NCBI GenBank assembly: GCA_903863845.1
Contig: CAIPDP010000123.1
Span: 1-57,020, forward strand
Reading direction: 5' to 3'
DNA from: an uncultured Mucilaginibacter sp.
GTDB taxonomy: Bacteria > Bacteroidota > Bacteroidia > Sphingobacteriales > Sphingobacteriaceae
Length of the DNA: 57,020 bases
Each line of letters begins with the position of its first letter. The stretch's first letter is position 1. The notes under the pieces are model-generated. The model was not told where the DNA came from. It was given only the letters and a program-made list of their open reading frames with translations, and made no database searches. Positions 1 through 57,020 of the stretch are shown in pieces. The position numbers were made by a program, and so were the translations under genes.

Positions 1-5
1 AAACT

Positions 6-932
6 ATGGCAGAATTAAGTACAAGGCACTTATTAGGAATAAAAGACTTGAATCGCTCAGATATCGAGTTAATCTTCGAAACTGCGGATGAATTTAAATC
101 TGTGTTAAACCGACCGATCAAAAAAGTGCCTTCGTTGCGTGATGTTACCATTGCCAATATTTTCTTCGAAAATTCTACGCGTACGCGACTATCTTTTGAA
201 CTGGCAGAAAAACGCCTTTCAGCTGATGTGGTGAATTTTGCAGCATCGTCATCTTCGGTAAGCAAAGGAGAAACGCTGATCGATACCGTCAACAATATCC
301 TGGCCATGAAAGTGGATATGGTGGTCATGCGCCACCCCTTTGCAGGTGCCGGTATATTTTTATCCAAACATGTAAAAGCACAGATCGTTAACGCAGGTGA
401 TGGTGCCCACGAGCATCCTACCCAGGCTTTACTGGATGCCTTTTCAATACGCGAAAAATATGGTGATGTGGCTGGAAAAAAAGTGGCCATTGTTGGTGAT
501 ATTCTGCACTCCCGCGTTGCACTTTCTAATATCCTTTGCCTCAAACAATTGGGTGCCGAAGTTATGGTTTGCGGACCAACTACCTTAATCCCTAAATATA
601 TCGGAGCTTTGGGCGTAAAAGTTGAACACGACCTGCTGAAAGCACTAAACTGGTGCGATGTAGCCAATATGCTGCGCATCCAATTGGAGCGCCAGGACAT
701 CAAATATTTTCCTTCACTCCGCGAATACAGCATGCTATACGGGCTTAATAAGCAGATACTCGACTCACTGGATAAAGAGATCACCATCATGCACCCGGGC
801 CCAATTAACCGCGGAGTGGAAATTACCAGCGATGTAGCCGACAGTAAACAGTCGATCATTCTCGACCAGGTTGAAAATGGTGTAGCTATTCGAATGGCAG
901 TATTATACCTGCTTGCCGGCCAGGCACAATAA
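6..932 (+). CDS. pyrB: Aspartate carbamoyltransferase catalytic subunit
   Basis: Catalyses carbamoyl phosphate + L-aspartate to N-carbamoyl-aspartate, the committed step of de novo pyrimidine synthesis, in the cytosol. The 308 residues match the usual catalytic-chain length. The carbamoyl-phosphate loop FENSTRTR is at residues 55-61 with S57-T-R-T-R. The GAHEHPTQALLDAF block and the C-terminal HPGPINRGVEI aspartate-binding block are both present. The ATG lies only five bases into the window, so upstream control (a pyrR or attenuator would be expected) cannot be seen. The next gene follows on the same strand after about 46 bp. Its product is exported, so a functional link is unlikely. Confidence 0.97.
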   Translation: MAELSTRHLLGIKDLNRSDIELIFETADEFKSVLNRPIKKVPSLRDVTIANIFFENSTRTRLSFELAEKRLSADVVNFAASSSSVSKGETLIDTVNNILAMKVDMVVMRHPFAGAGIFLSKHVKAQIVNAGDGAHEHPTQALLDAFSIREKYGDVAGKKVAIVGDILHSRVALSNILCLKQLGAEVMVCGPTTLIPKYIGALGVKVEHDLLKALNWCDVANMLRIQLERQDIKYFPSLREYSMLYGLNKQILDSLDKEITIMHPGPINRGVEITSDVADSKQSIILDQVENGVAIRMAVLYLLAGQAQ

Positions 933-978
933 TAAACTTACTGTAGCAGTTTATTGCGTTGATTGGTATATTTATAAT

Positions 979-2403
979 ATGAAAATCAACCTGTTAATGC
1001 TGTTGTTCGCTGCGCTAATGACCACTTCTGCAATGGCTCAAAACACCAATTCACGCAAAACCGACTCCGTTTTTCAACTCGTCAAAAAATACTTTAATAA
1101 CAAACAGCCTGATTCAATTTATGCGCTGGCGGGGGAAAAATTCCATGCGGCATTAACACCGGAAACTTTTCGTTACGTATGCGCTAATCAGTTGTTCCCC
1201 TTAGGAGCTATCAAGGGCTCTTCGCTAATTAGTTTTGTCAATAACCAGTTGGCTACTTATAAGCTCGACTTTGATGCAGCTACCCTTCAGTTACAATTAA
1301 CATTGGATGACCAGGGTAAGATAGAATTGTTCCTATTTCAGCCCTACAAAAAACCTATTGCCGAAAAATTAAAGTCTGTTGCAAGTACCAATTTATTACG
1401 CACGGAAACTGACAAAAAGGTCGATTCAGTTGTTCAGCCATATATTAAAAAATCAAATACAGTTGGCCTGAGCATAGGTATATTAAAGGGTGGGCAAGTT
1501 AGCCTATATAATTACGGTGAAACAAAGATTGGCAACAATCATCTACCTGATGCCAATACGCTATTTGAGATTGGTTCGATCAGCAAAACATTTACAGCTA
1601 CTTTGCTTGCCTATTATGTAAATGAAGGAAAAATAAAGCTGAGCGATCCGATCACTAAGTTTCTGCCCGATTCCGTGGCTTCCAATAAAGCACTGGCTGA
1701 CATTACAATTGAAATACTGAGTAACCATACATCAGGTCTGCCACGTTTGCCGGATAACCTGGTCAATCATTCACTCGATCCGCTCGACCCTTACCGTGAT
1801 TACAAGAAAAAAGACCTGTTCGATTACCTGAAAACGGCCAAATTAGAAAGCAAGCCCGGAGAAAAATACGCTTATTCTAACCTCGCAGTAGGGCTTTTGG
1901 GTACTATATTGGAGCAAATCAGCGGCAAAACCTATGAACAGATGGTTGAAGAGATCATTTGCAAACCATTGAATCTAAATAACACCGCGCAACACCTGAG
2001 TACTTTACAGAATGAACATTTCGTTACCGTTTATAACGACCAGGGGAAAGAAACACCAGCCTGGAATTTTGCAACCCTCGCACCCTGCGGAGCCTTGCGT
2101 TCTACCGTAAATAACCTGTTGGCATATGCAGCTGCACAAATGACTGTATCTAACACAAAACTATCAAAGGCAATGCAGTTGACCCATCAGGTAACTTTTA
2201 CCGATAAAGACCTGCAACTGGGATTAGGTTGGCATATTATCAAAATTGGAGGCACCCCCTACTTCTTTCATAACGGCGGCACCTACGGATGCAGCACTTT
2301 TTTAGTGTTTAACCCAACAACAAAGTTTGCAGTTGTAGCGCTTTCAAATTCGGGTGAAAGCATTGATGCCACCGCAGCCGAAATCGTAAAAAAACTCCAG
2401 TAA
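979..2403 (+). CDS. Exported serine hydrolase, beta-lactamase/D-aminopeptidase (class C-like) family
   Basis: A penicillin-binding-protein fold hydrolase (PF00144 type) acting outside the cytoplasm, on peptides, esters or beta-lactams; the substrate is not predictable. With the ATG at 979 the protein is 474 residues and opens with a clean signal peptide ending near AMAQ. An upstream in-frame start at 913 lies inside pyrB and would bury that signal, so it was not used. Residues 30-130 form an extra N-terminal domain with no motif recognised. Catalytic motifs: S200-I-S-K203 (SxxK), Y299-S-N301 (YxN) and a C-terminal H-N-G-G (HxG) box. Its stop is 5 bp from the stop of the convergent efflux operon. 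Confidence 0.88.
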   Translation: MKINLLMLLFAALMTTSAMAQNTNSRKTDSVFQLVKKYFNNKQPDSIYALAGEKFHAALTPETFRYVCANQLFPLGAIKGSSLISFVNNQLATYKLDFDAATLQLQLTLDDQGKIELFLFQPYKKPIAEKLKSVASTNLLRTETDKKVDSVVQPYIKKSNTVGLSIGILKGGQVSLYNYGETKIGNNHLPDANTLFEIGSISKTFTATLLAYYVNEGKIKLSDPITKFLPDSVASNKALADITIEILSNHTSGLPRLPDNLVNHSLDPLDPYRDYKKKDLFDYLKTAKLESKPGEKYAYSNLAVGLLGTILEQISGKTYEQMVEEIICKPLNLNNTAQHLSTLQNEHFVTVYNDQGKETPAWNFATLAPCGALRSTVNNLLAYAAAQMTVSNTKLSKAMQLTHQVTFTDKDLQLGLGWHIIKIGGTPYFFHNGGTYGCSTFLVFNPTTKFAVVALSNSGESIDATAAEIVKKLQ

Positions 2404-2408
2404 TCCGT

Positions 2409-3566
2409 CTATTTAGCAGGCGCTTTGTAAGTTTCCGATTTGGCAACATTGCTAACCCTGACATTCGAGCCATTACGTATTTCGTCAGAAGCAACTTTAA
2501 TTATTTGGTCGCCGGGTTTAATATCACCATATACTTCCATATCATCAGATGCTATTACACCCTTTTTAACATCAACCCATTCGGCTTTATTATTATTTAC
2601 CCTGATCACAAATACTTTTTCGGTTGAGGTAACCACCGCCGATTTCGGCAAAACAATCGCGCTATCCCTCGAAGGGGCAGGTATATTTACATCAGCATAC
2701 ATGCCGGGAAGTAGTTTCTTATCCTTGTTATAAACATCCATTTCAAGTCGCTCGGCTCTTAACTTTTCGTCTAGTGCACCAGCCAGACGTTTTACCTGGG
2801 CCTTGAACTTTTCTGCAGACAAAGTTTTTACAGTAAATGTCACCTCGCTTTTATTACTCAAGCCACCAGTATACATCTCAGGTACTGAGATCACCAGACG
2901 CATTCTTTCCTGGTCCTGAATAACAAACAAAGGAACAGCACCTCCTTGTCCCGGACCAACATAGGCACCGAGATTCACATTACGCGCGGTAACAACGCCA
3001 TCAAACGGAGCCCTGATCTGCAAATAATCAAGATTTGCGGTAGCCGCTTTATAATCGGATTTTGCAGCTTCAACATTTGCCAGGTCTGAATTTTTCTTCG
3101 CCTCTGCTTGCTCCAGATCGTTTTCAGACACCGTTCCGGGTGTTTTGCTGGTATTTAGCAAACGATCATAAGTAGCTTTACTTGCAATATAAATCGCCTC
3201 CTGTTGTTTGATACGAGATTGCAGAGCCGCTATCTGTGAATTAATTTCAGGAGCTTCCAGTGTTGCCAGCAAATCGCCGGTATGTACCTGAGAACCAATA
3301 TCGGCATACAATTTTTTCACATAGCTGTTTATCTTCGCATAAAGGTCAACCTGTTGGTAGGGAATCAGCTCGCCAGGTAATGCTATCGTAGGACTAAGTT
3401 TGCCTTTGGCAGCAGTAACTAATACCACGCTTGGCGTATCCAGGGCAGCTTCCTGCTTTTCGGTTTCGGCAATTGCGTCTTTTTCCTTCTTGTCAGAACA
3501 AGCGCTTATTCCAAAAATGATCAGGAAGGCAATGCCAAGTGTATATTTATTTTTGAACATGTTCAT
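2409..3566 (-). CDS. RND efflux periplasmic adaptor (membrane fusion protein), lipoprotein
   Basis: Periplasmic adaptor linking an inner-membrane RND pump to a TolC channel. It has a lipoprotein signal (FGISAC), followed by a barrel-sandwich/lipoyl segment (LPGELIPYQQVDLYAKI), a coiled-coil hairpin (SRIKQQEAIYIASKATYDRLL), the return lipoyl half (IRAPFDGVVTARNV) and a beta-barrel plus membrane-proximal region. This is the HlyD/AcrA order at normal length. The ORF can start at 3584, 3566 or 3560; 3566 or 3560 puts the hydrophobic core at the proper distance. Its start overlaps the end of the pump gene by 14-20 bp, implying translational coupling. It is the last gene of a TolC-RND-adaptor operon; the adaptor is more often first. 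Confidence 0.93.
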   Translation of the reverse strand: MNMFKNKYTLGIAFLIIFGISACSDKKEKDAIAETEKQEAALDTPSVVLVTAAKGKLSPTIALPGELIPYQQVDLYAKINSYVKKLYADIGSQVHTGDLLATLEAPEINSQIAALQSRIKQQEAIYIASKATYDRLLNTSKTPGTVSENDLEQAEAKKNSDLANVEAAKSDYKAATANLDYLQIRAPFDGVVTARNVNLGAYVGPGQGGAVPLFVIQDQERMRLVISVPEMYTGGLSNKSEVTFTVKTLSAEKFKAQVKRLAGALDEKLRAERLEMDVYNKDKKLLPGMYADVNIPAPSRDSAIVLPKSAVVTSTEKVFVIRVNNNKAEWVDVKKGVIASDDMEVYGDIKPGDQIIKVASDEIRNGSNVRVSNVAKSETYKAPAK

Positions 3567-6500
3567 GATGGTGTGCTGGAACATAATATTTACTTTCTAT
3601 ATCTTCTGGGTCTAATGAAACGGATACGGTGCTGGTATTACCCTGCACCCAGGCAAATACCTGCGGCAAAATGAGCACGGCTGCAAATGTCGAAGCCAGC
3701 AGACCGCCGATAACTGCTCGCCCCAAAGGCGAGGTCTGATCGCCGCCTTCGCCTAAACCCGATGCCATCGGGATCATCCCAACGATCATGGCAAGGCTGG
3801 TCATTAAAATAGGTCGCAACCGGAGTGCTACGGCCTCACGTGCCGAGCGAAGAGCATCGCCGTTATGTTTACGTAGTTCTTCAGCGTTGGTGATCAATAA
3901 AACGGCATTTGAAATTGAAACGCCGACTGACATGATCATCCCCATATACGATTGCAGGTTGAGCGTCGCTCCGGTAAACATAACAAGTGCCATTGATCCA
4001 GCTAAAACTGCCGGTACGGTAAACAATACTACAAATGCCAGTTTAAATGATTGAAAATTTGCAGTTAACATCAAATAGATAACTAATACCGCCACGATCA
4101 GACCCAAACCCAGGCTGTTTAGCGTATCCGTCAAGGTAGTACTGATACCGCGCGTTTGTATTGTAAGCCCGCGTGGCAATTTGCCAAGAGCAAGTAAGGC
4201 TTTATTGACATCTTTGGTTGCCGTACCAAGGTCTTTTTTGTTCAGGTTAGCAGTAACGGTCAGCATAGGCAAAGGTCCCAGGTTATCGTTCTCACCATAA
4301 GTAGTATCGGTTTTGATCGATGCAACGTCGTTCAAAACTGGTCGCGCCTGGTTAGGATTGACCGGGATATTGCGAATGTCATTAAAACTCGACATCTGAT
4401 ATTCCGGAACTTCAACCTGAACGTTGTAGGAAAGACCTGCTTTCTGATCGAGCCAAACATTTTTTTCGGTATAACGGGAAGAAGAAGTGGCAGCTATTAG
4501 TGAACGTGAAACATCAGTCATACTCAGGCCCAATTGGGCAGCGCGCAATCGATCAATATCTATATCGATAGATGGGTATTTATAGGATTGGCCTATCTGT
4601 ACGTCACGCAAATAGCCAATTTTTTTAAGTCGATCTACCACTTTCAAGGCATAGATAACATTCTGTGGTTTGTTTTTACTTACTACTGCTACCTCTATTG
4701 GTGTAGGCGATCCCTGGCTTAATATTTTATCAGTAAGCTCGATAGGTTCGAAGGAAAGTTTGACTGATGGTTGCGTGCGGTGCATTGCAGAACGCAGTCT
4801 CTCTTTCAAATCATCCAGGTCAACATGATATCCTTCACGCAGGTTTACCTGTAAAACAGCTTCTTGCGGTCCGGCCATAAAAAGATAGATAGGGCTGGTA
4901 GAGAACTGTCCCGGGTGCTGCCCAACCATAGCTGATGTTACCTCTATATTACCTTTGCCAACCAGCTTTTCCAATTGGTGTATTGCGTCAAGGGTGATTA
5001 GTTCGGTACGTTCAAAGCGTGTTCCATCAGGTGCACGTAAACGAACCTGAAAAGTACCGGAATTTACTTTAGGTAATACATCGCGCCCGATAAAAATAAA
5101 CATCAGCGCTGCAAAACCAAGGGCGGTTATCGCGTACATAATCACCCAGAATCTCCGATAGGGCATCATCCAATCCATCCACCCTAAAAAACGTATTCTA
5201 AATTTATCGAAACGGCTAAGCTTATGATCATTTCCCCCTTCAATTGCATTTTTTACTGCAAGTTCTTTCTGTTCCCATGCTGAACCTTCGTCTTCCAATG
5301 CGAATCCATCAGCATGACTTTTATCCTCATGTTTATTAACCATGATCCAGTTGGCCATTACCGGCACAAAAGTTTGAGCCAATACATAGGAGGTGATCAT
5401 CGAAAATCCGATCGCCAGAGACAAGGGTAAAAACAAAGCGCCGGGTATACCCGTCATAGTAAACGCGGGGGCAAATACAGCCAGGATACAAAACAGGATC
5501 AGCAATTTAGGAAATGCAATTTCTTTACAGGCATCCCAAATAGCCAATGCCTTGGGTTTACCCATATCAAAATGCTGGTGGATATTCTCAATAGTTACCG
5601 TTGATTCATCCACCAAAATACCGATCGCAAGTGCAAGGCCGCTCAGGGTCATGATATTGATGGTTTGATGAAACAACCAAAGGAAGAAAATACCTGAAAT
5701 GATACAGGTAGGTATCGTCATGATCACGATGAGTGCCCCGCGCCTGTCACCAAGGAAAAGTAACACCATCAAGCCGGTCAATATTGCACCGATGGCACCT
5801 TCTTCGGCCAGACTCTTTACGGCGTTGATCACGTAAACCGACTGGTCAAAAACGTAGGAAAGCTTCACATCATCTGGTAATACCGATTGAAAACGTGGCA
5901 TAGCTTTCTTCAAGCTTTGTACGACATCCCAGGTTGAAGCACTCGAAGATTTAGTGATTGGCAAATAAACAGAACGCTTACCGTTGACCAGCGCATAACT
6001 GCCCGGAATATCTGAGCCGTCTTCAACCGAGGCAACATCGTGTATAAAAACCGTTTGTATACCATTTTTTATTAAAGGGATGTCACCGAATTCGCTGATC
6101 TTATTGATCGTGGTATTGCTGGGCGTTAAATAATTGATATCGCCAATCCGTACGTTACCAGCCGGGGTATTTTGATTGTTATCCCTAAGCGCCAAAACGA
6201 GCTGGTCAGGAGTAACATTATGTGCCCGCATCAATTCAGGATCGGCTTTTATAACCACGGTTCGAAGGTTACCGCCAAAAGGCGCCGGAGAAACCAGGCC
6301 CGGTATTGAGGTGAATTGGGAACGGACATAAACGTTCGCCAAATCAAGCAATTCATTATTTGACCTTTTGGTGCTGGTTAAAACCAATTGCCCGACAGGC
6401 AGCGTTGAAGCATCGAAACGCAGGATAAAAGGTGGCTGCGAACCTGGAGGGAAAATAGCCTGTGCCCGATTGGTATAACCCGTGACCTCCGCCGCGGCCT

Positions 6501-6807
6501 GTGCCATATTGGTACCTTCGTAAAAAGTTAGTTTTGTCAAGGTCAAACCCGCTATATTGCGTGTCTCGATACTTTTTACACCTGATACATAAAGCAAAAG
6601 ATTGACATACTGCTTGCCGAAATAAGCCTCCATCTGGTTTGGCGTGAAGCCACCATAAGGGTGCGAAATATAGATCACCGGCAAGTTAAGGTCGGGGAAG
6701 ATATCGATCTTAATATTTTCTACTGCGAAGATACCGGCAAAAAACAGCCCGGCTACAATCACCAGTATCGTGATAGGTCTCCGCAGTGCTCCTTTTATTA
6801 ATCCCAT
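3547..6807 (-). CDS. RND-family efflux transporter, inner-membrane pump (AcrB/CusA-like)
   Basis: Proton-driven trimeric export pump of the AcrB/MexF superfamily. At 1086 residues it has full family length. N-terminal TM1 (RRPITILVIVAGLFFAG) is followed by a porter domain, the TM2-6 block, a cytoplasmic loop near residues 500-550, a second porter half and TM8-12 ending in a short His-rich tail. In TM4 the usual adjacent aspartate pair reads D-E (GILVDESTVTIENI), so the second acidic residue of the proton relay is Glu. Whether the cargo is organic or metal cannot be read from sequence; no methionine relay was noticed. Co-transcribed with TolC upstream (19 bp gap) and adaptor downstream (overlap). 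Confidence 0.95.
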   Translation of the reverse strand: MGLIKGALRRPITILVIVAGLFFAGIFAVENIKIDIFPDLNLPVIYISHPYGGFTPNQMEAYFGKQYVNLLLYVSGVKSIETRNIAGLTLTKLTFYEGTNMAQAAAEVTGYTNRAQAIFPPGSQPPFILRFDASTLPVGQLVLTSTKRSNNELLDLANVYVRSQFTSIPGLVSPAPFGGNLRTVVIKADPELMRAHNVTPDQLVLALRDNNQNTPAGNVRIGDINYLTPSNTTINKISEFGDIPLIKNGIQTVFIHDVASVEDGSDIPGSYALVNGKRSVYLPITKSSSASTWDVVQSLKKAMPRFQSVLPDDVKLSYVFDQSVYVINAVKSLAEEGAIGAILTGLMVLLFLGDRRGALIVIMTIPTCIISGIFFLWLFHQTINIMTLSGLALAIGILVDESTVTIENIHQHFDMGKPKALAIWDACKEIAFPKLLILFCILAVFAPAFTMTGIPGALFLPLSLAIGFSMITSYVLAQTFVPVMANWIMVNKHEDKSHADGFALEDEGSAWEQKELAVKNAIEGGNDHKLSRFDKFRIRFLGWMDWMMPYRRFWVIMYAITALGFAALMFIFIGRDVLPKVNSGTFQVRLRAPDGTRFERTELITLDAIHQLEKLVGKGNIEVTSAMVGQHPGQFSTSPIYLFMAGPQEAVLQVNLREGYHVDLDDLKERLRSAMHRTQPSVKLSFEPIELTDKILSQGSPTPIEVAVVSKNKPQNVIYALKVVDRLKKIGYLRDVQIGQSYKYPSIDIDIDRLRAAQLGLSMTDVSRSLIAATSSSRYTEKNVWLDQKAGLSYNVQVEVPEYQMSSFNDIRNIPVNPNQARPVLNDVASIKTDTTYGENDNLGPLPMLTVTANLNKKDLGTATKDVNKALLALGKLPRGLTIQTRGISTTLTDTLNSLGLGLIVAVLVIYLMLTANFQSFKLAFVVLFTVPAVLAGSMALVMFTGATLNLQSYMGMIMSVGVSISNAVLLITNAEELRKHNGDALRSAREAVALRLRPILMTSLAMIVGMIPMASGLGEGGDQTSPLGRAVIGGLLASTFAAVLILPQVFAWVQGNTSTVSVSLDPEDIESKYYVPAHHHEHVQK

Positions 6808-6826
6808 TTATTCGAATTTATTTCCT

Positions 6827-8230
6827 TTAAAAATTATTGATAAATACGCCAAAATCTCCGGTTGCCGCTGCTTTATACAGCACAGCTTGCCAAACATTAT
6901 TGTTAGCGATATCGCGATCAACCTCTGCCCTGTTCAGCGTGTAAAGTGCTTGCGTCAGGTCGACAATATTGGCTAATCCATTTTTATATAAAGCCGACTT
7001 CTGCACATAAGCATCTGAGGCAGCTTTAACCTCAATCGGTACTTCGTGGTAATTTTTCAGGGCGCTTGCAATACGGCTTTCTGCCAAATTTTGCTGATTT
7101 CGCAATTGCTGATCAACCAGGTCGTATTCATTCTTGTATTGTTCTGATATAAATTGTTGCGATTTAACCAGGTTATGTACCCTGAGCGGGGTCGTAAAAT
7201 TCCAAACCAGGCCAACACCAAATAAGTAATTAAACCTCGTCGGATCAGCACCACTTCCATAACTGCTGCTATAAGCACCTAAATTACTTCCATACCCGGC
7301 GCTAAAGCCCGACCCCCTGCCCTGGTAAACGCCAAACAAGGTAAACGTTGGATAAGCCAGCGTTTGCAGGTATTTCGCTTGCTGATCGCTTACAGCAATA
7401 CGGTTGTTGTAGAACTGCAAAATAGGATGCGCGGAAGCACTAAGCGCAGGCGCTTTGTCGGCATTTTCAGGTGCTTTGGTAACAAATACACTATCGAGCA
7501 AAAAACTTTGGGGCGCAATGCCTAAATATTGTGAAAGCTGGTTACTTTGATCGAGTACAGTCTGTTGAGCAGTTGTCAAAGCTATGCGGGCATTTGAAAC
7601 TTCGGCGTTTGCTAATGAAGAATCTACACCGGGATTCAATCCATTTTTTACACGTGCAACTACCACCTTTTGCAGATCGATGCTGCGATCAAGATTATCC
7701 TGCTGGGCACGGGCTAATTGCTGCGCGGCCAACAGATCGAGGTAAGCAGCTGCTACCCTTACCTGGTGCTGAAACTGTTCTTGTGAAAGATCGCTTTCAT
7801 TTTGTGCCACCAACTTGCTCTGAACTTTTACTTTTTCAACAGAACGGCCAAAAGCGAAAAAATCCCAGTTAACATTAGCAAGATATAAAGAACCAACAGC
7901 CGCATTCCAGTTTTGATTAGGAAGCGGAGGGCCGGCTGAAGCTACACTTAATCCTTTGTAACCGTAAAGTGGTCCGTTCTGTCCATTGACTGTGCCGTAA
8001 ACTTGTTGTGCGGATAGGCTAAAATCCGGAAGGTACTCCGATTTACTTTCGGCAAGGTTGGCTTTTGATGCATTTAATTGGCTTGTTTTAGCTTTGATAG
8101 CGCTGTAATTTGCTAATGCCAATTGCTCTGCATCTTTAATAGTTAATACTTTCTGCTGGGCAACTGCATAGTTGAAAGAACCAAAATAGATCACTCCCAA
8201 TAGAAAGTACCTAATAAGCTGTTTTGGCAT
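6827..8230 (-). CDS. TolC-family outer-membrane efflux channel
   Basis: Outer-membrane/periplasmic tunnel for the downstream RND pump. The 467 residues have a signal peptide (YFLLGVIYFGSFNYAVAQQ) and two internally similar halves typical of TolC. These include LTIKDAEQLALANYSAIKA at the first helix pair and repeated long amphipathic helices such as LSQYLGIAP and KNEYDLVDQQL. The longer reading begins with GTG at 8248; the ATG at 8230 was preferred because it gives a compact signal peptide. A consensus -7 box lies about 21 bp upstream. First gene of the three-gene efflux operon. Confidence 0.93.
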   Translation of the reverse strand: MPKQLIRYFLLGVIYFGSFNYAVAQQKVLTIKDAEQLALANYSAIKAKTSQLNASKANLAESKSEYLPDFSLSAQQVYGTVNGQNGPLYGYKGLSVASAGPPLPNQNWNAAVGSLYLANVNWDFFAFGRSVEKVKVQSKLVAQNESDLSQEQFQHQVRVAAAYLDLLAAQQLARAQQDNLDRSIDLQKVVVARVKNGLNPGVDSSLANAEVSNARIALTTAQQTVLDQSNQLSQYLGIAPQSFLLDSVFVTKAPENADKAPALSASAHPILQFYNNRIAVSDQQAKYLQTLAYPTFTLFGVYQGRGSGFSAGYGSNLGAYSSSYGSGADPTRFNYLFGVGLVWNFTTPLRVHNLVKSQQFISEQYKNEYDLVDQQLRNQQNLAESRIASALKNYHEVPIEVKAASDAYVQKSALYKNGLANIVDLTQALYTLNRAEVDRDIANNNVWQAVLYKAAATGDFGVFINNF

Positions 8231-8250
8231 ATTGTGTATTTTTGACACGA

Positions 8251-8258
8251 CAAAAATA
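8251..8258 (-). promoter_or_regulatory. Predicted -7 promoter element for the efflux operon
   Basis: On the minus strand the sequence reads TATTTTTG, an exact match to the Bacteroidota primary-sigma -7 consensus TAnnTTTG. It lies 20 bp before the ATG at 8230. A TTG triplet occurs upstream (8274-8276), but the 15-nt spacing is shorter than the usual 19-21, so the -33 element is uncertain. Confidence 0.55.
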
Positions 8259-8411
8259 AAATAATATTGCTTTCAATACCGGGTAAAAAAGTATTATCAC
8301 TGTTACGAACAAAAAATTGCAATCATTTGAATTTTTGCCCCGACGATTAAAGATATTAAAATATTTACCAGTAAAAATAGTCGCAATTTTAAGTTTCGTC
8401 AGCGTTTGTAA

Positions 8412-8912
8412 TTAAATAACTTTTCGGCTATTGAGCAAGTCGTCGATGATAAAATCAATTTCTGTAAACTTATTTGCAATTTTTAAAATATCATTTACGA
8501 GGTATTCTAAATTAACCGGTTGCCATCCCTTCATTAAAGTTTGGGGCCCAAAATTCATACTAACATCTGGCCAATCATGTTTAAGATAGTTAAATTGCTC
8601 TCTAAAGTCGTCCGCAAATTTTCTGCTGGTTAGCACATAGCCGTTAAGCTTTCTCAGCTTCAGGGCATGGATGTTATAAAATAACTTAGGTTCCCTGGTA
8701 TCGTCATCATTAATCCAGATCGAAAAAAAAATTGCGGAACCTGTTTGAGGTTTTGCATCGGGGTTATTTGCCCAATGCTGTTTTTGTATTCTCAAAATCA
8801 CAGTGTCCAACCAAACGCCGGTTTCAGCTTGCAGTTGCTTTTGATTCAATTGCGTCTTGTCAAGTTGATCAACTGCTTGCTTAAATAAGGGTAAATAAAC
8901 ATTAGTATCCAT
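8412..8912 (-). CDS. Hypothetical cytoplasmic protein, 166 residues
   Basis: No family recognised. No signal peptide or membrane segment is visible. The protein is acidic/polar with several aromatic residues (KQHWANNPDAK, SIWINDDDTREPKLFYNI, FNYLKHDWPDVSMNF) and has no Cys or His cluster that would suggest a metal site. The ATG is well placed. It stands alone, 163 bp upstream of the efflux operon on the same strand, so partial read-through is possible. The content looks like real coding sequence: the frame is open for its full length and competing ORFs in the region are short. Confidence 0.7.
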   Translation of the reverse strand: MDTNVYLPLFKQAVDQLDKTQLNQKQLQAETGVWLDTVILRIQKQHWANNPDAKPQTGSAIFFSIWINDDDTREPKLFYNIHALKLRKLNGYVLTSRKFADDFREQFNYLKHDWPDVSMNFGPQTLMKGWQPVNLEYLVNDILKIANKFTEIDFIIDDLLNSRKVI

Positions 8913-9136
8913 GCCGGTGTAAACTGAGACATAATATTACATTAAAAATCACCTAAATTCAAACCGGGATGTCAATGAGAAAAAGCGTCATCAAAACAAG
9001 GTTCTTTCATTTATTAAGCCGTAGCTATCCTGACAAAAACTGAGCAGCGAAGCGGATCACGACCCAAGCATTTTAAATTTGAATTGAAAACTTTTGTTCG
9101 AAATTTTTATTACTCATCTAAAACAAACCCATTTAA

Positions 9137-9144
9137 TACCTTCG
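9137..9144 (+). promoter_or_regulatory. Possible -7 promoter element before the GH8 gene
   Basis: Reads TACCTTCG, a one-mismatch fit to TAnnTTTG. The ATG begins 6 bp downstream, so a transcript starting at the usual distance would be leaderless or nearly so. No convincing -33 element was found, and the call rests on the box and its position. Confidence 0.35.
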
Positions 9145-9149
9145 TCTAA

Positions 9150-10376
9150 ATGTTTATCAAAACAGCCATTTGTTGCGTACTTACTTGTTTCACAATGTTC
9201 TTGTACGGACAGCAGGCCAAATACCCGTTTCCACAACATCAGGTGTATGCAGGCAACAGTATCAAACCGGATCAGCTATCACAACAAAAGATGGATGAGT
9301 TAACAACCAGCTTTTATCGTCAATGGAAAAACCGTTATGTTAAGGCAGGCTGTAAACCTGGAACTTATTATATATGGTTTGAAGAAAAGGGTAAAAAGCA
9401 AAGTGTATCTGAAGGGCAGGGTTATGGCATGGTCATCACCGCATTAATGGCCGGTGCCAATGATGCCGCAAAAGCAACTTACGACGGGCTTTTCAGGTTT
9501 TTCGCCGATCATCGAAATAAGCATGGTTTAATGGCATGGGTACAGGACAAAGATTGCCGCAGTATCGACCCAAGCTCGGCTACAGACGGTGATATGGATA
9601 TTGCTTATTCCCTGTTACTCGCCGACAAACAGTGGGGAAGCTCCGGTACGTTCAATTACCTCTTTGAAGCAAAACAGTTGATAAAGTCTATAATGGCTTA
9701 TGAGATCAACCCCAAAACATTTTCAATTGTGCTGAGTGATGCGGTAGAATACGATAGCAAAGATTATTACGATATGCGGGCATCAGATTTTATGCCAGCA
9801 CATTTTAAAGCTTTTGAACAAGTTACCGGCGACTTACGCTGGCGCAAAGTAATTAATGCTAATTATAAATTGTTTAATGATCTGGAAAAAAAATATAGCG
9901 AGGACGCAGGCCTTATCCCCGATTTTATCGTTAATATTAATAAAATCGCCAGGCCGGCACCTGCCCATTTCCTTGAATCAAAGTATGATGGCTACTATAA
10001 TTATAATGCCTGCCGTGTACCATGGCGGATAGCATCAGATTATCTGCTAAACGGCGACCATCGCGCTAAAGCTATAAACGATAAGATCAATCATTGGATA
10101 AAAGAAACTACCCGGGGCATTCCTGACAATATCTCGGCTGGCTATACCCTCAATGGAGAGGATATCAAAGGCAGGTACTTTGAGGCATTAAGCTTTATCG
10201 GACCTTTTGCAGTATCAGCTATGGTCGATCAAAAAAATCAACATTGGTTGAATGGCGTTTGGGATTACCTGATAAATTTCAAATTAAAGGATTACGACTA
10301 TTACGACAATAGTATCAAGTTGATGAACATGATCATCCTTTCAGGTAATTACTGGCAACCCATCAAAGCAAATTAA
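9150..10376 (+). CDS. Glycoside hydrolase family 8 (endoglucanase/chitosanase-type)
   Basis: Secreted inverting glycanase. A short signal peptide ends near residue 20 (FTMFLYGQQ). The general-acid region reads V-S-E88-G-Q-G-Y-G-M. Residues 144-162 fit the whole GH8 signature, with A144-T-D146-G-D148 at its core and W at its end. The C-terminal (alpha/alpha)6 segments include YNYNACRVPWRIASDYLL. GH8 covers cellulases, lichenases, chitosanases and exo-oligoxylanases, so the substrate is open; the motifs resemble endo-acting cellulase/chitosanase members more than Rex xylanases. The 408-residue length suits a single catalytic domain. Its 3' end overlaps the convergent amine oxidase by 14 bp. Confidence 0.9.
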   Translation: MFIKTAICCVLTCFTMFLYGQQAKYPFPQHQVYAGNSIKPDQLSQQKMDELTTSFYRQWKNRYVKAGCKPGTYYIWFEEKGKKQSVSEGQGYGMVITALMAGANDAAKATYDGLFRFFADHRNKHGLMAWVQDKDCRSIDPSSATDGDMDIAYSLLLADKQWGSSGTFNYLFEAKQLIKSIMAYEINPKTFSIVLSDAVEYDSKDYYDMRASDFMPAHFKAFEQVTGDLRWRKVINANYKLFNDLEKKYSEDAGLIPDFIVNINKIARPAPAHFLESKYDGYYNYNACRVPWRIASDYLLNGDHRAKAINDKINHWIKETTRGIPDNISAGYTLNGEDIKGRYFEALSFIGPFAVSAMVDQKNQHWLNGVWDYLINFKLKDYDYYDNSIKLMNMIILSGNYWQPIKAN

Positions 10377-11649
10377 TGATTTGTTCAGCAACTGCATTGC
10401 CGCTGAATAAGGCGGCTTCTACCGTGCCCATGGCGGGACCTTCATACAAATATTCTCCGGCGAAAAATATTTTACCAGCAATTGCTTGCCGGAGCACATT
10501 ACGAGCGTCTTTTGATTCAACGGTGTCGTAGGCATAAGAACCTAAAGTAAAAGGGTCTGTCGTCCAGTTTATTGCTTTAAAGGTGATCAATTCATCGCGC
10601 AGCACGCTTAGGTTACGATTGAAAACATTCGCCAATGAATGCAGCGCCAGTTCCAAAAGTTCCAATTCATTTAGTGCTTTCTTTGCTTCAGCAGGCAAGC
10701 CGCCAAGCCAACCCGTCAGCAAATTAGATGCAACCGGATATTGGGACCACCAGGTAGGTATTGCTTCATCGGATAAAATAAAGCCAATTTTTTCAGCATC
10801 CCCATTCTTCCAAAATGGCGTTTTGAATTCCAAAAGCAATTTAATAATGCCACCAAAGCCCATCTGTTGAATCGCTTTTTGATGTTCGGCTATAGATGGT
10901 TCAAATACCAGGCTGGCAGATTGATCTGCTTCGGCCTTCAACACGCCCAATGGAACAGCAATAACTACCGTATCACCCAGGTATAAATCACTACTTTGTA
11001 CAGTAACTTTTACCCCAGAGTTTGTCCAATCGACATGTTTTACCGGAGTACTAAGCAAGAATTCAACACCATTCACCCTGCATTGCTTTTCGAGGTATGC
11101 TATCAACTGGCGGTAACCGCCGCTGATGCGGTATTGGTCATCTTCATCATCCTGCTGCCACTCCGTCCGTAGGGCAAAAGTGCTTGCCTTTTCCGGATCA
11201 GCCGTGTCATAACCAGCAATAAATCCGATCACGGAAGCCCGCAATTGGGCGTATTGGCTTGCGCCAAAATTATTCTCCAAAAATGCAGCGATACTGATAT
11301 CTTCCTTCAGGTCATCGAGAGCCGTCATTAACTCTCCCCATCCGGGCATATCCCAACTCCGCCTGCTTAATTTACCATTGCTAGCCTGCCACATCTCACC
11401 GCCAGCAGGATAATATTTGATGCCTGCTTCCTGCAATAATTGCAGTGTGAAGGGCAAATTGCCATGAATAAACTCAGCGCCTAATTCAACTTCTGAGGAA
11501 AACGAACTGTTATTAAGGGTATGTATCCTACCTCCTATCCTGTCGCGGGCTTCAATTACCGTTACTTTTTTTCCGGAACGCGAAAGTTGATAGGCCGCCA
11601 TCAACCCGGTTGCCCCTGCTCCTATAATGATGATCTCCGTTTTTTCCAT
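10363..11649 (-). CDS. FAD-dependent amine oxidase (monoamine oxidase family)
   Basis: Flavoprotein oxidising amines or related substrates. The N-terminal Rossmann dinucleotide motif is G-A-G-A-T-G (residues 9-14), followed by V-I-E-A-R-D-R-I-G-G-R-I, the classic flavin-containing amine oxidase fingerprint. The C-terminal FAD contact block F-F-A-G-E-Y ... G-T-V-E-A-A is intact. At 428 residues it is of standard size for the family. There is no signal peptide, so it is cytosolic. It sits alone downstream of the GH2 gene and behind that gene's terminator. A predicted own -7 element and an inverted repeat lie just upstream. Substrate unknown. Confidence 0.9.
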   Translation of the reverse strand: MEKTEIIIIGAGATGLMAAYQLSRSGKKVTVIEARDRIGGRIHTLNNSSFSSEVELGAEFIHGNLPFTLQLLQEAGIKYYPAGGEMWQASNGKLSRRSWDMPGWGELMTALDDLKEDISIAAFLENNFGASQYAQLRASVIGFIAGYDTADPEKASTFALRTEWQQDDEDDQYRISGGYRQLIAYLEKQCRVNGVEFLLSTPVKHVDWTNSGVKVTVQSSDLYLGDTVVIAVPLGVLKAEADQSASLVFEPSIAEHQKAIQQMGFGGIIKLLLEFKTPFWKNGDAEKIGFILSDEAIPTWWSQYPVASNLLTGWLGGLPAEAKKALNELELLELALHSLANVFNRNLSVLRDELITFKAINWTTDPFTLGSYAYDTVESKDARNVLRQAIAGKIFFAGEYLYEGPAMGTVEAALFSGNAVAEQIINLL

Positions 11650-11661
11650 TTGAAACTGCTA

Positions 11662-11669
11662 TAAAGGTA
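11662..11669 (-). promoter_or_regulatory. Possible -7 element of the amine oxidase gene
   Basis: Minus-strand TACCTTTA, one mismatch from TAnnTTTG, 12 bp upstream of the ATG at 11649. The same octamer serves as the predicted -7 box of the SGNH hydrolase gene at 41840. The terminator of the upstream gene makes an independent promoter necessary here. Confidence 0.45.
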
Positions 11670-11672
11670 TAA

Positions 11673-11695
11673 GGCACACAGATATTTAGTGTGCC
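11673..11695 (-). promoter_or_regulatory. Perfect 7-bp inverted repeat in the amine oxidase promoter (possible operator)
   Basis: GGCACAC and GTGTGCC are separated by 9 nt. The repeat lies just upstream of the predicted -7 box, covering the region where the -33 element would sit. There is no T-run, so it is unlikely to be a terminator. The protein that would bind it is unknown. Confidence 0.4.
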
Positions 11696-11703
11696 CAAAA
11701 AAC

Positions 11704-11730
11704 AAAAACCCCGGATAACCGGGATTTTTA
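11704..11730 (-). terminator. Intrinsic terminator of the GH2 gene
   Basis: CCCGG and CCGGG (11710-11714, 11719-11723) around a 4-nt ATAA loop, flanked by A-rich and T-rich tracts that extend the stem and give a U-run on either strand. It lies 23 bp past the GH2 stop and closes that unit before the amine oxidase promoter. Confidence 0.75.
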
Positions 11731-11752
11731 TTTTTGACCATTGCTAATCCCT

Positions 11753-14554
11753 TTATTTGGATCCAGCTACAAATTTCAAAGTCTGCGGTTTGACGTTCCA
11801 GGCAGATACTTTAATTTCAGGTTTTGTACTACCCAATTTGGCATTTGGTGCGCTAACTGTAAGAATGATATGCTCGCCGGGCACCAGCGTAAAATAGCTG
11901 GCAGACCAGTAGGAAGGCATCACCTCATCGTTTTCTTTGACCAGTTGGGGCCGAACGAAAAATGCAACTTTATCAGAATTATTGCTTACATCAATCGTCC
12001 ATTTGCTTTCGCTGCCGGTCTTCTCAGCTTTTAAAACCCTTGTTTGTAACCGGGCATCCGGCAAGTTATTCAGCGCGGTGAATTCGTTTCCAGGAGATAA
12101 CCAATAGCTGTTGCGTGATATGATCTTACCTACAATATTGTTCAGTTCAAGTACCACCAAAACCGGCACCTTTAAACCTTTGAGTGCATCTTTTAATTGG
12201 ATAACTTCTTTTGTTCCCGCCGAGTCGAGAGTGATGTTGCCGGCATGCAGCTTTTGTATCAATTTGCTATCGAGGCTATAGATGGCTACGTTCGCAAGCA
12301 ATTTGCCTGTGGGAAGATGCATTCTGTTGATCACAGCTGCCGCCGAATCATCCAGATTAAGTTGAATATGTAAAGGTTCACAGGCATTCTGCATAGCGTA
12401 ATAGCCGGCATTGGGCTCAAGGTACCAATCATATATCTGCCAAACCACGCTCGGAAGCGCAGCATTCAGCTTCCATAGCATGACACCACCTGTCTCATTT
12501 AGTTTATGACCCGCAGCTTCAAAAATCCCCTGGTAACCGGTATAGTTCATTAACTGCATTTTGTCGCTATAGTTCTCCATGGTAGCTGGCTGACCATAGC
12601 GCTTTACCATTTCATTAATGTAATCATCATAGCGGGCAGCACCGGTTGCTGCATCGTGGTAGCCCCATGAATTATTGAGCGGGAAGGGTAGTTTTGTATC
12701 CCAAACAAGGTTAGTTATTACCCGGGACAACGTAGTATACGGTGGCTGTGAAGGTATACCCGTTTCGTCCTTAAATACCCAATCGCGACCAGCATCAGCC
12801 AGATGATAATAGAATTTCGGATCTTTCCAGGCATAAGGGCCACCACTGTATACACCCGAAGTTTGGTTATCCGGATATGAACCCTTCCAGCCCTGTGGTA
12901 GCTTAGCAAAGCCGGATGAACTTGGAATAAATGGTCTCGTGCCATCCAGGTTAATCACATTATCGCGCATGGCGTTATACAATTCTTCCCTTGCGTGCCC
13001 TTCGTTACCACCCGTCCAAACAAGTAGTGATGGGTGGTTTCGTATCCGGTAGATCGTACTCAGCACATTTTTTATAAAAACGTTTCCTTCCAACGGCCAG
13101 TCTGGTGAACCCTTAAATTCACCCTGTGTATCGCCGGTTACCCAAAAATCCGACCATACCATTAGTCCATACCTGTCGGCTGCATTCCAGAATGCATCCG
13201 GCGGTGTAACGCCACCGCCCCAAATACGTACCAGGTTCACATTGGCATTCCTGCACAAATGCAACTCATAATCGTACCGGGCCGAATCACGGTTCACCAG
13301 CATATCCGGCACCCATGCTCCGCCATTTAAGTGAACGCGTTTTCCATTCACAAAAAACTCCCGGCGTAAAAAACCATTCACCATAGTCGCCTTTGAACCT
13401 ACGGTACGTATGCCAAAGACAAAAGAAGTATCATCCTGAATAACACCTGCCGCACTGTATTGCAGGCGGATACGATAAAGATCAGGGCGGCCATAATTAT
13501 TCGGCCACCATAAATGAGGCTGATGAATTAGCAATTGGTTTACCTGGTCGGTATTTAAGTCAAATTGGGAAACTGTATTGGCATTTACTTCAGCCACTTT
13601 TGAAAACTGAATGGCAGTCCCTTTAAAATTCTCTGGGCTGATGGTAACCGTTAGCTTTCCCTTTTGCACCGTATTGCCAACATTGCTTAAAGAAAGTTTC
13701 AGCGAGAGTTTTGCCAGACTGGTATCGGGAAGTTTGGGTAGTTCAGTAACTAATTTTGGCCGCCCAATAGTAACGGCACCTGTGGTGCGCAGGTAAACAG
13801 GCTGCCAAATCCCGATATTCCGATCCCGTACAGGAGGTATCCAATCCCATCCTACCGAACAAAGCATTGTAACGTTTTTACCTATGTCGCCTGTTGGACC
13901 GCCATTTTCAAAGAACGGGCCTAGTGCCTGCAACTGTTCTTTAGCCGGATACCCCGGATAGTCAAGGGGGTAAATTTTTACCGCCAGCGCGTTCTCAGCA
14001 CCCGGATCAATTTGAGCACTTACATCTATACTATGTTCGGCAAACATCCCCACTAATTGTGTCGAATCAGCTATTTGTTTACCGTTGAGCCAAACTGCAG
14101 CCCTATAGTTTATTCCTTTGAATAAAAGCTGAAAATGTTTTCCCCGGTCGCCGGCAGGAACTTTAAATGTTGTACGGTACCAATAAGGCTTCTTCCATGG
14201 ATTTGGCTCATTGGGCAGATAGCTGTATTGCTCCAGATTATATTCTTTATTAAACTGATCGGATGCATCCGGTATCAGCATATTATTCAAGCCAAGGTAG
14301 GGATCGGGATAGATATGGTTTGTTACCAATCCTCTTAATACCGTAGTAGGCACCTTGACCGGAAACCAATAAACGCCTGAATGATATCCTGCCAATGAAA
14401 TGGTCTCGCCATTTTCTTTTATAAGCGACGAGGATTGCAGATCGAAATCTGTTAATTTAATTTGTTTGACGCCTGCGCTCTGCGCAAATAGATCTTTACT
14501 GAAACCGAAAGTGATCAGCAGGGCCATGGCTGCGATATAAAAAAACTTTTTCAT
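11753..14554 (-). CDS. Glycoside hydrolase family 2 (exo-beta-glucosaminidase/endo-beta-mannosidase-like)
   Basis: Secreted retaining beta-glycosidase. With the ATG at 14554 the protein has 933 residues and a clear signal peptide (YIAAMALLITFGFSKDLFAQ); the longer reading to 14587 only adds 11 residues before it. Domain order is the GH2 set: sugar-binding jelly roll (about 40-240), immunoglobulin-like (260-390), TIM barrel (400-720) and C-terminal Ig-like domains. Candidate acid/base E518 is in TGGNEGH and candidate nucleophile E597 in KDETG. The barrel-end motif M-L-W-K-L-N ... W-Q-I-Y-D-W-Y-L is typical of the mannosylglycoprotein endo-mannosidase/exo-glucosaminidase subgroup. Substrate not assignable between these. 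Confidence 0.88.
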   Translation of the reverse strand: MKKFFYIAAMALLITFGFSKDLFAQSAGVKQIKLTDFDLQSSSLIKENGETISLAGYHSGVYWFPVKVPTTVLRGLVTNHIYPDPYLGLNNMLIPDASDQFNKEYNLEQYSYLPNEPNPWKKPYWYRTTFKVPAGDRGKHFQLLFKGINYRAAVWLNGKQIADSTQLVGMFAEHSIDVSAQIDPGAENALAVKIYPLDYPGYPAKEQLQALGPFFENGGPTGDIGKNVTMLCSVGWDWIPPVRDRNIGIWQPVYLRTTGAVTIGRPKLVTELPKLPDTSLAKLSLKLSLSNVGNTVQKGKLTVTISPENFKGTAIQFSKVAEVNANTVSQFDLNTDQVNQLLIHQPHLWWPNNYGRPDLYRIRLQYSAAGVIQDDTSFVFGIRTVGSKATMVNGFLRREFFVNGKRVHLNGGAWVPDMLVNRDSARYDYELHLCRNANVNLVRIWGGGVTPPDAFWNAADRYGLMVWSDFWVTGDTQGEFKGSPDWPLEGNVFIKNVLSTIYRIRNHPSLLVWTGGNEGHAREELYNAMRDNVINLDGTRPFIPSSSGFAKLPQGWKGSYPDNQTSGVYSGGPYAWKDPKFYYHLADAGRDWVFKDETGIPSQPPYTTLSRVITNLVWDTKLPFPLNNSWGYHDAATGAARYDDYINEMVKRYGQPATMENYSDKMQLMNYTGYQGIFEAAGHKLNETGGVMLWKLNAALPSVVWQIYDWYLEPNAGYYAMQNACEPLHIQLNLDDSAAAVINRMHLPTGKLLANVAIYSLDSKLIQKLHAGNITLDSAGTKEVIQLKDALKGLKVPVLVVLELNNIVGKIISRNSYWLSPGNEFTALNNLPDARLQTRVLKAEKTGSESKWTIDVSNNSDKVAFFVRPQLVKENDEVMPSYWSASYFTLVPGEHIILTVSAPNAKLGSTKPEIKVSAWNVKPQTLKFVAGSK

Positions 14555-14995
14555 TAGTGTAAATTGGTTGGTAAAACTACTTAACAAATAGCCTGCAGAA
14601 ACTGTACTAATTTACCGTTTTATCATACGATTTTGGTAAATACACTTTTTAGTACCTAACATAAATTTTACAAACAAACTCAAGGGCGAAAACCGCCTTT
14701 TGACTTCATATAGGCCATTTTTGGTAGCGTAATAAGCTTGTTACGTTCAATAAACTTCATGTACAGGACAGAGCCTGTCTGTTAGGCGTATTTTAGCTTC
14801 CTGTTATTAATTAGAAGCTATAGAAAACAACGAAATTATTGGTATAGTCAACATCCGGTCGGCTTTGGTCTGCGTATATACGCTATTCGTCGATCATTTC
14901 TAATAAATGAATATTAAAAGGCTTACTTGCTGCCCATATCCAATGCGAAGCAAACGATTAATTGTTATTTCCTGAACTAGTTCAAGATACATCCT
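14555..14995 (+). other. 441-bp gene-free divergent spacer
   Basis: Lies between the GH2 gene (minus) and the multiheme cytochrome (plus) and should carry both promoters. No TAnnTTTG box convincing enough to call was found for either gene. A small GGCG/CGCC hairpin near 14685-14695 is too weak to name. No ORF of interest and no RNA family recognised. Confidence 0.6.
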
Positions 14996-16231
14996 ATGCA
15001 CCTTAAAAAACTGTTCAGACTTGGTATCATATTATTGATACCTTTTATACTTATTTTTTCACAATGCCACTCATCTAAAAGCACAGAAGATCCACGGGGC
15101 GATGCCTATGCCGGTTCGGCAACCTGTGTCAATTGCCACAAAAATATCTATAGTTCATACGTACATACGGCGCATTTCTTATCATCAGGACCGGCAGATA
15201 TCAATACGGTGCAGGGAAGTTTTGCTTTAGATAAGAACATCCAGCGATTCGATGCGCATACCCAGGTACGAATGGAAAAACGAAAAAGCGGCCTCTACCA
15301 GGTAACCTACAAGGATGGTAAAATAACGCAGTCGGACCGCTTTGACCTGTTTTTTGGTAGTGTAAAAGGCCAATCCTATGCCTATTGGTACGCAAATGAA
15401 CTATTCCAGCTACCTATATCCTATGTAGCCAACGCACATCAATGGATCAACAGTCCGGGTTATCAAAGCAATGAACCGGATTATGAGCGAATGATCACTT
15501 CGCAATGTCTTGGTTGTCACATGTCTTTTGCCAAATCACAAAAGGGTGCATTGCCATTATTTTCTGAAAATCCTGAAGGTTTTGCAAAGGATAGCATCAT
15601 TTATCCTATTGATTGCGAACGATGTCATGGTCCGGCGGCAGAACACGTTAAATTTCAAACTGAGAATCCCGAAATAAAAGAGGCGCACAACATTGCTACC
15701 TATAAATCGCTTACCCGCGACCAAAAAGTTAATATGTGCGCTGTATGCCATTCAGGCGCCAATAACGTGATGCTTAAGGCAACTTACCTGTTTAAGCCGG
15801 GCGACACCTTGAGTAAGTTTATGCGGGTAGTGCCATCAAATTTATCTGTAAACTATAAATCAATTGATGTTCATGGCGACCAGACAGCCTTATTGCAAAG
15901 CAGCAAATGTTATATCAACAGTAGCATGAGTTGTGCTACCTGCCATGATACGCACCAAACCCAAAGAGACTATACCCTGTTATTTGCTGCCAGATGCATG
16001 ACTTGCCATACAACAAGCAACAAATGTAAACTTAGCAACCAGCTTAATGCAGCACAGTTAAGTCAGAATTGCATTTCATGCCATATGCCTTCCTTTTCGT
16101 CAAAATTGATCATAGCTGGTGAATCAGGAGCATTGGTGCATACGCATCATATCACCGTTTATAAGGATGAGGCGCAAAAAGTATTAAACTGGCTGAAGGC
16201 TAATAATACCAAAGCTCTAGCAATCCACTGA
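14996..16231 (+). CDS. Seven-heme c-type cytochrome, cytochrome c554-like
   Basis: Extracytoplasmic electron-transfer protein. Seven CxxCH heme sites are present: CVNCH (44-48), CLGCH, CERCH, CAVCH, CATCH, CMTCH and CISCH. None is CxxCK, so it is not an NrfA nitrite reductase. The N-terminal hydrophobic segment ends at F-S-Q-C24, a non-standard lipobox; the protein is either a lipoprotein or cleaved nearby. The region with FFGSVKGQSYAYWY and the heme spacing resemble the cytochrome c554/c' group (PF13435). A standalone multiheme cytochrome is unusual beside SusCD genes. It converges with the VCBS/cytochrome gene at 15 bp, so the two cannot be one operon. Redox partner unknown. Confidence 0.88.
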   Translation: MHLKKLFRLGIILLIPFILIFSQCHSSKSTEDPRGDAYAGSATCVNCHKNIYSSYVHTAHFLSSGPADINTVQGSFALDKNIQRFDAHTQVRMEKRKSGLYQVTYKDGKITQSDRFDLFFGSVKGQSYAYWYANELFQLPISYVANAHQWINSPGYQSNEPDYERMITSQCLGCHMSFAKSQKGALPLFSENPEGFAKDSIIYPIDCERCHGPAAEHVKFQTENPEIKEAHNIATYKSLTRDQKVNMCAVCHSGANNVMLKATYLFKPGDTLSKFMRVVPSNLSVNYKSIDVHGDQTALLQSSKCYINSSMSCATCHDTHQTQRDYTLLFAARCMTCHTTSNKCKLSNQLNAAQLSQNCISCHMPSFSSKLIIAGESGALVHTHHITVYKDEAQKVLNWLKANNTKALAIH

Positions 16232-16246
16232 TAAGAAACCCGACTG

Positions 16247-17800
16247 TTATTTTTTAGTATGATTTTCCAGGATCACAAATGGCACATGCTGGTCCCAAAA
16301 TGGTTTTAATCCGTCCTGTATCAGCAAGCCGTCTGCATAATTACCTAAAATAATATCAGGCTTACCATCGTGATTTATATCGGCAACTGTCATATTCATC
16401 CAATGGCCATATTTGCTAACCGGAATTGCATGAGGCTTAAAGCTCATTGGTTTGTCCTGTTCAAAATAGATAAAACTTTCGGCAGGATTACCTTTCAGAT
16501 CGGCAAAAAATGATATTGCCGCTATGTCAAGATCGCCGTCGCCATCAAAATCAGCAGCAATAGCTTTTGTTGTTCCATTTATTGGGTAGTAGTAAGCCTG
16601 TTTAAAATTCCAATCGCCCTGGTTGGTGAAAATATACAGGCCGTGGTAAGGCTTCAAAATTCGCGAATCCTTGTAGTTATAGCCACAGGTGTAGATCAGG
16701 TCAAGTTTTCCATCATGATTGATATCAACCAATTGAAAACTGGATGAACCATACACAGCCGGGAAATTGATCAGGCTTTTGCCCGAAAAACCGCCCTTAT
16801 GGTTGTTGGTGTAAAGCCAAAGACCTTCTTCGCCTGAACCATATAATACCATCAGATCAGGCCAGCCATCATGATTAAAATCACCCACAATGGCCTGAAC
16901 AGCACCTGGTTTATCTGAAATATTCGATTGTGTAAAAGTGTGATCTGATTTTTGTTTCATCAGATAAACACCGCCTACAAAATGGCCCTGAGAAAGTATG
17001 ACATAATCAGTTAAACCATCTTTATTAAAATCACCAGCCAGCGCTTGAACCGGTCTGCCCAAATCTTCCTGTATTACAGAAGGCTTACTTCCAGCTGTTT
17101 TGCCATCCAGATCAAGGCTAAGCACTTTTCCGTTCGGAAAATCCATCGGAATGATCTGCCCGATACAAGAGAAAATGGCTTCATTTTGTCCGTTTATGCC
17201 TTTCAAAAAGGTGGCATCTACAGGAGCAGAAGGTAGTTCAGCAACAACGTGGGGTTTAAGGTTAGCATCCCATTCCGTCAATTTGGTGCTTACCAAATCG
17301 CTGGTATATAATTTACTGTTCAGGCTATCGTAAGCAACCATCGAAGTGTGCACTACCTTATCTTCAGCCTGGGGTTTACGTAAAGTAAAACCGGCCCAGT
17401 CATTCAATAATGGCTGAGGTTCTTTGATAGCAGGTAATTCATTTGGGGCCAGTTTATTAAAATAAGTCCTGATGATCAACCATTCATCTAATGAAACCCC
17501 ACCGGTATCGGTTGGCTTTTTATAATAATTTGTTTGGCTGAATGTTGATAAGGCCAGGTAGCGCGACATGGTAGGCAGCGTATGAAAATTCCATACATCT
17601 TTTGTCAACAGCTTTGGGTCAACCTCAGCATGGCATTTGGTACAATATTTTTGAACCAATACCTTTCCATCGGCTATTGTGTCGCCAGTGGACTGAAAAA
17701 CACTATTGCTTTTACATCCACTAAGTAACATGCTGGTAGTAACAATAGAAAAGAAAAGAATTCCAAAAAAGGCGTAAAGGCCAGTATTCCGTTTACTCAT
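16247..17800 (-). CDS. Lipoprotein with single c-heme motif and FG-GAP/VCBS beta-propeller
   Basis: Surface or periplasmic lipoprotein of 517 residues: lipobox LLSGC (C29), then one heme site C53-T-K-C-H57 in a small cytochrome-like segment. A seven-bladed FG-GAP/VCBS propeller follows, with calcium loops of the DxNxDGxxD kind (DFNKDGLTD, DFNHDGWPD, DINHDGKLD, DFDGDGDLD, DINHDGKPD). The reading to 17806 begins with TTG; the ATG at 17800 is used. It follows the haloperoxidase gene by 14 bp and ends a minus-strand run. The fused heme suggests electron transfer tied to whatever the propeller binds. Function not established; no homologue of known activity is recognised. Confidence 0.85.
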   Translation of the reverse strand: MSKRNTGLYAFFGILFFSIVTTSMLLSGCKSNSVFQSTGDTIADGKVLVQKYCTKCHAEVDPKLLTKDVWNFHTLPTMSRYLALSTFSQTNYYKKPTDTGGVSLDEWLIIRTYFNKLAPNELPAIKEPQPLLNDWAGFTLRKPQAEDKVVHTSMVAYDSLNSKLYTSDLVSTKLTEWDANLKPHVVAELPSAPVDATFLKGINGQNEAIFSCIGQIIPMDFPNGKVLSLDLDGKTAGSKPSVIQEDLGRPVQALAGDFNKDGLTDYVILSQGHFVGGVYLMKQKSDHTFTQSNISDKPGAVQAIVGDFNHDGWPDLMVLYGSGEEGLWLYTNNHKGGFSGKSLINFPAVYGSSSFQLVDINHDGKLDLIYTCGYNYKDSRILKPYHGLYIFTNQGDWNFKQAYYYPINGTTKAIAADFDGDGDLDIAAISFFADLKGNPAESFIYFEQDKPMSFKPHAIPVSKYGHWMNMTVADINHDGKPDIILGNYADGLLIQDGLKPFWDQHVPFVILENHTKK

Positions 17801-17814
17801 CGTCAATCAGTTTA

Positions 17815-19128
17815 TTATTTAGTAAGTTTTAAACGTTGCCAAATCAATTCACCCACCTGGTTACCCTGGTTGGCCCCGGTAAGGCTGCTGTTCAAATAAT
17901 GTATCCCACCATAAAACCTGCTCATTGCAGTCTCTTTGGCAGCATCTTTAAATGATTTAAAATCGCGCTGGAGGCCAATATACTTCAAATCGCTTGTATC
18001 ATGAAATGCGAAATTCTCTCCAAATTCATGGCTTAACACGGTTGCCGATGCAGCGCTAATGGTACTATGTCCGGCGGTATATTCCGGGAACGGTGGCGTT
18101 TGTAGCAACGGAAGCCAATTCTTTTCAATTTTATCATTGATAACCGTCACAGGCCGAACATAGGCATATTTATATTTTACTTCCCAGCAGGTAATAAAGC
18201 TTTCAAATAAAGCGATCGAAGTCAATGCATAGGCCTGGGCTGTTTTAATGCCATCAGCATGTGTTTGCCTGCTTGCAATGGTTGTGATACCGATCCAGTG
18301 TCCACCGGGTGTGATCTTTTTATCAGCAAACATCAGGTGACCATTGTGCACTACCACAAAAGGGTTATCATCCCAATACCGGGCAATTGTATCTTGTGTT
18401 TTAGTAAGATGCTTATTTTGATCATAAACAGCTTTGGCTGCCTTGTAAAAAACACTGGTTGTATCATCGCTGTAAGCCGGCGGTGGACCAGGCATAAAAA
18501 TAGTCGAAGAGTCGATCAGCAGTGTATGCATCTGCCCCCAGCAAAACTCTACACCATCCATGTAATCGGGTGGAGTAGGCCTCCATTTACCGGGTATATT
18601 GGTTCCTAAATATTTAGGTTTACCACGGGTTTGTGGGTAGTCATCAGTCATTGCACGGTTTAATACCGTTTTACCAATACGCTCCCCAAGATCTAATGAA
18701 CGACTATAAGTTGAATCGTCCAGAGCGTTCTTGTAACTATTATATACCAAATTCTCATACTTATTGAGAGTATCAACAGAGAACGTTACTTTGTGAGCGA
18801 CTGTAAAAAATGCTTTGGTAGCAGACAGTGCAAAATTATAGCTCTTACCGCTAACGGGCTCAGGCATTGCTGCAAAACCTTTTAACTGAGAAGTCAGTGA
18901 ATTATACTTCGGATCAGCATATTTCATCGCTTCATAGCTTGCCAGGTTGGTATACGCGTATATACGACTCGCGACAGGCGGTGTAAAAACATCGTAAATG
19001 ATCACATGAGTAAGGGCATCTTCGTTGGCATTCAACACGTCGGCATCTGCGGGTAAAGCGCTCTTGTGCTTGCATGAGGCGATGCAGGACAGCAAAGCAA
19101 CAGCAATGATGATTTTAAAGTACTTCAT
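17815..19128 (-). CDS. Vanadium-dependent haloperoxidase / PAP2-like lipoprotein
   Basis: 437 residues, lipobox IASC with C19, so exported and lipid-anchored. Vanadate/phosphate-binding residues fit the haloperoxidase/PAP2 pattern: K318-x6-R325-P326, T351-A-G-H354 and S403-R404-x5-H410 (FYGGIH). The PFPEYTAGHS stretch is characteristic of the bacterial haloperoxidase-like family, but Ala replaces the Ser usual in PSGH. Known members oxidise halides with H2O2 or act as acid phosphatases; which applies cannot be decided. It is sandwiched between two VCBS-propeller genes (9 bp and 14 bp gaps), so they are almost certainly co-transcribed. Confidence 0.87.
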   Translation of the reverse strand: MKYFKIIIAVALLSCIASCKHKSALPADADVLNANEDALTHVIIYDVFTPPVASRIYAYTNLASYEAMKYADPKYNSLTSQLKGFAAMPEPVSGKSYNFALSATKAFFTVAHKVTFSVDTLNKYENLVYNSYKNALDDSTYSRSLDLGERIGKTVLNRAMTDDYPQTRGKPKYLGTNIPGKWRPTPPDYMDGVEFCWGQMHTLLIDSSTIFMPGPPPAYSDDTTSVFYKAAKAVYDQNKHLTKTQDTIARYWDDNPFVVVHNGHLMFADKKITPGGHWIGITTIASRQTHADGIKTAQAYALTSIALFESFITCWEVKYKYAYVRPVTVINDKIEKNWLPLLQTPPFPEYTAGHSTISAASATVLSHEFGENFAFHDTSDLKYIGLQRDFKSFKDAAKETAMSRFYGGIHYLNSSLTGANQGNQVGELIWQRLKLTK

Positions 19129-19137
19129 GGTTTTAGG

Positions 19138-22100
19138 TTATTTAATCGTGATATTACGGGTTTGGCCATTATTGTCGGTAACTGCTACTGCTGCTATATT
19201 CCCATCAATATTTAAATAACGACCTGATTGTGATAAAAATGAATCTCCATAATAAAATTCCTGTTTGGTGATCTTGCCGTTCCTATATTTTATCAGAGCG
19301 TAAGCATCATTCGGTTGAATTTTAACCAGGCTGGTGCTTTTGTTCAATTCAAATATCTTCAAGGCATCACGGTTCTGGCTGGCAGCAAGCAGGTAATTGC
19401 CTTTAGCACCCAATACCTTAACCAGGGCTTTACCGTTACCCGGTATATAAATGCCACTTTGCAGTATCGTTTGGGGAGCAAAGCCTCCTTTGCCGTCGCC
19501 CTTTAGCATCAATCCGTTCAAAGCATCATATCGCCCTGTTGTAACGTCGGTACCATAATCGTTGCCGTTAATGATCACATCCAGGTTTCCATCGCCGTCA
19601 AAATCATCAACCACCATGCCACATAGTTCAGATACCTGGGCCTGCACCGGTAAAGGTATCATCTTAAATTTCCCATTCCCTTCATTGCGAAGGTACACAG
19701 ATGCTAAATTATTCACCTTTAACCTTTGAGCGCCTTTCCGCATTTCGGGTGTTATATATTCATCCATCGTGGCTGTAGCAAACAGTTTGTAATTTTGGTA
19801 TTTGATGCGGGTCATTAACATTTGCTTGATAACATCATCCCTGGTATTAACCGGAAATTCTTTCATTTTACCGTCCTGGTCTTTCAGGAATACCGATGGG
19901 AAAGCATCGTAACTGCCGTTATTATCAAAGTCTTTTGCAGTAATAAATACGGGATATTGATCACTGGCTTTATAAAAAGTGTTTAAACCCGTATTACCGA
20001 CTATATAATCAATTCGGCCGTTATGTTCAAAATCGCCCGCTACAATCGTGTTCCACCAACCTAACTGGCCGGCCACTCCGGATGCTGCAGTAACATTTTT
20101 AAATACGCCATGATCATTTTTAAGGAAAGTAACAGGCATCCACTCTCCCGCCATGATCAGGTCGGGCCAGCCGTCACCGTCAAAATCTGTAAATACAGCA
20201 TCGCACACCATGCCAATTTTGCTCAGGTCTTTTGCAACAGATGCAGTAACATCTGTAAATTTTACATGGCCATCTTTGGAGTCATTACGCAGGATGAAGC
20301 TCGAAACAGGTTTCGGATAACTTCCGGGATCAACTCTTCCCGAGACAAACAGATCTATTTTACCATCCTTATTATAATCAACCGCACGAACGCAAAGCTT
20401 GCTGGTGAAATTTTTAGGTAGTGCATCTTTTGCTTCCGTAAAATTACCTTTACCATCATTGATGTATAAACGATCCTGGTAATAGGGCGAATTGGCATCA
20501 TTTTCATACCCGCCGCTTGCAACATACAAATCGAGCTTTCCATCACCATTGGCATCAAATAGAAGCAGTCCTTCGTCTTTAAAATTCTCGTTGAAGTTTA
20601 CCTGGGGCAACAGGTTACGTTGGATAAATTTACCATCCTTCTGTTGTAAAAATACCTGTGAGGGATGTTTCGACGTTCCGCCAACTATAATATCATCCAG
20701 ACCATTTCCGTCGACATCACCTACTGCTAATCCTGGTGAATATTCGGATAATTTGTGTGGTAATAGCTTTTGAATATTGAAATCTACAAAGTCGATATCC
20801 TCATTTTTATAGCTAACACCGAGCATCCGGGTAACTTCTGCAAACAATGCTTTTTTATCGATCTCGGGTTGCTTAAAATCATAAGGCGAGGAAGCGTCTT
20901 TGATATCAACGTTCAGCGTCTGATCGGCTTTGACGTTGGTCAATATCTGCTTTTTAAAGTTCTGCCAGCGGATAACTACTGAATCTATCGTGGTAATTTT
21001 ACCCAATCCAAAATGCGCAATATTCTGTATGGTTGACAAATAGCCCCTGAAAGGCGTGTTTTCATAGACCTGGTGCTTGCCATTATCATAATAGATATCG
21101 GCCCAGGCACCTACCCCATCACGGTTATTTGCACCGCCGCGAAATTTGATATGCAGGTAATGGCTGTTACCCGGATCGCGGTCGCGAGCCGTATTGCGGT
21201 AGATCATGGCTTCATCATCAATATTATTAATGATCACATCCATCGCCCCGTCATTATCCAGATCGGCATAAACCGCACCATTCGAGAAGGTTGGCGCATT
21301 GAAACCCCAATTGTCGGTGACATCGTCAAACTGAAGATTGCCTTTATTTTTAAAAGCAAAATTTGGAATCTTAACCATGGGAATCTGGTCGAGCACCTGC
21401 TTCTTGCTGGCAATAAAATACGACTGCGCCCTGAAGTTCATAAAATCATGGTCCGTAACATCGCGCGGGTAACCGTTGGTAATGATCAGATCACGGTAAC
21501 CATCATTGTCAAAATCGGTAAGCAAAGGGCCCCAGCTCCAATCTGTTTGCGATATCCCGGCAAGGAAAGAAACTTCACTAAAAGCTGGCGCAGCAATTGA
21601 ATCATTTTGACCTAACCTGGGGCCCTGGTTCAACTGCAAAGTATTACGCGAATACTGGTATTGATAGTTGAACCGATCCATGTTTTGGAAGGCCTGGTAA
21701 TTATTTGGACTCATAAACATCTTTTTCCGGTAATTATCCGGTGGATTCATATCCAGTTCGAGAATATCAGCTAGTCCGTCATTATTAATATCTTCCACTT
21801 CCTGCCCCATCGCACTTAAAGAGGTGTGCTTAAAATACTCTTTTGACCGATCGGTAAATGTGCCATCGTGGTTATTGATATAGAGGATATTGTTTGGTAA
21901 AAAATCGTTGGTAACATAGATATCCTTCCAGCCATCCCGGTTAATATCAACCGTACTGGCAGCATGCCCGAATCCTTCGATCAATATACCCGCCTGTTTA
22001 GATACATCATGAAAAACGGGATGTTTTAAAACCGGGTCCCAATCGTTACGGTAAAGCCGGCCTGTGCTATGAGCCGAACCATCTTTCACAATTGGCTTAA

Positions 22101-22710
22101 ACAAACTTACGTTATCATTTTGATCGGCCTCGTTAACCGTAAGGTACATATCAAGATCACCATCGTTATCATAGTCGAAAAATGAAGCCATGGTAGAATG
22201 GACATTAATGTCAAGTCCGTATTCTTTAGCCATCTCCTTAAAATGTGGTACGCCATTCTTATCAGGCCCCTGGTTAATATATAAGAGGTTCCTTCTCTTT
22301 TTGGGATCGCCTAACAGGGTGTTACATACGTATATGTCAGGTAAACCATCATTATTAATGTCAACAACTGCTACACCACGACCCCAGCCACCTTCACCGC
22401 CTACACCTGCTTCCGTGGTAACATCTTCAAATTTCATGTTACCTTTATTGATATAAAGCCGGTTTGGTACCGCATTGCCTACAAAATAAATGTCTTGCAG
22501 TCCATCGCCGTTAAAATCACCAACACCTACACCACCGCCATTATAAATATTTAATTTATCTAAAGGATTGATGGAATCATTCTCAATGATGAGATTATTG
22601 AAGGTAACTCCTGAATGTGACGAAGGAATCTGTTCAAACAGCGTCTTTTTCTTACATGACGCCAATCCAAGCAGCAGTAGCGAGCAAAGGATGCAGCTGG
22701 TTAATCTCAT
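19138..22710 (-). CDS. ASPIC/UnbV and VCBS-repeat lipoprotein (CRTAC1-like)
   Basis: 1190-residue surface lipoprotein (GLASC, C19). About fourteen calcium-binding loops are seen, e.g. DFNGDGLQD (65-73), DINNDGLPD (117), DYDNDGDLD (179), DINRDGWKD (255), DLDNDGAMD (484) and later DVDGNGLDD and DFDGDGNLD, consistent with two beta-propellers. Between them residues 530-600 form an ASPIC/UnbV domain (NNRDGVGAWADI, RGYLSTIQNIAHFGLG, VVIRW). The architecture is common in Bacteroidota next to SusD genes but has no established biochemical role. It starts 88 bp after the second SusD gene and leads into the haloperoxidase gene after 9 bp. Confidence 0.9.
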   Translation of the reverse strand: MRLTSCILCSLLLLGLASCKKKTLFEQIPSSHSGVTFNNLIIENDSINPLDKLNIYNGGGVGVGDFNGDGLQDIYFVGNAVPNRLYINKGNMKFEDVTTEAGVGGEGGWGRGVAVVDINNDGLPDIYVCNTLLGDPKKRRNLLYINQGPDKNGVPHFKEMAKEYGLDINVHSTMASFFDYDNDGDLDMYLTVNEADQNDNVSLFKPIVKDGSAHSTGRLYRNDWDPVLKHPVFHDVSKQAGILIEGFGHAASTVDINRDGWKDIYVTNDFLPNNILYINNHDGTFTDRSKEYFKHTSLSAMGQEVEDINNDGLADILELDMNPPDNYRKKMFMSPNNYQAFQNMDRFNYQYQYSRNTLQLNQGPRLGQNDSIAAPAFSEVSFLAGISQTDWSWGPLLTDFDNDGYRDLIITNGYPRDVTDHDFMNFRAQSYFIASKKQVLDQIPMVKIPNFAFKNKGNLQFDDVTDNWGFNAPTFSNGAVYADLDNDGAMDVIINNIDDEAMIYRNTARDRDPGNSHYLHIKFRGGANNRDGVGAWADIYYDNGKHQVYENTPFRGYLSTIQNIAHFGLGKITTIDSVVIRWQNFKKQILTNVKADQTLNVDIKDASSPYDFKQPEIDKKALFAEVTRMLGVSYKNEDIDFVDFNIQKLLPHKLSEYSPGLAVGDVDGNGLDDIIVGGTSKHPSQVFLQQKDGKFIQRNLLPQVNFNENFKDEGLLLFDANGDGKLDLYVASGGYENDANSPYYQDRLYINDGKGNFTEAKDALPKNFTSKLCVRAVDYNKDGKIDLFVSGRVDPGSYPKPVSSFILRNDSKDGHVKFTDVTASVAKDLSKIGMVCDAVFTDFDGDGWPDLIMAGEWMPVTFLKNDHGVFKNVTAASGVAGQLGWWNTIVAGDFEHNGRIDYIVGNTGLNTFYKASDQYPVFITAKDFDNNGSYDAFPSVFLKDQDGKMKEFPVNTRDDVIKQMLMTRIKYQNYKLFATATMDEYITPEMRKGAQRLKVNNLASVYLRNEGNGKFKMIPLPVQAQVSELCGMVVDDFDGDGNLDVIINGNDYGTDVTTGRYDALNGLMLKGDGKGGFAPQTILQSGIYIPGNGKALVKVLGAKGNYLLAASQNRDALKIFELNKSTSLVKIQPNDAYALIKYRNGKITKQEFYYGDSFLSQSGRYLNIDGNIAAVAVTDNNGQTRNITIK

Positions 22711-22798
22711 TAAACGTGTAAAATTGGTGAGCTAAAATAAATAATTAAATGGTGAAAAGATAAATATAAAGGCATTTATTTATATGATGTGATCAACA

Positions 22799-24751
22799 TC
22801 ACGGATAGTTTGGGTTTTGCTTCAAAGCACCATGCTCTGCACTGATCTGAGGTATCGGAATAGGATAAATTTCGTTTCTGCCTTGAGTAAATACAGCGCC
22901 CTGCAATACTGTATTGGCAAAAAAGAGCTGTGGATAAGATGTATTGGTTTTTATATAAGCATTTAGTGTCATGGCCATATACCCACTTGGAGCAGGTCCG
23001 CCATATAGTCCATCGTAACGCCGGAGATCAAAGAAGCGTTGTCCTTCCATAGCCAACTCCAATCTCCGTTCATACCAAACAGCCGAGCGGGCATAAGCCT
23101 GCCCATTGGTAACAAAACTTGTATTTGCGAAATCGCCATACAAACCAATCTGGTAATTAACTGCTGGCTGGTTATTGTCAACAATGGGTTTGGCGGCATC
23201 CGCTACGCCTCCCGTCAAACCATAGCTAACCAAACGACCATAAACCCAGCCTGCTTTGTTCTGCATACGTGCACGAACCTGATTTACCAGACTTTGGGCC
23301 ATATTAAGGTTTCCGGTTTCAACATTTGCTTCGGCAGCCCACAATAATACATCCGAATAGCGAATCATATTATAATTCATAGCCGATGCCTGCCCGGGTG
23401 CCCAACCGCCGTAGGTCTGACTTTCAGTTGCAGCCTCGCTTTGCCGGTAAACATTCTTCATATTAATAAAGGGCCCGGCGTCACCCTGCGCCCTTGCCCA
23501 ACTCGAACCAGGCTCTATCCCATAATCAAGGAATGGAATTCCACGCCGTCCTGCTGTCCAATCCAATCGAGGATCAACAGGAGTTGTCGTATCTGGAAAA
23601 TAAGAGGCGTCGGTAGACAATACCCCCTGGTCAGATTTTAAAACTGAAATATTACCCTGGTCGCCGTTGTGTGTTTCATCCGCTGCATTGATAGCCGCCC
23701 CATTATAGTCATATGCCCCCAATGAACCATCAGCATTAATAAAGGGTACGCCTGTTGCGGGGTTTACTTTAAACGCATTAACCAGGCTAAAGGAGGGTTG
23801 ATAAAAACCACAACATCCGGTTGGACCAGCAGCCGGGAAATTAAGGATATCACCCGGATTGCCATTTTGCCCGCCAGAACCATCATTAACAGCCATTTGT
23901 ATCGCAAAAACTGCCTCGTTACTGTTTTTTATTGCTGCATCAAAGTTATTATTGAAATTAGCGTTAAGGGCATACTTATTTCCTGAGGATGTTTTCCCAT
24001 TGGCGATTAAATCGTTCAGAGCAGTTAAAGCGGCTGTATACTTGTGTTCAAACATCAGCGTTTTTGCAAGGAAAGCCTCAGCAGTATAACTATTTGCACG
24101 ACCCACCTGCGCCTGGCTACCGGGTAGTGCGGCCTGGGCAGCTGTAAAATCCGCTTCTATCTTATCCGAGATCGGGCCGGGGTTTGCTACATTATAATTG
24201 CCGGCAGAATAAGTAACAGTCTCGTCGACATAAGGGACATTCAGGAAAATTTTGGAGAGTTCCAGTTCAAAAACCCCACGTATAAACTTTGCTTCACCAG
24301 CAACCCCGGCAGCATAAGCCGTTGTTACTGACCCATCTTTTACCAATGGTATTTCACGTAAAACATCGTTGGCCCGTTGGATCCCGTCATAACAAACAGT
24401 CCACTTGTCATTCAAATACCCATTAGAACCATCTATACTATGGTTCATAATAGCAGCCGCTGGCGATTGGTCGGTAGCATTCGAGCCTTTATTGGCGTCA
24501 TCTGATGCAATACCTCCAAAATGCCAATTACTTGGCGAAGCGCCCCAGGTATCACCAGATGTAATGTTCCCGTTCATTTCCAAAGCTGCATAGGCACCAA
24601 TCAGCAAGCCATCAAGCCCCGCCTTGGTAGCCAAAACAGCAGGATTTAAAAAACCCGTAACAGGCTGGTTCAAAAACTTTTTGCACGAAAGGCAGATCGT
24701 CATAAAAACTAAGGCTGCACCGATAAGAGATTTGAGGGATGAGATTTTCAT
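22799..24751 (-). CDS. SusD/RagB-family outer-membrane lipoprotein, second copy
   Basis: Surface lipoprotein (C23 in ICLSC) of the SusD nutrient-binding family, 650 residues, with TPR-like N-terminal half and the usual C-terminal end (RRLELAMEGQRFFDLRRYD, NEIYPIPIPQI). By eye it is about three-quarters or more identical to the neighbouring SusD at 24886-26775. The main difference is an extra stretch of roughly 25 residues after VNAFKV (NPATGVPFINADG ... QGNISVLK). Both carry an odd vicinal-cysteine motif T-G-C-C-G-F. No SusC partner of its own is present, so it probably shares the single SusC. It lies behind a strong terminator, so its expression should be lower than or separate from copy one. 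Confidence 0.93.
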   Translation of the reverse strand: MKISSLKSLIGAALVFMTICLSCKKFLNQPVTGFLNPAVLATKAGLDGLLIGAYAALEMNGNITSGDTWGASPSNWHFGGIASDDANKGSNATDQSPAAAIMNHSIDGSNGYLNDKWTVCYDGIQRANDVLREIPLVKDGSVTTAYAAGVAGEAKFIRGVFELELSKIFLNVPYVDETVTYSAGNYNVANPGPISDKIEADFTAAQAALPGSQAQVGRANSYTAEAFLAKTLMFEHKYTAALTALNDLIANGKTSSGNKYALNANFNNNFDAAIKNSNEAVFAIQMAVNDGSGGQNGNPGDILNFPAAGPTGCCGFYQPSFSLVNAFKVNPATGVPFINADGSLGAYDYNGAAINAADETHNGDQGNISVLKSDQGVLSTDASYFPDTTTPVDPRLDWTAGRRGIPFLDYGIEPGSSWARAQGDAGPFINMKNVYRQSEAATESQTYGGWAPGQASAMNYNMIRYSDVLLWAAEANVETGNLNMAQSLVNQVRARMQNKAGWVYGRLVSYGLTGGVADAAKPIVDNNQPAVNYQIGLYGDFANTSFVTNGQAYARSAVWYERRLELAMEGQRFFDLRRYDGLYGGPAPSGYMAMTLNAYIKTNTSYPQLFFANTVLQGAVFTQGRNEIYPIPIPQISAEHGALKQNPNYP

Positions 24752-24826
24752 ATTCTCAGGTCAAAATACTTGAAATAGAACTATTGCTATGGTGTAAACA
24801 ATTGGGGATACAATACTCTAATATAC

Positions 24827-24860
24827 AAAAAAGGGGGAAGATTATGAAATCTTCCCCCTT
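24827..24860 (-). terminator. Strong intrinsic terminator between the two SusD genes
   Basis: Perfect 12-bp stem AAGGGGGAAGAT / ATCTTCCCCCTT (24831-24842 and 24849-24860) with a 6-nt loop, followed on the minus strand by a T-run. It lies 25 bp past the stop of the first SusD gene and some 75 bp before the start of the second. It splits a series that otherwise looks like one operon. Confidence 0.9.
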
Positions 24861-24885
24861 GTAATTTATTAAACTCAACCTAGCA

Positions 24886-26775
24886 TCATGGATAGTTAGG
24901 GTTTTGTTTTAAAGCACCATGCTCAGCACTGATCTGTGGAGTAGGTACAGGATAGATTTCGTTTCTACCCTGAGTAAATTTAGCACCCTGCAATACAGTG
25001 TTTGCAAAGAATGCCGGAGGGTAAGAAGTGTTTTTTGTGATATAAGCATTCAATGTAGTAGCCATATAACCACTTGCAGCAGGACCGCCGAATAAGCCGT
25101 CATAACGCTGTAAGTCGAAGAAACGGTGACCTTCCATTGCAAGTTCTAATCTTCTTTCCATCCAAACAGCGTTACGAGCATAAGCCACGCCATTTGAAAC
25201 AAAACCTGTAGCAGCACCGCCAGTACCGGCAGCACCGTACAAACCGATTGAATAATTTGCTGCAGGAAGCGTATTATCAACGATTGGCTTGCCAGCATCA
25301 GGATTACCACCAGTTAAACCATAACCAGTTAAACGACCATAAACCCAACCAGCTTTAACTTGCATACGAGCACGCACCTGATTTACTAAATTTTCAGCGG
25401 TCTGTAAGTTACCCAATTCAACGTTAGCTTCAGCAGCCCACAACAGAACATCAGAATAACGGATCATGTTAAAGTTCATCGCTGAAGCCTGACCAGGAGC
25501 CCAACCACCATAGCTTTGGCTTTGGGTAGCTGCTTCGCTCAAACGGTAAACGTTTTTCATGTTGATGTACGGACCAGCATCGCCCTGAGCACGAGCCCAG
25601 CTTGAACCTGCTTCGATACCATAATCAAGGAATGGAATACCTCTACGGCCAGCGGTCCAATCAATACGAGGGTCAACCGGAGTAACAATGTCCGGGAAAT
25701 AAGTTGCATCAGAAGAAGCAACACCCTGGTCAGATTGCAAAGGAGTATTGTCAAATGATCCATCCAGTAAAGGAAGACCATTGGCATCAACTTTAAATGC
25801 ATTAACCATGGTGAACGATGGCTGATAGAAACCGCAGCAGCCAGTAGGACCAGCAGCAGGGAAGTTCAACACATCACCAGGGTTACCATTATTACCACCT
25901 GATCCGTCATTCACTGCCATCTGGATGGCAAAAACTGCTTCATTGCTGTTTTTGATAGCAGCATCAAAGTTGTTATTGAAATTAGGATTAAGTACATATT
26001 TATTACCTGATGAAGTAACACCGTTAGTCATCAAATCAGTCAAAGCAGTTAATGCAGCAGCATACTTGTGTTCAAACATTAATGTTTTAGCAAGAAATGC
26101 CTCAGCAGCATATTTGTTAGCACGACCAACTTGTGCCTGAGAAGCAGGCAGCGCAGCCTGAGCAGCAGTAAAGTCAGCTTCAACTTTGTCCCAGATCGGA
26201 CCTGGGTTACCAACGTTGTAGTTACCGGCAGAATAGGTAACCGTTTCATCTACATAAGGCACATTGCGAAAGATCTTGGATAGTTCCAATTCAAACACTC
26301 CGCGTACAAATTTGGCTTCACCGGTAACTTCTGCAGCATATGCAGCACTGATTGAACCATCTTTTACAAGCGGGATTTCACGCAATACGTCATTGGCACG
26401 TTGAATACCAGCATAACATACTGTCCATTTCTGATTTACATAGCTATTAGATCCATCCAGGCTGTGATTCATAATTGAAGCAGCATCTGGCTGGTCAGTA
26501 GCATTCGAACCTTTGTTGGCATCATCAGAAGCGATACCACCAAAATGCCAGTTGCTTGGTGAAGCACCCCAGGTACCTCCAACTGTAATGTTCGAATTCA
26601 TTTCAAGCGCGGAGTAGGCACCAATGAGTAATCCATCCACACCTGCTTTTGTAGCAAGTACAGCGGGGTTCAAAGAACCTGTCACGGGCTGGTTTAAAAA
26701 TTTCTTACACGAATAAGAGAGCGTAAGAAAAATCAGCGCGGCCGGCATCATAAATTTAAAAACTGATTTTTTCAT
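24886..26775 (-). CDS. SusD/RagB-family outer-membrane lipoprotein, first copy
   Basis: Surface glycan- or nutrient-binding lipoprotein that caps the SusC channel. 629 residues, signal with C23 (SYSC), N-terminal KKFLNQPVTGSLNP typical of the family, TPR helices, and C-terminal RRLELAMEGHRFFDLQRYD and NEIYPVPTPQI. It follows susC by 40 bp and is the natural partner of that transporter. It also contains T-G-C-C-G-F, as in the second copy. The ligand cannot be inferred: the neighbours are a haloperoxidase and cytochromes rather than glycosidases. The gene ends at the terminator described just downstream. Confidence 0.95.
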   Translation of the reverse strand: MKKSVFKFMMPAALIFLTLSYSCKKFLNQPVTGSLNPAVLATKAGVDGLLIGAYSALEMNSNITVGGTWGASPSNWHFGGIASDDANKGSNATDQPDAASIMNHSLDGSNSYVNQKWTVCYAGIQRANDVLREIPLVKDGSISAAYAAEVTGEAKFVRGVFELELSKIFRNVPYVDETVTYSAGNYNVGNPGPIWDKVEADFTAAQAALPASQAQVGRANKYAAEAFLAKTLMFEHKYAAALTALTDLMTNGVTSSGNKYVLNPNFNNNFDAAIKNSNEAVFAIQMAVNDGSGGNNGNPGDVLNFPAAGPTGCCGFYQPSFTMVNAFKVDANGLPLLDGSFDNTPLQSDQGVASSDATYFPDIVTPVDPRIDWTAGRRGIPFLDYGIEAGSSWARAQGDAGPYINMKNVYRLSEAATQSQSYGGWAPGQASAMNFNMIRYSDVLLWAAEANVELGNLQTAENLVNQVRARMQVKAGWVYGRLTGYGLTGGNPDAGKPIVDNTLPAANYSIGLYGAAGTGGAATGFVSNGVAYARNAVWMERRLELAMEGHRFFDLQRYDGLFGGPAASGYMATTLNAYITKNTSYPPAFFANTVLQGAKFTQGRNEIYPVPTPQISAEHGALKQNPNYP

Positions 26776-26815
26776 AATTTTAAAATTTTAAAATTCTGTA
26801 TTTTATATCTCTTCT

Positions 26816-29800
26816 TTAGAAACCTAAGTTAAGACCAAATATCCATTGTCTCTGGTTGTTAGGATAGTTACCCAAGTCAACACCAAATGCGTTTGATGAT
26901 CCGCCACCTGGAGGAAGCTCTGGATCAAGACCAGTGTATTTAGTAATTGTGAATGGATTAGTAGCCTGTACATAAAGACGCAATTTAGATACTCCAATTG
27001 TTTTTAACAACTGAGGATCGAAATTGTAACCCAACTGTAACACACGCACTTTCAGATATGAAGCCGGAGATACGTAGAATGAACTGGTTTGGCTTGTACC
27101 CATAGTAGTGTTGTCACTTTCAATAGGCAGAATAGGATTAGTTACACCAGGAGCACCGTATGATTTAGTTAACGCATCAACTGATTTTGCACCGTTGAAT
27201 GAGCTGTAGAAATCGGTCCAGTATAAAGTGTAGTTATAAACCTGGTTACCATATGAGCCATACAATACAGCTGCGATATCCCAGCGCTTGTAAGAAGCGC
27301 TCAGGTTGATACCATAAGTGAAGTCAGGGTTAGGATTACCTATGAAGGTACGGTCGGCGTCTGTGATCTGACCATCACCGTTTACGTCAGCATATTTGAA
27401 TGATCCTGCAACTGCACCTGCATATTTAGGCACGTTAGCATTAGCTATATCAGCAGCGCTGTAGAAACCGGTAACTTTGTAACCATAGAATTCGCCAATC
27501 GGATGACCAACTTCTTCACGAACGATAGGGTTAACACGGCTGCCTACATCATCAAAGTAGGTACCAGGAATGTTAGTGATCAAGTTAGTGTACTTGGTAA
27601 AGTTGACACCTGCATTGTAACGGAAATCGCTACCAGCAGAACCATGGTAAGTAATGGCGATATCAATACCTTTGTTTTGAACGTCACCAATGTTAACTAC
27701 TGGTGGGTTAGATGCCGGACCACCAAGAGTTCCTGGCAAGCTTGCACCAAATAACAAACCACTGATTGATTTCTTGTAGATATCGAATACTACTTCCCAA
27801 TGGTTAAACAAAGAAGCATCAAAACCAAAGTTTACAGTTTTGTCTTTTTCCCAGCTGGTGTGGGTGTTACCATCAAATGCAGCATAGAAACCTTGAGTAA
27901 TGTTACCATTACCATTGATAGCATAATAACCATTACCGAAAGAAGAACCGAAATAGTTGTATGCGTTAGCTCCCGGTACGTTAGAGTTGTTACCGGCAAT
28001 ACCGTAGCTACCACGAATTTTCAAGTCATTGATCCAGGTCACAGATTTCAGGAAGTCTTCCTGAGAAATTCTCCATGCCAATGAAATTGATGGGAAGGTA
28101 CCCCACTGGTTGCCTGGATAAAAAGCAGAGAAACCGTCGCGACGTACAGTAGCACGCAAGATATAACGGTCATTATAAGTATAGTCTAAGCTACCAAAGA
28201 AAGACTGGGTTCCAGTAGGCTGGTAAGCGTAGCTATAGTTAGTGATGTTTTGTGTAGCATTGCTCAGGTCAGCATAAGCTGGAGCGGTAGAGAACAAGTT
28301 TGTACCACCACCGCCTACTTGACGGCCACCTGTTTTTCTTTGTTCGAAACCTGCTAACACCTGGATGTTGTGTTTGCCAAATGCCTGATTGTATTTAATG
28401 GTATTGGTCCAGTTATACGAGCTGCTGTAATCAGCACCTTCATAAACTGAGTTAGCACCAGTGTGAGCCTCATAATCCTGATATTGATTCAGGCCGATAC
28501 CATAATAATAGTTATTGGTAATGATACCACCCATGCTGATACGTGCAGTGAAGTGTTTCAGGAAGTCAACTTCACCAAAAACATTACCACTGATGTTCCA
28601 GGTTTTGCTGTAGTCGTTCAGGTATTGAGCAACCTGAGCAACAGGGTTTGAAGCGTTACCAAGAGGCTCGCCACCCGGACCGTCATAACCACCACCGTAG
28701 TGAATGCCAGAAATATCATAAACCGGTATCTGAGGGAACTCACGATAAGTTTCAGAGATAGGGTCACCTTCGTTCTGGTTAGAAATACCACCTTTTCCGT
28801 TTGGTGTTTGCAGGTAGTTAAAATATCCGCTTTCACCTACACGAATACCATGAGCGATATTGAAGGTTGTATTGATACGAGCTTCGTAACGCTGCAGGTA
28901 AGTATTTAGCATGGTACCATTTTGATCAAGATACCCTAAAGACATGTAATAACTATTCTTGTCGTTTGCGCCGCTGGCAGTAACTGTATGATATTGCTCA
29001 GGAGCTGATTTGAATAATTCGTGGAACCAATCTGTACCAGCCTGGTTGAATTGCTGGATCAGGAAGTCGTTTCCAGGGTTATTTGCGTCAAAGTTGTAAT
29101 TCGACAACAAATTACCTACAGCTGGAGCACCGGCACCACCAGCAACACCGGCAACACCACCCGGACCTTGATAACCGTAGGTTGGTACGGTGCCTGGGCC
29201 ACCTGGGTAAATTTTAGCTTCAGCGGTAGCATCACCTACTAAGTAAGCCAATTCTGACTGCTGAGCAGGGGTACCGATATTGAATACGTTGCCGCCTTTT
29301 GGTGACTGTGTACCATAATAAGCATCATAAGTCAAAGTTGATTGACCTTGTTTACCATGCTTGGTAGTTACGATAACAACACCGTTACCACCCGATACAC
29401 CGTAAATAGCTGTAGCACCAGCGTCTTTCAACACCTGGATACTTTCGATGTCATTTGGGTTAAGGTCACCCATTGAACCTACCTGCACACCGTCGATAAC
29501 GTACAGTGGCTGAGAGTTACCAAAGTTAGAGATACCACGGATGTAAACTGAGCTTGCTCCACCCGGCTGGCCTGAAGTTACTACAGTAACACCAGCTGCC
29601 TGGCCTTGCAGAATCTGATCAGTACTACCACCGGTAGGGATCTTTTTAGCATCGGTCAGGTCAACTACGGCTACTGAACCGGCAATGTCCTTTTTACGCT
29701 GAGACGTGTAACCTGTAACAACAACTTCGTTTAAGCTGCTGTTGGTTACTTCCAACGTAATGGTACCAAGGTCTGAACTGGTTACAGTAACTTGTTTAGG

Positions 29801-30052
29801 CTGGTAGCCGATGTAGGAAACTACTAATACGTAGCCTACTTTGCCACTCAGCACAAAGTTACCGTTAACGTCAGTCACAACGCCTGTGTTTGTACCTTTA
29901 ATTTTCACGGTAGCGCCTATTACAGGTTGCTTATCATCTGCTCCGATGACTTTACCTGTAATCTTTGTTTGGGCCGTAACTACCATCGAGGAAAGGGTGC
30001 ATAGTACTATCAAGCACATCGTCCTTCCTTTTAGAAGTAAACTTTTAAACAT
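26816..30052 (-). CDS. SusC/RagA-family TonB-linked outer-membrane transporter
   Basis: 1078-residue TonB-dependent channel importing a ligand handed over by SusD. After the signal peptide (LIVLCTLSSMVVTAQ), a carboxypeptidase-regulatory-like beta-sandwich spans about residues 30-110. The SusC signature region LNEVVVTGYTSQRKKDIAGSV, the plug (YVIDGVQVGSMGDLNPNDIES, LKDAGATAIYG) and a 22-strand barrel ending in F follow. No FecI/FecR-type N-terminal signalling extension is visible. It is the first gene of the locus, behind an AT-rich 750-bp spacer. Only one SusC is present for two SusD genes. Confidence 0.96.
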   Translation of the reverse strand: MFKSLLLKGRTMCLIVLCTLSSMVVTAQTKITGKVIGADDKQPVIGATVKIKGTNTGVVTDVNGNFVLSGKVGYVLVVSYIGYQPKQVTVTSSDLGTITLEVTNSSLNEVVVTGYTSQRKKDIAGSVAVVDLTDAKKIPTGGSTDQILQGQAAGVTVVTSGQPGGASSVYIRGISNFGNSQPLYVIDGVQVGSMGDLNPNDIESIQVLKDAGATAIYGVSGGNGVVIVTTKHGKQGQSTLTYDAYYGTQSPKGGNVFNIGTPAQQSELAYLVGDATAEAKIYPGGPGTVPTYGYQGPGGVAGVAGGAGAPAVGNLLSNYNFDANNPGNDFLIQQFNQAGTDWFHELFKSAPEQYHTVTASGANDKNSYYMSLGYLDQNGTMLNTYLQRYEARINTTFNIAHGIRVGESGYFNYLQTPNGKGGISNQNEGDPISETYREFPQIPVYDISGIHYGGGYDGPGGEPLGNASNPVAQVAQYLNDYSKTWNISGNVFGEVDFLKHFTARISMGGIITNNYYYGIGLNQYQDYEAHTGANSVYEGADYSSSYNWTNTIKYNQAFGKHNIQVLAGFEQRKTGGRQVGGGGTNLFSTAPAYADLSNATQNITNYSYAYQPTGTQSFFGSLDYTYNDRYILRATVRRDGFSAFYPGNQWGTFPSISLAWRISQEDFLKSVTWINDLKIRGSYGIAGNNSNVPGANAYNYFGSSFGNGYYAINGNGNITQGFYAAFDGNTHTSWEKDKTVNFGFDASLFNHWEVVFDIYKKSISGLLFGASLPGTLGGPASNPPVVNIGDVQNKGIDIAITYHGSAGSDFRYNAGVNFTKYTNLITNIPGTYFDDVGSRVNPIVREEVGHPIGEFYGYKVTGFYSAADIANANVPKYAGAVAGSFKYADVNGDGQITDADRTFIGNPNPDFTYGINLSASYKRWDIAAVLYGSYGNQVYNYTLYWTDFYSSFNGAKSVDALTKSYGAPGVTNPILPIESDNTTMGTSQTSSFYVSPASYLKVRVLQLGYNFDPQLLKTIGVSKLRLYVQATNPFTITKYTGLDPELPPGGGSSNAFGVDLGNYPNNQRQWIFGLNLGF

Positions 30053-30060
30053 GAGATTGA

Positions 30061-30093
30061 GATTTAGTTGATTAATTTATTGATTTAGTTGAT
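30061..30093. repeat. Perfect 12-bp direct repeat in the susC leader
   Basis: GATTTAGTTGAT occurs at 30061-30072 and 30082-30093, exactly 21 bp apart (two helical turns). It lies 9-41 bp before the susC ATG, so in the transcript it brackets the ribosome-loading region. It could be a binding site for a protein or simply slippage-derived sequence. Confidence 0.6.
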
Positions 30094-30147
30094 AATTGAA
30101 TTCTTGGGAAGCTTGACCATTGTTTATTGGCTTGAATTAAAAAGCCT

Positions 30148-30192
30148 CAGTCTGTGCCCCCTGAATGTGAGATACGGGACAACAAAAGACTG
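30148..30192 (-). promoter_or_regulatory. Foldable element in the susC upstream region
   Basis: Minus-strand reading gives outer arms CAGTCT/AGACTG and inner arms TGTCCC/GGGGCA (one G-U pair) around a 14-15-nt loop, with a 5-nt internal bulge. It ends about 96 bp before the susC ATG. No known riboswitch motif is recognised. It may be a leader structure if transcription starts upstream. Confidence 0.35.
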
Positions 30193-30800
30193 ATCGGAAT
30201 TAGAGAAATGTAAAAGTTTTATCATTTATTTATTTTGATAATAAATTCATTCAAAACAATCGCTTGCTTTTTATTTCAAATATTGCCAAACACCGCAAAG
30301 TATCCGGAATATTAAAAATTTATTATGTTATAATTATATCAGGTTCATTAAAGATTCCTTTGTACAGGAAATCTGTAATTGGCATTCCTCTAATTTATAA
30401 AGTGTGTATTGTTTACACAAGAATAATTTTAAGATTTACCAATTAATTATTCAAAAGAACATTTTTAAAAAGTATTTGCAAATAATGGCCCTTTTCAAAA
30501 TAATTTCTTCAATAAATATCAGTTGAAATTAATATTTTGTTAATATAAAAATGATGTTAAACTCAGTAAGCACTCGTTCAAATATGCTTTAGACAATCAT
30601 TTTTGGCCCCTCTACCCCATTATTTGGTTTTTTTAAAAGGCTCAGGTCAGTCAAAATTTCATTCAATAAAATATATACTTGTGTTAAAATATCATTATAA
30701 AGGAAAGTCGTGAAAATATTTTGAAAGGCATCTGTTATCCCGCTTAAAACAACACCTGCTAAAACATTCACCCACATTTGATCATAAAAACATATTGAAC

Positions 30801-30832
30801 AAAAAAGCAGCAGGAAGTTACCTGCTGCTTTC
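30801..30832 (-). terminator. Intrinsic terminator of the GH3 gene
   Basis: Perfect 11-bp stem AAAGCAGCAGG / CCTGCTGCTTT (30804-30814, 30821-30831) with loop AAGTTA, followed by a T-run on the minus strand, 25 bp past the GH3 stop. It separates the GH3 gene from susC. Confidence 0.92.
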
Positions 30833-30856
30833 AAGACAAAATAATATCAATAAAGT

Positions 30857-33166
30857 TTATTTATTCCATTGTACAGAAACGGAGTGAACCTGGCTTGAAT
30901 TGGTACCCACCTGGATAATAAACTGGCCGGGTTCCCAATCGTAGTTCAAACTATTGTTGTAGAACTTTAGATCGTCGGTAGTGATGTTGAAAGTCACCTG
31001 CTTTTGTTCGCCGGGCTGCAGGCTGATCTTTTTAAACCCTTTCAGCTCTTTTACTGCCCTGCTGATACTGGCTACCGGATCGCTAATATACAATTGTACC
31101 ACTTCCTCCCCTGCCAACTTACCGGTATTGGTTATCGTTACCGTAGCAGTGAGTGTTTCGTTCCCTTTGAGTTCGGTTTTATTTACTTTAACATCGCTGT
31201 AGCCAAAAGTGGTATAGCTTAAGCCGTATCCAAATGGAAACAAGGGGTCATTGGAGATATCAATATAGTCAGATTTGAATTTTGCGGGACCATTGCCATC
31301 AAAGGGCCTGCCTGTATTTTTGTGGTTATAATATATAGGTATCTGTCCAACACTCTGCGGAAATGTTGCTGTGATCTTTCCGGATGGATTATAATTTCCA
31401 AATAAAACATCGGCAATGGCATTTCCGGCTTCTGTACCCGGGTGCCATACATCCAGTATTGCATCAAGATTTTTATTTTCCCATGGCAAGGTCAGGGGAC
31501 GGCCGTTAAATAATATCAGAACGATAGGTTTGCCTGTTTTAGCAAGCGCTTTTAATAAGTCGCGCTGAGTTTCTGGTATATTGATATCTGAACGACTAGC
31601 CGATTCGCCCGACATATTGGCTGACTCGCCGGCAGCAACGACAACTACGTCGGCTTTTTTTGCTGTTTCGACAGCTTCGTCTATTTGCTCTTGTGCCGAA
31701 CGCTTGTCTTTGATCTGTTTCATACCAAAGAACCAGGCACGGGAATCAAGCAGAGAATCGTCGGTAAAATTAGCACCGTGTGCATATAATATTTTTGCAT
31801 CGGGCGCAACATTTTTTATACCCTGTATCACACTTACTGATTTGGAAGGATCACCGGCAACAACCCAGGTGCCCAGCATTTCCGAATGATTATCAGCTAA
31901 GGGACCGATCAAAGCGATCGTAGCCGATTTTTGTAGTGGCAGTAAATTTCCTTTATTTTTCAAAAGCACAAATGAATGTTCGGCAGTTTCGCGTGCTGCG
32001 AGGCGGTTAGCTTCAATCAACTCGGCCTTTGCTTCTACATCAGCACTGATAGATTTATAAGGATTGGCAAACAAGCCCAGTTTATATTTGGCTTCCAATA
32101 CACGGCGGCATGCCAGATCGATCTCGGCCTGGGTAACTTTTCCTTCCTGCAACGATTTTTTCAAAGTGGTTAAAAACCCTTCTCCTACCATGTCCATATC
32201 CAGACCAGCTTTTAATGCCAGGGCCGAAACGGTTTGCAGGTCGCCAAGGCCATGGTTCGATAATTCATTTACGGCAGTATAGTCTGATACCACAAATCCT
32301 TTGAAACCCCACTGCTTGCGCAGCAGATCGGTCAACAACCATTGATTACCCGTTGCAGGCATACCATTAATCGTATTGAATGAACTCATGAAACTCCCTG
32401 CACCGGCATCGACGGCTGCTTTATAGGGTGGCAGGTATTCCTGGTACATTTTTATCAGGCTCATATCAACCGTATTATATTCCCGGCCGGCTTCGGCGCC
32501 GCCGTATAATGCAAAATGCTTTACGCAGGCCATTACCGCATCGGCTTTTGACATGTCCGAACCCTGGTAACCGGTCACCAGCGCTTTAGCTATTTGCGAA
32601 CCCAGGTACGGGTCTTCACCACCTCCTTCAGAAATTCGGCCCCAGCGCGGATCGCGGGCGATATCAACCATAGGAGAAAAAACCCAGTTGATGCCTTCGC
32701 CGGTTGCTTCGGATGCTGCTATTTTAGCCGATCTTTCGATCAAGGCCATATCCCAGCTAGCCGACATACCGAGCGGTATAGGAAATACGGTGCGATGTCC
32801 GTGGATAACATCCAGACCAAATATGAGCGGGATATGCAAACGGCTGTTCTGCACTGCAATATCCTGTGCCTGTTTGATGTATTTGGTTCCCCAAACACCG
32901 AAAATACCGCCTATTTGCCCGGATTTGATTTTTTGTTCAATATTTTCATTCACCGCGGATCCGGTAACGCTTTGACCGCCGGTAACCAGGTTAAGTTGCC
33001 CGATCTTTTCTTCAAGCGTCATTTTATTTAGCAAACCAGATACAAAGGTGTTCATTCTGGCATCACTGCCTGCTGAGTTTTGCGCTGATGCTATACCAAA
33101 CCAGGAAACAGTAATGGCAGCGACAATTACATTTTGTACTGTTCGGTATATAAATTTCGTTTTCAT
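30857..33166 (-). CDS. Glycoside hydrolase family 3 beta-glucosidase (BglX-like)
   Basis: Exported retaining beta-glycosidase, 769 residues from the ATG at 33166. That start gives a normal signal peptide ending in ASAQ; the in-frame extension to 33331 lies in promoter sequence. Order: GH3 N-terminal barrel with K216-H217-F and nucleophile D295 in GFVVSDYTAV; (alpha/beta)6 domain with GESANMSGES carrying the likely acid/base Glu; fibronectin III-like C-terminal domain (LKGFKKISLQPGEQKQVTF). Length and motifs match periplasmic BglX-type beta-glucosidases. It is divergent from the Nudix-type regulator across 189 bp containing a palindrome, which suggests control by that regulator. Confidence 0.94.
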   Translation of the reverse strand: MKTKFIYRTVQNVIVAAITVSWFGIASAQNSAGSDARMNTFVSGLLNKMTLEEKIGQLNLVTGGQSVTGSAVNENIEQKIKSGQIGGIFGVWGTKYIKQAQDIAVQNSRLHIPLIFGLDVIHGHRTVFPIPLGMSASWDMALIERSAKIAASEATGEGINWVFSPMVDIARDPRWGRISEGGGEDPYLGSQIAKALVTGYQGSDMSKADAVMACVKHFALYGGAEAGREYNTVDMSLIKMYQEYLPPYKAAVDAGAGSFMSSFNTINGMPATGNQWLLTDLLRKQWGFKGFVVSDYTAVNELSNHGLGDLQTVSALALKAGLDMDMVGEGFLTTLKKSLQEGKVTQAEIDLACRRVLEAKYKLGLFANPYKSISADVEAKAELIEANRLAARETAEHSFVLLKNKGNLLPLQKSATIALIGPLADNHSEMLGTWVVAGDPSKSVSVIQGIKNVAPDAKILYAHGANFTDDSLLDSRAWFFGMKQIKDKRSAQEQIDEAVETAKKADVVVVAAGESANMSGESASRSDINIPETQRDLLKALAKTGKPIVLILFNGRPLTLPWENKNLDAILDVWHPGTEAGNAIADVLFGNYNPSGKITATFPQSVGQIPIYYNHKNTGRPFDGNGPAKFKSDYIDISNDPLFPFGYGLSYTTFGYSDVKVNKTELKGNETLTATVTITNTGKLAGEEVVQLYISDPVASISRAVKELKGFKKISLQPGEQKQVTFNITTDDLKFYNNSLNYDWEPGQFIIQVGTNSSQVHSVSVQWNK

Positions 33167-33263
33167 TTGCAAATTATTATGATCTTTACCGGAAATAGTT
33201 GAACAGGCAAAAAAATCCTGTTTCTGATATCTTAATAAAATTATAAGTTTAAAAATTGGTTTT

Positions 33264-33290
33264 ACACCTGTGCGGGGTTGCACTTGGTGT
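33264..33290. promoter_or_regulatory. Imperfect inverted repeat upstream of the GH3 gene
   Basis: ACACC-T-GTGC / GCAC-TT-GGTGT around GGGGTT. It sits about 100 bp upstream of the GH3 ATG, where an operator or leader hairpin would act. It is GC-rich relative to the surrounding AT-rich spacer. Confidence 0.35.
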
Positions 33291-33314
33291 ATTAATAACA
33301 CAATAGTATTTATT

Positions 33315-33328
33315 ATTATCCGGATAAT
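33315..33328. promoter_or_regulatory. 14-bp perfect palindrome, probable operator of the Nudix-type regulator
   Basis: ATTATCCGGATAAT lies between the divergent GH3 and regulator genes, five bases upstream of the regulator's exact -7 box, within the spacer between -7 and -33. That position would repress the regulator's own promoter. The link to this regulator is inferred from position only. Confidence 0.55.
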
Positions 33329-33333
33329 CAAAG

Positions 33334-33341
33334 TATTTTTG
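33334..33341 (+). promoter_or_regulatory. -7 promoter element of the Nudix-type regulator
   Basis: TATTTTTG, an exact TAnnTTTG match, 14 bp before the ATG at 33356, implying a leader of about 10 nt or less. No good -33 TTTG is present at the expected spacing (TTTA is nearest), which would suit an activator-dependent or weak promoter. Confidence 0.6.
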
Positions 33342-33355
33342 TACTATAGCATAAA

Positions 33356-34117
33356 ATGTTTAACAAACAGGAACTTATAGATTTTTGCAATAACGCCAGG
33401 GAGAATTTCCTGAGCCATATATCAATTGACTGTGTGGTGTTCGGTTTTCATGAAGGCCAGCTAAAAGTGCTGGTATTGAAAATGAAAAACGAAGGTTCAT
33501 GGTACCTGCCCGGAGGCTTCGTTTTAAAAAATGAACCTATTGACGAGGCAGCAAACCGTATATTAAAAGACCGGACGGGTCTCGACGAAATTTTTCTACA
33601 GCAATTTCATGTCTTCGGGGACCCTGAACGTTCGCGTCCCCATAATGAAATGTATAAAGACTACCTTCCACCGGCTGAAAACTGGTTTGCCAACCGCTTT
33701 TTAACTATCGGATATTATGCGCTGGTTGATTTTGTACATGTAAACCCTACACCTGACAGTCATTCTGAACTTTGTGCATGGTACGATTTAGCTGACATGC
33801 CGAATATGGAACTAGATCATGCTACGATCCTGAAAACCGCCCTCGATACTTTGCGTTTACAGTTGAATTATCAGCCCATTGGCTATAACCTGATGCCCAA
33901 AGAATTTACGATGCCGGAACTGCAAAAGCTGTATGAAACAATTTTAAATCAAAAACTCGACAGGCGTAACTTTCAGCGCAGAATGCTGGCATTTGGGATA
34001 TTAAACCGCTCCGAACAACCACGTAAAGGCGGTGCCCATAAGGCTCCCTTTCTTTATTCTTTCGACCTGGACAACTATCAGAATGCATTGAAAGAAGGAT
34101 TAAAAGGCGGGTGGTGA
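33356..34117 (+). CDS. Nudix-fold transcriptional regulator (NrtR/AraR-like)
   Basis: 253 residues: Nudix domain (about 20-160) plus C-terminal winged helix (about 180-250, MPELQKLYETIL ... DRRNFQRRMLAFGIL), the NrtR arrangement. The Nudix box keeps G54, E60, R68 and G75, but the three catalytic acidic positions of REUxEE read I69, D72 and R73. Hydrolysis is therefore probably lost and the domain binds a ligand. In Bacteroides this family includes the arabinose regulator AraR and other sugar-responsive regulators. It is flanked by GH3 (divergent) and GH13 (same strand, beyond a terminator), so a sugar or sugar phosphate is the likely effector. Confidence 0.88.
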   Translation: MFNKQELIDFCNNARENFLSHISIDCVVFGFHEGQLKVLVLKMKNEGSWYLPGGFVLKNEPIDEAANRILKDRTGLDEIFLQQFHVFGDPERSRPHNEMYKDYLPPAENWFANRFLTIGYYALVDFVHVNPTPDSHSELCAWYDLADMPNMELDHATILKTALDTLRLQLNYQPIGYNLMPKEFTMPELQKLYETILNQKLDRRNFQRRMLAFGILNRSEQPRKGGAHKAPFLYSFDLDNYQNALKEGLKGGW

Positions 34118-34254
34118 TCAAAACCCGAAAAAGAGTTTTTGGCCTGATATTGATCGGGGGCGATAAAAAAATTTAAACGGATTCAAACAATTGCCTAGCT
34201 GCGATGTTAAACTTATCTACATCTACAGAAAACAAAGTTTAAATTAATTAGGGG

Positions 34255-34283
34255 ATAGCCGGTTATGAGCCGGCTATTTTTTT
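34255..34283 (+). terminator. Intrinsic terminator downstream of the Nudix-type regulator
   Basis: ATAGCCGG / CCGGCTAT (34255-34262, 34270-34277) around TTATGAG, followed by seven T. It lies 138 bp past the regulator stop and before the GH13 gene, making the regulator monocistronic. Confidence 0.85.
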
Positions 34284-34353
34284 ACTCAAATTTTCGGTAC
34301 CGATACTGCCAGATAATACTAAATTTTTTAATTTGGCCTAACCAAAATAAGCC

Positions 34354-36081
34354 ATGAACAAAGTATTTATCGCCCTATGCTGTTTTGCAGCTATTGCAGG
34401 CCTATCCTGCCAGAAAAAAGCAACAATTGCAACCGAACAACCCGACCGTAAATGGTGGAAAGAAGCCGTTGTATATCAGATATATCCGCGCAGTTTTAAA
34501 GATGCTAATGGCGACGGCATAGGCGATCTGAAGGGGATCATTTCAAAATTAGATTATATCAAAAGTCTTGGCGTAACCGCTGTATGGTTAAATCCTATCT
34601 ATAGCTCGCCCAACGACGATAACGGCTACGATGTAAGCGATTACCGTAACATCATGACCGATTTTGGTACCATGGCCGATTTTGACGAATTGCTGAAAGG
34701 TCTGCATGCACGCGGTATTAAACTGGTAATGGACCTGGTAGTGAACCATAGCAGCGATGAGCATGAATGGTTTAAGCAGAGTCGCAGTTCACGCACGAGT
34801 CCTTATCGTGATTATTACCATTGGTGGAACGCCGAACGCGGCACTCCTCCCCCACGCTATAGTTTATTTGACGTTAATCATGATGCCTGGCGTTATGATT
34901 CTCTTACCAAAGCCTATTACCTGCACTACTTTTCGCGCAAGCAACCCGATCTGAATTGGGAAAATCCTAAAGTGCGAAAGGAAGTTTTTGACATCATGAA
35001 GTTTTGGTGCAACAAAGGCATCGACGGTTTCCGCCTGGACGCTTTTGGTTTTGCCGCAAAGGATACCACCTGGCCGGTATATCCAAAAGGCTATGAAAAG
35101 AATTTCTCGAAATATTATGCCCTGCAACCTCATTTGCACGATTACCTGAAAGAAATGAACCAGGAGGTGTTAAGCAAATACGACGTAATGAGTGTTGCCG
35201 AAGGAACTGGTAACACCTACGAAGACGCCCATAACATGGTAGATGCTGACCGTCATGAGTTGGGTATGGCTTACCCTTTTGAAGGGGTTGATATAGCGAA
35301 ACCTGAAGGTTACAGCGTTTTACATTTTAAACAGGTATTTAGCAAATGGGATAGTGTTTTTGCAGATAAAGGCTGGCTTTCGGTTTTCCTGGCTAACCAC
35401 GATCAATCGCGTTTGGTGAGCCGTTTTGGAAATGACAAGCCAGCATTCAGGGAACTTTCATCCAAAATGTTAAACACATTTATTTTGACAATGCGTGGTA
35501 CACCTTATTATTACAACGGCGACGAACTGGGTATGACCAACGCCGGCTTTACAGATATTAAAGATTATCGCGACAAGGCAACGTTGAACGAGTACCAGCA
35601 TCAGATCAATATTAAAGGAGATATGAAGTTGTTTATGAAAAATACAGAATTTGCCTGCCGTGATAATAGTCGCACGCCATTTCAATGGGACGGCACTGCG
35701 AATGGTGGATTTTCGACAGGTACCCCATGGATAAAGGTGAATCCAAATTACACTTCAATCAACGCAGCAGCGCAGGAAAACGACCCCAATTCGATCCTTA
35801 ATTATTTCAGGAAAGCGGTTAAACTGCGACATGATAACTTAGTGCTGGTTTACGGGAAATATACGCTATTAGACAGTAGCAACCCGGATACCTATGCCTA
35901 TACAAGGGAACTTGATGGTAAAAAATTATTGGTTTTGTTAAACTTCAGAGATCATATCGCAGCAGCAAAAACCGGGCTCGATTTAAGTAAAGCAAAGGTA
36001 TTGATAAGCAATTACGACCAACCTTCGGCTGATGGGAAACTGAAGCCATACGAAGCTGTAGTGTATGAGCTTCAGAATTGA
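34354..36081 (+). CDS. Glycoside hydrolase family 13 alpha-glucosidase, lipoprotein
   Basis: Retaining alpha-glucosidase of the oligo-1,6-glucosidase/alpha-glucosidase type. Lipobox GLSC (C19) places it in the periplasm or at the surface. GH13 regions: MDLVVNHSS (region I), G225-F-R-L-D229 (nucleophile), E283 in VAEGTG (acid/base) and N348-H-D350 (transition-state Asp). 575 residues with a small C-terminal beta domain (KLLVLLNFRDH) is the normal build. The subfamily signature after beta-strand 4 (AFGFAAKD) does not settle the linkage specificity. It stands alone with a terminator before it; regulation by the neighbouring Nudix-type regulator is plausible. Confidence 0.93.
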   Translation: MNKVFIALCCFAAIAGLSCQKKATIATEQPDRKWWKEAVVYQIYPRSFKDANGDGIGDLKGIISKLDYIKSLGVTAVWLNPIYSSPNDDNGYDVSDYRNIMTDFGTMADFDELLKGLHARGIKLVMDLVVNHSSDEHEWFKQSRSSRTSPYRDYYHWWNAERGTPPPRYSLFDVNHDAWRYDSLTKAYYLHYFSRKQPDLNWENPKVRKEVFDIMKFWCNKGIDGFRLDAFGFAAKDTTWPVYPKGYEKNFSKYYALQPHLHDYLKEMNQEVLSKYDVMSVAEGTGNTYEDAHNMVDADRHELGMAYPFEGVDIAKPEGYSVLHFKQVFSKWDSVFADKGWLSVFLANHDQSRLVSRFGNDKPAFRELSSKMLNTFILTMRGTPYYYNGDELGMTNAGFTDIKDYRDKATLNEYQHQINIKGDMKLFMKNTEFACRDNSRTPFQWDGTANGGFSTGTPWIKVNPNYTSINAAAQENDPNSILNYFRKAVKLRHDNLVLVYGKYTLLDSSNPDTYAYTRELDGKKLLVLLNFRDHIAAAKTGLDLSKAKVLISNYDQPSADGKLKPYEAVVYELQN

Positions 36082-36218
36082 ACAATTGGGCTATCTAGTT
36101 ATTAGCTCGGCTGAGTGACATTTTGCGGCAGCAATAATTTCATTTGTTTACCGGGTATACCATGTAACATTTACCTGAAAACCTGGCTCATATTTAGCAG
36201 ATCGATTGTTTTTTAGTG

Positions 36219-36245
36219 ATCCTTTGCTTTAGAAGAGGATTTTTT
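36219..36245 (+). terminator. Possible terminator downstream of the GH13 gene
   Basis: ATCCT and AGGAT arms (extended by a G-U and a T-A pair) with a loop of about 8 nt, directly followed by six T. It lies 138 bp past the stop; the stem is short, so the call is moderate. Confidence 0.5.
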
Positions 36246-36347
36246 AAAATATCAGGGAGCATTTATTAAAATTCTCTATCTTGCGTCAGCAATTATTAAC
36301 CTATACGGAATAGTGCACCCGCACACCGTTCATTTATTTTTAACGAC

Positions 36348-37061
36348 ATGAAAACAAACCACGCCCGCAAGGCTCTTTACCTGGCTATCACCTTTGCATT
36401 ATCTAGCTTTTGCTTTATCGCATCCGCACAGGACAGTATCCCCAAACCACCAAAACTGGATGAAAAAGGATGGCGCCAATTATTTAATGGCAAAGATCTG
36501 GACGGTTGGAAAATGGTAGGCCCGGGAAAACGTTATGTAGAGAACGGTGTTACCGGAAGTCACGGTGGTATGGGACTATTGTACTGGAGCAAAGAAAAGT
36601 TTAGCAATTGCAAGATCCGCGTAGTTTATCGGATGCAAAAGGCAAATAGTAACTCGGGTGTTTTTATCCGGATACCATTAGAGCCCCGCGAACCATGGAT
36701 GCCTGTATTTTATGGCTATGAAGTGCAGATCGATAACCATCCGGAAACTTCTGGTGAAGACGAATATCATGTAACTGGTACCCTTTATTCATTAACCAAA
36801 CCGCTCGCAAAACCCGGTAAACCCGGCCCGGAGTGGAATGTTATGGAGATCACCCTCGATGGCTTACGTACAATCGTAACCGTAAACGGGCAAAAAGTTA
36901 CCGATTATACCGAAGGCCAACCAACCCCCGAACGTAAATTTGATTTCGAACCTTTCCGCGGTCCGCGGCCGCTTGCAGGCTACATCGGTCTGCAAAATCA
37001 TGGCGACGATGATATTGTTTTCTTTAAAGAAGTAGCTGTAAAACCACTTCATAAAAAATAA
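36348..37061 (+). CDS. DUF1080 / 3-keto-disaccharide hydrolase family protein
   Basis: Secreted 237-residue protein, signal peptide ending FIASAQ. LamG-like jelly-roll domain of PF06439 with hallmark WRQLFNGKDLDGWKMVG, NSGVFIRIP, EVQIDNH and the C-terminal GYIGLQNHGDDDIVFFKEV. Members hydrolyse 3-keto-glycosides, lyase-like, after an oxidoreductase has oxidised the sugar C3. The next gene, 5 bp downstream, is a Gfo/Idh/MocA oxidoreductase, exactly that partner class. Which glycoside is attacked is unknown. Confidence 0.9.
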   Translation: MKTNHARKALYLAITFALSSFCFIASAQDSIPKPPKLDEKGWRQLFNGKDLDGWKMVGPGKRYVENGVTGSHGGMGLLYWSKEKFSNCKIRVVYRMQKANSNSGVFIRIPLEPREPWMPVFYGYEVQIDNHPETSGEDEYHVTGTLYSLTKPLAKPGKPGPEWNVMEITLDGLRTIVTVNGQKVTDYTEGQPTPERKFDFEPFRGPRPLAGYIGLQNHGDDDIVFFKEVAVKPLHKK

Positions 37062-37066
37062 TAGCC

Positions 37067-38581
37067 ATGGAAAAGGAAAAACAAGATAATGCCATCAGCA
37101 GGGGCAACTTTTTAAAAAAAGCTGCCGTAGCGACCGCTGGATTTTATATCGTTCCGCGCTACGTCTTAGGTGGTCCGGGTTATATTGCACCCAGCGATAA
37201 ATTATATATCGCTGCCGTGGGTTGTAGCGGCGAAGCGGAAAATGATATCCACCACCATGCCAACTCTCCCAAGAAAAATGCCGAGATCTCTTTTTTATGC
37301 GACGTAGACGACCGTGCCGCTGCGCCTCGAATCAAGGAATTTCCGAAAGCTAAATTTTACCACGACTGGCGAGAAATGTTCGATAAAGAACATAAGAATT
37401 TTGACGCCGTTACCGTAGCTATTCCCGATCATAACCACGCTATTGTTGGAATGGGCGCGATGCAACTGCGTAAGCATCTTTACCTGCAAAAACCATTAAC
37501 ACATGATATTTACGAAGCCCGTGTATTGACTCAGGCTTCAGAAAAATATAAAGTAGTAACCCAAATGGGCGACCAGGGTGCATCATGCGAAGGCATGCGT
37601 ACCCTGCGCGAATGGATAGAAGCAGGGTTGCTGGGTGATATCCAGAAAGTATATTGCTGGACCGATCGCCCGGTATGGCCGCAAGGCATTTCCTGGCCAA
37701 AAACAGGCCCCGCAATTCCCAAAGAATTGAACTGGGATCTTTGGTTAGGTACCGCACAGGAAACCAACTATATCGACAACCTGGTGCCTTTCAACTGGCG
37801 TGGCTGGTGGCAATTTGGTACCGGCGCTCTGGGCGATATGGGTTGCCATATTATGGGCCCGCCGTTCAAATTATTGGGATTGGGCTACCCCACCGAGGTT
37901 TCTGGCAGTGCAAGTACCGTTTACCAGGGCATTTTTAAAGAAGGTGTTTATCCTGAAAGCGGTCCGGTTTCAAGCTCCATCAAATTCAAATTCAAACAAC
38001 AAAACGGCAAAGATCTCGACCTTTACTGGATGGATGGTGGCATAACCCCTGAACGTCTGAGTGAATTAGATGCCGATGTGAACCAAAACGAAGCTTTGGG
38101 TGATATCCCAAGCGAAAACGATTTTGAAGGTTGTACTCTGTTTATCGGCACCAACGGAAAAGCATCGTGCGGCTGGGGCGGCAGTCACCCGCGTTTATTG
38201 CCGTTATCCTTAAACAAAGACATCAACGTTCCCAAAAAATACCCGCGCGTAGAAGGCGATATGGACGGCCACTGGTGGCAATGGATCGACGCAGCCATTG
38301 CCGGCTATGGCAAAATGGAAGTTGATTCGCCGTTTGTTGGCTACGCAGGACCGTTGACCGAAACGGTGTTGATGGGCAACCTGTTACTACGAACCTTTGA
38401 TATCCAGGAAAAGATCAAATACAAAGACCCGGTTTACGGCGATCAGGAACGTTACCAGTTTAACGGGCGTTATAAGGCGCTGCAATGGGATGGTGCCAAT
38501 ATGCGCGTAACTAATTACGAGCCTGCAAACCAGTTCATCCGCCGCGAATACCGCAAGGGATGGGGTGAAGTGAAGCTGTAA
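37067..38581 (+). CDS. Gfo/Idh/MocA-family oxidoreductase, exported
   Basis: 504-residue NAD(P)-dependent sugar oxidoreductase. The N-terminus resembles a Tat signal (ISRGNFLKKAAVATAGF), but the second arginine of SRRxFLK is Gly. The Rossmann start IAAVGCSGEAEND and the EKP-type motif (here LQKPLTH) are family features. The C-terminal part contains W-R-G-W-W-Q-F-G-T-G-A-L-G-D-M-G-C-H, typical of the exported subgroup. It is translationally close to the DUF1080 gene (5 bp). Together they would oxidise a glycoside at C3 and then cleave it. If the signal is not read by Tat, the enzyme would be cytosolic. Confidence 0.9.
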   Translation: MEKEKQDNAISRGNFLKKAAVATAGFYIVPRYVLGGPGYIAPSDKLYIAAVGCSGEAENDIHHHANSPKKNAEISFLCDVDDRAAAPRIKEFPKAKFYHDWREMFDKEHKNFDAVTVAIPDHNHAIVGMGAMQLRKHLYLQKPLTHDIYEARVLTQASEKYKVVTQMGDQGASCEGMRTLREWIEAGLLGDIQKVYCWTDRPVWPQGISWPKTGPAIPKELNWDLWLGTAQETNYIDNLVPFNWRGWWQFGTGALGDMGCHIMGPPFKLLGLGYPTEVSGSASTVYQGIFKEGVYPESGPVSSSIKFKFKQQNGKDLDLYWMDGGITPERLSELDADVNQNEALGDIPSENDFEGCTLFIGTNGKASCGWGGSHPRLLPLSLNKDINVPKKYPRVEGDMDGHWWQWIDAAIAGYGKMEVDSPFVGYAGPLTETVLMGNLLLRTFDIQEKIKYKDPVYGDQERYQFNGRYKALQWDGANMRVTNYEPANQFIRREYRKGWGEVKL

Positions 38582-38596
38582 GCGCGGTCGGCGCGG

Positions 38597-38659
38597 GGAG
38601 AAAGGAGAAAGGAGAAAGGACAAAGGAGAAAGCAGAATGGAGAAATGAGAAAGGTTAAA
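38597..38659. repeat. Heptanucleotide tandem array, unit GGAGAAA (about 9 units)
   Basis: Nine consecutive 7-base units beginning 15 bp past the oxidoreductase stop: GGAGAAA three times, GGACAAA, GGAGAAA, GCAGAAT, GGAGAAA, TGAGAAA, GGTTAAA. Register is kept throughout, with substitutions only. Purine-rich on the plus strand. Confidence 0.9.
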
Positions 38660-38675
38660 GGCCAGTGCTACTTAC

Positions 38676-38717
38676 CGATGACCAATGCCGAATGCCAAAT
38701 GCCTAATGCCTAATGTC
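38676..38717. repeat. Heptanucleotide tandem array, unit NAATGCC (6 units)
   Basis: CGATGAC, CAATGCC, GAATGCC, AAATGCC, TAATGCC, TAATGTC in unbroken 7-base register, a different word from the array 17 bp upstream. Confidence 0.9.
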
Positions 38718-38729
38718 GGGAAAGCGTAA

Positions 38730-38762
38730 AGACTTAGGAAGTTTTCAAAACTTCCTAAGTCT
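38730..38762. repeat. 33-bp perfect palindromic element
   Basis: 16-base arm AGACTTAGGAAGTTTT, a central C, and its exact reverse complement. No T-run follows, so it is not a standard terminator; it resembles a REP/MITE-type hairpin in the spacer before the NYN gene. Confidence 0.85.
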
Positions 38763-38821
38763 GGCAGTCAAGGTGAGTGAACTTTATGCTACCTTACGCC
38801 TTTAGAATAAACTGTACTATT

Positions 38822-39580
38822 ATGGAAAACGACAAGGAGCTCAAATTTGCAGTGCTGATTGATGCGGACAATGTCCCTTATGCCAATGTAAAGGAGATGT
38901 TTGAGGAGATAGCCAAATATGGTACCCCCACGTTTAAGCGCATCTATGCCGATTGGACCAAACCAACAGTCTCGGGCTGGAAAAATGTATTGTTAGAAAA
39001 TGCCATCACGCCTATCCAGCAATACAGCTACTCGAGCGGCAAAAACTCGTCAGACAGTGCTTTGATCATCGACGCGATGGATATTTTGTACACCGGTAAG
39101 GTTGATGGCTTTTGTATCGTATCCAGCGATAGCGACTTCACCCGCCTGGCTACCCGGCTACGTGAAGCAGGTATGAAAGTGATCGGCATCGGGCAGAAAA
39201 AAACGCTTAACCCTTTCATTACCGCATGTGATAAGTTTATCTATATCGAGATTTTAAAGAAAGATAAACCAGTAAATACTGAACCCAATAAGGAGCCGGC
39301 AGCTAACGCTCCTTTAGTAAATGCAAACCCATTAAATAAGATCGGACCAGAAATTATTACCATGATCGCTGATAGCGTAGACGATCTGGCGGATGAAAAT
39401 GGCTGGGCCTTTCTTGGTGAACTGGGCAGCCTCATCATCAAAAAACAACCCGATTTTGACCCCAGGAATTACGGCTATGCTAAAATGTTACCCCTGATCA
39501 GAAGCCTCAATAAATACGATATCGACGAAAGGGATACCGGGAAAAAGAATGTGAAGCACATTTATATCAGGAAGAAATAG
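38822..39580 (+). CDS. NYN (PIN-like) domain protein with C-terminal OST-HTH/LOTUS domain
   Basis: 252 residues from the ATG at 38822; a longer reading to 38777 adds 15 residues without family character. The NYN/LabA-type PIN fold shows acidic residues for a metal site: D14-A-D16-N, D78 and D84 in SSDSALIIDAMD, and S102-D103-S-D105-F. Residues about 180-245 match an OST-HTH/LOTUS RNA-binding domain (LADENGWAFLGELGSLI, DPRNYGYAKMLPLI). Such proteins are predicted ribonucleases acting on structured or G-rich RNA; the bacterial role is unclear. No partner gene is adjacent. Confidence 0.88.
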   Translation: MENDKELKFAVLIDADNVPYANVKEMFEEIAKYGTPTFKRIYADWTKPTVSGWKNVLLENAITPIQQYSYSSGKNSSDSALIIDAMDILYTGKVDGFCIVSSDSDFTRLATRLREAGMKVIGIGQKKTLNPFITACDKFIYIEILKKDKPVNTEPNKEPAANAPLVNANPLNKIGPEIITMIADSVDDLADENGWAFLGELGSLIIKKQPDFDPRNYGYAKMLPLIRSLNKYDIDERDTGKKNVKHIYIRKK

Positions 39581-39628
39581 GCTCCCATTTTTATCCGGAA
39601 ATCAGGGCGAAGGACTTCTTCAATAAAC

Positions 39629-41017
39629 CTATTGATTTTTATATCGCGATAAAAACTCGGACAGCTTTTTCCGACGCCGTCTAACCGAATGCCCGATCTG
39701 TGTCTCTCCTGTATGGTTGGCATTAAATGTTTTCGGCGAACCGATCCTTTGGGAAGTGTAAATACCCGAATGTCCGCTAAAATAGTAAGCAGTAAAACAG
39801 GCTACTGCAAAATAAAGGGCATACTGACCGCCAAATAACTCGATTCCCATAAATGTGCAAGCGAGAGGCGTATTGGTAGCTCCTGCAAAAACAGCAATAA
39901 AACCAAGCGCAGCAAAAAGTCCGACCGGAGCATCAAGCAAAGTTGATAACGTGTTACCCAAGGTTGCTCCTATGTAAAACAAAGGCGTTACCTCACCCCC
40001 TTTATAGCCGGTACCCAACGTAATTGTGGTGTAAATGATCTTCCATAACCAGCTGAAAGCAAAGGCCCCGTCGGCATGAAATGCAGAAGGAATAGTTACC
40101 GAATCGGCGAATTGGGGTTCAACCCCCAGGCTCAGGTAATCCTGGCGCCCTGTTAATAACACCAGGGCAATAACGATCAGACCACCGGCAACGGGTATCA
40201 GCCAGGTTATTTTGATGAGTCGCAGAGCTAAGTTTTTTATGCCGTGAGCCAATTCGGCAAAAAAGTAGCTTGTTAAACCAAAAAGAGCAGAAGCAAAAAC
40301 TATTTTGATCAGCAGTAACAGATCGAAAGTAATTGGAAGAAAGGCGAAAGGCCTGTTTGTTACAAAGGGATCGATATGATATACCGTATGGTGAATGCCA
40401 CAAAACGCCACAGTTTGGTCGGCAAAAATACTGGCAATGATACAAGGGACGATGGCATCGTATTGGATACGACCAATTGTCAAAACCTCGAGTGCAAATA
40501 TAGTTCCGGCCAAAGGAGTACCAAACACAGCGCCAAAACCAGCTGAAACGCCAGCAATAAGCAGGGTTGTTGTATCGCGTTCATTGAGTTTAAATAATCG
40601 ACCAAAAAAGCTGGCAATACTCCCCCCCATCTGAACCGCGGTGCCTTCGCGACCTACCGAACCACCAAACAACTGACTAATGATGGTAGCGCCCAAAACC
40701 AGTGGCGCCATGCGTTTGGGAATACCTCCGCCTGGCGTATGGATCTCGTCGATAATAAGGTTATTCCCTTTTTCTGACGACTTGCCGTAAAATTTATAAA
40801 ACAGGTGTATATCTATACCCGCCAGTGGCAAAAAGTACAGGATCCATGGGTGTGAAAAGCGAAAATGGACAGACAAGTTGAGTAACCAAAGAAAAAATGC
40901 CACCGAACTGCCGATCACAAGCGCTATCGGAATAACCAGTACAGTCCACCTGAGGAGGTAATTAAAAATCCGGAAATAAGATGATTCAAAAAGATTGGAA
41001 AAAGAATTACGATTCAT
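39629..41017 (-). CDS. CLC-family fluoride/proton antiporter (CLC-F type)
   Basis: 462-residue CLC transporter, starting at the ATG at 41017 because the longer reading begins with TTG inside a riboswitch. Gating glutamate E124 lies in GREGT, not the GREGP of chloride CLCs. Where ClC-ec1 has GSGIP, here G84-N85-N86-L-I occurs, so the Cl-coordinating Ser is Asn. Residues 340-345 read G-G-E342-V-T344-P. From memory of the CLC-F group (Enterococcus casseliflavus type), the N85-E124 spacing of 39 and the E-V-T triad fit fluoride exporters. The fluoride riboswitch in the leader is independent support. It expels fluoride from the cytosol across the inner membrane. Confidence 0.9.
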   Translation of the reverse strand: MNRNSFSNLFESSYFRIFNYLLRWTVLVIPIALVIGSSVAFFLWLLNLSVHFRFSHPWILYFLPLAGIDIHLFYKFYGKSSEKGNNLIIDEIHTPGGGIPKRMAPLVLGATIISQLFGGSVGREGTAVQMGGSIASFFGRLFKLNERDTTTLLIAGVSAGFGAVFGTPLAGTIFALEVLTIGRIQYDAIVPCIIASIFADQTVAFCGIHHTVYHIDPFVTNRPFAFLPITFDLLLLIKIVFASALFGLTSYFFAELAHGIKNLALRLIKITWLIPVAGGLIVIALVLLTGRQDYLSLGVEPQFADSVTIPSAFHADGAFAFSWLWKIIYTTITLGTGYKGGEVTPLFYIGATLGNTLSTLLDAPVGLFAALGFIAVFAGATNTPLACTFMGIELFGGQYALYFAVACFTAYYFSGHSGIYTSQRIGSPKTFNANHTGETQIGHSVRRRRKKLSEFLSRYKNQ

Positions 41018-41047
41018 GCCTGTAAAATACGATAAAAACAATATTTC
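41018..41047 (-). promoter_or_regulatory. Expression platform of the fluoride riboswitch
   Basis: CAGGC immediately before the ATG (41018-41022) can pair with GCCTG at the aptamer 3' end (41049-41053). That segment overlaps the GACGCC strand needed for the fluoride-bound pseudoknot. The two pairings are mutually exclusive, predicting translational de-repression by fluoride. No terminator hairpin with a U-run is seen, which favours translational over transcriptional control. Confidence 0.6.
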
Positions 41048-41112
41048 GCAGGCGTCATCAGAACTACCAAAACAGGCAGGACGGTTCAAATAGGTGGAAC
41101 ACCATCACCTTT
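41048..41112 (-). ncRNA. Fluoride riboswitch (crcB motif) aptamer
   Basis: Read on the minus strand, the leader opens with AGGTGATGGTGTTCCACCT. P1 is AGGTG/CACCT and the conserved GATGGTGTTCC loop is present. AACCG follows, then stem CTGCC/GGTAG around TGTTTT, then CTGATGACGCCTGC. GGTGTT in the loop can pair with GACGCC as the aptamer pseudoknot. All consensus blocks of the fluoride aptamer are present in order and with normal spacing, 31 bp before a CLC-F transporter gene. Confidence 0.95.
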
Positions 41113-41118
41113 ATGATA

Positions 41119-41126
41119 CAAGTATA
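41119..41126 (-). promoter_or_regulatory. Possible -7 element for the riboswitch transcript
   Basis: Minus-strand TATACTTG, one mismatch from TAnnTTTG. Transcription starting 5-7 nt after it would begin at about 41112-41114, just at the first aptamer base, as expected. No clear -33 element was seen. Confidence 0.5.
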
Positions 41127-41339
41127 CGCAAAACACTGGTCATTGTTAAAAACGGCTGAAAATAAAATCAATTCATCCTGATAAGAATGGTTTTTTCATT
41201 ACAAAAAGGTCGCGCGTTTTCTACTATGGTTTTAAGCATACTTAACAAGACAATAGGGCGGCTGCGTCTGAGTCAAAAAAAACAAAAGTCCGAAACTATT
41301 AACTAAAATTTTTGTTAGCCCTCAAACTAAATTCAAAAT

Positions 41340-41792
41340 ATGAAAAAACGTTTACTATTTTTATTTACTGCTTTATTATTCCTGTCGGCTTATTCATATG
41401 CCGCAGGACAACATCTGTCTGATACCACCCAACGTGATACTGCCAAGATCAATAAAAAGATCAGGAACCTGCAAGCCGATCTTGGTGAATACCAGGCCGA
41501 TCTGCTAAAAACACAAAACCAGATACCAGCTGATTCAATCGCCCTGATCAAAGCAACTGATAAATCAAACGATGCGCTCGCTAACAGCAAAAGAGCAGCA
41601 AGTGACGCACTCGGTGGTGATCTGAGCGATGCGAAAAAAGCTTCGAAAAAAGCCAAACAGGCTGCCAATGCGAGCAGCGATGCAGATGATGCCCAAAAAC
41701 AGCTGGATAAAGACCGAAAAAAGGTTAAAAAATTAAGCGCAAAAATCGCCCAGACTGAAAAAAAGATCAGCGATCTGCAGGTACGGCAATAA
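41340..41792 (+). CDS. Exported coiled-coil protein, 150 residues, unknown function
   Basis: Signal peptide (LFLFTALLFLSAYSYAAGQ), then a mature part rich in Lys, Asp, Ala and Gln with heptad-like helices (KINKKIRNLQADLGEYQADLL, DKDRKKVKKLSAKIAQTEKKI). No Cys, few aromatics and no catalytic motif. It is probably a periplasmic helical or coiled-coil protein. It is followed 59 bp downstream by the SGNH gene with its own promoter. Family not recognised. Confidence 0.8.
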   Translation: MKKRLLFLFTALLFLSAYSYAAGQHLSDTTQRDTAKINKKIRNLQADLGEYQADLLKTQNQIPADSIALIKATDKSNDALANSKRAASDALGGDLSDAKKASKKAKQAANASSDADDAQKQLDKDRKKVKKLSAKIAQTEKKISDLQVRQ

Positions 41793-41816
41793 AATATCAG
41801 GGATAGCATTTAGATA

Positions 41817-41847
41817 TTGTTACTGCTTCAAGTACTTCATACCTTTA
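41817..41847 (+). promoter_or_regulatory. Predicted Bacteroidota promoter of the SGNH hydrolase gene
   Basis: -33 TTG at 41817-41819 and -7 TACCTTTA at 41840-41847 (one mismatch), spaced 20 nt as in the Bacteroidota consensus. The ATG at 41852 follows within 5 bp, so the mRNA would be leaderless or nearly so. Confidence 0.55.
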
Positions 41848-41851
41848 GCCT

Positions 41852-42532
41852 ATGAAGTACTTTTTTTTTCTTTTATTGTTACCGGTCTTTGCCGGTGCAC
41901 AAAGCGTCACAAACCAGCGCGTTTATGATACCATACCTTTTATACCGGAACACACCCCGGTGCGTATGAAGGTTTTTGCGAGCGAACCAATTGTCCCCGG
42001 TCGCGTAATTTTCCTTGGCAATAGCATTACTGAAATGGGCGACTGGAAAAAGGTATTAAATGATACTACCGTGCTCAACCGCGGCGTTGGCGGTGATATT
42101 ACCTATGGCGTGCTAAAACGCCTGAAAGACATTACTGATCGGCAACCTTCCAAAGTATTTATCCTGCTTGGCATTAACGATATTGGCAAAGACATACCCG
42201 ATGCGGTTATCGCAGACAACTACCTGAAGATCGTCAAAGAAATTCATCAGAAAAGTCCGCAGACTAAGGTATTTGTTCAAAGCATACTTCCTCTAAATTC
42301 AACCATGCCTAACTTCCCTCAGCATTACGATAAGGAAGAACATGTATTGGCTGTAAATAAGCTTTTAAGGGCCAATGCAAAATCCGGCAATTACACCTTT
42401 ATCGACATTTTCCATTTATTTGTTGATGCCGATGGTCGCCTTAAAAGCGAATATTCTTACGAAGGCCTGCACCTGAAAGCTCCTGCATATGTAATTTGGG
42501 CTGATTATTTAAAGAAGCAGGGGTATTTGTAA
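41852..42532 (+). CDS. SGNH/GDSL-family hydrolase (esterase/acetylhydrolase), exported
   Basis: 226 residues with a short signal peptide (FFFLLLLPVFAGAQ). SGNH blocks: G56-N57-S58-I (block I, nucleophile Ser), R77-G-V-G80-G (block II), G107-I-N109-D (block III). The C-terminal block reads Y-E204-G-L-H207, with Glu in place of the usual catalytic-dyad Asp. Such enzymes remove acetyl or acyl groups from glycans or platelet-activating-factor-like lipids. Substrate unknown. Confidence 0.9.
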   Translation: MKYFFFLLLLPVFAGAQSVTNQRVYDTIPFIPEHTPVRMKVFASEPIVPGRVIFLGNSITEMGDWKKVLNDTTVLNRGVGGDITYGVLKRLKDITDRQPSKVFILLGINDIGKDIPDAVIADNYLKIVKEIHQKSPQTKVFVQSILPLNSTMPNFPQHYDKEEHVLAVNKLLRANAKSGNYTFIDIFHLFVDADGRLKSEYSYEGLHLKAPAYVIWADYLKKQGYL

Positions 42533-42588
42533 ATTTCTGATCAAATATCATTTTGGGTTAAAGCAACTGGTTATTGGCATACCCGTTT

Positions 42589-42754
42589 CGCAACTCACCC
42601 CGACCCTACTACGTGGGTCGACCCTCTCTACTTCGTAAAGAGGGTGATTTTATACTTGTAATTCAAAAACCTGCACTAGGTAGATGCAAATCACAGTATC
42701 CCGAATTAATCCTCCCCTCTCTTCTCCGAAGAGAGGGGCCGGGGGTGAGTTGCG
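42589..42754. repeat. MITE-like 166-bp element with 13-bp terminal inverted repeats
   Basis: CGCAACTCACCCC at 42589-42601 is the exact reverse complement of 42742-42754. Inside are three hairpins: CGACCC/GGGTCG (42601-42620), ACCCTCT/AGAGGGT (42621-42645) and an 11-bp stem CCCCTCTCTTC/GAAGAGAGGGG (42714-42738). It occupies most of the 269-bp spacer before the DUF4342 gene and has no coding content of its own. Confidence 0.8.
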
Positions 42755-42801
42755 CCGAATGTAACAACCGCCTTTTCCCCTCGTCTAAATAAAAAAACAA
42801 C

Positions 42802-43053
42802 ATGGCAAAGGAATCATTCAACATCAATGGCGAAAGTCTTTTAAACAAAGTAAAGGAATTGATCGCTGAGGGCAATGTCACCAAAATAACTATAGCTGAT
42901 AAAACAGGTAAAGAGATTGCATCCTTCCCATTGACCTATGGTGTTGTAGGCGCATTGTTCCTGCCAGTACTTGCCGCCATTGGTGCAATTGCAGCGTTGG
43001 TTACAGAATGTACCATTACCGTTGAACGGGAAGTAGAAGACCACGATCAATAA
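42802..43053 (+). CDS. DUF4342-domain small membrane protein
   Basis: 83 residues: N-terminal helix-rich cytosolic part with LLNKVKELIAEGNVTKITIADKTGKEIASFPLTYGV, the DUF4342 hallmark, then one strongly hydrophobic segment (GALFLPVLAAIGAIAALV) and a charged tail. Function unknown for the family. It stands alone behind the MITE-like element, 76 bp before the peptidase gene. Confidence 0.85.
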   Translation: MAKESFNINGESLLNKVKELIAEGNVTKITIADKTGKEIASFPLTYGVVGALFLPVLAAIGAIAALVTECTITVEREVEDHDQ

Positions 43054-43129
43054 AACGAATAAAAGCAAGTCAGATACCTGCTAACAAATCACTGATAATT
43101 TTCTCCCCTAAATTTCATATTTTAGTTGC

Positions 43130-44701
43130 ATGAAGTCCCATGTCATGCCCGTACGTTTCGCTGCTATTTGCATTTTGGTAATTGCGGCTTGTTCCAATAG
43201 ATCTTTAGCCCAAAGCAAAGACCCGATCATTGATCAGATCGTCAAAGAGGAAACCGATAATTCGCAGCTTCAGCAAATGGCGCATGAACTGTTTGATGGG
43301 ATCGGTCCACGTCTGGTAGGTACGCCGCAAATGCAAAAAGCGGGTGATTGGGCTGTCGACAAATACAAAAGTTGGGGTGTAGATGCGCGTATTGAGAAAT
43401 GGGGCGATTGGCGGGGATGGGAACGCGGTGTTACACACGTTGATTTGGTGTATCCCCGTATTAAAACCCTGGAAGCTATACAATTAGCCTGGAGCCCGGG
43501 CATGGGTAAAAAAACGATCATTTCGGATCTGGTTATCTTGCCGGATTTGGCCGATAGCAATGCCTTTAAAGCCTGGTTACCGACCGTCAAAGGCAAATTT
43601 GTGATGATCAGCATGAATCAACCTACAGGCCGTTCGGATGGCGACTGGCGCGATTTCGGCACAAAGGAATCCTTTGAAAAATTGAAAACTGACCGTAGCA
43701 AACAAATTGATGCATGGCGCGAACGCATCCGTAAAACCGGGCTGACCAATAAGACTTTGCCAGTCGCATTAGAAAACGCCGGCGCAGCTGCTATCATAAC
43801 TTGCACCTGGTCGAATGGCTTTGGCGTGGATAAGATATTTGGTGGTTATACGAAGAAAGTACCAACGATTGATATTGGGCTGGAAGATTACGGTCTGCTG
43901 TATCGCTTAACAGAGTCGGGCGAAAAGCCGCAGATCAGCGTGCATACCGAATCAAAAGAATTGGGCCCAATTCCTACATTTAATGTTATTGCCGAGATCA
44001 AAGGCAGCGAAAAGCCGGATGAATACGTGATCCTGTCGGCGCATTTCGATTCATGGGATGCCGGCACAGGCGCTACCGATAATGGTACAGGTACCCTCAC
44101 CATGATGGAGGCACTTCGTATCCTGAAAAAAGTATATCCTAATCCTAAAAGAACGATCATTGTAGGCGACTGGGGCAGTGAAGAAGAAGGCTTGAATGGC
44201 TCAAGGGCATTTGTTGAGGATCATCCCGAAATTGTGCAGCACATACAAGCCGTTTTTAACCAGGATAATGGCACTGGCCGCATTGTAAACTTGTCGGGAC
44301 AAGGTTTTCTCAATTCCTATGAATACCTTACTCGCTGGCTTTCACACGCCCCATCTTATATCCGCGATTCTGTAAAAACTTCATTCCCGGGTTCACCCGG
44401 CCGAGGTGGTTCTGATTTCGCCTCATTTGTAGCGGCAGGTGCACCGGCTTTTTCGCTGGGTTCTAACAGCTGGGAATACGGTGTTTATACCTGGCATACC
44501 AACCGCGACACCTACGATAAGATCGTGTTCGATGATGTGCGCGCCAATGCTATACTAACGGCCATTATGGTATATGAGGCATCGGAAGACCCGGCAACCA
44601 CTTCTCGCGATAAAAGTATTTTGCCTGTAGATCCCAAAACTGGTCAGCCTGCAAAATGGCCCGACCCGGTAAAAGCAAACCGGCATGGTGGATTTGATTG
44701 A
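43130..44701 (+). CDS. M28-family zinc aminopeptidase, lipoprotein
   Basis: Extracytoplasmic di-zinc exopeptidase of 523 residues. Lipobox IAAC (C21). A PA-like insert spans about residues 150-250, and the catalytic domain follows. Zinc ligands and catalytic residues by motif: H305-F-D307, D317-N-G, E351/E352 in GSEEEG, D379-N-G and a later histidine near Y-T-W-H. G-R-G-G-S-D-F-A-S-F in the C-terminal part is the usual family landmark. It would trim peptides in the periplasm or at the surface. Start may be residue 6 (MPVRF). Confidence 0.92.
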   Translation: MKSHVMPVRFAAICILVIAACSNRSLAQSKDPIIDQIVKEETDNSQLQQMAHELFDGIGPRLVGTPQMQKAGDWAVDKYKSWGVDARIEKWGDWRGWERGVTHVDLVYPRIKTLEAIQLAWSPGMGKKTIISDLVILPDLADSNAFKAWLPTVKGKFVMISMNQPTGRSDGDWRDFGTKESFEKLKTDRSKQIDAWRERIRKTGLTNKTLPVALENAGAAAIITCTWSNGFGVDKIFGGYTKKVPTIDIGLEDYGLLYRLTESGEKPQISVHTESKELGPIPTFNVIAEIKGSEKPDEYVILSAHFDSWDAGTGATDNGTGTLTMMEALRILKKVYPNPKRTIIVGDWGSEEEGLNGSRAFVEDHPEIVQHIQAVFNQDNGTGRIVNLSGQGFLNSYEYLTRWLSHAPSYIRDSVKTSFPGSPGRGGSDFASFVAAGAPAFSLGSNSWEYGVYTWHTNRDTYDKIVFDDVRANAILTAIMVYEASEDPATTSRDKSILPVDPKTGQPAKWPDPVKANRHGGFD

Positions 44702-44758
44702 GGACGCTAAAAAGTATTTGTCAATTACCTGCTGACAGTCTTATTTTACAAGAATCAT

Positions 44759-45241
44759 TTATCGATGGATCTCTACCGACAAAACCCAAACGTCGACTAT
44801 AGCTTTAAGAAAGGATAAGACGATCCCACTGATAAGCCAGGTAATACCCGAATAACCAATTTGCAGCACAATGATCCCTGCTACGATAAATGGAATAATA
44901 GCCATTTGCGAAAAAATCAGGTTTCGAATAGCATGTTTTCTGTATTGCTTTCCTGAATTTCGCCAGATACGGATATCCAGATAGAACAGAACACCCCAAC
45001 CGAACGCGCCGAAACCTATAAGAATGATGCGCACCTTCTCGGAAGTTTGCCCCGGGATCAGCATTAAAGATGAGATCAAAAGGATATTCAGTAAAAGAAT
45101 CAACGACTCCAGTGCACGATCAGGAAGTGCTTTGTTTTCGATGATCTTTTTGAGATTAATAGATATACCAACAAATACCAGTCCGGTTAAAGTTGCGGAG
45201 GCCCCGGTAATCGCACTAAAAAATGTGATCCAATCGTTCAT
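44759..45241 (-). CDS. Four-helix membrane protein of unknown function
   Basis: 160 residues, four predicted membrane segments (about 5-25, 45-62, 70-90 with the next in 108-150), starting MNDWITFFSAITGASATLTGLVFVGIS. Its ATG abuts the stop of the upstream amidase-like gene with no gap, so translational coupling is very likely. It has no enzymatic motif. As the partner of a peptidoglycan-active protein it could be a tether, exporter or immunity factor. Confidence 0.8.
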   Translation of the reverse strand: MNDWITFFSAITGASATLTGLVFVGISINLKKIIENKALPDRALESLILLLNILLISSLMLIPGQTSEKVRIILIGFGAFGWGVLFYLDIRIWRNSGKQYRKHAIRNLIFSQMAIIPFIVAGIIVLQIGYSGITWLISGIVLSFLKAIVDVWVLSVEIHR

Positions 45242-45943
45242 TTACCTGAGATTTATACCCAAAGCGGCCGCAGTAAGCGCACTTACTTCGCCGTCAGGAT
45301 TAAGCCCGACAGAATCCTGGAAAAGTTTGACGGCCCTAAGTGTCTGCTCGCCAAAAATATTGTCGACACCATCCGTATCAAAGCCTCTGCGGTTTAGGGT
45401 AATTTGTATCTGACCAACATCGGTTGAAACCATATTGGGTTGGGTAAGGCGATAGATCTCGATAGTTGGGGGTCTGTAAGCAATAATTGGGTTTGCCTTG
45501 TAGGTTACTCCCGGTATCAGTACCCCCATATCCCAGCGCCTGCCGTCTACAACCGAATTGGTAATGCCATCAATACTGCCATGGGCTTCGACCGTTCCCC
45601 CATTGCCATCCGAAACAGCAATATGGCCAACTTCTCCGGTGCCCGCGATACGCAGGATAACGGCACCTGGCGTTGCCTTTGCTTCTTCTACGGTAATAAT
45701 TCGCCCCAATTCATGAGCATCCCTTGCCCAGGAATCGCTATAGGTTTCGGCTGTTTGCGGATCACCAAGATTATTATTGCAACCGTAAAGAATACCGAAA
45801 GTTTGGTAATATAGCCAGCTCACAAATTCGGTACAATTCCAGGGGCCTTTATAGCTCGCATCGTCTTTTGGTACGCGAGCACCCAGCAGAAATGGTTCAC
45901 CAACGTGCTTATCACCTAACAAAACAATATCGTCGCCGGTCAT
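45242..45943 (-). CDS. NlpC/P60- or CHAP-like peptidoglycan amidase with PG-binding domain
   Basis: 233 residues. The putative catalytic Cys is C37 in WNCTEFVSW, with H107 in GHIAV and H121 as candidate base residues, the Cys-His order of papain-like cell-wall hydrolases. The C-terminal region (about 165-230, VGQIQITLNRRGFDTDGVDNIFGEQTLRAVKLFQD) is a PG_binding_1 fold. No signal peptide, which is odd for a wall hydrolase: export would need holin-like, contractile or lytic release. The four-helix membrane gene abuts downstream; an ankyrin-repeat gene lies upstream on the same strand. Confidence 0.8.
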   Translation of the reverse strand: MTGDDIVLLGDKHVGEPFLLGARVPKDDASYKGPWNCTEFVSWLYYQTFGILYGCNNNLGDPQTAETYSDSWARDAHELGRIITVEEAKATPGAVILRIAGTGEVGHIAVSDGNGGTVEAHGSIDGITNSVVDGRRWDMGVLIPGVTYKANPIIAYRPPTIEIYRLTQPNMVSTDVGQIQITLNRRGFDTDGVDNIFGEQTLRAVKLFQDSVGLNPDGEVSALTAAALGINLR

Positions 45944-46065
45944 CGGGGTATTAGATGGTTTATTGAATAAAGATAATTGTTTTTATGCCTTTTATCCAAT
46001 GACAGATTCCGGCAACAATTTTTCTGCAAAAATAATTTTGAATTTGAATTTCCGAAATCTAAATT

Positions 46066-46713
46066 TCAACTCAATATTTCTGCTATTTCATCAAAACCTT
46101 TTTCGCGGGCAAGATCGGCAGGGAGTTTGCCGCCCTCCATACGCACCTGTGTATCGGCGCCATGTTCAAGCAGCAGGATGAGCATATCAGGGTTACCATT
46201 TTGTGCTGCAGAATGCAATGGTGTTACGCCAGCCTGCTGTTTCACATTTACATTCGCGCCATTTGTAACAAGTAGTTTTACGATATCAGTATGATTACCG
46301 GCAGCAGCCGAGTGGATCGGGAAAACATTAAAACCATTGTTTGAAGGCAAATTTACATCGGCACCTTTCAATACAAGGTAACGGGCAACCTCAAACTGCC
46401 CGAAATAGCTGGCCAGCCCCAGCGGCGTAAAACCATCGTTAGCGTACTCATTAACAATTTCAGGATGAGTATACAATAAATGAGCTACAACATCAAATTT
46501 GCCGGAAGCAGCTGCTTCAAAAATGGTCAGGTTATCAAGGTATTTTAATAAAAAAGCTGTTACTTCGGGTTTCTTATAATAGCAGGAAAGCATCAGTGGC
46601 GATACATTGGCCGAAGTTTTTGATTTGGCCAGCGCCGGATCTTTTTGTAAAAGCGCAGTTAACCCAACCAAATCGGAAGAAGCAATATACGTTTCCAATA
46701 AATCGACGCTCAT
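46066..46713 (-). CDS. Ankyrin-repeat protein
   Basis: 215 residues made almost wholly of ankyrin repeats, about five: DGFTPLGLASYFGQFEVARYLVLKGADVN, then two or more further canonical units (VFPIHSAAAGNHTDIVKLLVTNGANVN, TPLHSAAQNGNPDMLILLLEHGADT). No signal peptide or membrane segment, so cytosolic and a protein-protein interaction module. It lies 122 bp upstream of the amidase-like gene on the same strand. Partner unknown. Confidence 0.88.
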   Translation of the reverse strand: MSVDLLETYIASSDLVGLTALLQKDPALAKSKTSANVSPLMLSCYYKKPEVTAFLLKYLDNLTIFEAAASGKFDVVAHLLYTHPEIVNEYANDGFTPLGLASYFGQFEVARYLVLKGADVNLPSNNGFNVFPIHSAAAGNHTDIVKLLVTNGANVNVKQQAGVTPLHSAAQNGNPDMLILLLEHGADTQVRMEGGKLPADLAREKGFDEIAEILS

Positions 46714-46991
46714 ATTTCAATATTACTAAAAAAATTGGTTTTTCGGCCGCGAGGTGAATAACTCGACGATTGTGGATAAAATAAATCGCAACACAGTTTT
46801 ATTAAAAAGGCAACCAAAATTAACATCAGGTTTACAAAATACTTTTGCTTTTAGTGCCGGAATTAAAATCCTGCCATCCTATAATCCTTAGGATACCGGC
46901 CACGATCCGATTAAATAATTCAAGCTACTGTTCCCAATATTTGTTAATTCTGTTAACTTTACAATTGCGTTTTAACGCTTTCAAATAAAGG

Positions 46992-49541
46992 ATGCCGATC
47001 AAAGGGAACCAGTTCAGAACAAACACTTTAAGGGACGATAACAAACCCGACAAATCCTCTTCAAAAAGCGGAAAGGAACAGCCAGCCCGGTCGAAAAAGG
47101 AAAGCACGCCCGTATTTAACCTGAAAGATGGCAGAACGGCTAAAATTCTCGGACTGTTTTTACTCATTCTGTCTGTATTTTTCTTGATCGCCTTTACTTC
47201 CTACTTGTTTACCTGGCAAGAAGACCAAAGTTATGTTTCAGCTGCCAACGGGGGCTGGCATAACCTTTTTAAAACACAGCAGGAACTGATCGATAACGGG
47301 ATCAAAAACCCGGTCGTTGAAAATTGGCTGGGTAAGTTCGGCGCCTTACTATCTAACCAGTTTATTTTCGAATGGTTTGGTATCGCTTCTTACCTTTTTG
47401 CTTTTGTTTTTTTTATTGTTGGTTATAGGTTGTTGTTTAAAGTACGTTTATATTCCGTCAGCAAAACGCTCGGCTACTCCTTTTTCCTGATTGTATTTAT
47501 TTCCATTACCTTAGGATTCTTCCATGGCTTTGTTAGCGATGTGCCTCATTTTCTGGAGGGGAACTTCGGTTTCTGGAGTAACCGCTTACTCGATGCACAG
47601 GTTGGCGAAGCGGGCACAGGCGGTATTCTGTTATTTGCCGCACTTACCGCATTGATCATTGCATATAATATCGATTTCAGACTACCACGGCTGCGCGCCA
47701 AAACTTTAAATGCTGATGTCGTAGACCATGTAATACCCAAACCCGTTGAAATTGAAGACGAGTTTCCTTCAAAACCGATCGAATGGCCCAAAAACAGCAA
47801 TCGCGTAAAAGATGAAGGTTTAGTCGCTGTTGATCATGTTACCGAACTTAATCCGAAACCTACCTTTCATGAACCTGTTGTGCTTCGCCCGGATAACAAT
47901 TCGGCCCATGAACCCGAATTTGAGGATGAGATACCATTAACCATCGATACAAACCGACCAACAGAGGTTTTAAGTATCGAGAAGGAAGATGAAGATAAAG
48001 CAAAAAACCTGGTCGAGCAATTCGGCACCTACGACCCGAAACTCGACCTGGCATCTTATAAATACCCGACGCTTGATTTGCTTGAAAACTACGGCTCTAA
48101 CAAAATAACCGTCAACGCTGAAGAGTTAGAGGCCAATAAGAATAAGATCGTAGAAACACTGAATCATTACAATATCGAGATCGATAAGATTAAAGCCACA
48201 ATTGGACCGACGGTAACCCTCTACGAGATCATACCTGCTCCGGGCGTACGTATCTCGAAAATCAAGAATCTTGAAGATGATATCGCTTTATCGCTTGCTG
48301 CTTTAGGTATTCGTATTATAGCGCCTATGCCCGGTAAAGGAACGATCGGTATAGAGGTGCCGAACCAAAACCCCGAGATGGTTTCTATGCGCTCGATACT
48401 GGCTACCGAGAAGTTTCAGAATACCACGATGGATCTGCCCATAGCGCTGGGAAAAACGATATCGAACGAAGTGTTTATTGCTGACCTGGCAAAAATGCCC
48501 CACTTATTGGTTGCGGGCGCAACAGGACAAGGTAAATCTGTTGGTATCAACGCTATCCTGGTTTCGTTGCTCTACAAAAAACACCCATCCGAATTAAAAT
48601 TTGTGTTGGTTGACCCTAAAAAGGTAGAGTTGACACTGTTCCGCAAGATCGAACGACATTTCCTGGCAAAATTGCCCGACGAAGCAGATGCCATTATTAC
48701 CGATACCAAAAAGGTGGTCAACACGCTTAATTCACTTTGCATCGAGATGGATCAACGCTACGACCTGCTGAAAGATGCCGGCGTTCGTAACCTGAAAGAA
48801 TACAATCATAAATTCGTTAACCGTAAGATCAGCGACCCAGAAAAGCATCGTTTCCTGCCTTTTATCGTATTGGTAATTGACGAATTTGCTGATCTGATGA
48901 TGACAGCCGGTAAAGAAGTTGAAATGCCGATAGCACGCATAGCGCAGCTTGCCCGGGCTGTTGGTATACACCTGGTAATTGCTACGCAACGCCCATCAGT
49001 AAATATTATAACAGGTACCATAAAGGCTAACTTTCCGTCGAGGCTGGCGTTCCGTGTACTTTCAAAGATCGATTCACGTACTATTTTAGACGCTGGAGGA
49101 GCCGATCAGCTGATTGGCCGCGGTGATATGTTGCTCTCAACAGGCAGCGACCTGATACGCCTGCAGTGTGCTTTTGTGGATACACCCGAGGTGGAAAAGA
49201 TCTCTGATTTTATCGGTAACCAAAGGGGCTACCCTACTGCATTCCTGCTGCCGGAATATGTCGGTGAAGGCGAAAGTGGTGGTGCAAAAGATTTTGATGC
49301 GGCAGACCGCGACCCTATGTTTGAAGAAGCTGCCCGATTGGTAGTGATCCACCAGCAAGGCTCAACCTCGTTGATACAGCGTAAATTAAAACTGGGCTAT
49401 AACCGGGCAGGAAGGATCATAGATCAACTGGAAGCTGCCGGTATCGTTGGGCCGTTTGAAGGTAGTAAAGCCCGTGAAGTATTGTATAGCGATGAATATA
49501 GTCTGGAGAAACACCTGGAAGAAATTCAGAAGAGTATTTAA
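46992..49541 (+). CDS. ftsK: DNA translocase FtsK/SpoIIIE
   Basis: 849-residue division-linked dsDNA pump that clears the terminus region during septation. N-terminal membrane domain with four segments (about 55-230), a linker rich in acidic residues (about 260-370), then the RecA-like motor with Walker A GATGQGKS (about residue 509) and Walker B VIDEFADLM (about 630). The C-terminal gamma winged helix (about 775-845, QGSTSLIQRKLKLGYNRAGRIIDQLE) reads chromosome polarity. The ATG at 46992 follows AAAGG, a weak Shine-Dalgarno-like sequence. It is followed by lolA across a spacer almost wholly made of heptamer repeats. Confidence 0.97.
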   Translation: MPIKGNQFRTNTLRDDNKPDKSSSKSGKEQPARSKKESTPVFNLKDGRTAKILGLFLLILSVFFLIAFTSYLFTWQEDQSYVSAANGGWHNLFKTQQELIDNGIKNPVVENWLGKFGALLSNQFIFEWFGIASYLFAFVFFIVGYRLLFKVRLYSVSKTLGYSFFLIVFISITLGFFHGFVSDVPHFLEGNFGFWSNRLLDAQVGEAGTGGILLFAALTALIIAYNIDFRLPRLRAKTLNADVVDHVIPKPVEIEDEFPSKPIEWPKNSNRVKDEGLVAVDHVTELNPKPTFHEPVVLRPDNNSAHEPEFEDEIPLTIDTNRPTEVLSIEKEDEDKAKNLVEQFGTYDPKLDLASYKYPTLDLLENYGSNKITVNAEELEANKNKIVETLNHYNIEIDKIKATIGPTVTLYEIIPAPGVRISKIKNLEDDIALSLAALGIRIIAPMPGKGTIGIEVPNQNPEMVSMRSILATEKFQNTTMDLPIALGKTISNEVFIADLAKMPHLLVAGATGQGKSVGINAILVSLLYKKHPSELKFVLVDPKKVELTLFRKIERHFLAKLPDEADAIITDTKKVVNTLNSLCIEMDQRYDLLKDAGVRNLKEYNHKFVNRKISDPEKHRFLPFIVLVIDEFADLMMTAGKEVEMPIARIAQLARAVGIHLVIATQRPSVNIITGTIKANFPSRLAFRVLSKIDSRTILDAGGADQLIGRGDMLLSTGSDLIRLQCAFVDTPEVEKISDFIGNQRGYPTAFLLPEYVGEGESGGAKDFDAADRDPMFEEAARLVVIHQQGSTSLIQRKLKLGYNRAGRIIDQLEAAGIVGPFEGSKAREVLYSDEYSLEKHLEEIQKSI

Positions 49542-49543
49542 TT

Positions 49544-49697
49544 AGTTCATGGTCGTGGAGTGATAGTCGATAGTCCATAGTCGATAGTCCATAGATCATG
49601 GTTCATAGATCATGGTTCAGGGTGGTGGGGTGATTGTTCATAGTTCATAATTCATAGACTATGGTCCATGGACTATGGTATATATTCCATTGTCAAT
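49544..49697. repeat. 22-unit heptanucleotide array, consensus near AGTCCAT
   Basis: Starting two bases after the ftsK stop, 22 consecutive 7-base units keep perfect register over 154 bp. Examples: AGTCGAT, AGTCCAT (twice as a tandem 14-mer), AGATCAT, GGTTCAT (again as a tandem 14-mer), AATTCAT, GGTCCAT, GGACTAT. Nineteen of 22 units end in AT. Indels are absent despite many substitutions. Confidence 0.93.
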
Positions 49698-49721
49698 AGC
49701 ATTCGTTAAATTTGCAGTAAC

Positions 49722-49791
49722 AAATTCCCAATACCTGATATCTTACAACTGATACCCAATACCCATTAACTGATAACTGATACCTGACACC
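49722..49791. repeat. 10-unit heptanucleotide array, consensus TGATACC
   Basis: Units AAATTCC, CAATACC, TGATATC, TTACAAC, TGATACC, CAATACC, CATTAAC, TGATAAC, TGATACC, TGACACC, ending 3 bp before the lolA ATG. It would lie in the lolA leader if transcribed. The same word family recurs inverted just after lolA. Confidence 0.9.
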
Positions 49792-49794
49792 CAA

Positions 49795-50469
49795 ATGAAA
49801 AAATTATTCATAATACTACTACTAATTACAATTACCTCGCAACTAACATTCGCTCAAAAGGATGTGGAGGCTAAGAAGATATTGAATGCTGTTAGCTTAA
49901 AATACAAATCTTATAATTTGATCAAGGCCGATTTTTCTTTTCTGCTGGAAGATCCGCAGGCACAGATTAAAAGCATGCAATACGGCACCCTGGTGACCCA
50001 ACCTAAATTAAATAAGTTTAAAGTATCCATATACGACCCAACTAATAAAACTACCGCCCTGCAGGAGATCATCAGTGACGGCAAAAGTCAGTGGACCTAT
50101 GTGGTTAAAGAAAAGGAAGTTGAACTCAGCGACATCGATCATAGCGAGGACAATCTCAATCCAGCACAATTATTTACCATTTATGAGCACGGATACAAAT
50201 ACGTTTACACCGGCGACGATGTGATAGATGGTGTTAAATGCCAGATCATCGACCTGAGCCCGGATGATGCAAAAAAAGTATTTTTTAAGATTCGCTTGGC
50301 GATAGATAAGTCTAAGAAATTGATCCACAGCGCATTGATCTTCGATAAGAATGGCGCCAGATATACCTACACTATTCAAACTTTGACACCTAATCCAAAA
50401 TTACCAGAAAATATCTTTTCGTTTGATAAAAAGGATCATCCGGGAGTTGAAGTAGTGGATTTGAGGTAG
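49795..50469 (+). CDS. lolA: LolA-like outer-membrane lipoprotein carrier
   Basis: 224-residue periplasmic protein, signal peptide ending LTFAQ, with the LolA fold pattern: KILNAVSLKYKSYNLIKADFSF, YGTLVTQPKLNKFKVS, YYY-rich beta sheets and C-terminal IRLAIDKSKKLIHSALIFDKNG. It shuttles lipoproteins from the inner membrane to the outer membrane. ftsK followed by a LolA-family gene is a common order in Bacteroidota. The start codon lies 3 bp after a heptamer array, which leaves no room for a normal ribosome-binding site. Confidence 0.88.
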   Translation: MKKLFIILLLITITSQLTFAQKDVEAKKILNAVSLKYKSYNLIKADFSFLLEDPQAQIKSMQYGTLVTQPKLNKFKVSIYDPTNKTTALQEIISDGKSQWTYVVKEKEVELSDIDHSEDNLNPAQLFTIYEHGYKYVYTGDDVIDGVKCQIIDLSPDDAKKVFFKIRLAIDKSKKLIHSALIFDKNGARYTYTIQTLTPNPKLPENIFSFDKKDHPGVEVVDLR

Positions 50470-50479
50470 CGTATTAGCT

Positions 50480-50500
50480 GTTATTGGGTATCGGTTATCA
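50480..50500. repeat. Short inverted copy of the TGATACC heptamer family after lolA
   Basis: GTTATTG, GGTATCG, GTTATCA; reverse complements are CAATAAC, CGATACC, TGATAAC, the words found upstream of lolA. Starts 11 bp after the lolA stop. Only three units, so weaker evidence. Confidence 0.7.
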
Positions 50501-50710
50501 GGAGGTTCCCCGGTGCGGATATTTATTTGATAAGATCAAATTCCGGAGCTTGAAAATAATAAAGTTTAGGTTTGGTCCGTACGAAAGTAAATATAAGCTA
50601 CTAATAAATTAGTTAATATTTCGTCAAACTGACGAGTAGGTATGTTTTTACCTGGCAAGGCATTTATTATCAACAATATAGCCTTCTGCACTTAGCAAGG
50701 CGCAACCTGA

Positions 50711-51202
50711 TCATTGTTTCTTGAATACGATCTGTTCGTAACGAACTCCAATGTTGGTTTGCGCACTGGAGGTTAGTATAAGCGAATCGGTATTGAGTGT
50801 AGTTATCGTGTATGGAACTGAAATTGATTGCACCCTGCTCAACGTTCCATTAACACTGGAAGAATTATTTTGCCAGGCAACACTGTACCCAAGCGTATTG
50901 ATTGCATAAACAGCGGTATCAGTAAAATTATTTGGTGCAAGACTGATAAACAGGTTGCCATATTTTGTAAAAATATAATGATCGGTGCTTACTCCATGGT
51001 ACATGGTTCTACTGCCAGAATACGAAACCGTATCAGTTATAACATTCCATTTACCTACTAATGAAATATTACCGATTAGTGTGGTGCTGGTATCGGTATG
51101 GGTACCGGTATTGGTGTTAGTAGGCGTAACAGTTGTTTTTGAACATGAAAAAATGCTGATCGAAATAATTGCGGCCAAAAAGCAGTAGTGGTAAATTTTC
51201 AT
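50711..51202 (-). CDS. Lipoprotein with low-complexity Thr/Asn linker, function unknown
   Basis: 163 residues, lipobox SIFSC (C20), then a Thr-rich linker (TTVTPTNTNTGTHTDTSTT) and a beta-rich body (GKWNVITDTVSYSG), reminiscent of lipocalin-like domains of surface lipoproteins but without firm family match. A single-domain surface protein is likely. Confidence 0.75.
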   Translation of the reverse strand: MKIYHYCFLAAIISISIFSCSKTTVTPTNTNTGTHTDTSTTLIGNISLVGKWNVITDTVSYSGSRTMYHGVSTDHYIFTKYGNLFISLAPNNFTDTAVYAINTLGYSVAWQNNSSSVNGTLSRVQSISVPYTITTLNTDSLILTSSAQTNIGVRYEQIVFKKQ

Positions 51203-51420
51203 AAAAAATTAAAAAGTTAAACTATGTAATAACGGAAATACAGGTTGAATTGTATACCAGTTGCAACTGAAATAAAAAACCTCCAGACCGTGTTTGTTTT
51301 AAATGATTACGGATTACAGCGGTAATATGCTACAAAGATGCCAGACTTAATTTAAAAAACACAATCGCAAGGCAAAATGGGTAAATAAAATGTTAATTTT
51401 AACGCAACCAATTATTAAAC

Positions 51421-53073
51421 ATGTTAAAAAGAACTATCGCAGCAATCATCATTATTGTATCATTTGCGGCCTGTAAAAAGAAAGATAATAATCACCCGGC
51501 TTCCGTAATTCCATATACGGCCAATGACCAACATATTTCGGTTCTTACCCAACACAATAACCTTACACGGGCAGGGCTCAATAACCAGGAGAAAAAACTA
51601 ACTACCAGTAATGTTAATGCAACCCAATTCGGTAAGCTTTTTTCTTTGGTGGTTGACGACCAGGTGTATGCACAACCACTGGTGCTTGCCAATGTAAATC
51701 TGGCATCTGAAGTACGCAACGTAGTTTATATAGCTACAGTTAATAACTCTGTTTATGCTTACGATGGCGATACAGGATATCTGTTCTGGAAGAAAAACTA
51801 TACTGCCCCGGGCATGCGTGCACCCCAGAATACAGACATGACAGGCGCTTGTGGCGGACAATATCAGGATTTCAGCGGAAAGATCGGTATTGTTGGCACC
51901 CCTGTGATCGACTCGGTAGCGCAAACAATGTATTTTGTTGCACGGAGCACCAATGGAAGCACTTTTGTACAAAACTTACACGCGGTTAATATTATTGATG
52001 GATCGGAACGACCAGGCAGTCCTGTACAAATTACCGCTACCTACATCGGCAATGGCGATGGGAGTACAAATAACGTAGTAAGCTTTGATCCGCAACGCAA
52101 TAATCAACGTGCGGCATTAACTTTACTTAATGGCGTTGTATATGTCACTTTTTCTTCTCATTGCGATTGGGGCCCATATCACGGTTGGATCTTAGGATAT
52201 AACGCAAGTTCGCTTCAACAACAGCTGGTATATAATGATACTCCTAAGGGTGGCGATGGTGGCATATGGGAAAGCGGGACCGGTATGGCCGCTGATGCCC
52301 AGGGAAATTTATATGTAGTGATAGGCAATGGAACCGTTGGCCTAAATGGTGACCCAACAAACCTTACCAACAGAGGGGAAAGTGCATTAAAGCTGACACC
52401 ATCAAGTAATTCGCTGACGATCAATTCCTATTTTACACCCGGCAATTTTCAATACCTGGAAGATAACGACCTGGATTACGGAACGATGGGTGCATTCCTG
52501 ATCCCAAATTCCAATTACTATTTTACCAGCTGTAAAGACGGGAATATTTACCTGCTCAATAAAAACAATATGGGCGGATATAATGCGGTTACCAACCAGG
52601 TTCAGCAAACAATTACACTCAGGTCGAGTTCAAATATGCATTGCCAACCCGCGTACGGTGTTGGTTCAAACTATGAATTTGTATACATATGGCCCGAAAA
52701 TGACCGCCTGCAAGCATTCCCTTTCAATCGTAGCACCAATATTTTTGATATACCAAATGAGATCATGTCCTCGACCCCTGGCCCTAACGGTCAAAATGGT
52801 GCGATGATCTCGGTCTCATCTAATGGTACCGTTGCTGGTTCGGGTATAGTATGGACAGCCTACGCTGCTACCGGTGATGCTGAGCATACTGTAAGTCCGG
52901 GTATTTTGCGGGCATTTGATGCGAGCAACATCACAAAGGAACTTTGGAACAACAACTCAAATCCTGCTGATTATGCCGGCAATTATGCCAAATTTGCTTC
53001 GCCTACCATTGCCAACGGAAAGGTATACCTGGCAACGTTTTCAGGGCAGGTTGCAGTTTATGGGTTGAAATAG
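51421..53073 (+). CDS. PQQ-type beta-propeller lipoprotein
   Basis: 550 residues, lipobox FAAC (C18), then propeller blades of the pyrrolo-quinoline quinone-like kind: YIATVNNSVYAYDGDTGYLFWKKNY, FVARSTNGSTFVQNLHAVN, YVTFSSHCDWGPYHGWILGYN, GNIYLLNKNN and the terminal GKVYLATFSGQVAVYGL. No residues for PQQ/metal cofactor binding were recognised, so it is probably a scaffold rather than a quinoprotein dehydrogenase. Convergent with the YdjC-like gene. Confidence 0.85.
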   Translation: MLKRTIAAIIIIVSFAACKKKDNNHPASVIPYTANDQHISVLTQHNNLTRAGLNNQEKKLTTSNVNATQFGKLFSLVVDDQVYAQPLVLANVNLASEVRNVVYIATVNNSVYAYDGDTGYLFWKKNYTAPGMRAPQNTDMTGACGGQYQDFSGKIGIVGTPVIDSVAQTMYFVARSTNGSTFVQNLHAVNIIDGSERPGSPVQITATYIGNGDGSTNNVVSFDPQRNNQRAALTLLNGVVYVTFSSHCDWGPYHGWILGYNASSLQQQLVYNDTPKGGDGGIWESGTGMAADAQGNLYVVIGNGTVGLNGDPTNLTNRGESALKLTPSSNSLTINSYFTPGNFQYLEDNDLDYGTMGAFLIPNSNYYFTSCKDGNIYLLNKNNMGGYNAVTNQVQQTITLRSSSNMHCQPAYGVGSNYEFVYIWPENDRLQAFPFNRSTNIFDIPNEIMSSTPGPNGQNGAMISVSSNGTVAGSGIVWTAYAATGDAEHTVSPGILRAFDASNITKELWNNNSNPADYAGNYAKFASPTIANGKVYLATFSGQVAVYGLK

Positions 53074-53119
53074 GTTAAAAAGCTTTGGCTAAAGACTTAT
53101 CTATTACATCGATAAGCTG

Positions 53120-54187
53120 CTATTGATCTTTGCCTGCTTTTTGTCTGCGTTCCATTACTTCTCGCCATGTGGTTAGGATATAGCCATTTTTAACTAAAAA
53201 GTCTTTTAATCTTGGGTCAAGCATAGCCATCAAGTCGCCTTTACGTTTTTGGGTATCATTGCAGATATATTTGAACGAAGCAGAGGGGTTGGTACAATGC
53301 ATGATCACCATGGTCAGCCCCGGGCTAAGCCTGCCGATACTTTCGATATAATGGTCGGTATACCATTGCCTGATTTCATCGTCGGATTTGTGCTCGATAT
53401 CCGGCATTTTCCAATCATAGCTGGAGTTGTGCAGATCATCCAGAACAGGAAGACCATTTACCCATAACACATTGCCGAGCTCTTTTGCTTTGGACAGCGC
53501 CGGATCATCAGGTATGTTAATTCCTTCGGTATATTTACCTTGCTTTTTCAGTTCGGCGATAGCAGCGGCTCTGGCTTCTGAACGATAAAATGAGTCATCT
53601 CCGCCCGGAAACATTACCGGGATCTGCTTTTCAATACCCAATTTGATGTATTTTTCAAGGAAAGCATCTTTGGCAAATAGGGTGCCCATATGAGAATCGA
53701 GGTGTGTGGGTTTAAAGCCCATAGCTAAAGCACGGTCGAGCTGGGCACGAATTTCTCTATCCACTTCATCTGCCGTTGCATTTAAATAAACTGAAGCCAC
53801 GCCAGCGTACAGGCAGCCTTGTTTATCAACCAGGCCAGGAACATTGCTTTTACCTGCCAGTGGCCCCCAGCGATAATTTTTCCATTCCGAGGTCAGTGTC
53901 AGGTGTAAACCGGCATCTAAATTGGGGTGATTTTTGATATAGGCAACGATCTCGGGCACCCATGGGCAGGGCATCATAACGCTGGTAGAGGTTGCCACCC
54001 CATTGCTGGTAGCTTGCTCAACCCCATCATTGGAATCATGCGACATCCCCGCATCATCAACATGCAGGATCAAAACTTTTGCACCTTTGGGCCAGCCAAG
54101 TTTCTCTGCATAGGTTTTGTTTTCCTGGGCGGAGGAAAACAAAGAAATCCAGGAAATACCGGCGATCAATAAAAACTTCTTTATCAT
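53120..54187 (-). CDS. YdjC/ChbG-family carbohydrate deacetylase-like protein, exported
   Basis: 355 residues with a signal peptide (FLLIAGISWISLFSSAQ). YdjC/ChbG motifs: H42-V-D44-D45-A-G-M-S (metal-binding Asp), a downstream G-L-H-L-T-L-T, and P-T-H-L-D-S-H-M-G. Known members deacetylate chitooligosaccharides in the cytosol; here export points to an environmental or wall-derived substrate. Length is longer than bare ChbG (about 250), with a C-terminal extension. Stands alone. Confidence 0.88.
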   Translation of the reverse strand: MIKKFLLIAGISWISLFSSAQENKTYAEKLGWPKGAKVLILHVDDAGMSHDSNDGVEQATSNGVATSTSVMMPCPWVPEIVAYIKNHPNLDAGLHLTLTSEWKNYRWGPLAGKSNVPGLVDKQGCLYAGVASVYLNATADEVDREIRAQLDRALAMGFKPTHLDSHMGTLFAKDAFLEKYIKLGIEKQIPVMFPGGDDSFYRSEARAAAIAELKKQGKYTEGINIPDDPALSKAKELGNVLWVNGLPVLDDLHNSSYDWKMPDIEHKSDDEIRQWYTDHYIESIGRLSPGLTMVIMHCTNPSASFKYICNDTQKRKGDLMAMLDPRLKDFLVKNGYILTTWREVMERRQKAGKDQ

Positions 54188-54307
54188 TGTTTTGACACGT
54201 TTGAACGAATCTAAAAATAAGTAGTGATTTTAGGATAAAAAATTCATTAAAATCGATCATGCCCTAAAGTCTTAAAACATCAATGATTATAAAAAATCTT
54301 TAGCTTT

Positions 54308-55117
54308 ATGCCCTGCATGACTAAGCTGCAATTCAAGAACAAATGGGTATTGGTTACCGGAGCCTCCTCAGGCCTGGGTGCCGAAATAGCGCGCCAACTA
54401 GCGGCAAACCATGGAGCCAACCTTATTTTGCTCGCACGGCGAAAAGATAAGCTCGAACAACTTAAATCAGAGTTAGAAGAAAATACCGGGAATAAGGTCA
54501 GGATATTGATAGCCGACCTGTCAAAACCCACTGAAGTGGACCAGGCTTTAAAGGATATTTTAACCGATGTACAGCTTTATGCCGCCGTATTAAATGCCGC
54601 CATCACCCATTTCGGTCAGCACCGTGACTTGAGCTGGGATGAATATGAAACCATGCTGCAAACCAATGTTCATGCTATAGTGCGCATGACCAACAGGATA
54701 ACCGAACATTTTGAAAACAACAACCGCGAAGGTGGATTGATGATCGTTTCGAGTATGGCTGCCTTGATCCCTATTCCATATCAGGCGGTATATTCGGGCA
54801 CCAAATCTTTTTTACTTGGGTTTGCTACAGCACTCAGGTTTGAGCTAAAAAACAAAAATTTTTCCATTACCGTATTTACCCCCGGCGGTATCGAAACAGA
54901 AATGACCGAGGGGGAAAAGTTCAACGACCTAAGGAATTGGCTGACGCCAGTGAGTCAGGTTGCTAAAGACGGGTTAAATGCGTTTCAAAAGCGAAAATTG
55001 ACAGCAATACCAGGTTTCAGTAACCGAATGGGTAATCTGTTATTTAAAATTGCCGGTCGGAAGTTTGTTTTAAAACAAATGGCTCGCATTTACAGGAAAT
55101 CCTTGTTCAATAGATAG
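54308..55117 (+). CDS. Short-chain dehydrogenase/reductase
   Basis: 269-residue Rossmann oxidoreductase. Cofactor motif T-G-A-S-S-G-L-G (17-24), NAG-type motif N-A-A (96-98), catalytic S149, Y162 and K166 (YSGTK). Arg-Arg after the second beta-strand (LARRKDK) suggests NADPH preference. Hydrophobic C-terminal helices resemble the keto-reductase/retinol-type SDRs that act on lipophilic substrates. Start at residue 4 (MTKLQ, 54317) is equally possible. Confidence 0.93.
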   Translation: MPCMTKLQFKNKWVLVTGASSGLGAEIARQLAANHGANLILLARRKDKLEQLKSELEENTGNKVRILIADLSKPTEVDQALKDILTDVQLYAAVLNAAITHFGQHRDLSWDEYETMLQTNVHAIVRMTNRITEHFENNNREGGLMIVSSMAALIPIPYQAVYSGTKSFLLGFATALRFELKNKNFSITVFTPGGIETEMTEGEKFNDLRNWLTPVSQVAKDGLNAFQKRKLTAIPGFSNRMGNLLFKIAGRKFVLKQMARIYRKSLFNR

Positions 55118-55180
55118 TGGGTATTCTTGTGATCAGTTAATTATTGATTGGTTGACTTGCGATTATGGGAGCACCTAATT

Positions 55181-55240
55181 AACAAGTTAACCAGCTAACT
55201 AGTCACTAAGCTTTTAACTAATCACAAATTAACTCCTAAC
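55181..55240. repeat. Irregular 7-8-base word array ending in TAAC/CAC
   Basis: TAAC or CAC endings recur at spacings of 8, 8, 7, 12, 7, 8, 7 nt (AAGTTAAC, CAGCTAAC, TAGTCAC, TAATCAC, AAATTAAC, TCCTAAC). Less regular than the other arrays; may be a decayed member of the same kind. Confidence 0.55.
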
Positions 55241-55270
55241 TGAAATCTTTTCTTGCTATTTTTGAGACGC

Positions 55271-55543
55271 ATGCTGACGCCTACTACTCATACCCTTGAA
55301 AAACTCGAAACCCTGCTCCGTTCTGCCGGATATAGGGTGAGGTATGAGAAGGGAAATTTTAAAACAGGTGCCTGCATGCTGCTCAGCAGCAAAATTGTTG
55401 TCGTTAATAAATTCTCGAACCTGGAGAGCAAGATACAGGCGATTGCCGAACTGATCCGCGAACTGGAGTTCGATCAAAAATTACTCGACGAAAAACAGAT
55501 CACATTCGTTCATCAGATCAAACAAACCCGTTTACAACTGTGA
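55271..55543 (+). CDS. Small conserved-looking protein, 90 residues
   Basis: Starts at ATG 55271; the in-frame TTG at 55253 only adds six residues. Helix-rich: TLEKLETLLRSAGYRVRYEKGNFKTGACMLLSSKIVVVNKF ... a central basic strand and an acidic C-terminal helix. No motif recognised. The stop overlaps the GTG start of the metallo-hydrolase by 4 bp (GTGA), so the two are translationally coupled and probably act together. Confidence 0.82.
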   Translation: MLTPTTHTLEKLETLLRSAGYRVRYEKGNFKTGACMLLSSKIVVVNKFSNLESKIQAIAELIRELEFDQKLLDEKQITFVHQIKQTRLQL

Positions 55544-56301
55544 AGATCACTTTTTTAGGAACCGGAACTTCCCAGGGTGTGCCCGTGATCGCCTGCAATT
55601 GCGAAGTGTGCTCCTCTCCTGACCCGCAAGACAAACGCCTCCGTTCATCGATCATGGTAGAAGCCGAGGGTAAAGTGATCGTGATCGACTCTGGACCCGA
55701 TTTCAGATATCAGATGCTTCGTGCAAAAGTTAAGCACCTCGATGCCATTGTTTTTACCCATGAACACAAGGACCATATTGCCGGCATGGACGATATCAGG
55801 GCTTTTAACTACCGGCAGGAATCGGCCATTGATATTTACGCAACTACCAGAGTACAGGAAGCGCTTAAAAGAGAGTTTGCCTATGTATTTGCCGAACAAA
55901 AATATCCCGGTATACCCGAAGTAAACCTAAAAACTATTGATCTGAAGCCTTTTCAAATTGGTGATATTCCCTTCCGGCCGATTGAGGTGATGCATTATAA
56001 ATTACCGATACTGGGTTTCAGGATCAATGATTTCACCTATATCACGGATGCCAAAACGATATCCGAAGCTGAAAAACAAAAAATCAAAGGAACAAAAATA
56101 CTGGTGATCAATGCATTGCAGATAGAGAAACATATCTCGCATTTCACCTTTGTAGAAGCCATTGCCTTTGCAAAAGAAATAGGTGCCCAAACTACTTATT
56201 TTACGCATATCAGTCATCGCCTGGGTCGACATAAATCTATCCTGGGATTATTGCCCAAAAACATCACGCTTGCCTACGATGGGTTAGTGCTTGAAGTTTA
56301 A
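55540..56301 (+). CDS. MBL-fold metallo-hydrolase, PhnP-like
   Basis: 253 residues with GTG start. CxCxxC structural zinc motif C19-N-C21-E-V-C24 and catalytic T73-H74-E-H76-K-D78-H79 with later Asp/His ligands (YITDAKT, FTHISHR). This is the layout of PhnP-type phosphodiesterases. No phosphonate genes are nearby, so the substrate may be another cyclic phosphodiester. Coupled to the preceding 90-residue gene. Confidence 0.9.
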   Translation: MKITFLGTGTSQGVPVIACNCEVCSSPDPQDKRLRSSIMVEAEGKVIVIDSGPDFRYQMLRAKVKHLDAIVFTHEHKDHIAGMDDIRAFNYRQESAIDIYATTRVQEALKREFAYVFAEQKYPGIPEVNLKTIDLKPFQIGDIPFRPIEVMHYKLPILGFRINDFTYITDAKTISEAEKQKIKGTKILVINALQIEKHISHFTFVEAIAFAKEIGAQTTYFTHISHRLGRHKSILGLLPKNITLAYDGLVLEV

Positions 56302-56334
56302 CGGTATGTGTTGCCCTGTTACCAGCAGATTTTT

Positions 56335-56376
56335 TGAATATCGAATATAGAATGCTGAATATTGAACACCGAAGGA
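56335..56376. repeat. Heptamer array NGAAnnn (6 units), left arm
   Basis: TGAATAT, CGAATAT, AGAATGC, TGAATAT, TGAACAC, CGAAGGA in register, in the spacer after the metallo-hydrolase gene. Confidence 0.85.
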
Positions 56377-56402
56377 CTTATTTCCATCGGAATTAAACTT
56401 CT

Positions 56403-56437
56403 ACATTCGAAATTCAATATTCGGTGTTCGATATTTT
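56403..56437. repeat. Heptamer array nnnTTCn (5 units), right arm
   Basis: ACATTCG, AAATTCA, ATATTCG, GTGTTCG, ATATTTT: the reverse-complement form of the left-arm words. Bases 56420-56435 pair with 56358-56373 at 15 of 16 positions, giving a stem with a 46-nt loop. Confidence 0.85.
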
Positions 56438-56447
56438 ACTAAACTGT

Positions 56448-56936
56448 TTACAATCTCACCAGGCTAATCCGCTCGATCGTAGCTTTAAATTTTTTACCGT
56501 GCCCCTTGTTTCCAATATTGATCAGGCCGCGAATGGTAATTGCCTGATCGTTGATCTGCGTAAATTGCCCGTCGTTGTACTCGAATAAACCTTGATGGGT
56601 GCCAGTTAGATAGAGCGGACAATCCTGGCTGAAATTGACCCATAATGCCGTGTTATCTGGCCCGGAAGTTAAACCATTGCTAAATAGGGCCGAGAGTTCC
56701 TTGTCCTCCTCGTATTTTCCCGAAACTTCGACATATTGCTGATCGTAGTTTTTGATGCTATCTACCAACTGTTCGAAGCTGACCTTTTTGAAACTGATAT
56801 CCATATCACAGGCGCTGGTATAGGTCTTGGATTCGTGTTTACAGGAACAAAGCGAAAATAAAGCGGCAGAAAAAAACACCGAAAATAAAACGGAGAAAAG
56901 GGGAAAATGATATTGTTGTGGTTGGGGTAGTGCCAT
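56448..56936 (-). CDS. Lipoprotein of unknown function
   Basis: 162 residues with a long N-terminal hydrophobic stretch (FPLFSVLFSVFFSAALFSLCSC; likely lipid-anchored Cys about 32). A compact body follows (SFEQLVDSIKNYDQQYVEVSGKYEE, ITIRGLINIGNKGHGKKFKATIERI) that has an OB-like pattern. No family recognised. Convergent with the metallo-hydrolase gene across the heptamer arms. Confidence 0.78.
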   Translation of the reverse strand: MALPQPQQYHFPLFSVLFSVFFSAALFSLCSCKHESKTYTSACDMDISFKKVSFEQLVDSIKNYDQQYVEVSGKYEEDKELSALFSNGLTSGPDNTALWVNFSQDCPLYLTGTHQGLFEYNDGQFTQINDQAITIRGLINIGNKGHGKKFKATIERISLVRL

Positions 56937-57020
56937 AACAAGTTTGATTTAGCAGATATACGATTTTTCTGGCAATAAACCTTTGTTCCGACTACCAAAA
57001 CAAGCCAGGGTTTAAAAAGA

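Follow-up and report, generated by a model that had tools for sequence, protein, structure and literature searches.

A conserved ASPIC2–haloperoxidase gene pair in the SusC/SusD locus of a Mucilaginibacter-like genome, with a possible role in surface oxidation

Six open reading frames on the minus strand, at 16247-30052 of a 57,020-nucleotide stretch of a Mucilaginibacter-like genome (hereafter the window), encode a SusC, two tandem SusDs, the double-propeller lipoprotein ASPIC2, a haloperoxidase-like lipoprotein and the heme-propeller lipoprotein HemeProp. The conserved core of this locus is the pair of ASPIC2 and haloperoxidase; SusCD is a frequent companion and HemeProp a partial one. We believe that the set may represent a conserved outer-membrane redox locus, in which an oxidative step at the cell surface would be coupled to SusCD uptake, and we assign this reading a probability of roughly 0.4.

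A preliminary description of this DNA had placed the six genes on one strand, with the last three 9-14 bp apart. All six are present there, and the last gaps measure 9 bp (ASPIC2 to haloperoxidase) and 14 bp (haloperoxidase to HemeProp, counted from the HemeProp ATG at 17800). The gaps further upstream are 40 bp (SusC to SusD1), 134 bp (SusD1 to SusD2) and 88 bp (SusD2 to ASPIC2). The second SusD is a local duplication; the relative L001 retains a DNA remnant of a SusD2-like copy, together with a near-identical hairpin 3' of SusD1. Lipoprotein calls throughout the locus were made with a simple motif only. Features are collected in Table 1.

Table 1. Features of the locus and its convergent neighbor, in window coordinates
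Feature	Position	Strand	Evidence
SusC/RagA TonB-dependent outer-membrane transporter	26816..30052	-	TIGR04056 779.6 bits; Plug and CarbopepD_reg_2 domains
SusD1 lipoprotein	24886..26775	-	PF07980 130.4 bits
Terminator-like hairpin between SusD1 and SusD2	24831..24860	-	13 pairs, T-rich tail
SusD2, tandem duplicate of SusD1	22799..24751	-	PF07980 121.5 bits; 79.4% identical to SusD1
ASPIC2 lipoprotein, 1190 aa	19138..22710	-	FG-GAP_3; UnbV_ASPIC 67.9 bits
Vanadium haloperoxidase-like lipoprotein	17815..19128	-	Homolog of Zobellia iodoperoxidase 4CIT
KYKYAYVRP, Lys and Arg of the vanadate site	18151..18177	-	Pocket alignment
FPEYTAGHS, phosphate/vanadate loop, Ser to Ala at the fungal Ser402 position	18064..18090	-	Pocket alignment
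SRFYGGIH, Arg and His of the vanadate site	17899..17922	-	Pocket alignment
HemeProp lipoprotein, mono-heme c domain and FG-GAP propeller	16247..17806	-	CxxCH; FG-GAP_3 118.5 bits
CTKCH heme-c attachment motif of HemeProp	17630..17644	-	CxxCH conservation
LPTM of HemeProp, invariant Met, candidate second heme ligand	17567-17578	-	Alignment
Multiheme c-type cytochrome lipoprotein, convergent, 7 CxxCH	14996..16231	+	Cytochrome_C554 34.1 bits

The pairing of ASPIC2 with the haloperoxidase was surveyed in the genomic DNA around each haloperoxidase in a class-wide draw of 198 genomes. Of the 30 subfamily-A haloperoxidases, 26 have a same-strand ASPIC2 no more than 4 kb away (18 of them within 300 bp), versus 1 of 13 in the sister subfamily B (Fisher p 1.4e-6, with copies and genomes treated as independent; the A/B boundary of 240 bits was chosen by eye from a gap in the scores). 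The survey covered the 51 places found except the window's own, the six weakest and G151:C136, which a contig end truncates. Subfamily B has a single ASPIC2-bearing member, L121 (219 bits), whose long branch groups with A in the tree. The four misses in subfamily A are L097, L110, L106 (ASPIC2 7.3 kb away, on the other strand) and L116 (1.2 kb of upstream sequence). Counted by genome and by eye, with the top three candidates scored in most genomes, an ASPIC2 match is present in 24/24 genomes with a haloperoxidase of at least 240 bits and in 1/8 with weaker places only.

A second set, the named loci (the best 80 of 142 matches), gave a similar picture. ASPIC2 is found within 4 kb in 69/80 and within 300 bp in 56, where the median gap is 11.5 bp. 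Eleven of these best 80 have no ASPIC2 within 4 kb: L004, L016, L029, L036 and L078 have less than 3.4 kb upstream, and L012, L022, L058, L072, L075 and L077 lack it despite having at least that much. In G243, a genome of 2 contigs with four haloperoxidases, inspection by eye placed ASPIC2 on the same strand within 1.4 kb of 4/4 and, for 3/4, a PF07980 SusD upstream of that ASPIC2. The cultured Mucilaginibacter polytrichastri (L011) is among the relatives that carry the locus. The co-occurrence for which the preliminary description had suggested a neighborhood survey is real and wide, and the first outcome named there as a refutation, a lack of conserved co-occurrence, did not arise. Its six-family layout holds for the ASPIC2 and haloperoxidase core, but SusCD, the second SusD and HemeProp are not universal.

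The N-terminal half of ASPIC2 comprises an FG-GAP propeller followed by an ASPIC/UnbV domain, as in cartilage acidic protein 1 (CRTAC1), and the C-terminal half is a second propeller. In a fold comparison, residues 22-605 matched CRTAC1 (9etn) with Z 37.0 and rmsd 2.5 over 468 residues at 21% identity. Unlike CRTAC1, ASPIC2 is bacterial and has a lipobox, the second propeller and a C-terminal extension (about 618-1190). Many Asp residues of its FG-GAP loops are invariant across 46 aligned rows and mark putative calcium sites. We also considered whether ASPIC2 partners haloperoxidases exclusively, and rejected this: 8/33 class-draw genomes with ASPIC2 have no haloperoxidase match (G008, G035, G053, G067, G121, G136, G191 and G196, all outside the 32 with a match at E 1e-30), and varied genes lie downstream of such copies.

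The haloperoxidase-like protein scores 25.3 bits against the PAP2 Pfam model, under the cut-off of 27.2 bits, so its identification depends on homology to the vanadium iodoperoxidase of Zobellia galactanivorans (4CIT/4USZ). This homology to 4CIT is full-length (residues 5-434 of 437, phmmer E 1.4e-117), with 185/427 aligned residues identical (43.3%), and it takes the haloperoxidase-type call of the preliminary description beyond the PAP2 fold alone to a solved vanadium haloperoxidase. The closest 4CIT relative among the sequences compared (67.6%) is that of L102, which lies in a SusD-ASPIC2-ASPIC2-haloperoxidase run. We take the Zobellia enzymes to be specific for iodide.

The window protein has the Trp, Lys, Arg, Phe, Gly, His, Arg and His of the 4CIT pocket. 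Across 107 subfamily-A rows, Trp is present in 106 and Lys, Arg, Phe, His, Arg and His in 107 each, the range over positions being 101-107. We take K353/R360, R490/H496 and Ser402 to be the fungal numbering of the vanadate-site residues, the pocket His to act in acid-base chemistry, and Trp and Phe to be second-shell residues characteristic of haloperoxidase sites. At the Ser402 position (the PSGH loop), 95/107 other subfamily-A rows have Ser and the window has Ala. The same Ala occurs in nine relatives, which a branch with SH-aLRT 99 sets apart together with the window protein, and also in the truncated L007; to judge by the tree, the change has a single origin, within the window's clade. It could weaken vanadate binding. 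Because this Ser is absent, we call the window protein a homolog and stop short of calling it a proven vanadium enzyme, and its activity, whether haloperoxidase or phosphatase, is a prediction, as are substrate and halide. A narrow literature search on iodoperoxidase Ser358 found nothing.

On the preferred reading, SusC and SusD would capture and import a ligand, possibly glycan-linked or aromatic. ASPIC2, as a predicted Ca2+-dependent extracellular binder, would hold the substrate or scaffold a complex. The lipid-anchored haloperoxidase-type enzyme, supplied with peroxide, would act at the cell surface, oxidizing either a halide or the ligand itself in a step that precedes or accompanies uptake. 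The c-heme propeller and multiheme cytochrome of the window's lineage would most simply be electron carriers or peroxide sinks, and a hairpin after SusD would let importer output exceed that of the oxidative lipoproteins. No exported peroxide source was seen by eye in the locus. By eye, a signal peptide is absent from the start of the flanking amine oxidase, whose NAD-binding match begins at residue 8, and from that of the GMC oxidoreductases found in relatives, and both were set aside as sources for this reason.

The same PAP2-fold protein could instead be a surface phosphatase that strips phosphate, for example from phosphorylated glycans, before SusCD uptake, with vanadate uninvolved. PAP2-fold phosphatases and haloperoxidases use the same residues and share an identical vanadate/phosphate site, the weak Pfam match is to PAP2 itself, and the pocket Ser is lost in the window's clade. 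Glycosidase genes are also close at hand in many relatives. These carry GH3, GH30, GH2, GH20, GH92 or GH29 genes nearby, and any of five GH clusters (each named from one representative) is present in 43/80 named loci among the best 80 of 142 matches. Against a phosphatase, the depositors of 4CIT, the nearest solved relative, titled it a vanadium-dependent haloperoxidase, subfamily A keeps the pocket Trp and Phe almost throughout, and c-heme partners suit redox chemistry better. We consider the phosphatase rather unlikely, while ranking it first among the alternatives. The earlier statement that the unit holds no glycosidase is true of the six genes at 16247-30052 in a profile search. In the flanks, the same strand has a GH3 beta-glucosidase gene 804 bp upstream of SusC, and past the convergent cytochrome gene there is a GH2 gene of exo-glucosaminidase-like type. 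Relatives often carry a glycosidase, even inside the unit, as with the GH65 gene between ASPIC2 and haloperoxidase in L085 and L099.

A more specific alternative, which we regard as unlikely, is halogen scavenging: iodide or bromide would be converted to hypohalous acid, and SusCD would import the halogenated product or iodine, along the lines of the iodine uptake described for Arenibacter C-21. FG-GAP repeats bind calcium, which speaks for it, and iodide is scarce in soil and fresh water, which speaks against it. So does the copy number, with up to five members of the haloperoxidase family per genome at E 1e-75 (G236, G281), which together with the varied glycosidases suggests several ligands, not one element. 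Citing their earlier work, the authors of the Arenibacter C-21 study report that its iodine uptake requires glucose, oxygen and calcium and that a peroxide-generating system substituted for glucose; a haloperoxidase is proposed for the uptake and a glucose oxidase as the peroxide source (PMC5064120). Its genome has at least five 4USZ homologs, 39 SusD-family proteins and at least 28 c-type cytochrome genes, but the paper gives no gene neighborhood and does not link the haloperoxidase genes to SusCD (PMC5064120). This was the one paper mentioning both haloperoxidase and SusD that a whole-word search found. Narrow searches for haloperoxidase with UnbV, UnbV with SusD, haloperoxidase with Mucilaginibacter and vanadium-dependent haloperoxidase with SusD in Bacteroidetes found none, and no description of SusCD combined with ASPIC2 and haloperoxidase was found in the literature searched.

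The involvement of the importer can itself be questioned. If the enzyme served defense or signal quenching, surface hypohalite would kill competitors or inactivate signals, the propeller would retain the enzyme and SusCD would be a passenger. Some ASPIC2-haloperoxidase pairs do lack SusCD and have UvrD or RodA/PBP genes upstream instead. Sequence identities of haloperoxidase and ASPIC2 are correlated (rho 0.467, 0/500 permutations), those of haloperoxidase and SusC only weakly (rho 0.141, 12/500 permutations), which suggests that the importer, and perhaps the ligand too, is exchanged. Yet SusC, SusD, ASPIC2 and haloperoxidase form a same-strand run in 41/57 loci having at least 6.5 kb upstream, and we find the defense or signal-quenching reading quite improbable. 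Chance neighborhood in a Sus-rich genome, for which one might cite the 20, 24 and 67 PF07980 matches in three relatives of the genus, is very improbable given the difference in pairing between the subfamilies, the 9-14 bp gaps and the mere six PF07980 matches of the window's own genome.

SusCD loci are mostly read as systems for glycan uptake followed by hydrolysis. The window resembles such polysaccharide utilization loci in its SusC with Plug and CarbopepD domains adjoining SusD, in the lipoproteins that follow and in the GH3 upstream. It differs in that oxidative-type proteins replace the glycosidase within the six genes, and in the hairpin at the SusD-ASPIC2 junction. With a fixed 130 nt past the SusD stop, a hairpin was found at 33/43 such junctions; over the gaps alone, the count was 31/43 versus a mean of 0.1 in 100 shuffles. 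In two genomes, 5/5 SusD-ASPIC2 junctions have one versus 4/35 other SusDs, leaving 31/35 without (40/43 SusDs were included in this control). It is absent from the remaining 10/43 junctions and from L179. In the window, the hairpin precedes the duplicate SusD2 and so is not directly upstream of ASPIC2, and the same scan found none within 130 nt 3' of SusD2, ASPIC2 or haloperoxidase.

The recurrence of the hairpin after SusD indicates that the locus probably has two expression levels. The hairpin at 24831-24860, like its counterparts in relatives, makes a single transcript over the whole span less likely; of the single unit proposed earlier, the recurrent same-strand set stands, and one simple transcript is doubtful. 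Promoter-like matches in the window are at chance (46 found, 45.5 expected), as are, nearly, terminator-like matches under a loose rule (16 found, 14.0 expected), so the hairpin claim stands on the gap shuffles and the 130-nt junction counts. A TAnnTT[TA]G box upstream of ASPIC2 was found in only 14/43 gaps.

A broader proposal, which we put forward as doubtful, is that oxidative uptake loci are widespread in Bacteroidota: a CRTAC1-like double propeller and a vanadium-peroxidase-type lipoprotein, with c-heme lipoproteins in some lineages, would oxidize or halogenate a surface ligand for SusC/SusD, and the hairpin would set the importer higher. If so, such loci in soil could be an unrecognized source of halogenated organic matter. 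A class-wide tie of SusCD to a peroxidase-type enzyme and CRTAC1-like proteins would add oxidative surface chemistry to the SusCD picture; the locus could supply a genetic context for the Zobellia and Arenibacter iodoperoxidases and point to enzymes that might halogenate organic matter in nature. The hairpin offers a testable rule for how importer and enzyme levels might differ.

HemeProp is present in 28/80 named loci (again the best 80 of 142 matches), and by eye 12/15 of its close matches in 91 genomes of the family adjoin the haloperoxidase or sit one gene further. CxxCH is present in 37/37 homologs of at least 200 bits. In a 34-row alignment, the lipobox Cys, CxxCH and the Met of LPxM are invariant; this Met, 21 residues past the heme His, is a candidate axial ligand. 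The predicted structure has a pLDDT of 88.3. The best fold match of the propeller is aldos-2-ulose dehydratase (4a7k/4a7y, Z 30.9 over 352 residues), followed by the LGI1 and integrin propellers (Z about 27). At 12% identity and with no entry in the sequence-profile list, the likeness to aldos-2-ulose dehydratase is one of fold only, and we do not favor a sugar lyase of that type. HemeProp differs from the fungal enzyme in having a c-heme domain where the latter has further domains. The fold-comparison rows span residues 135-517, so that the heme domain was scarcely tested by fold.

The convergent multiheme cytochrome is accessory and lineage-specific. Its homologs adjoin HemeProp in L001, L006, L010 and L095, and in L176 one stands in line between SusD and ASPIC2. 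Among the best 80 of 142 matches, HemeProp and GMC oxidoreductases are mutually exclusive, with 28 and 13 loci and 0 shared (Fisher p 0.003), which may be a lineage effect alone.

The six genes of the locus (see table) were all recovered on a single minus strand, with the families that the preliminary description had assigned to them, and the tight spacing it had pointed out among the last three was also borne out (9 bp between ASPIC2 and the haloperoxidase, 14 bp between the haloperoxidase and HemeProp). The window's genome is Mucilaginibacter-like; among the best 80 of 142 matches in named genomes, the nearest record, L001, is 92% identical across the haloperoxidase. Each protein family is already known; no description of the combination was found in the open-licence literature searched.

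Features of the locus and its flanks in the window
Feature	Position (strand)	Remarks
SusC	26816-30052 (-)	
SusD1	24886-26775 (-)	
Hairpin	24831-24860 (-)	terminator-like, 13 pairs, separates SusD1 from SusD2
SusD2	22799-24751 (-)	
ASPIC2	19138-22710 (-)	1190-aa lipoprotein
Haloperoxidase	17815-19128 (-)	
HemeProp	16247-17806 (-)	lipoprotein, c-heme domain and FG-GAP propeller
GH3 beta-glucosidase		upstream of SusC; BglX model match
Multiheme cytochrome		lipoprotein-type, seven CxxCH; past HemeProp, convergent, 15 bp off
GH2, then flavin amine oxidase		beyond the multiheme cytochrome
Alpha-amylase	34354	precedes the next two genes
3-keto-disaccharide hydrolase, then GFO/IDH/MocA oxidoreductase	36348-38581 (+)	

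The proposal that these genes form one outer-membrane module was examined in the named loci, i.e. the best 80 of 142 matches from one scan of named genomes, and it stood in part: ASPIC2 lies within 4 kb of the haloperoxidase on the same strand in 69 loci and within 300 bp in 56 (median gap in these 11.5 bp), whereas SusCD is absent from some pairs. Where at least 6.5 kb of upstream sequence was available (57 loci), ASPIC2 belongs to the same-strand run in 51 and is missing from it in six; SusC, SusD and ASPIC2 all belong to it in 41, and six further loci have ASPIC2 in the run but SusC on the opposite strand. The pairs in L111, L120 and L113 have no SusCD, and UvrD or PBP/RodA genes lie upstream. 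Neighbourhoods fetched from 198 genomes sampled across the class place ASPIC2 near 26 of 30 window-type enzymes (subfamily A) versus one of 13 of the sister subfamily B, the two being split by eye at 240 bits (p 1.4e-6, copies treated as independent). Read by eye, ASPIC2 is also present in 24/24 genomes with a haloperoxidase place of at least 240 bits and in 1/8 with weaker places only. Haloperoxidase identities correlate more strongly with those of ASPIC2 (rho 0.467, n=60, 0/500 permutations) than with those of SusC (rho 0.141, n=47, 12/500) or SusD (rho 0.188, n=46, 6/500); given shared organism phylogeny and unequal n, this suggests only that haloperoxidase and ASPIC2 may be co-inherited. 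Because of the pairing counts, these correlations and the SusCD-free pairs, we take ASPIC2 and the haloperoxidase as the core and SusCD as a frequent, exchangeable addition; the conserved module as such is well supported. ASPIC2 itself is more broadly distributed than the pair. Bacteroidota-like ASPIC2, haloperoxidase and GMC genes also occur on a contig of a Comamonas MAG (L067), probably through a binning error.

The PAP2 score of the window haloperoxidase is slightly under the Pfam cut-off. When solved structures were searched with phmmer, the Zobellia vanadium-dependent haloperoxidase (4CIT) matched it near full length (E 1.4e-117), with 185 of 427 aligned residues identical. The pocket positions follow fungal residue numbering, in which one of them is a serine whose side chain contacts vanadate. 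Across 107 subfamily-A rows, the other positions are conserved as W 106, K 107, R 107, F 107, G 101, H 107, R 107 and H 107; the serine position holds Ser in 95, Ala in nine, Cys in two and Ile in one. The window enzyme has Ala here, as does the truncated L007 enzyme. In a 121-row tree (a quick tree, no mixture model), a branch with SH-aLRT 99 separates all ten Ala rows, window included, from the rest. Since this supported branch splits them off, the Ser-to-Ala change at the vanadate-contacting position arose once, within Mucilaginibacter-type loci. A second subfamily (L123-L134, about 165-220 bits) has no adjoining ASPIC2, and in L130, L132 and L133 the vanadate Lys, Arg and His are replaced by Ile, Glu and Asn.

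The AlphaFold model of ASPIC2 (mean pLDDT 91.9) resembles mouse CRTAC1 over residues 22-605 (Z 37.0, rmsd 2.5 over 468 residues, 21% identity), a match also made by sequence profile (E 6.1e-30). From residue 618 to about 1126 the model resembles single propellers, and a second propeller therefore follows the CRTAC1-like part; we infer a binding or scaffold protein. HemeProp retains CxxCH in 37/37 homologs of at least 200 bits, and an alignment of 34 rows shows no variation at the lipobox Cys, at the two Cys and the His of the heme motif, or at the Met of LPxM. The fold closest to that of its propeller belongs to aldos-2-ulose dehydratase (Z 30.9), with LGI1 and integrins next (about 27); the likeness is of fold only. 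In the named loci HemeProp adjoins the haloperoxidase before it in nine cases and after it in 14 cases, and is non-adjacent in 13, a variable position that fits more than one recruitment. By eye in 91 family genomes, 12 of 15 close matches (at least 430 bits) are beside a haloperoxidase or one gene beyond, versus two of ten weaker ones.

A terminator-like hairpin of at least 10 pairs lies within 130 nt after the SusD stop at 33 of 43 SusD-ASPIC2 junctions in named loci (median stem 14, median start 24 nt), with sequences that vary between loci. In the gaps alone it occurs in 31/43 versus a mean of 0.1 (maximum 1) over 100 dinucleotide shuffles, and in 15/160 other same-strand gaps used as controls. 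Two genus genomes have it at 5/5 SusD-ASPIC2 junctions versus 4/35 other SusDs (p 1.9e-4; 40 of 43 SusDs compared, 44 rows with one SusD split in two). The same scan of five further direct junctions found it in L175, L180, L181 and L184 and not in L179. Since no haloperoxidase match lies near the junctions of L175 or L184, the counts indicate that the hairpin tracks the SusD-ASPIC2 boundary and not the haloperoxidase. Most simply, it would set importer expression above that of the enzymes. No hairpin was found by the scan between SusD2 and ASPIC2 in the window, so the duplicate SusD2, which the hairpin precedes, would be on the low-expression side. In L001, SusD1 and a near-identical hairpin are followed by DNA matching the SusD2 end (L001:5363-5745) and then ASPIC2; we read this DNA as a likely leftover of a lost second SusD copy.

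For the whole chain, the most likely working would be a surface oxidative step coupled to import through SusCD, a tentative reading to which we assign a probability of about 0.42. The putative haloperoxidase may act as such or as a phosphatase. Within at most 10 kb either side of the named loci (best 80 of 142), GH3 occurs in 21, GH30 in 11, GH2 in nine, and GH92 and GH20 in seven each, with at least one of these in 43; GH29 is present in L109. GH65 lies between ASPIC2 and the haloperoxidase in L085, in the window's own genome, and in L099. A genus relative (L176/L196, G281 contig 25) carries SusC, SusD, a multiheme cytochrome and ASPIC2, then two 3-keto-disaccharide hydrolases; no haloperoxidase was found in the stretch read. 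These glycoside hydrolase and 3-keto-disaccharide hydrolase neighbours make a ligand linked to a glycan or glycoside more likely than one that is purely inorganic. A role tied to iodine is still a rival reading, because iodine uptake that depends on oxygen and calcium, with peroxide replacing glucose, is reported for Arenibacter C-21, whose genome holds five or more homologs of the enzyme (PMC5064120), and because one Zobellia iodoperoxidase is reported to be upregulated on a brown alga (PMC9296495).

A CxxCH protein lies between the two hydrolases of L176/L196, and the window itself possibly encodes a 3-keto-glycoside pathway at 36348-38581. The whole window genome has only six PF07980 matches, whereas three relatives of the same genus have 20, 24 and 67; three of the six are in ASPIC2 loci (window; contig 165). 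SusD-ASPIC2 ends contig 165 (L181) and ASPIC2-GH65-haloperoxidase starts contig 4 (L085); the two may be one second locus broken by assembly.
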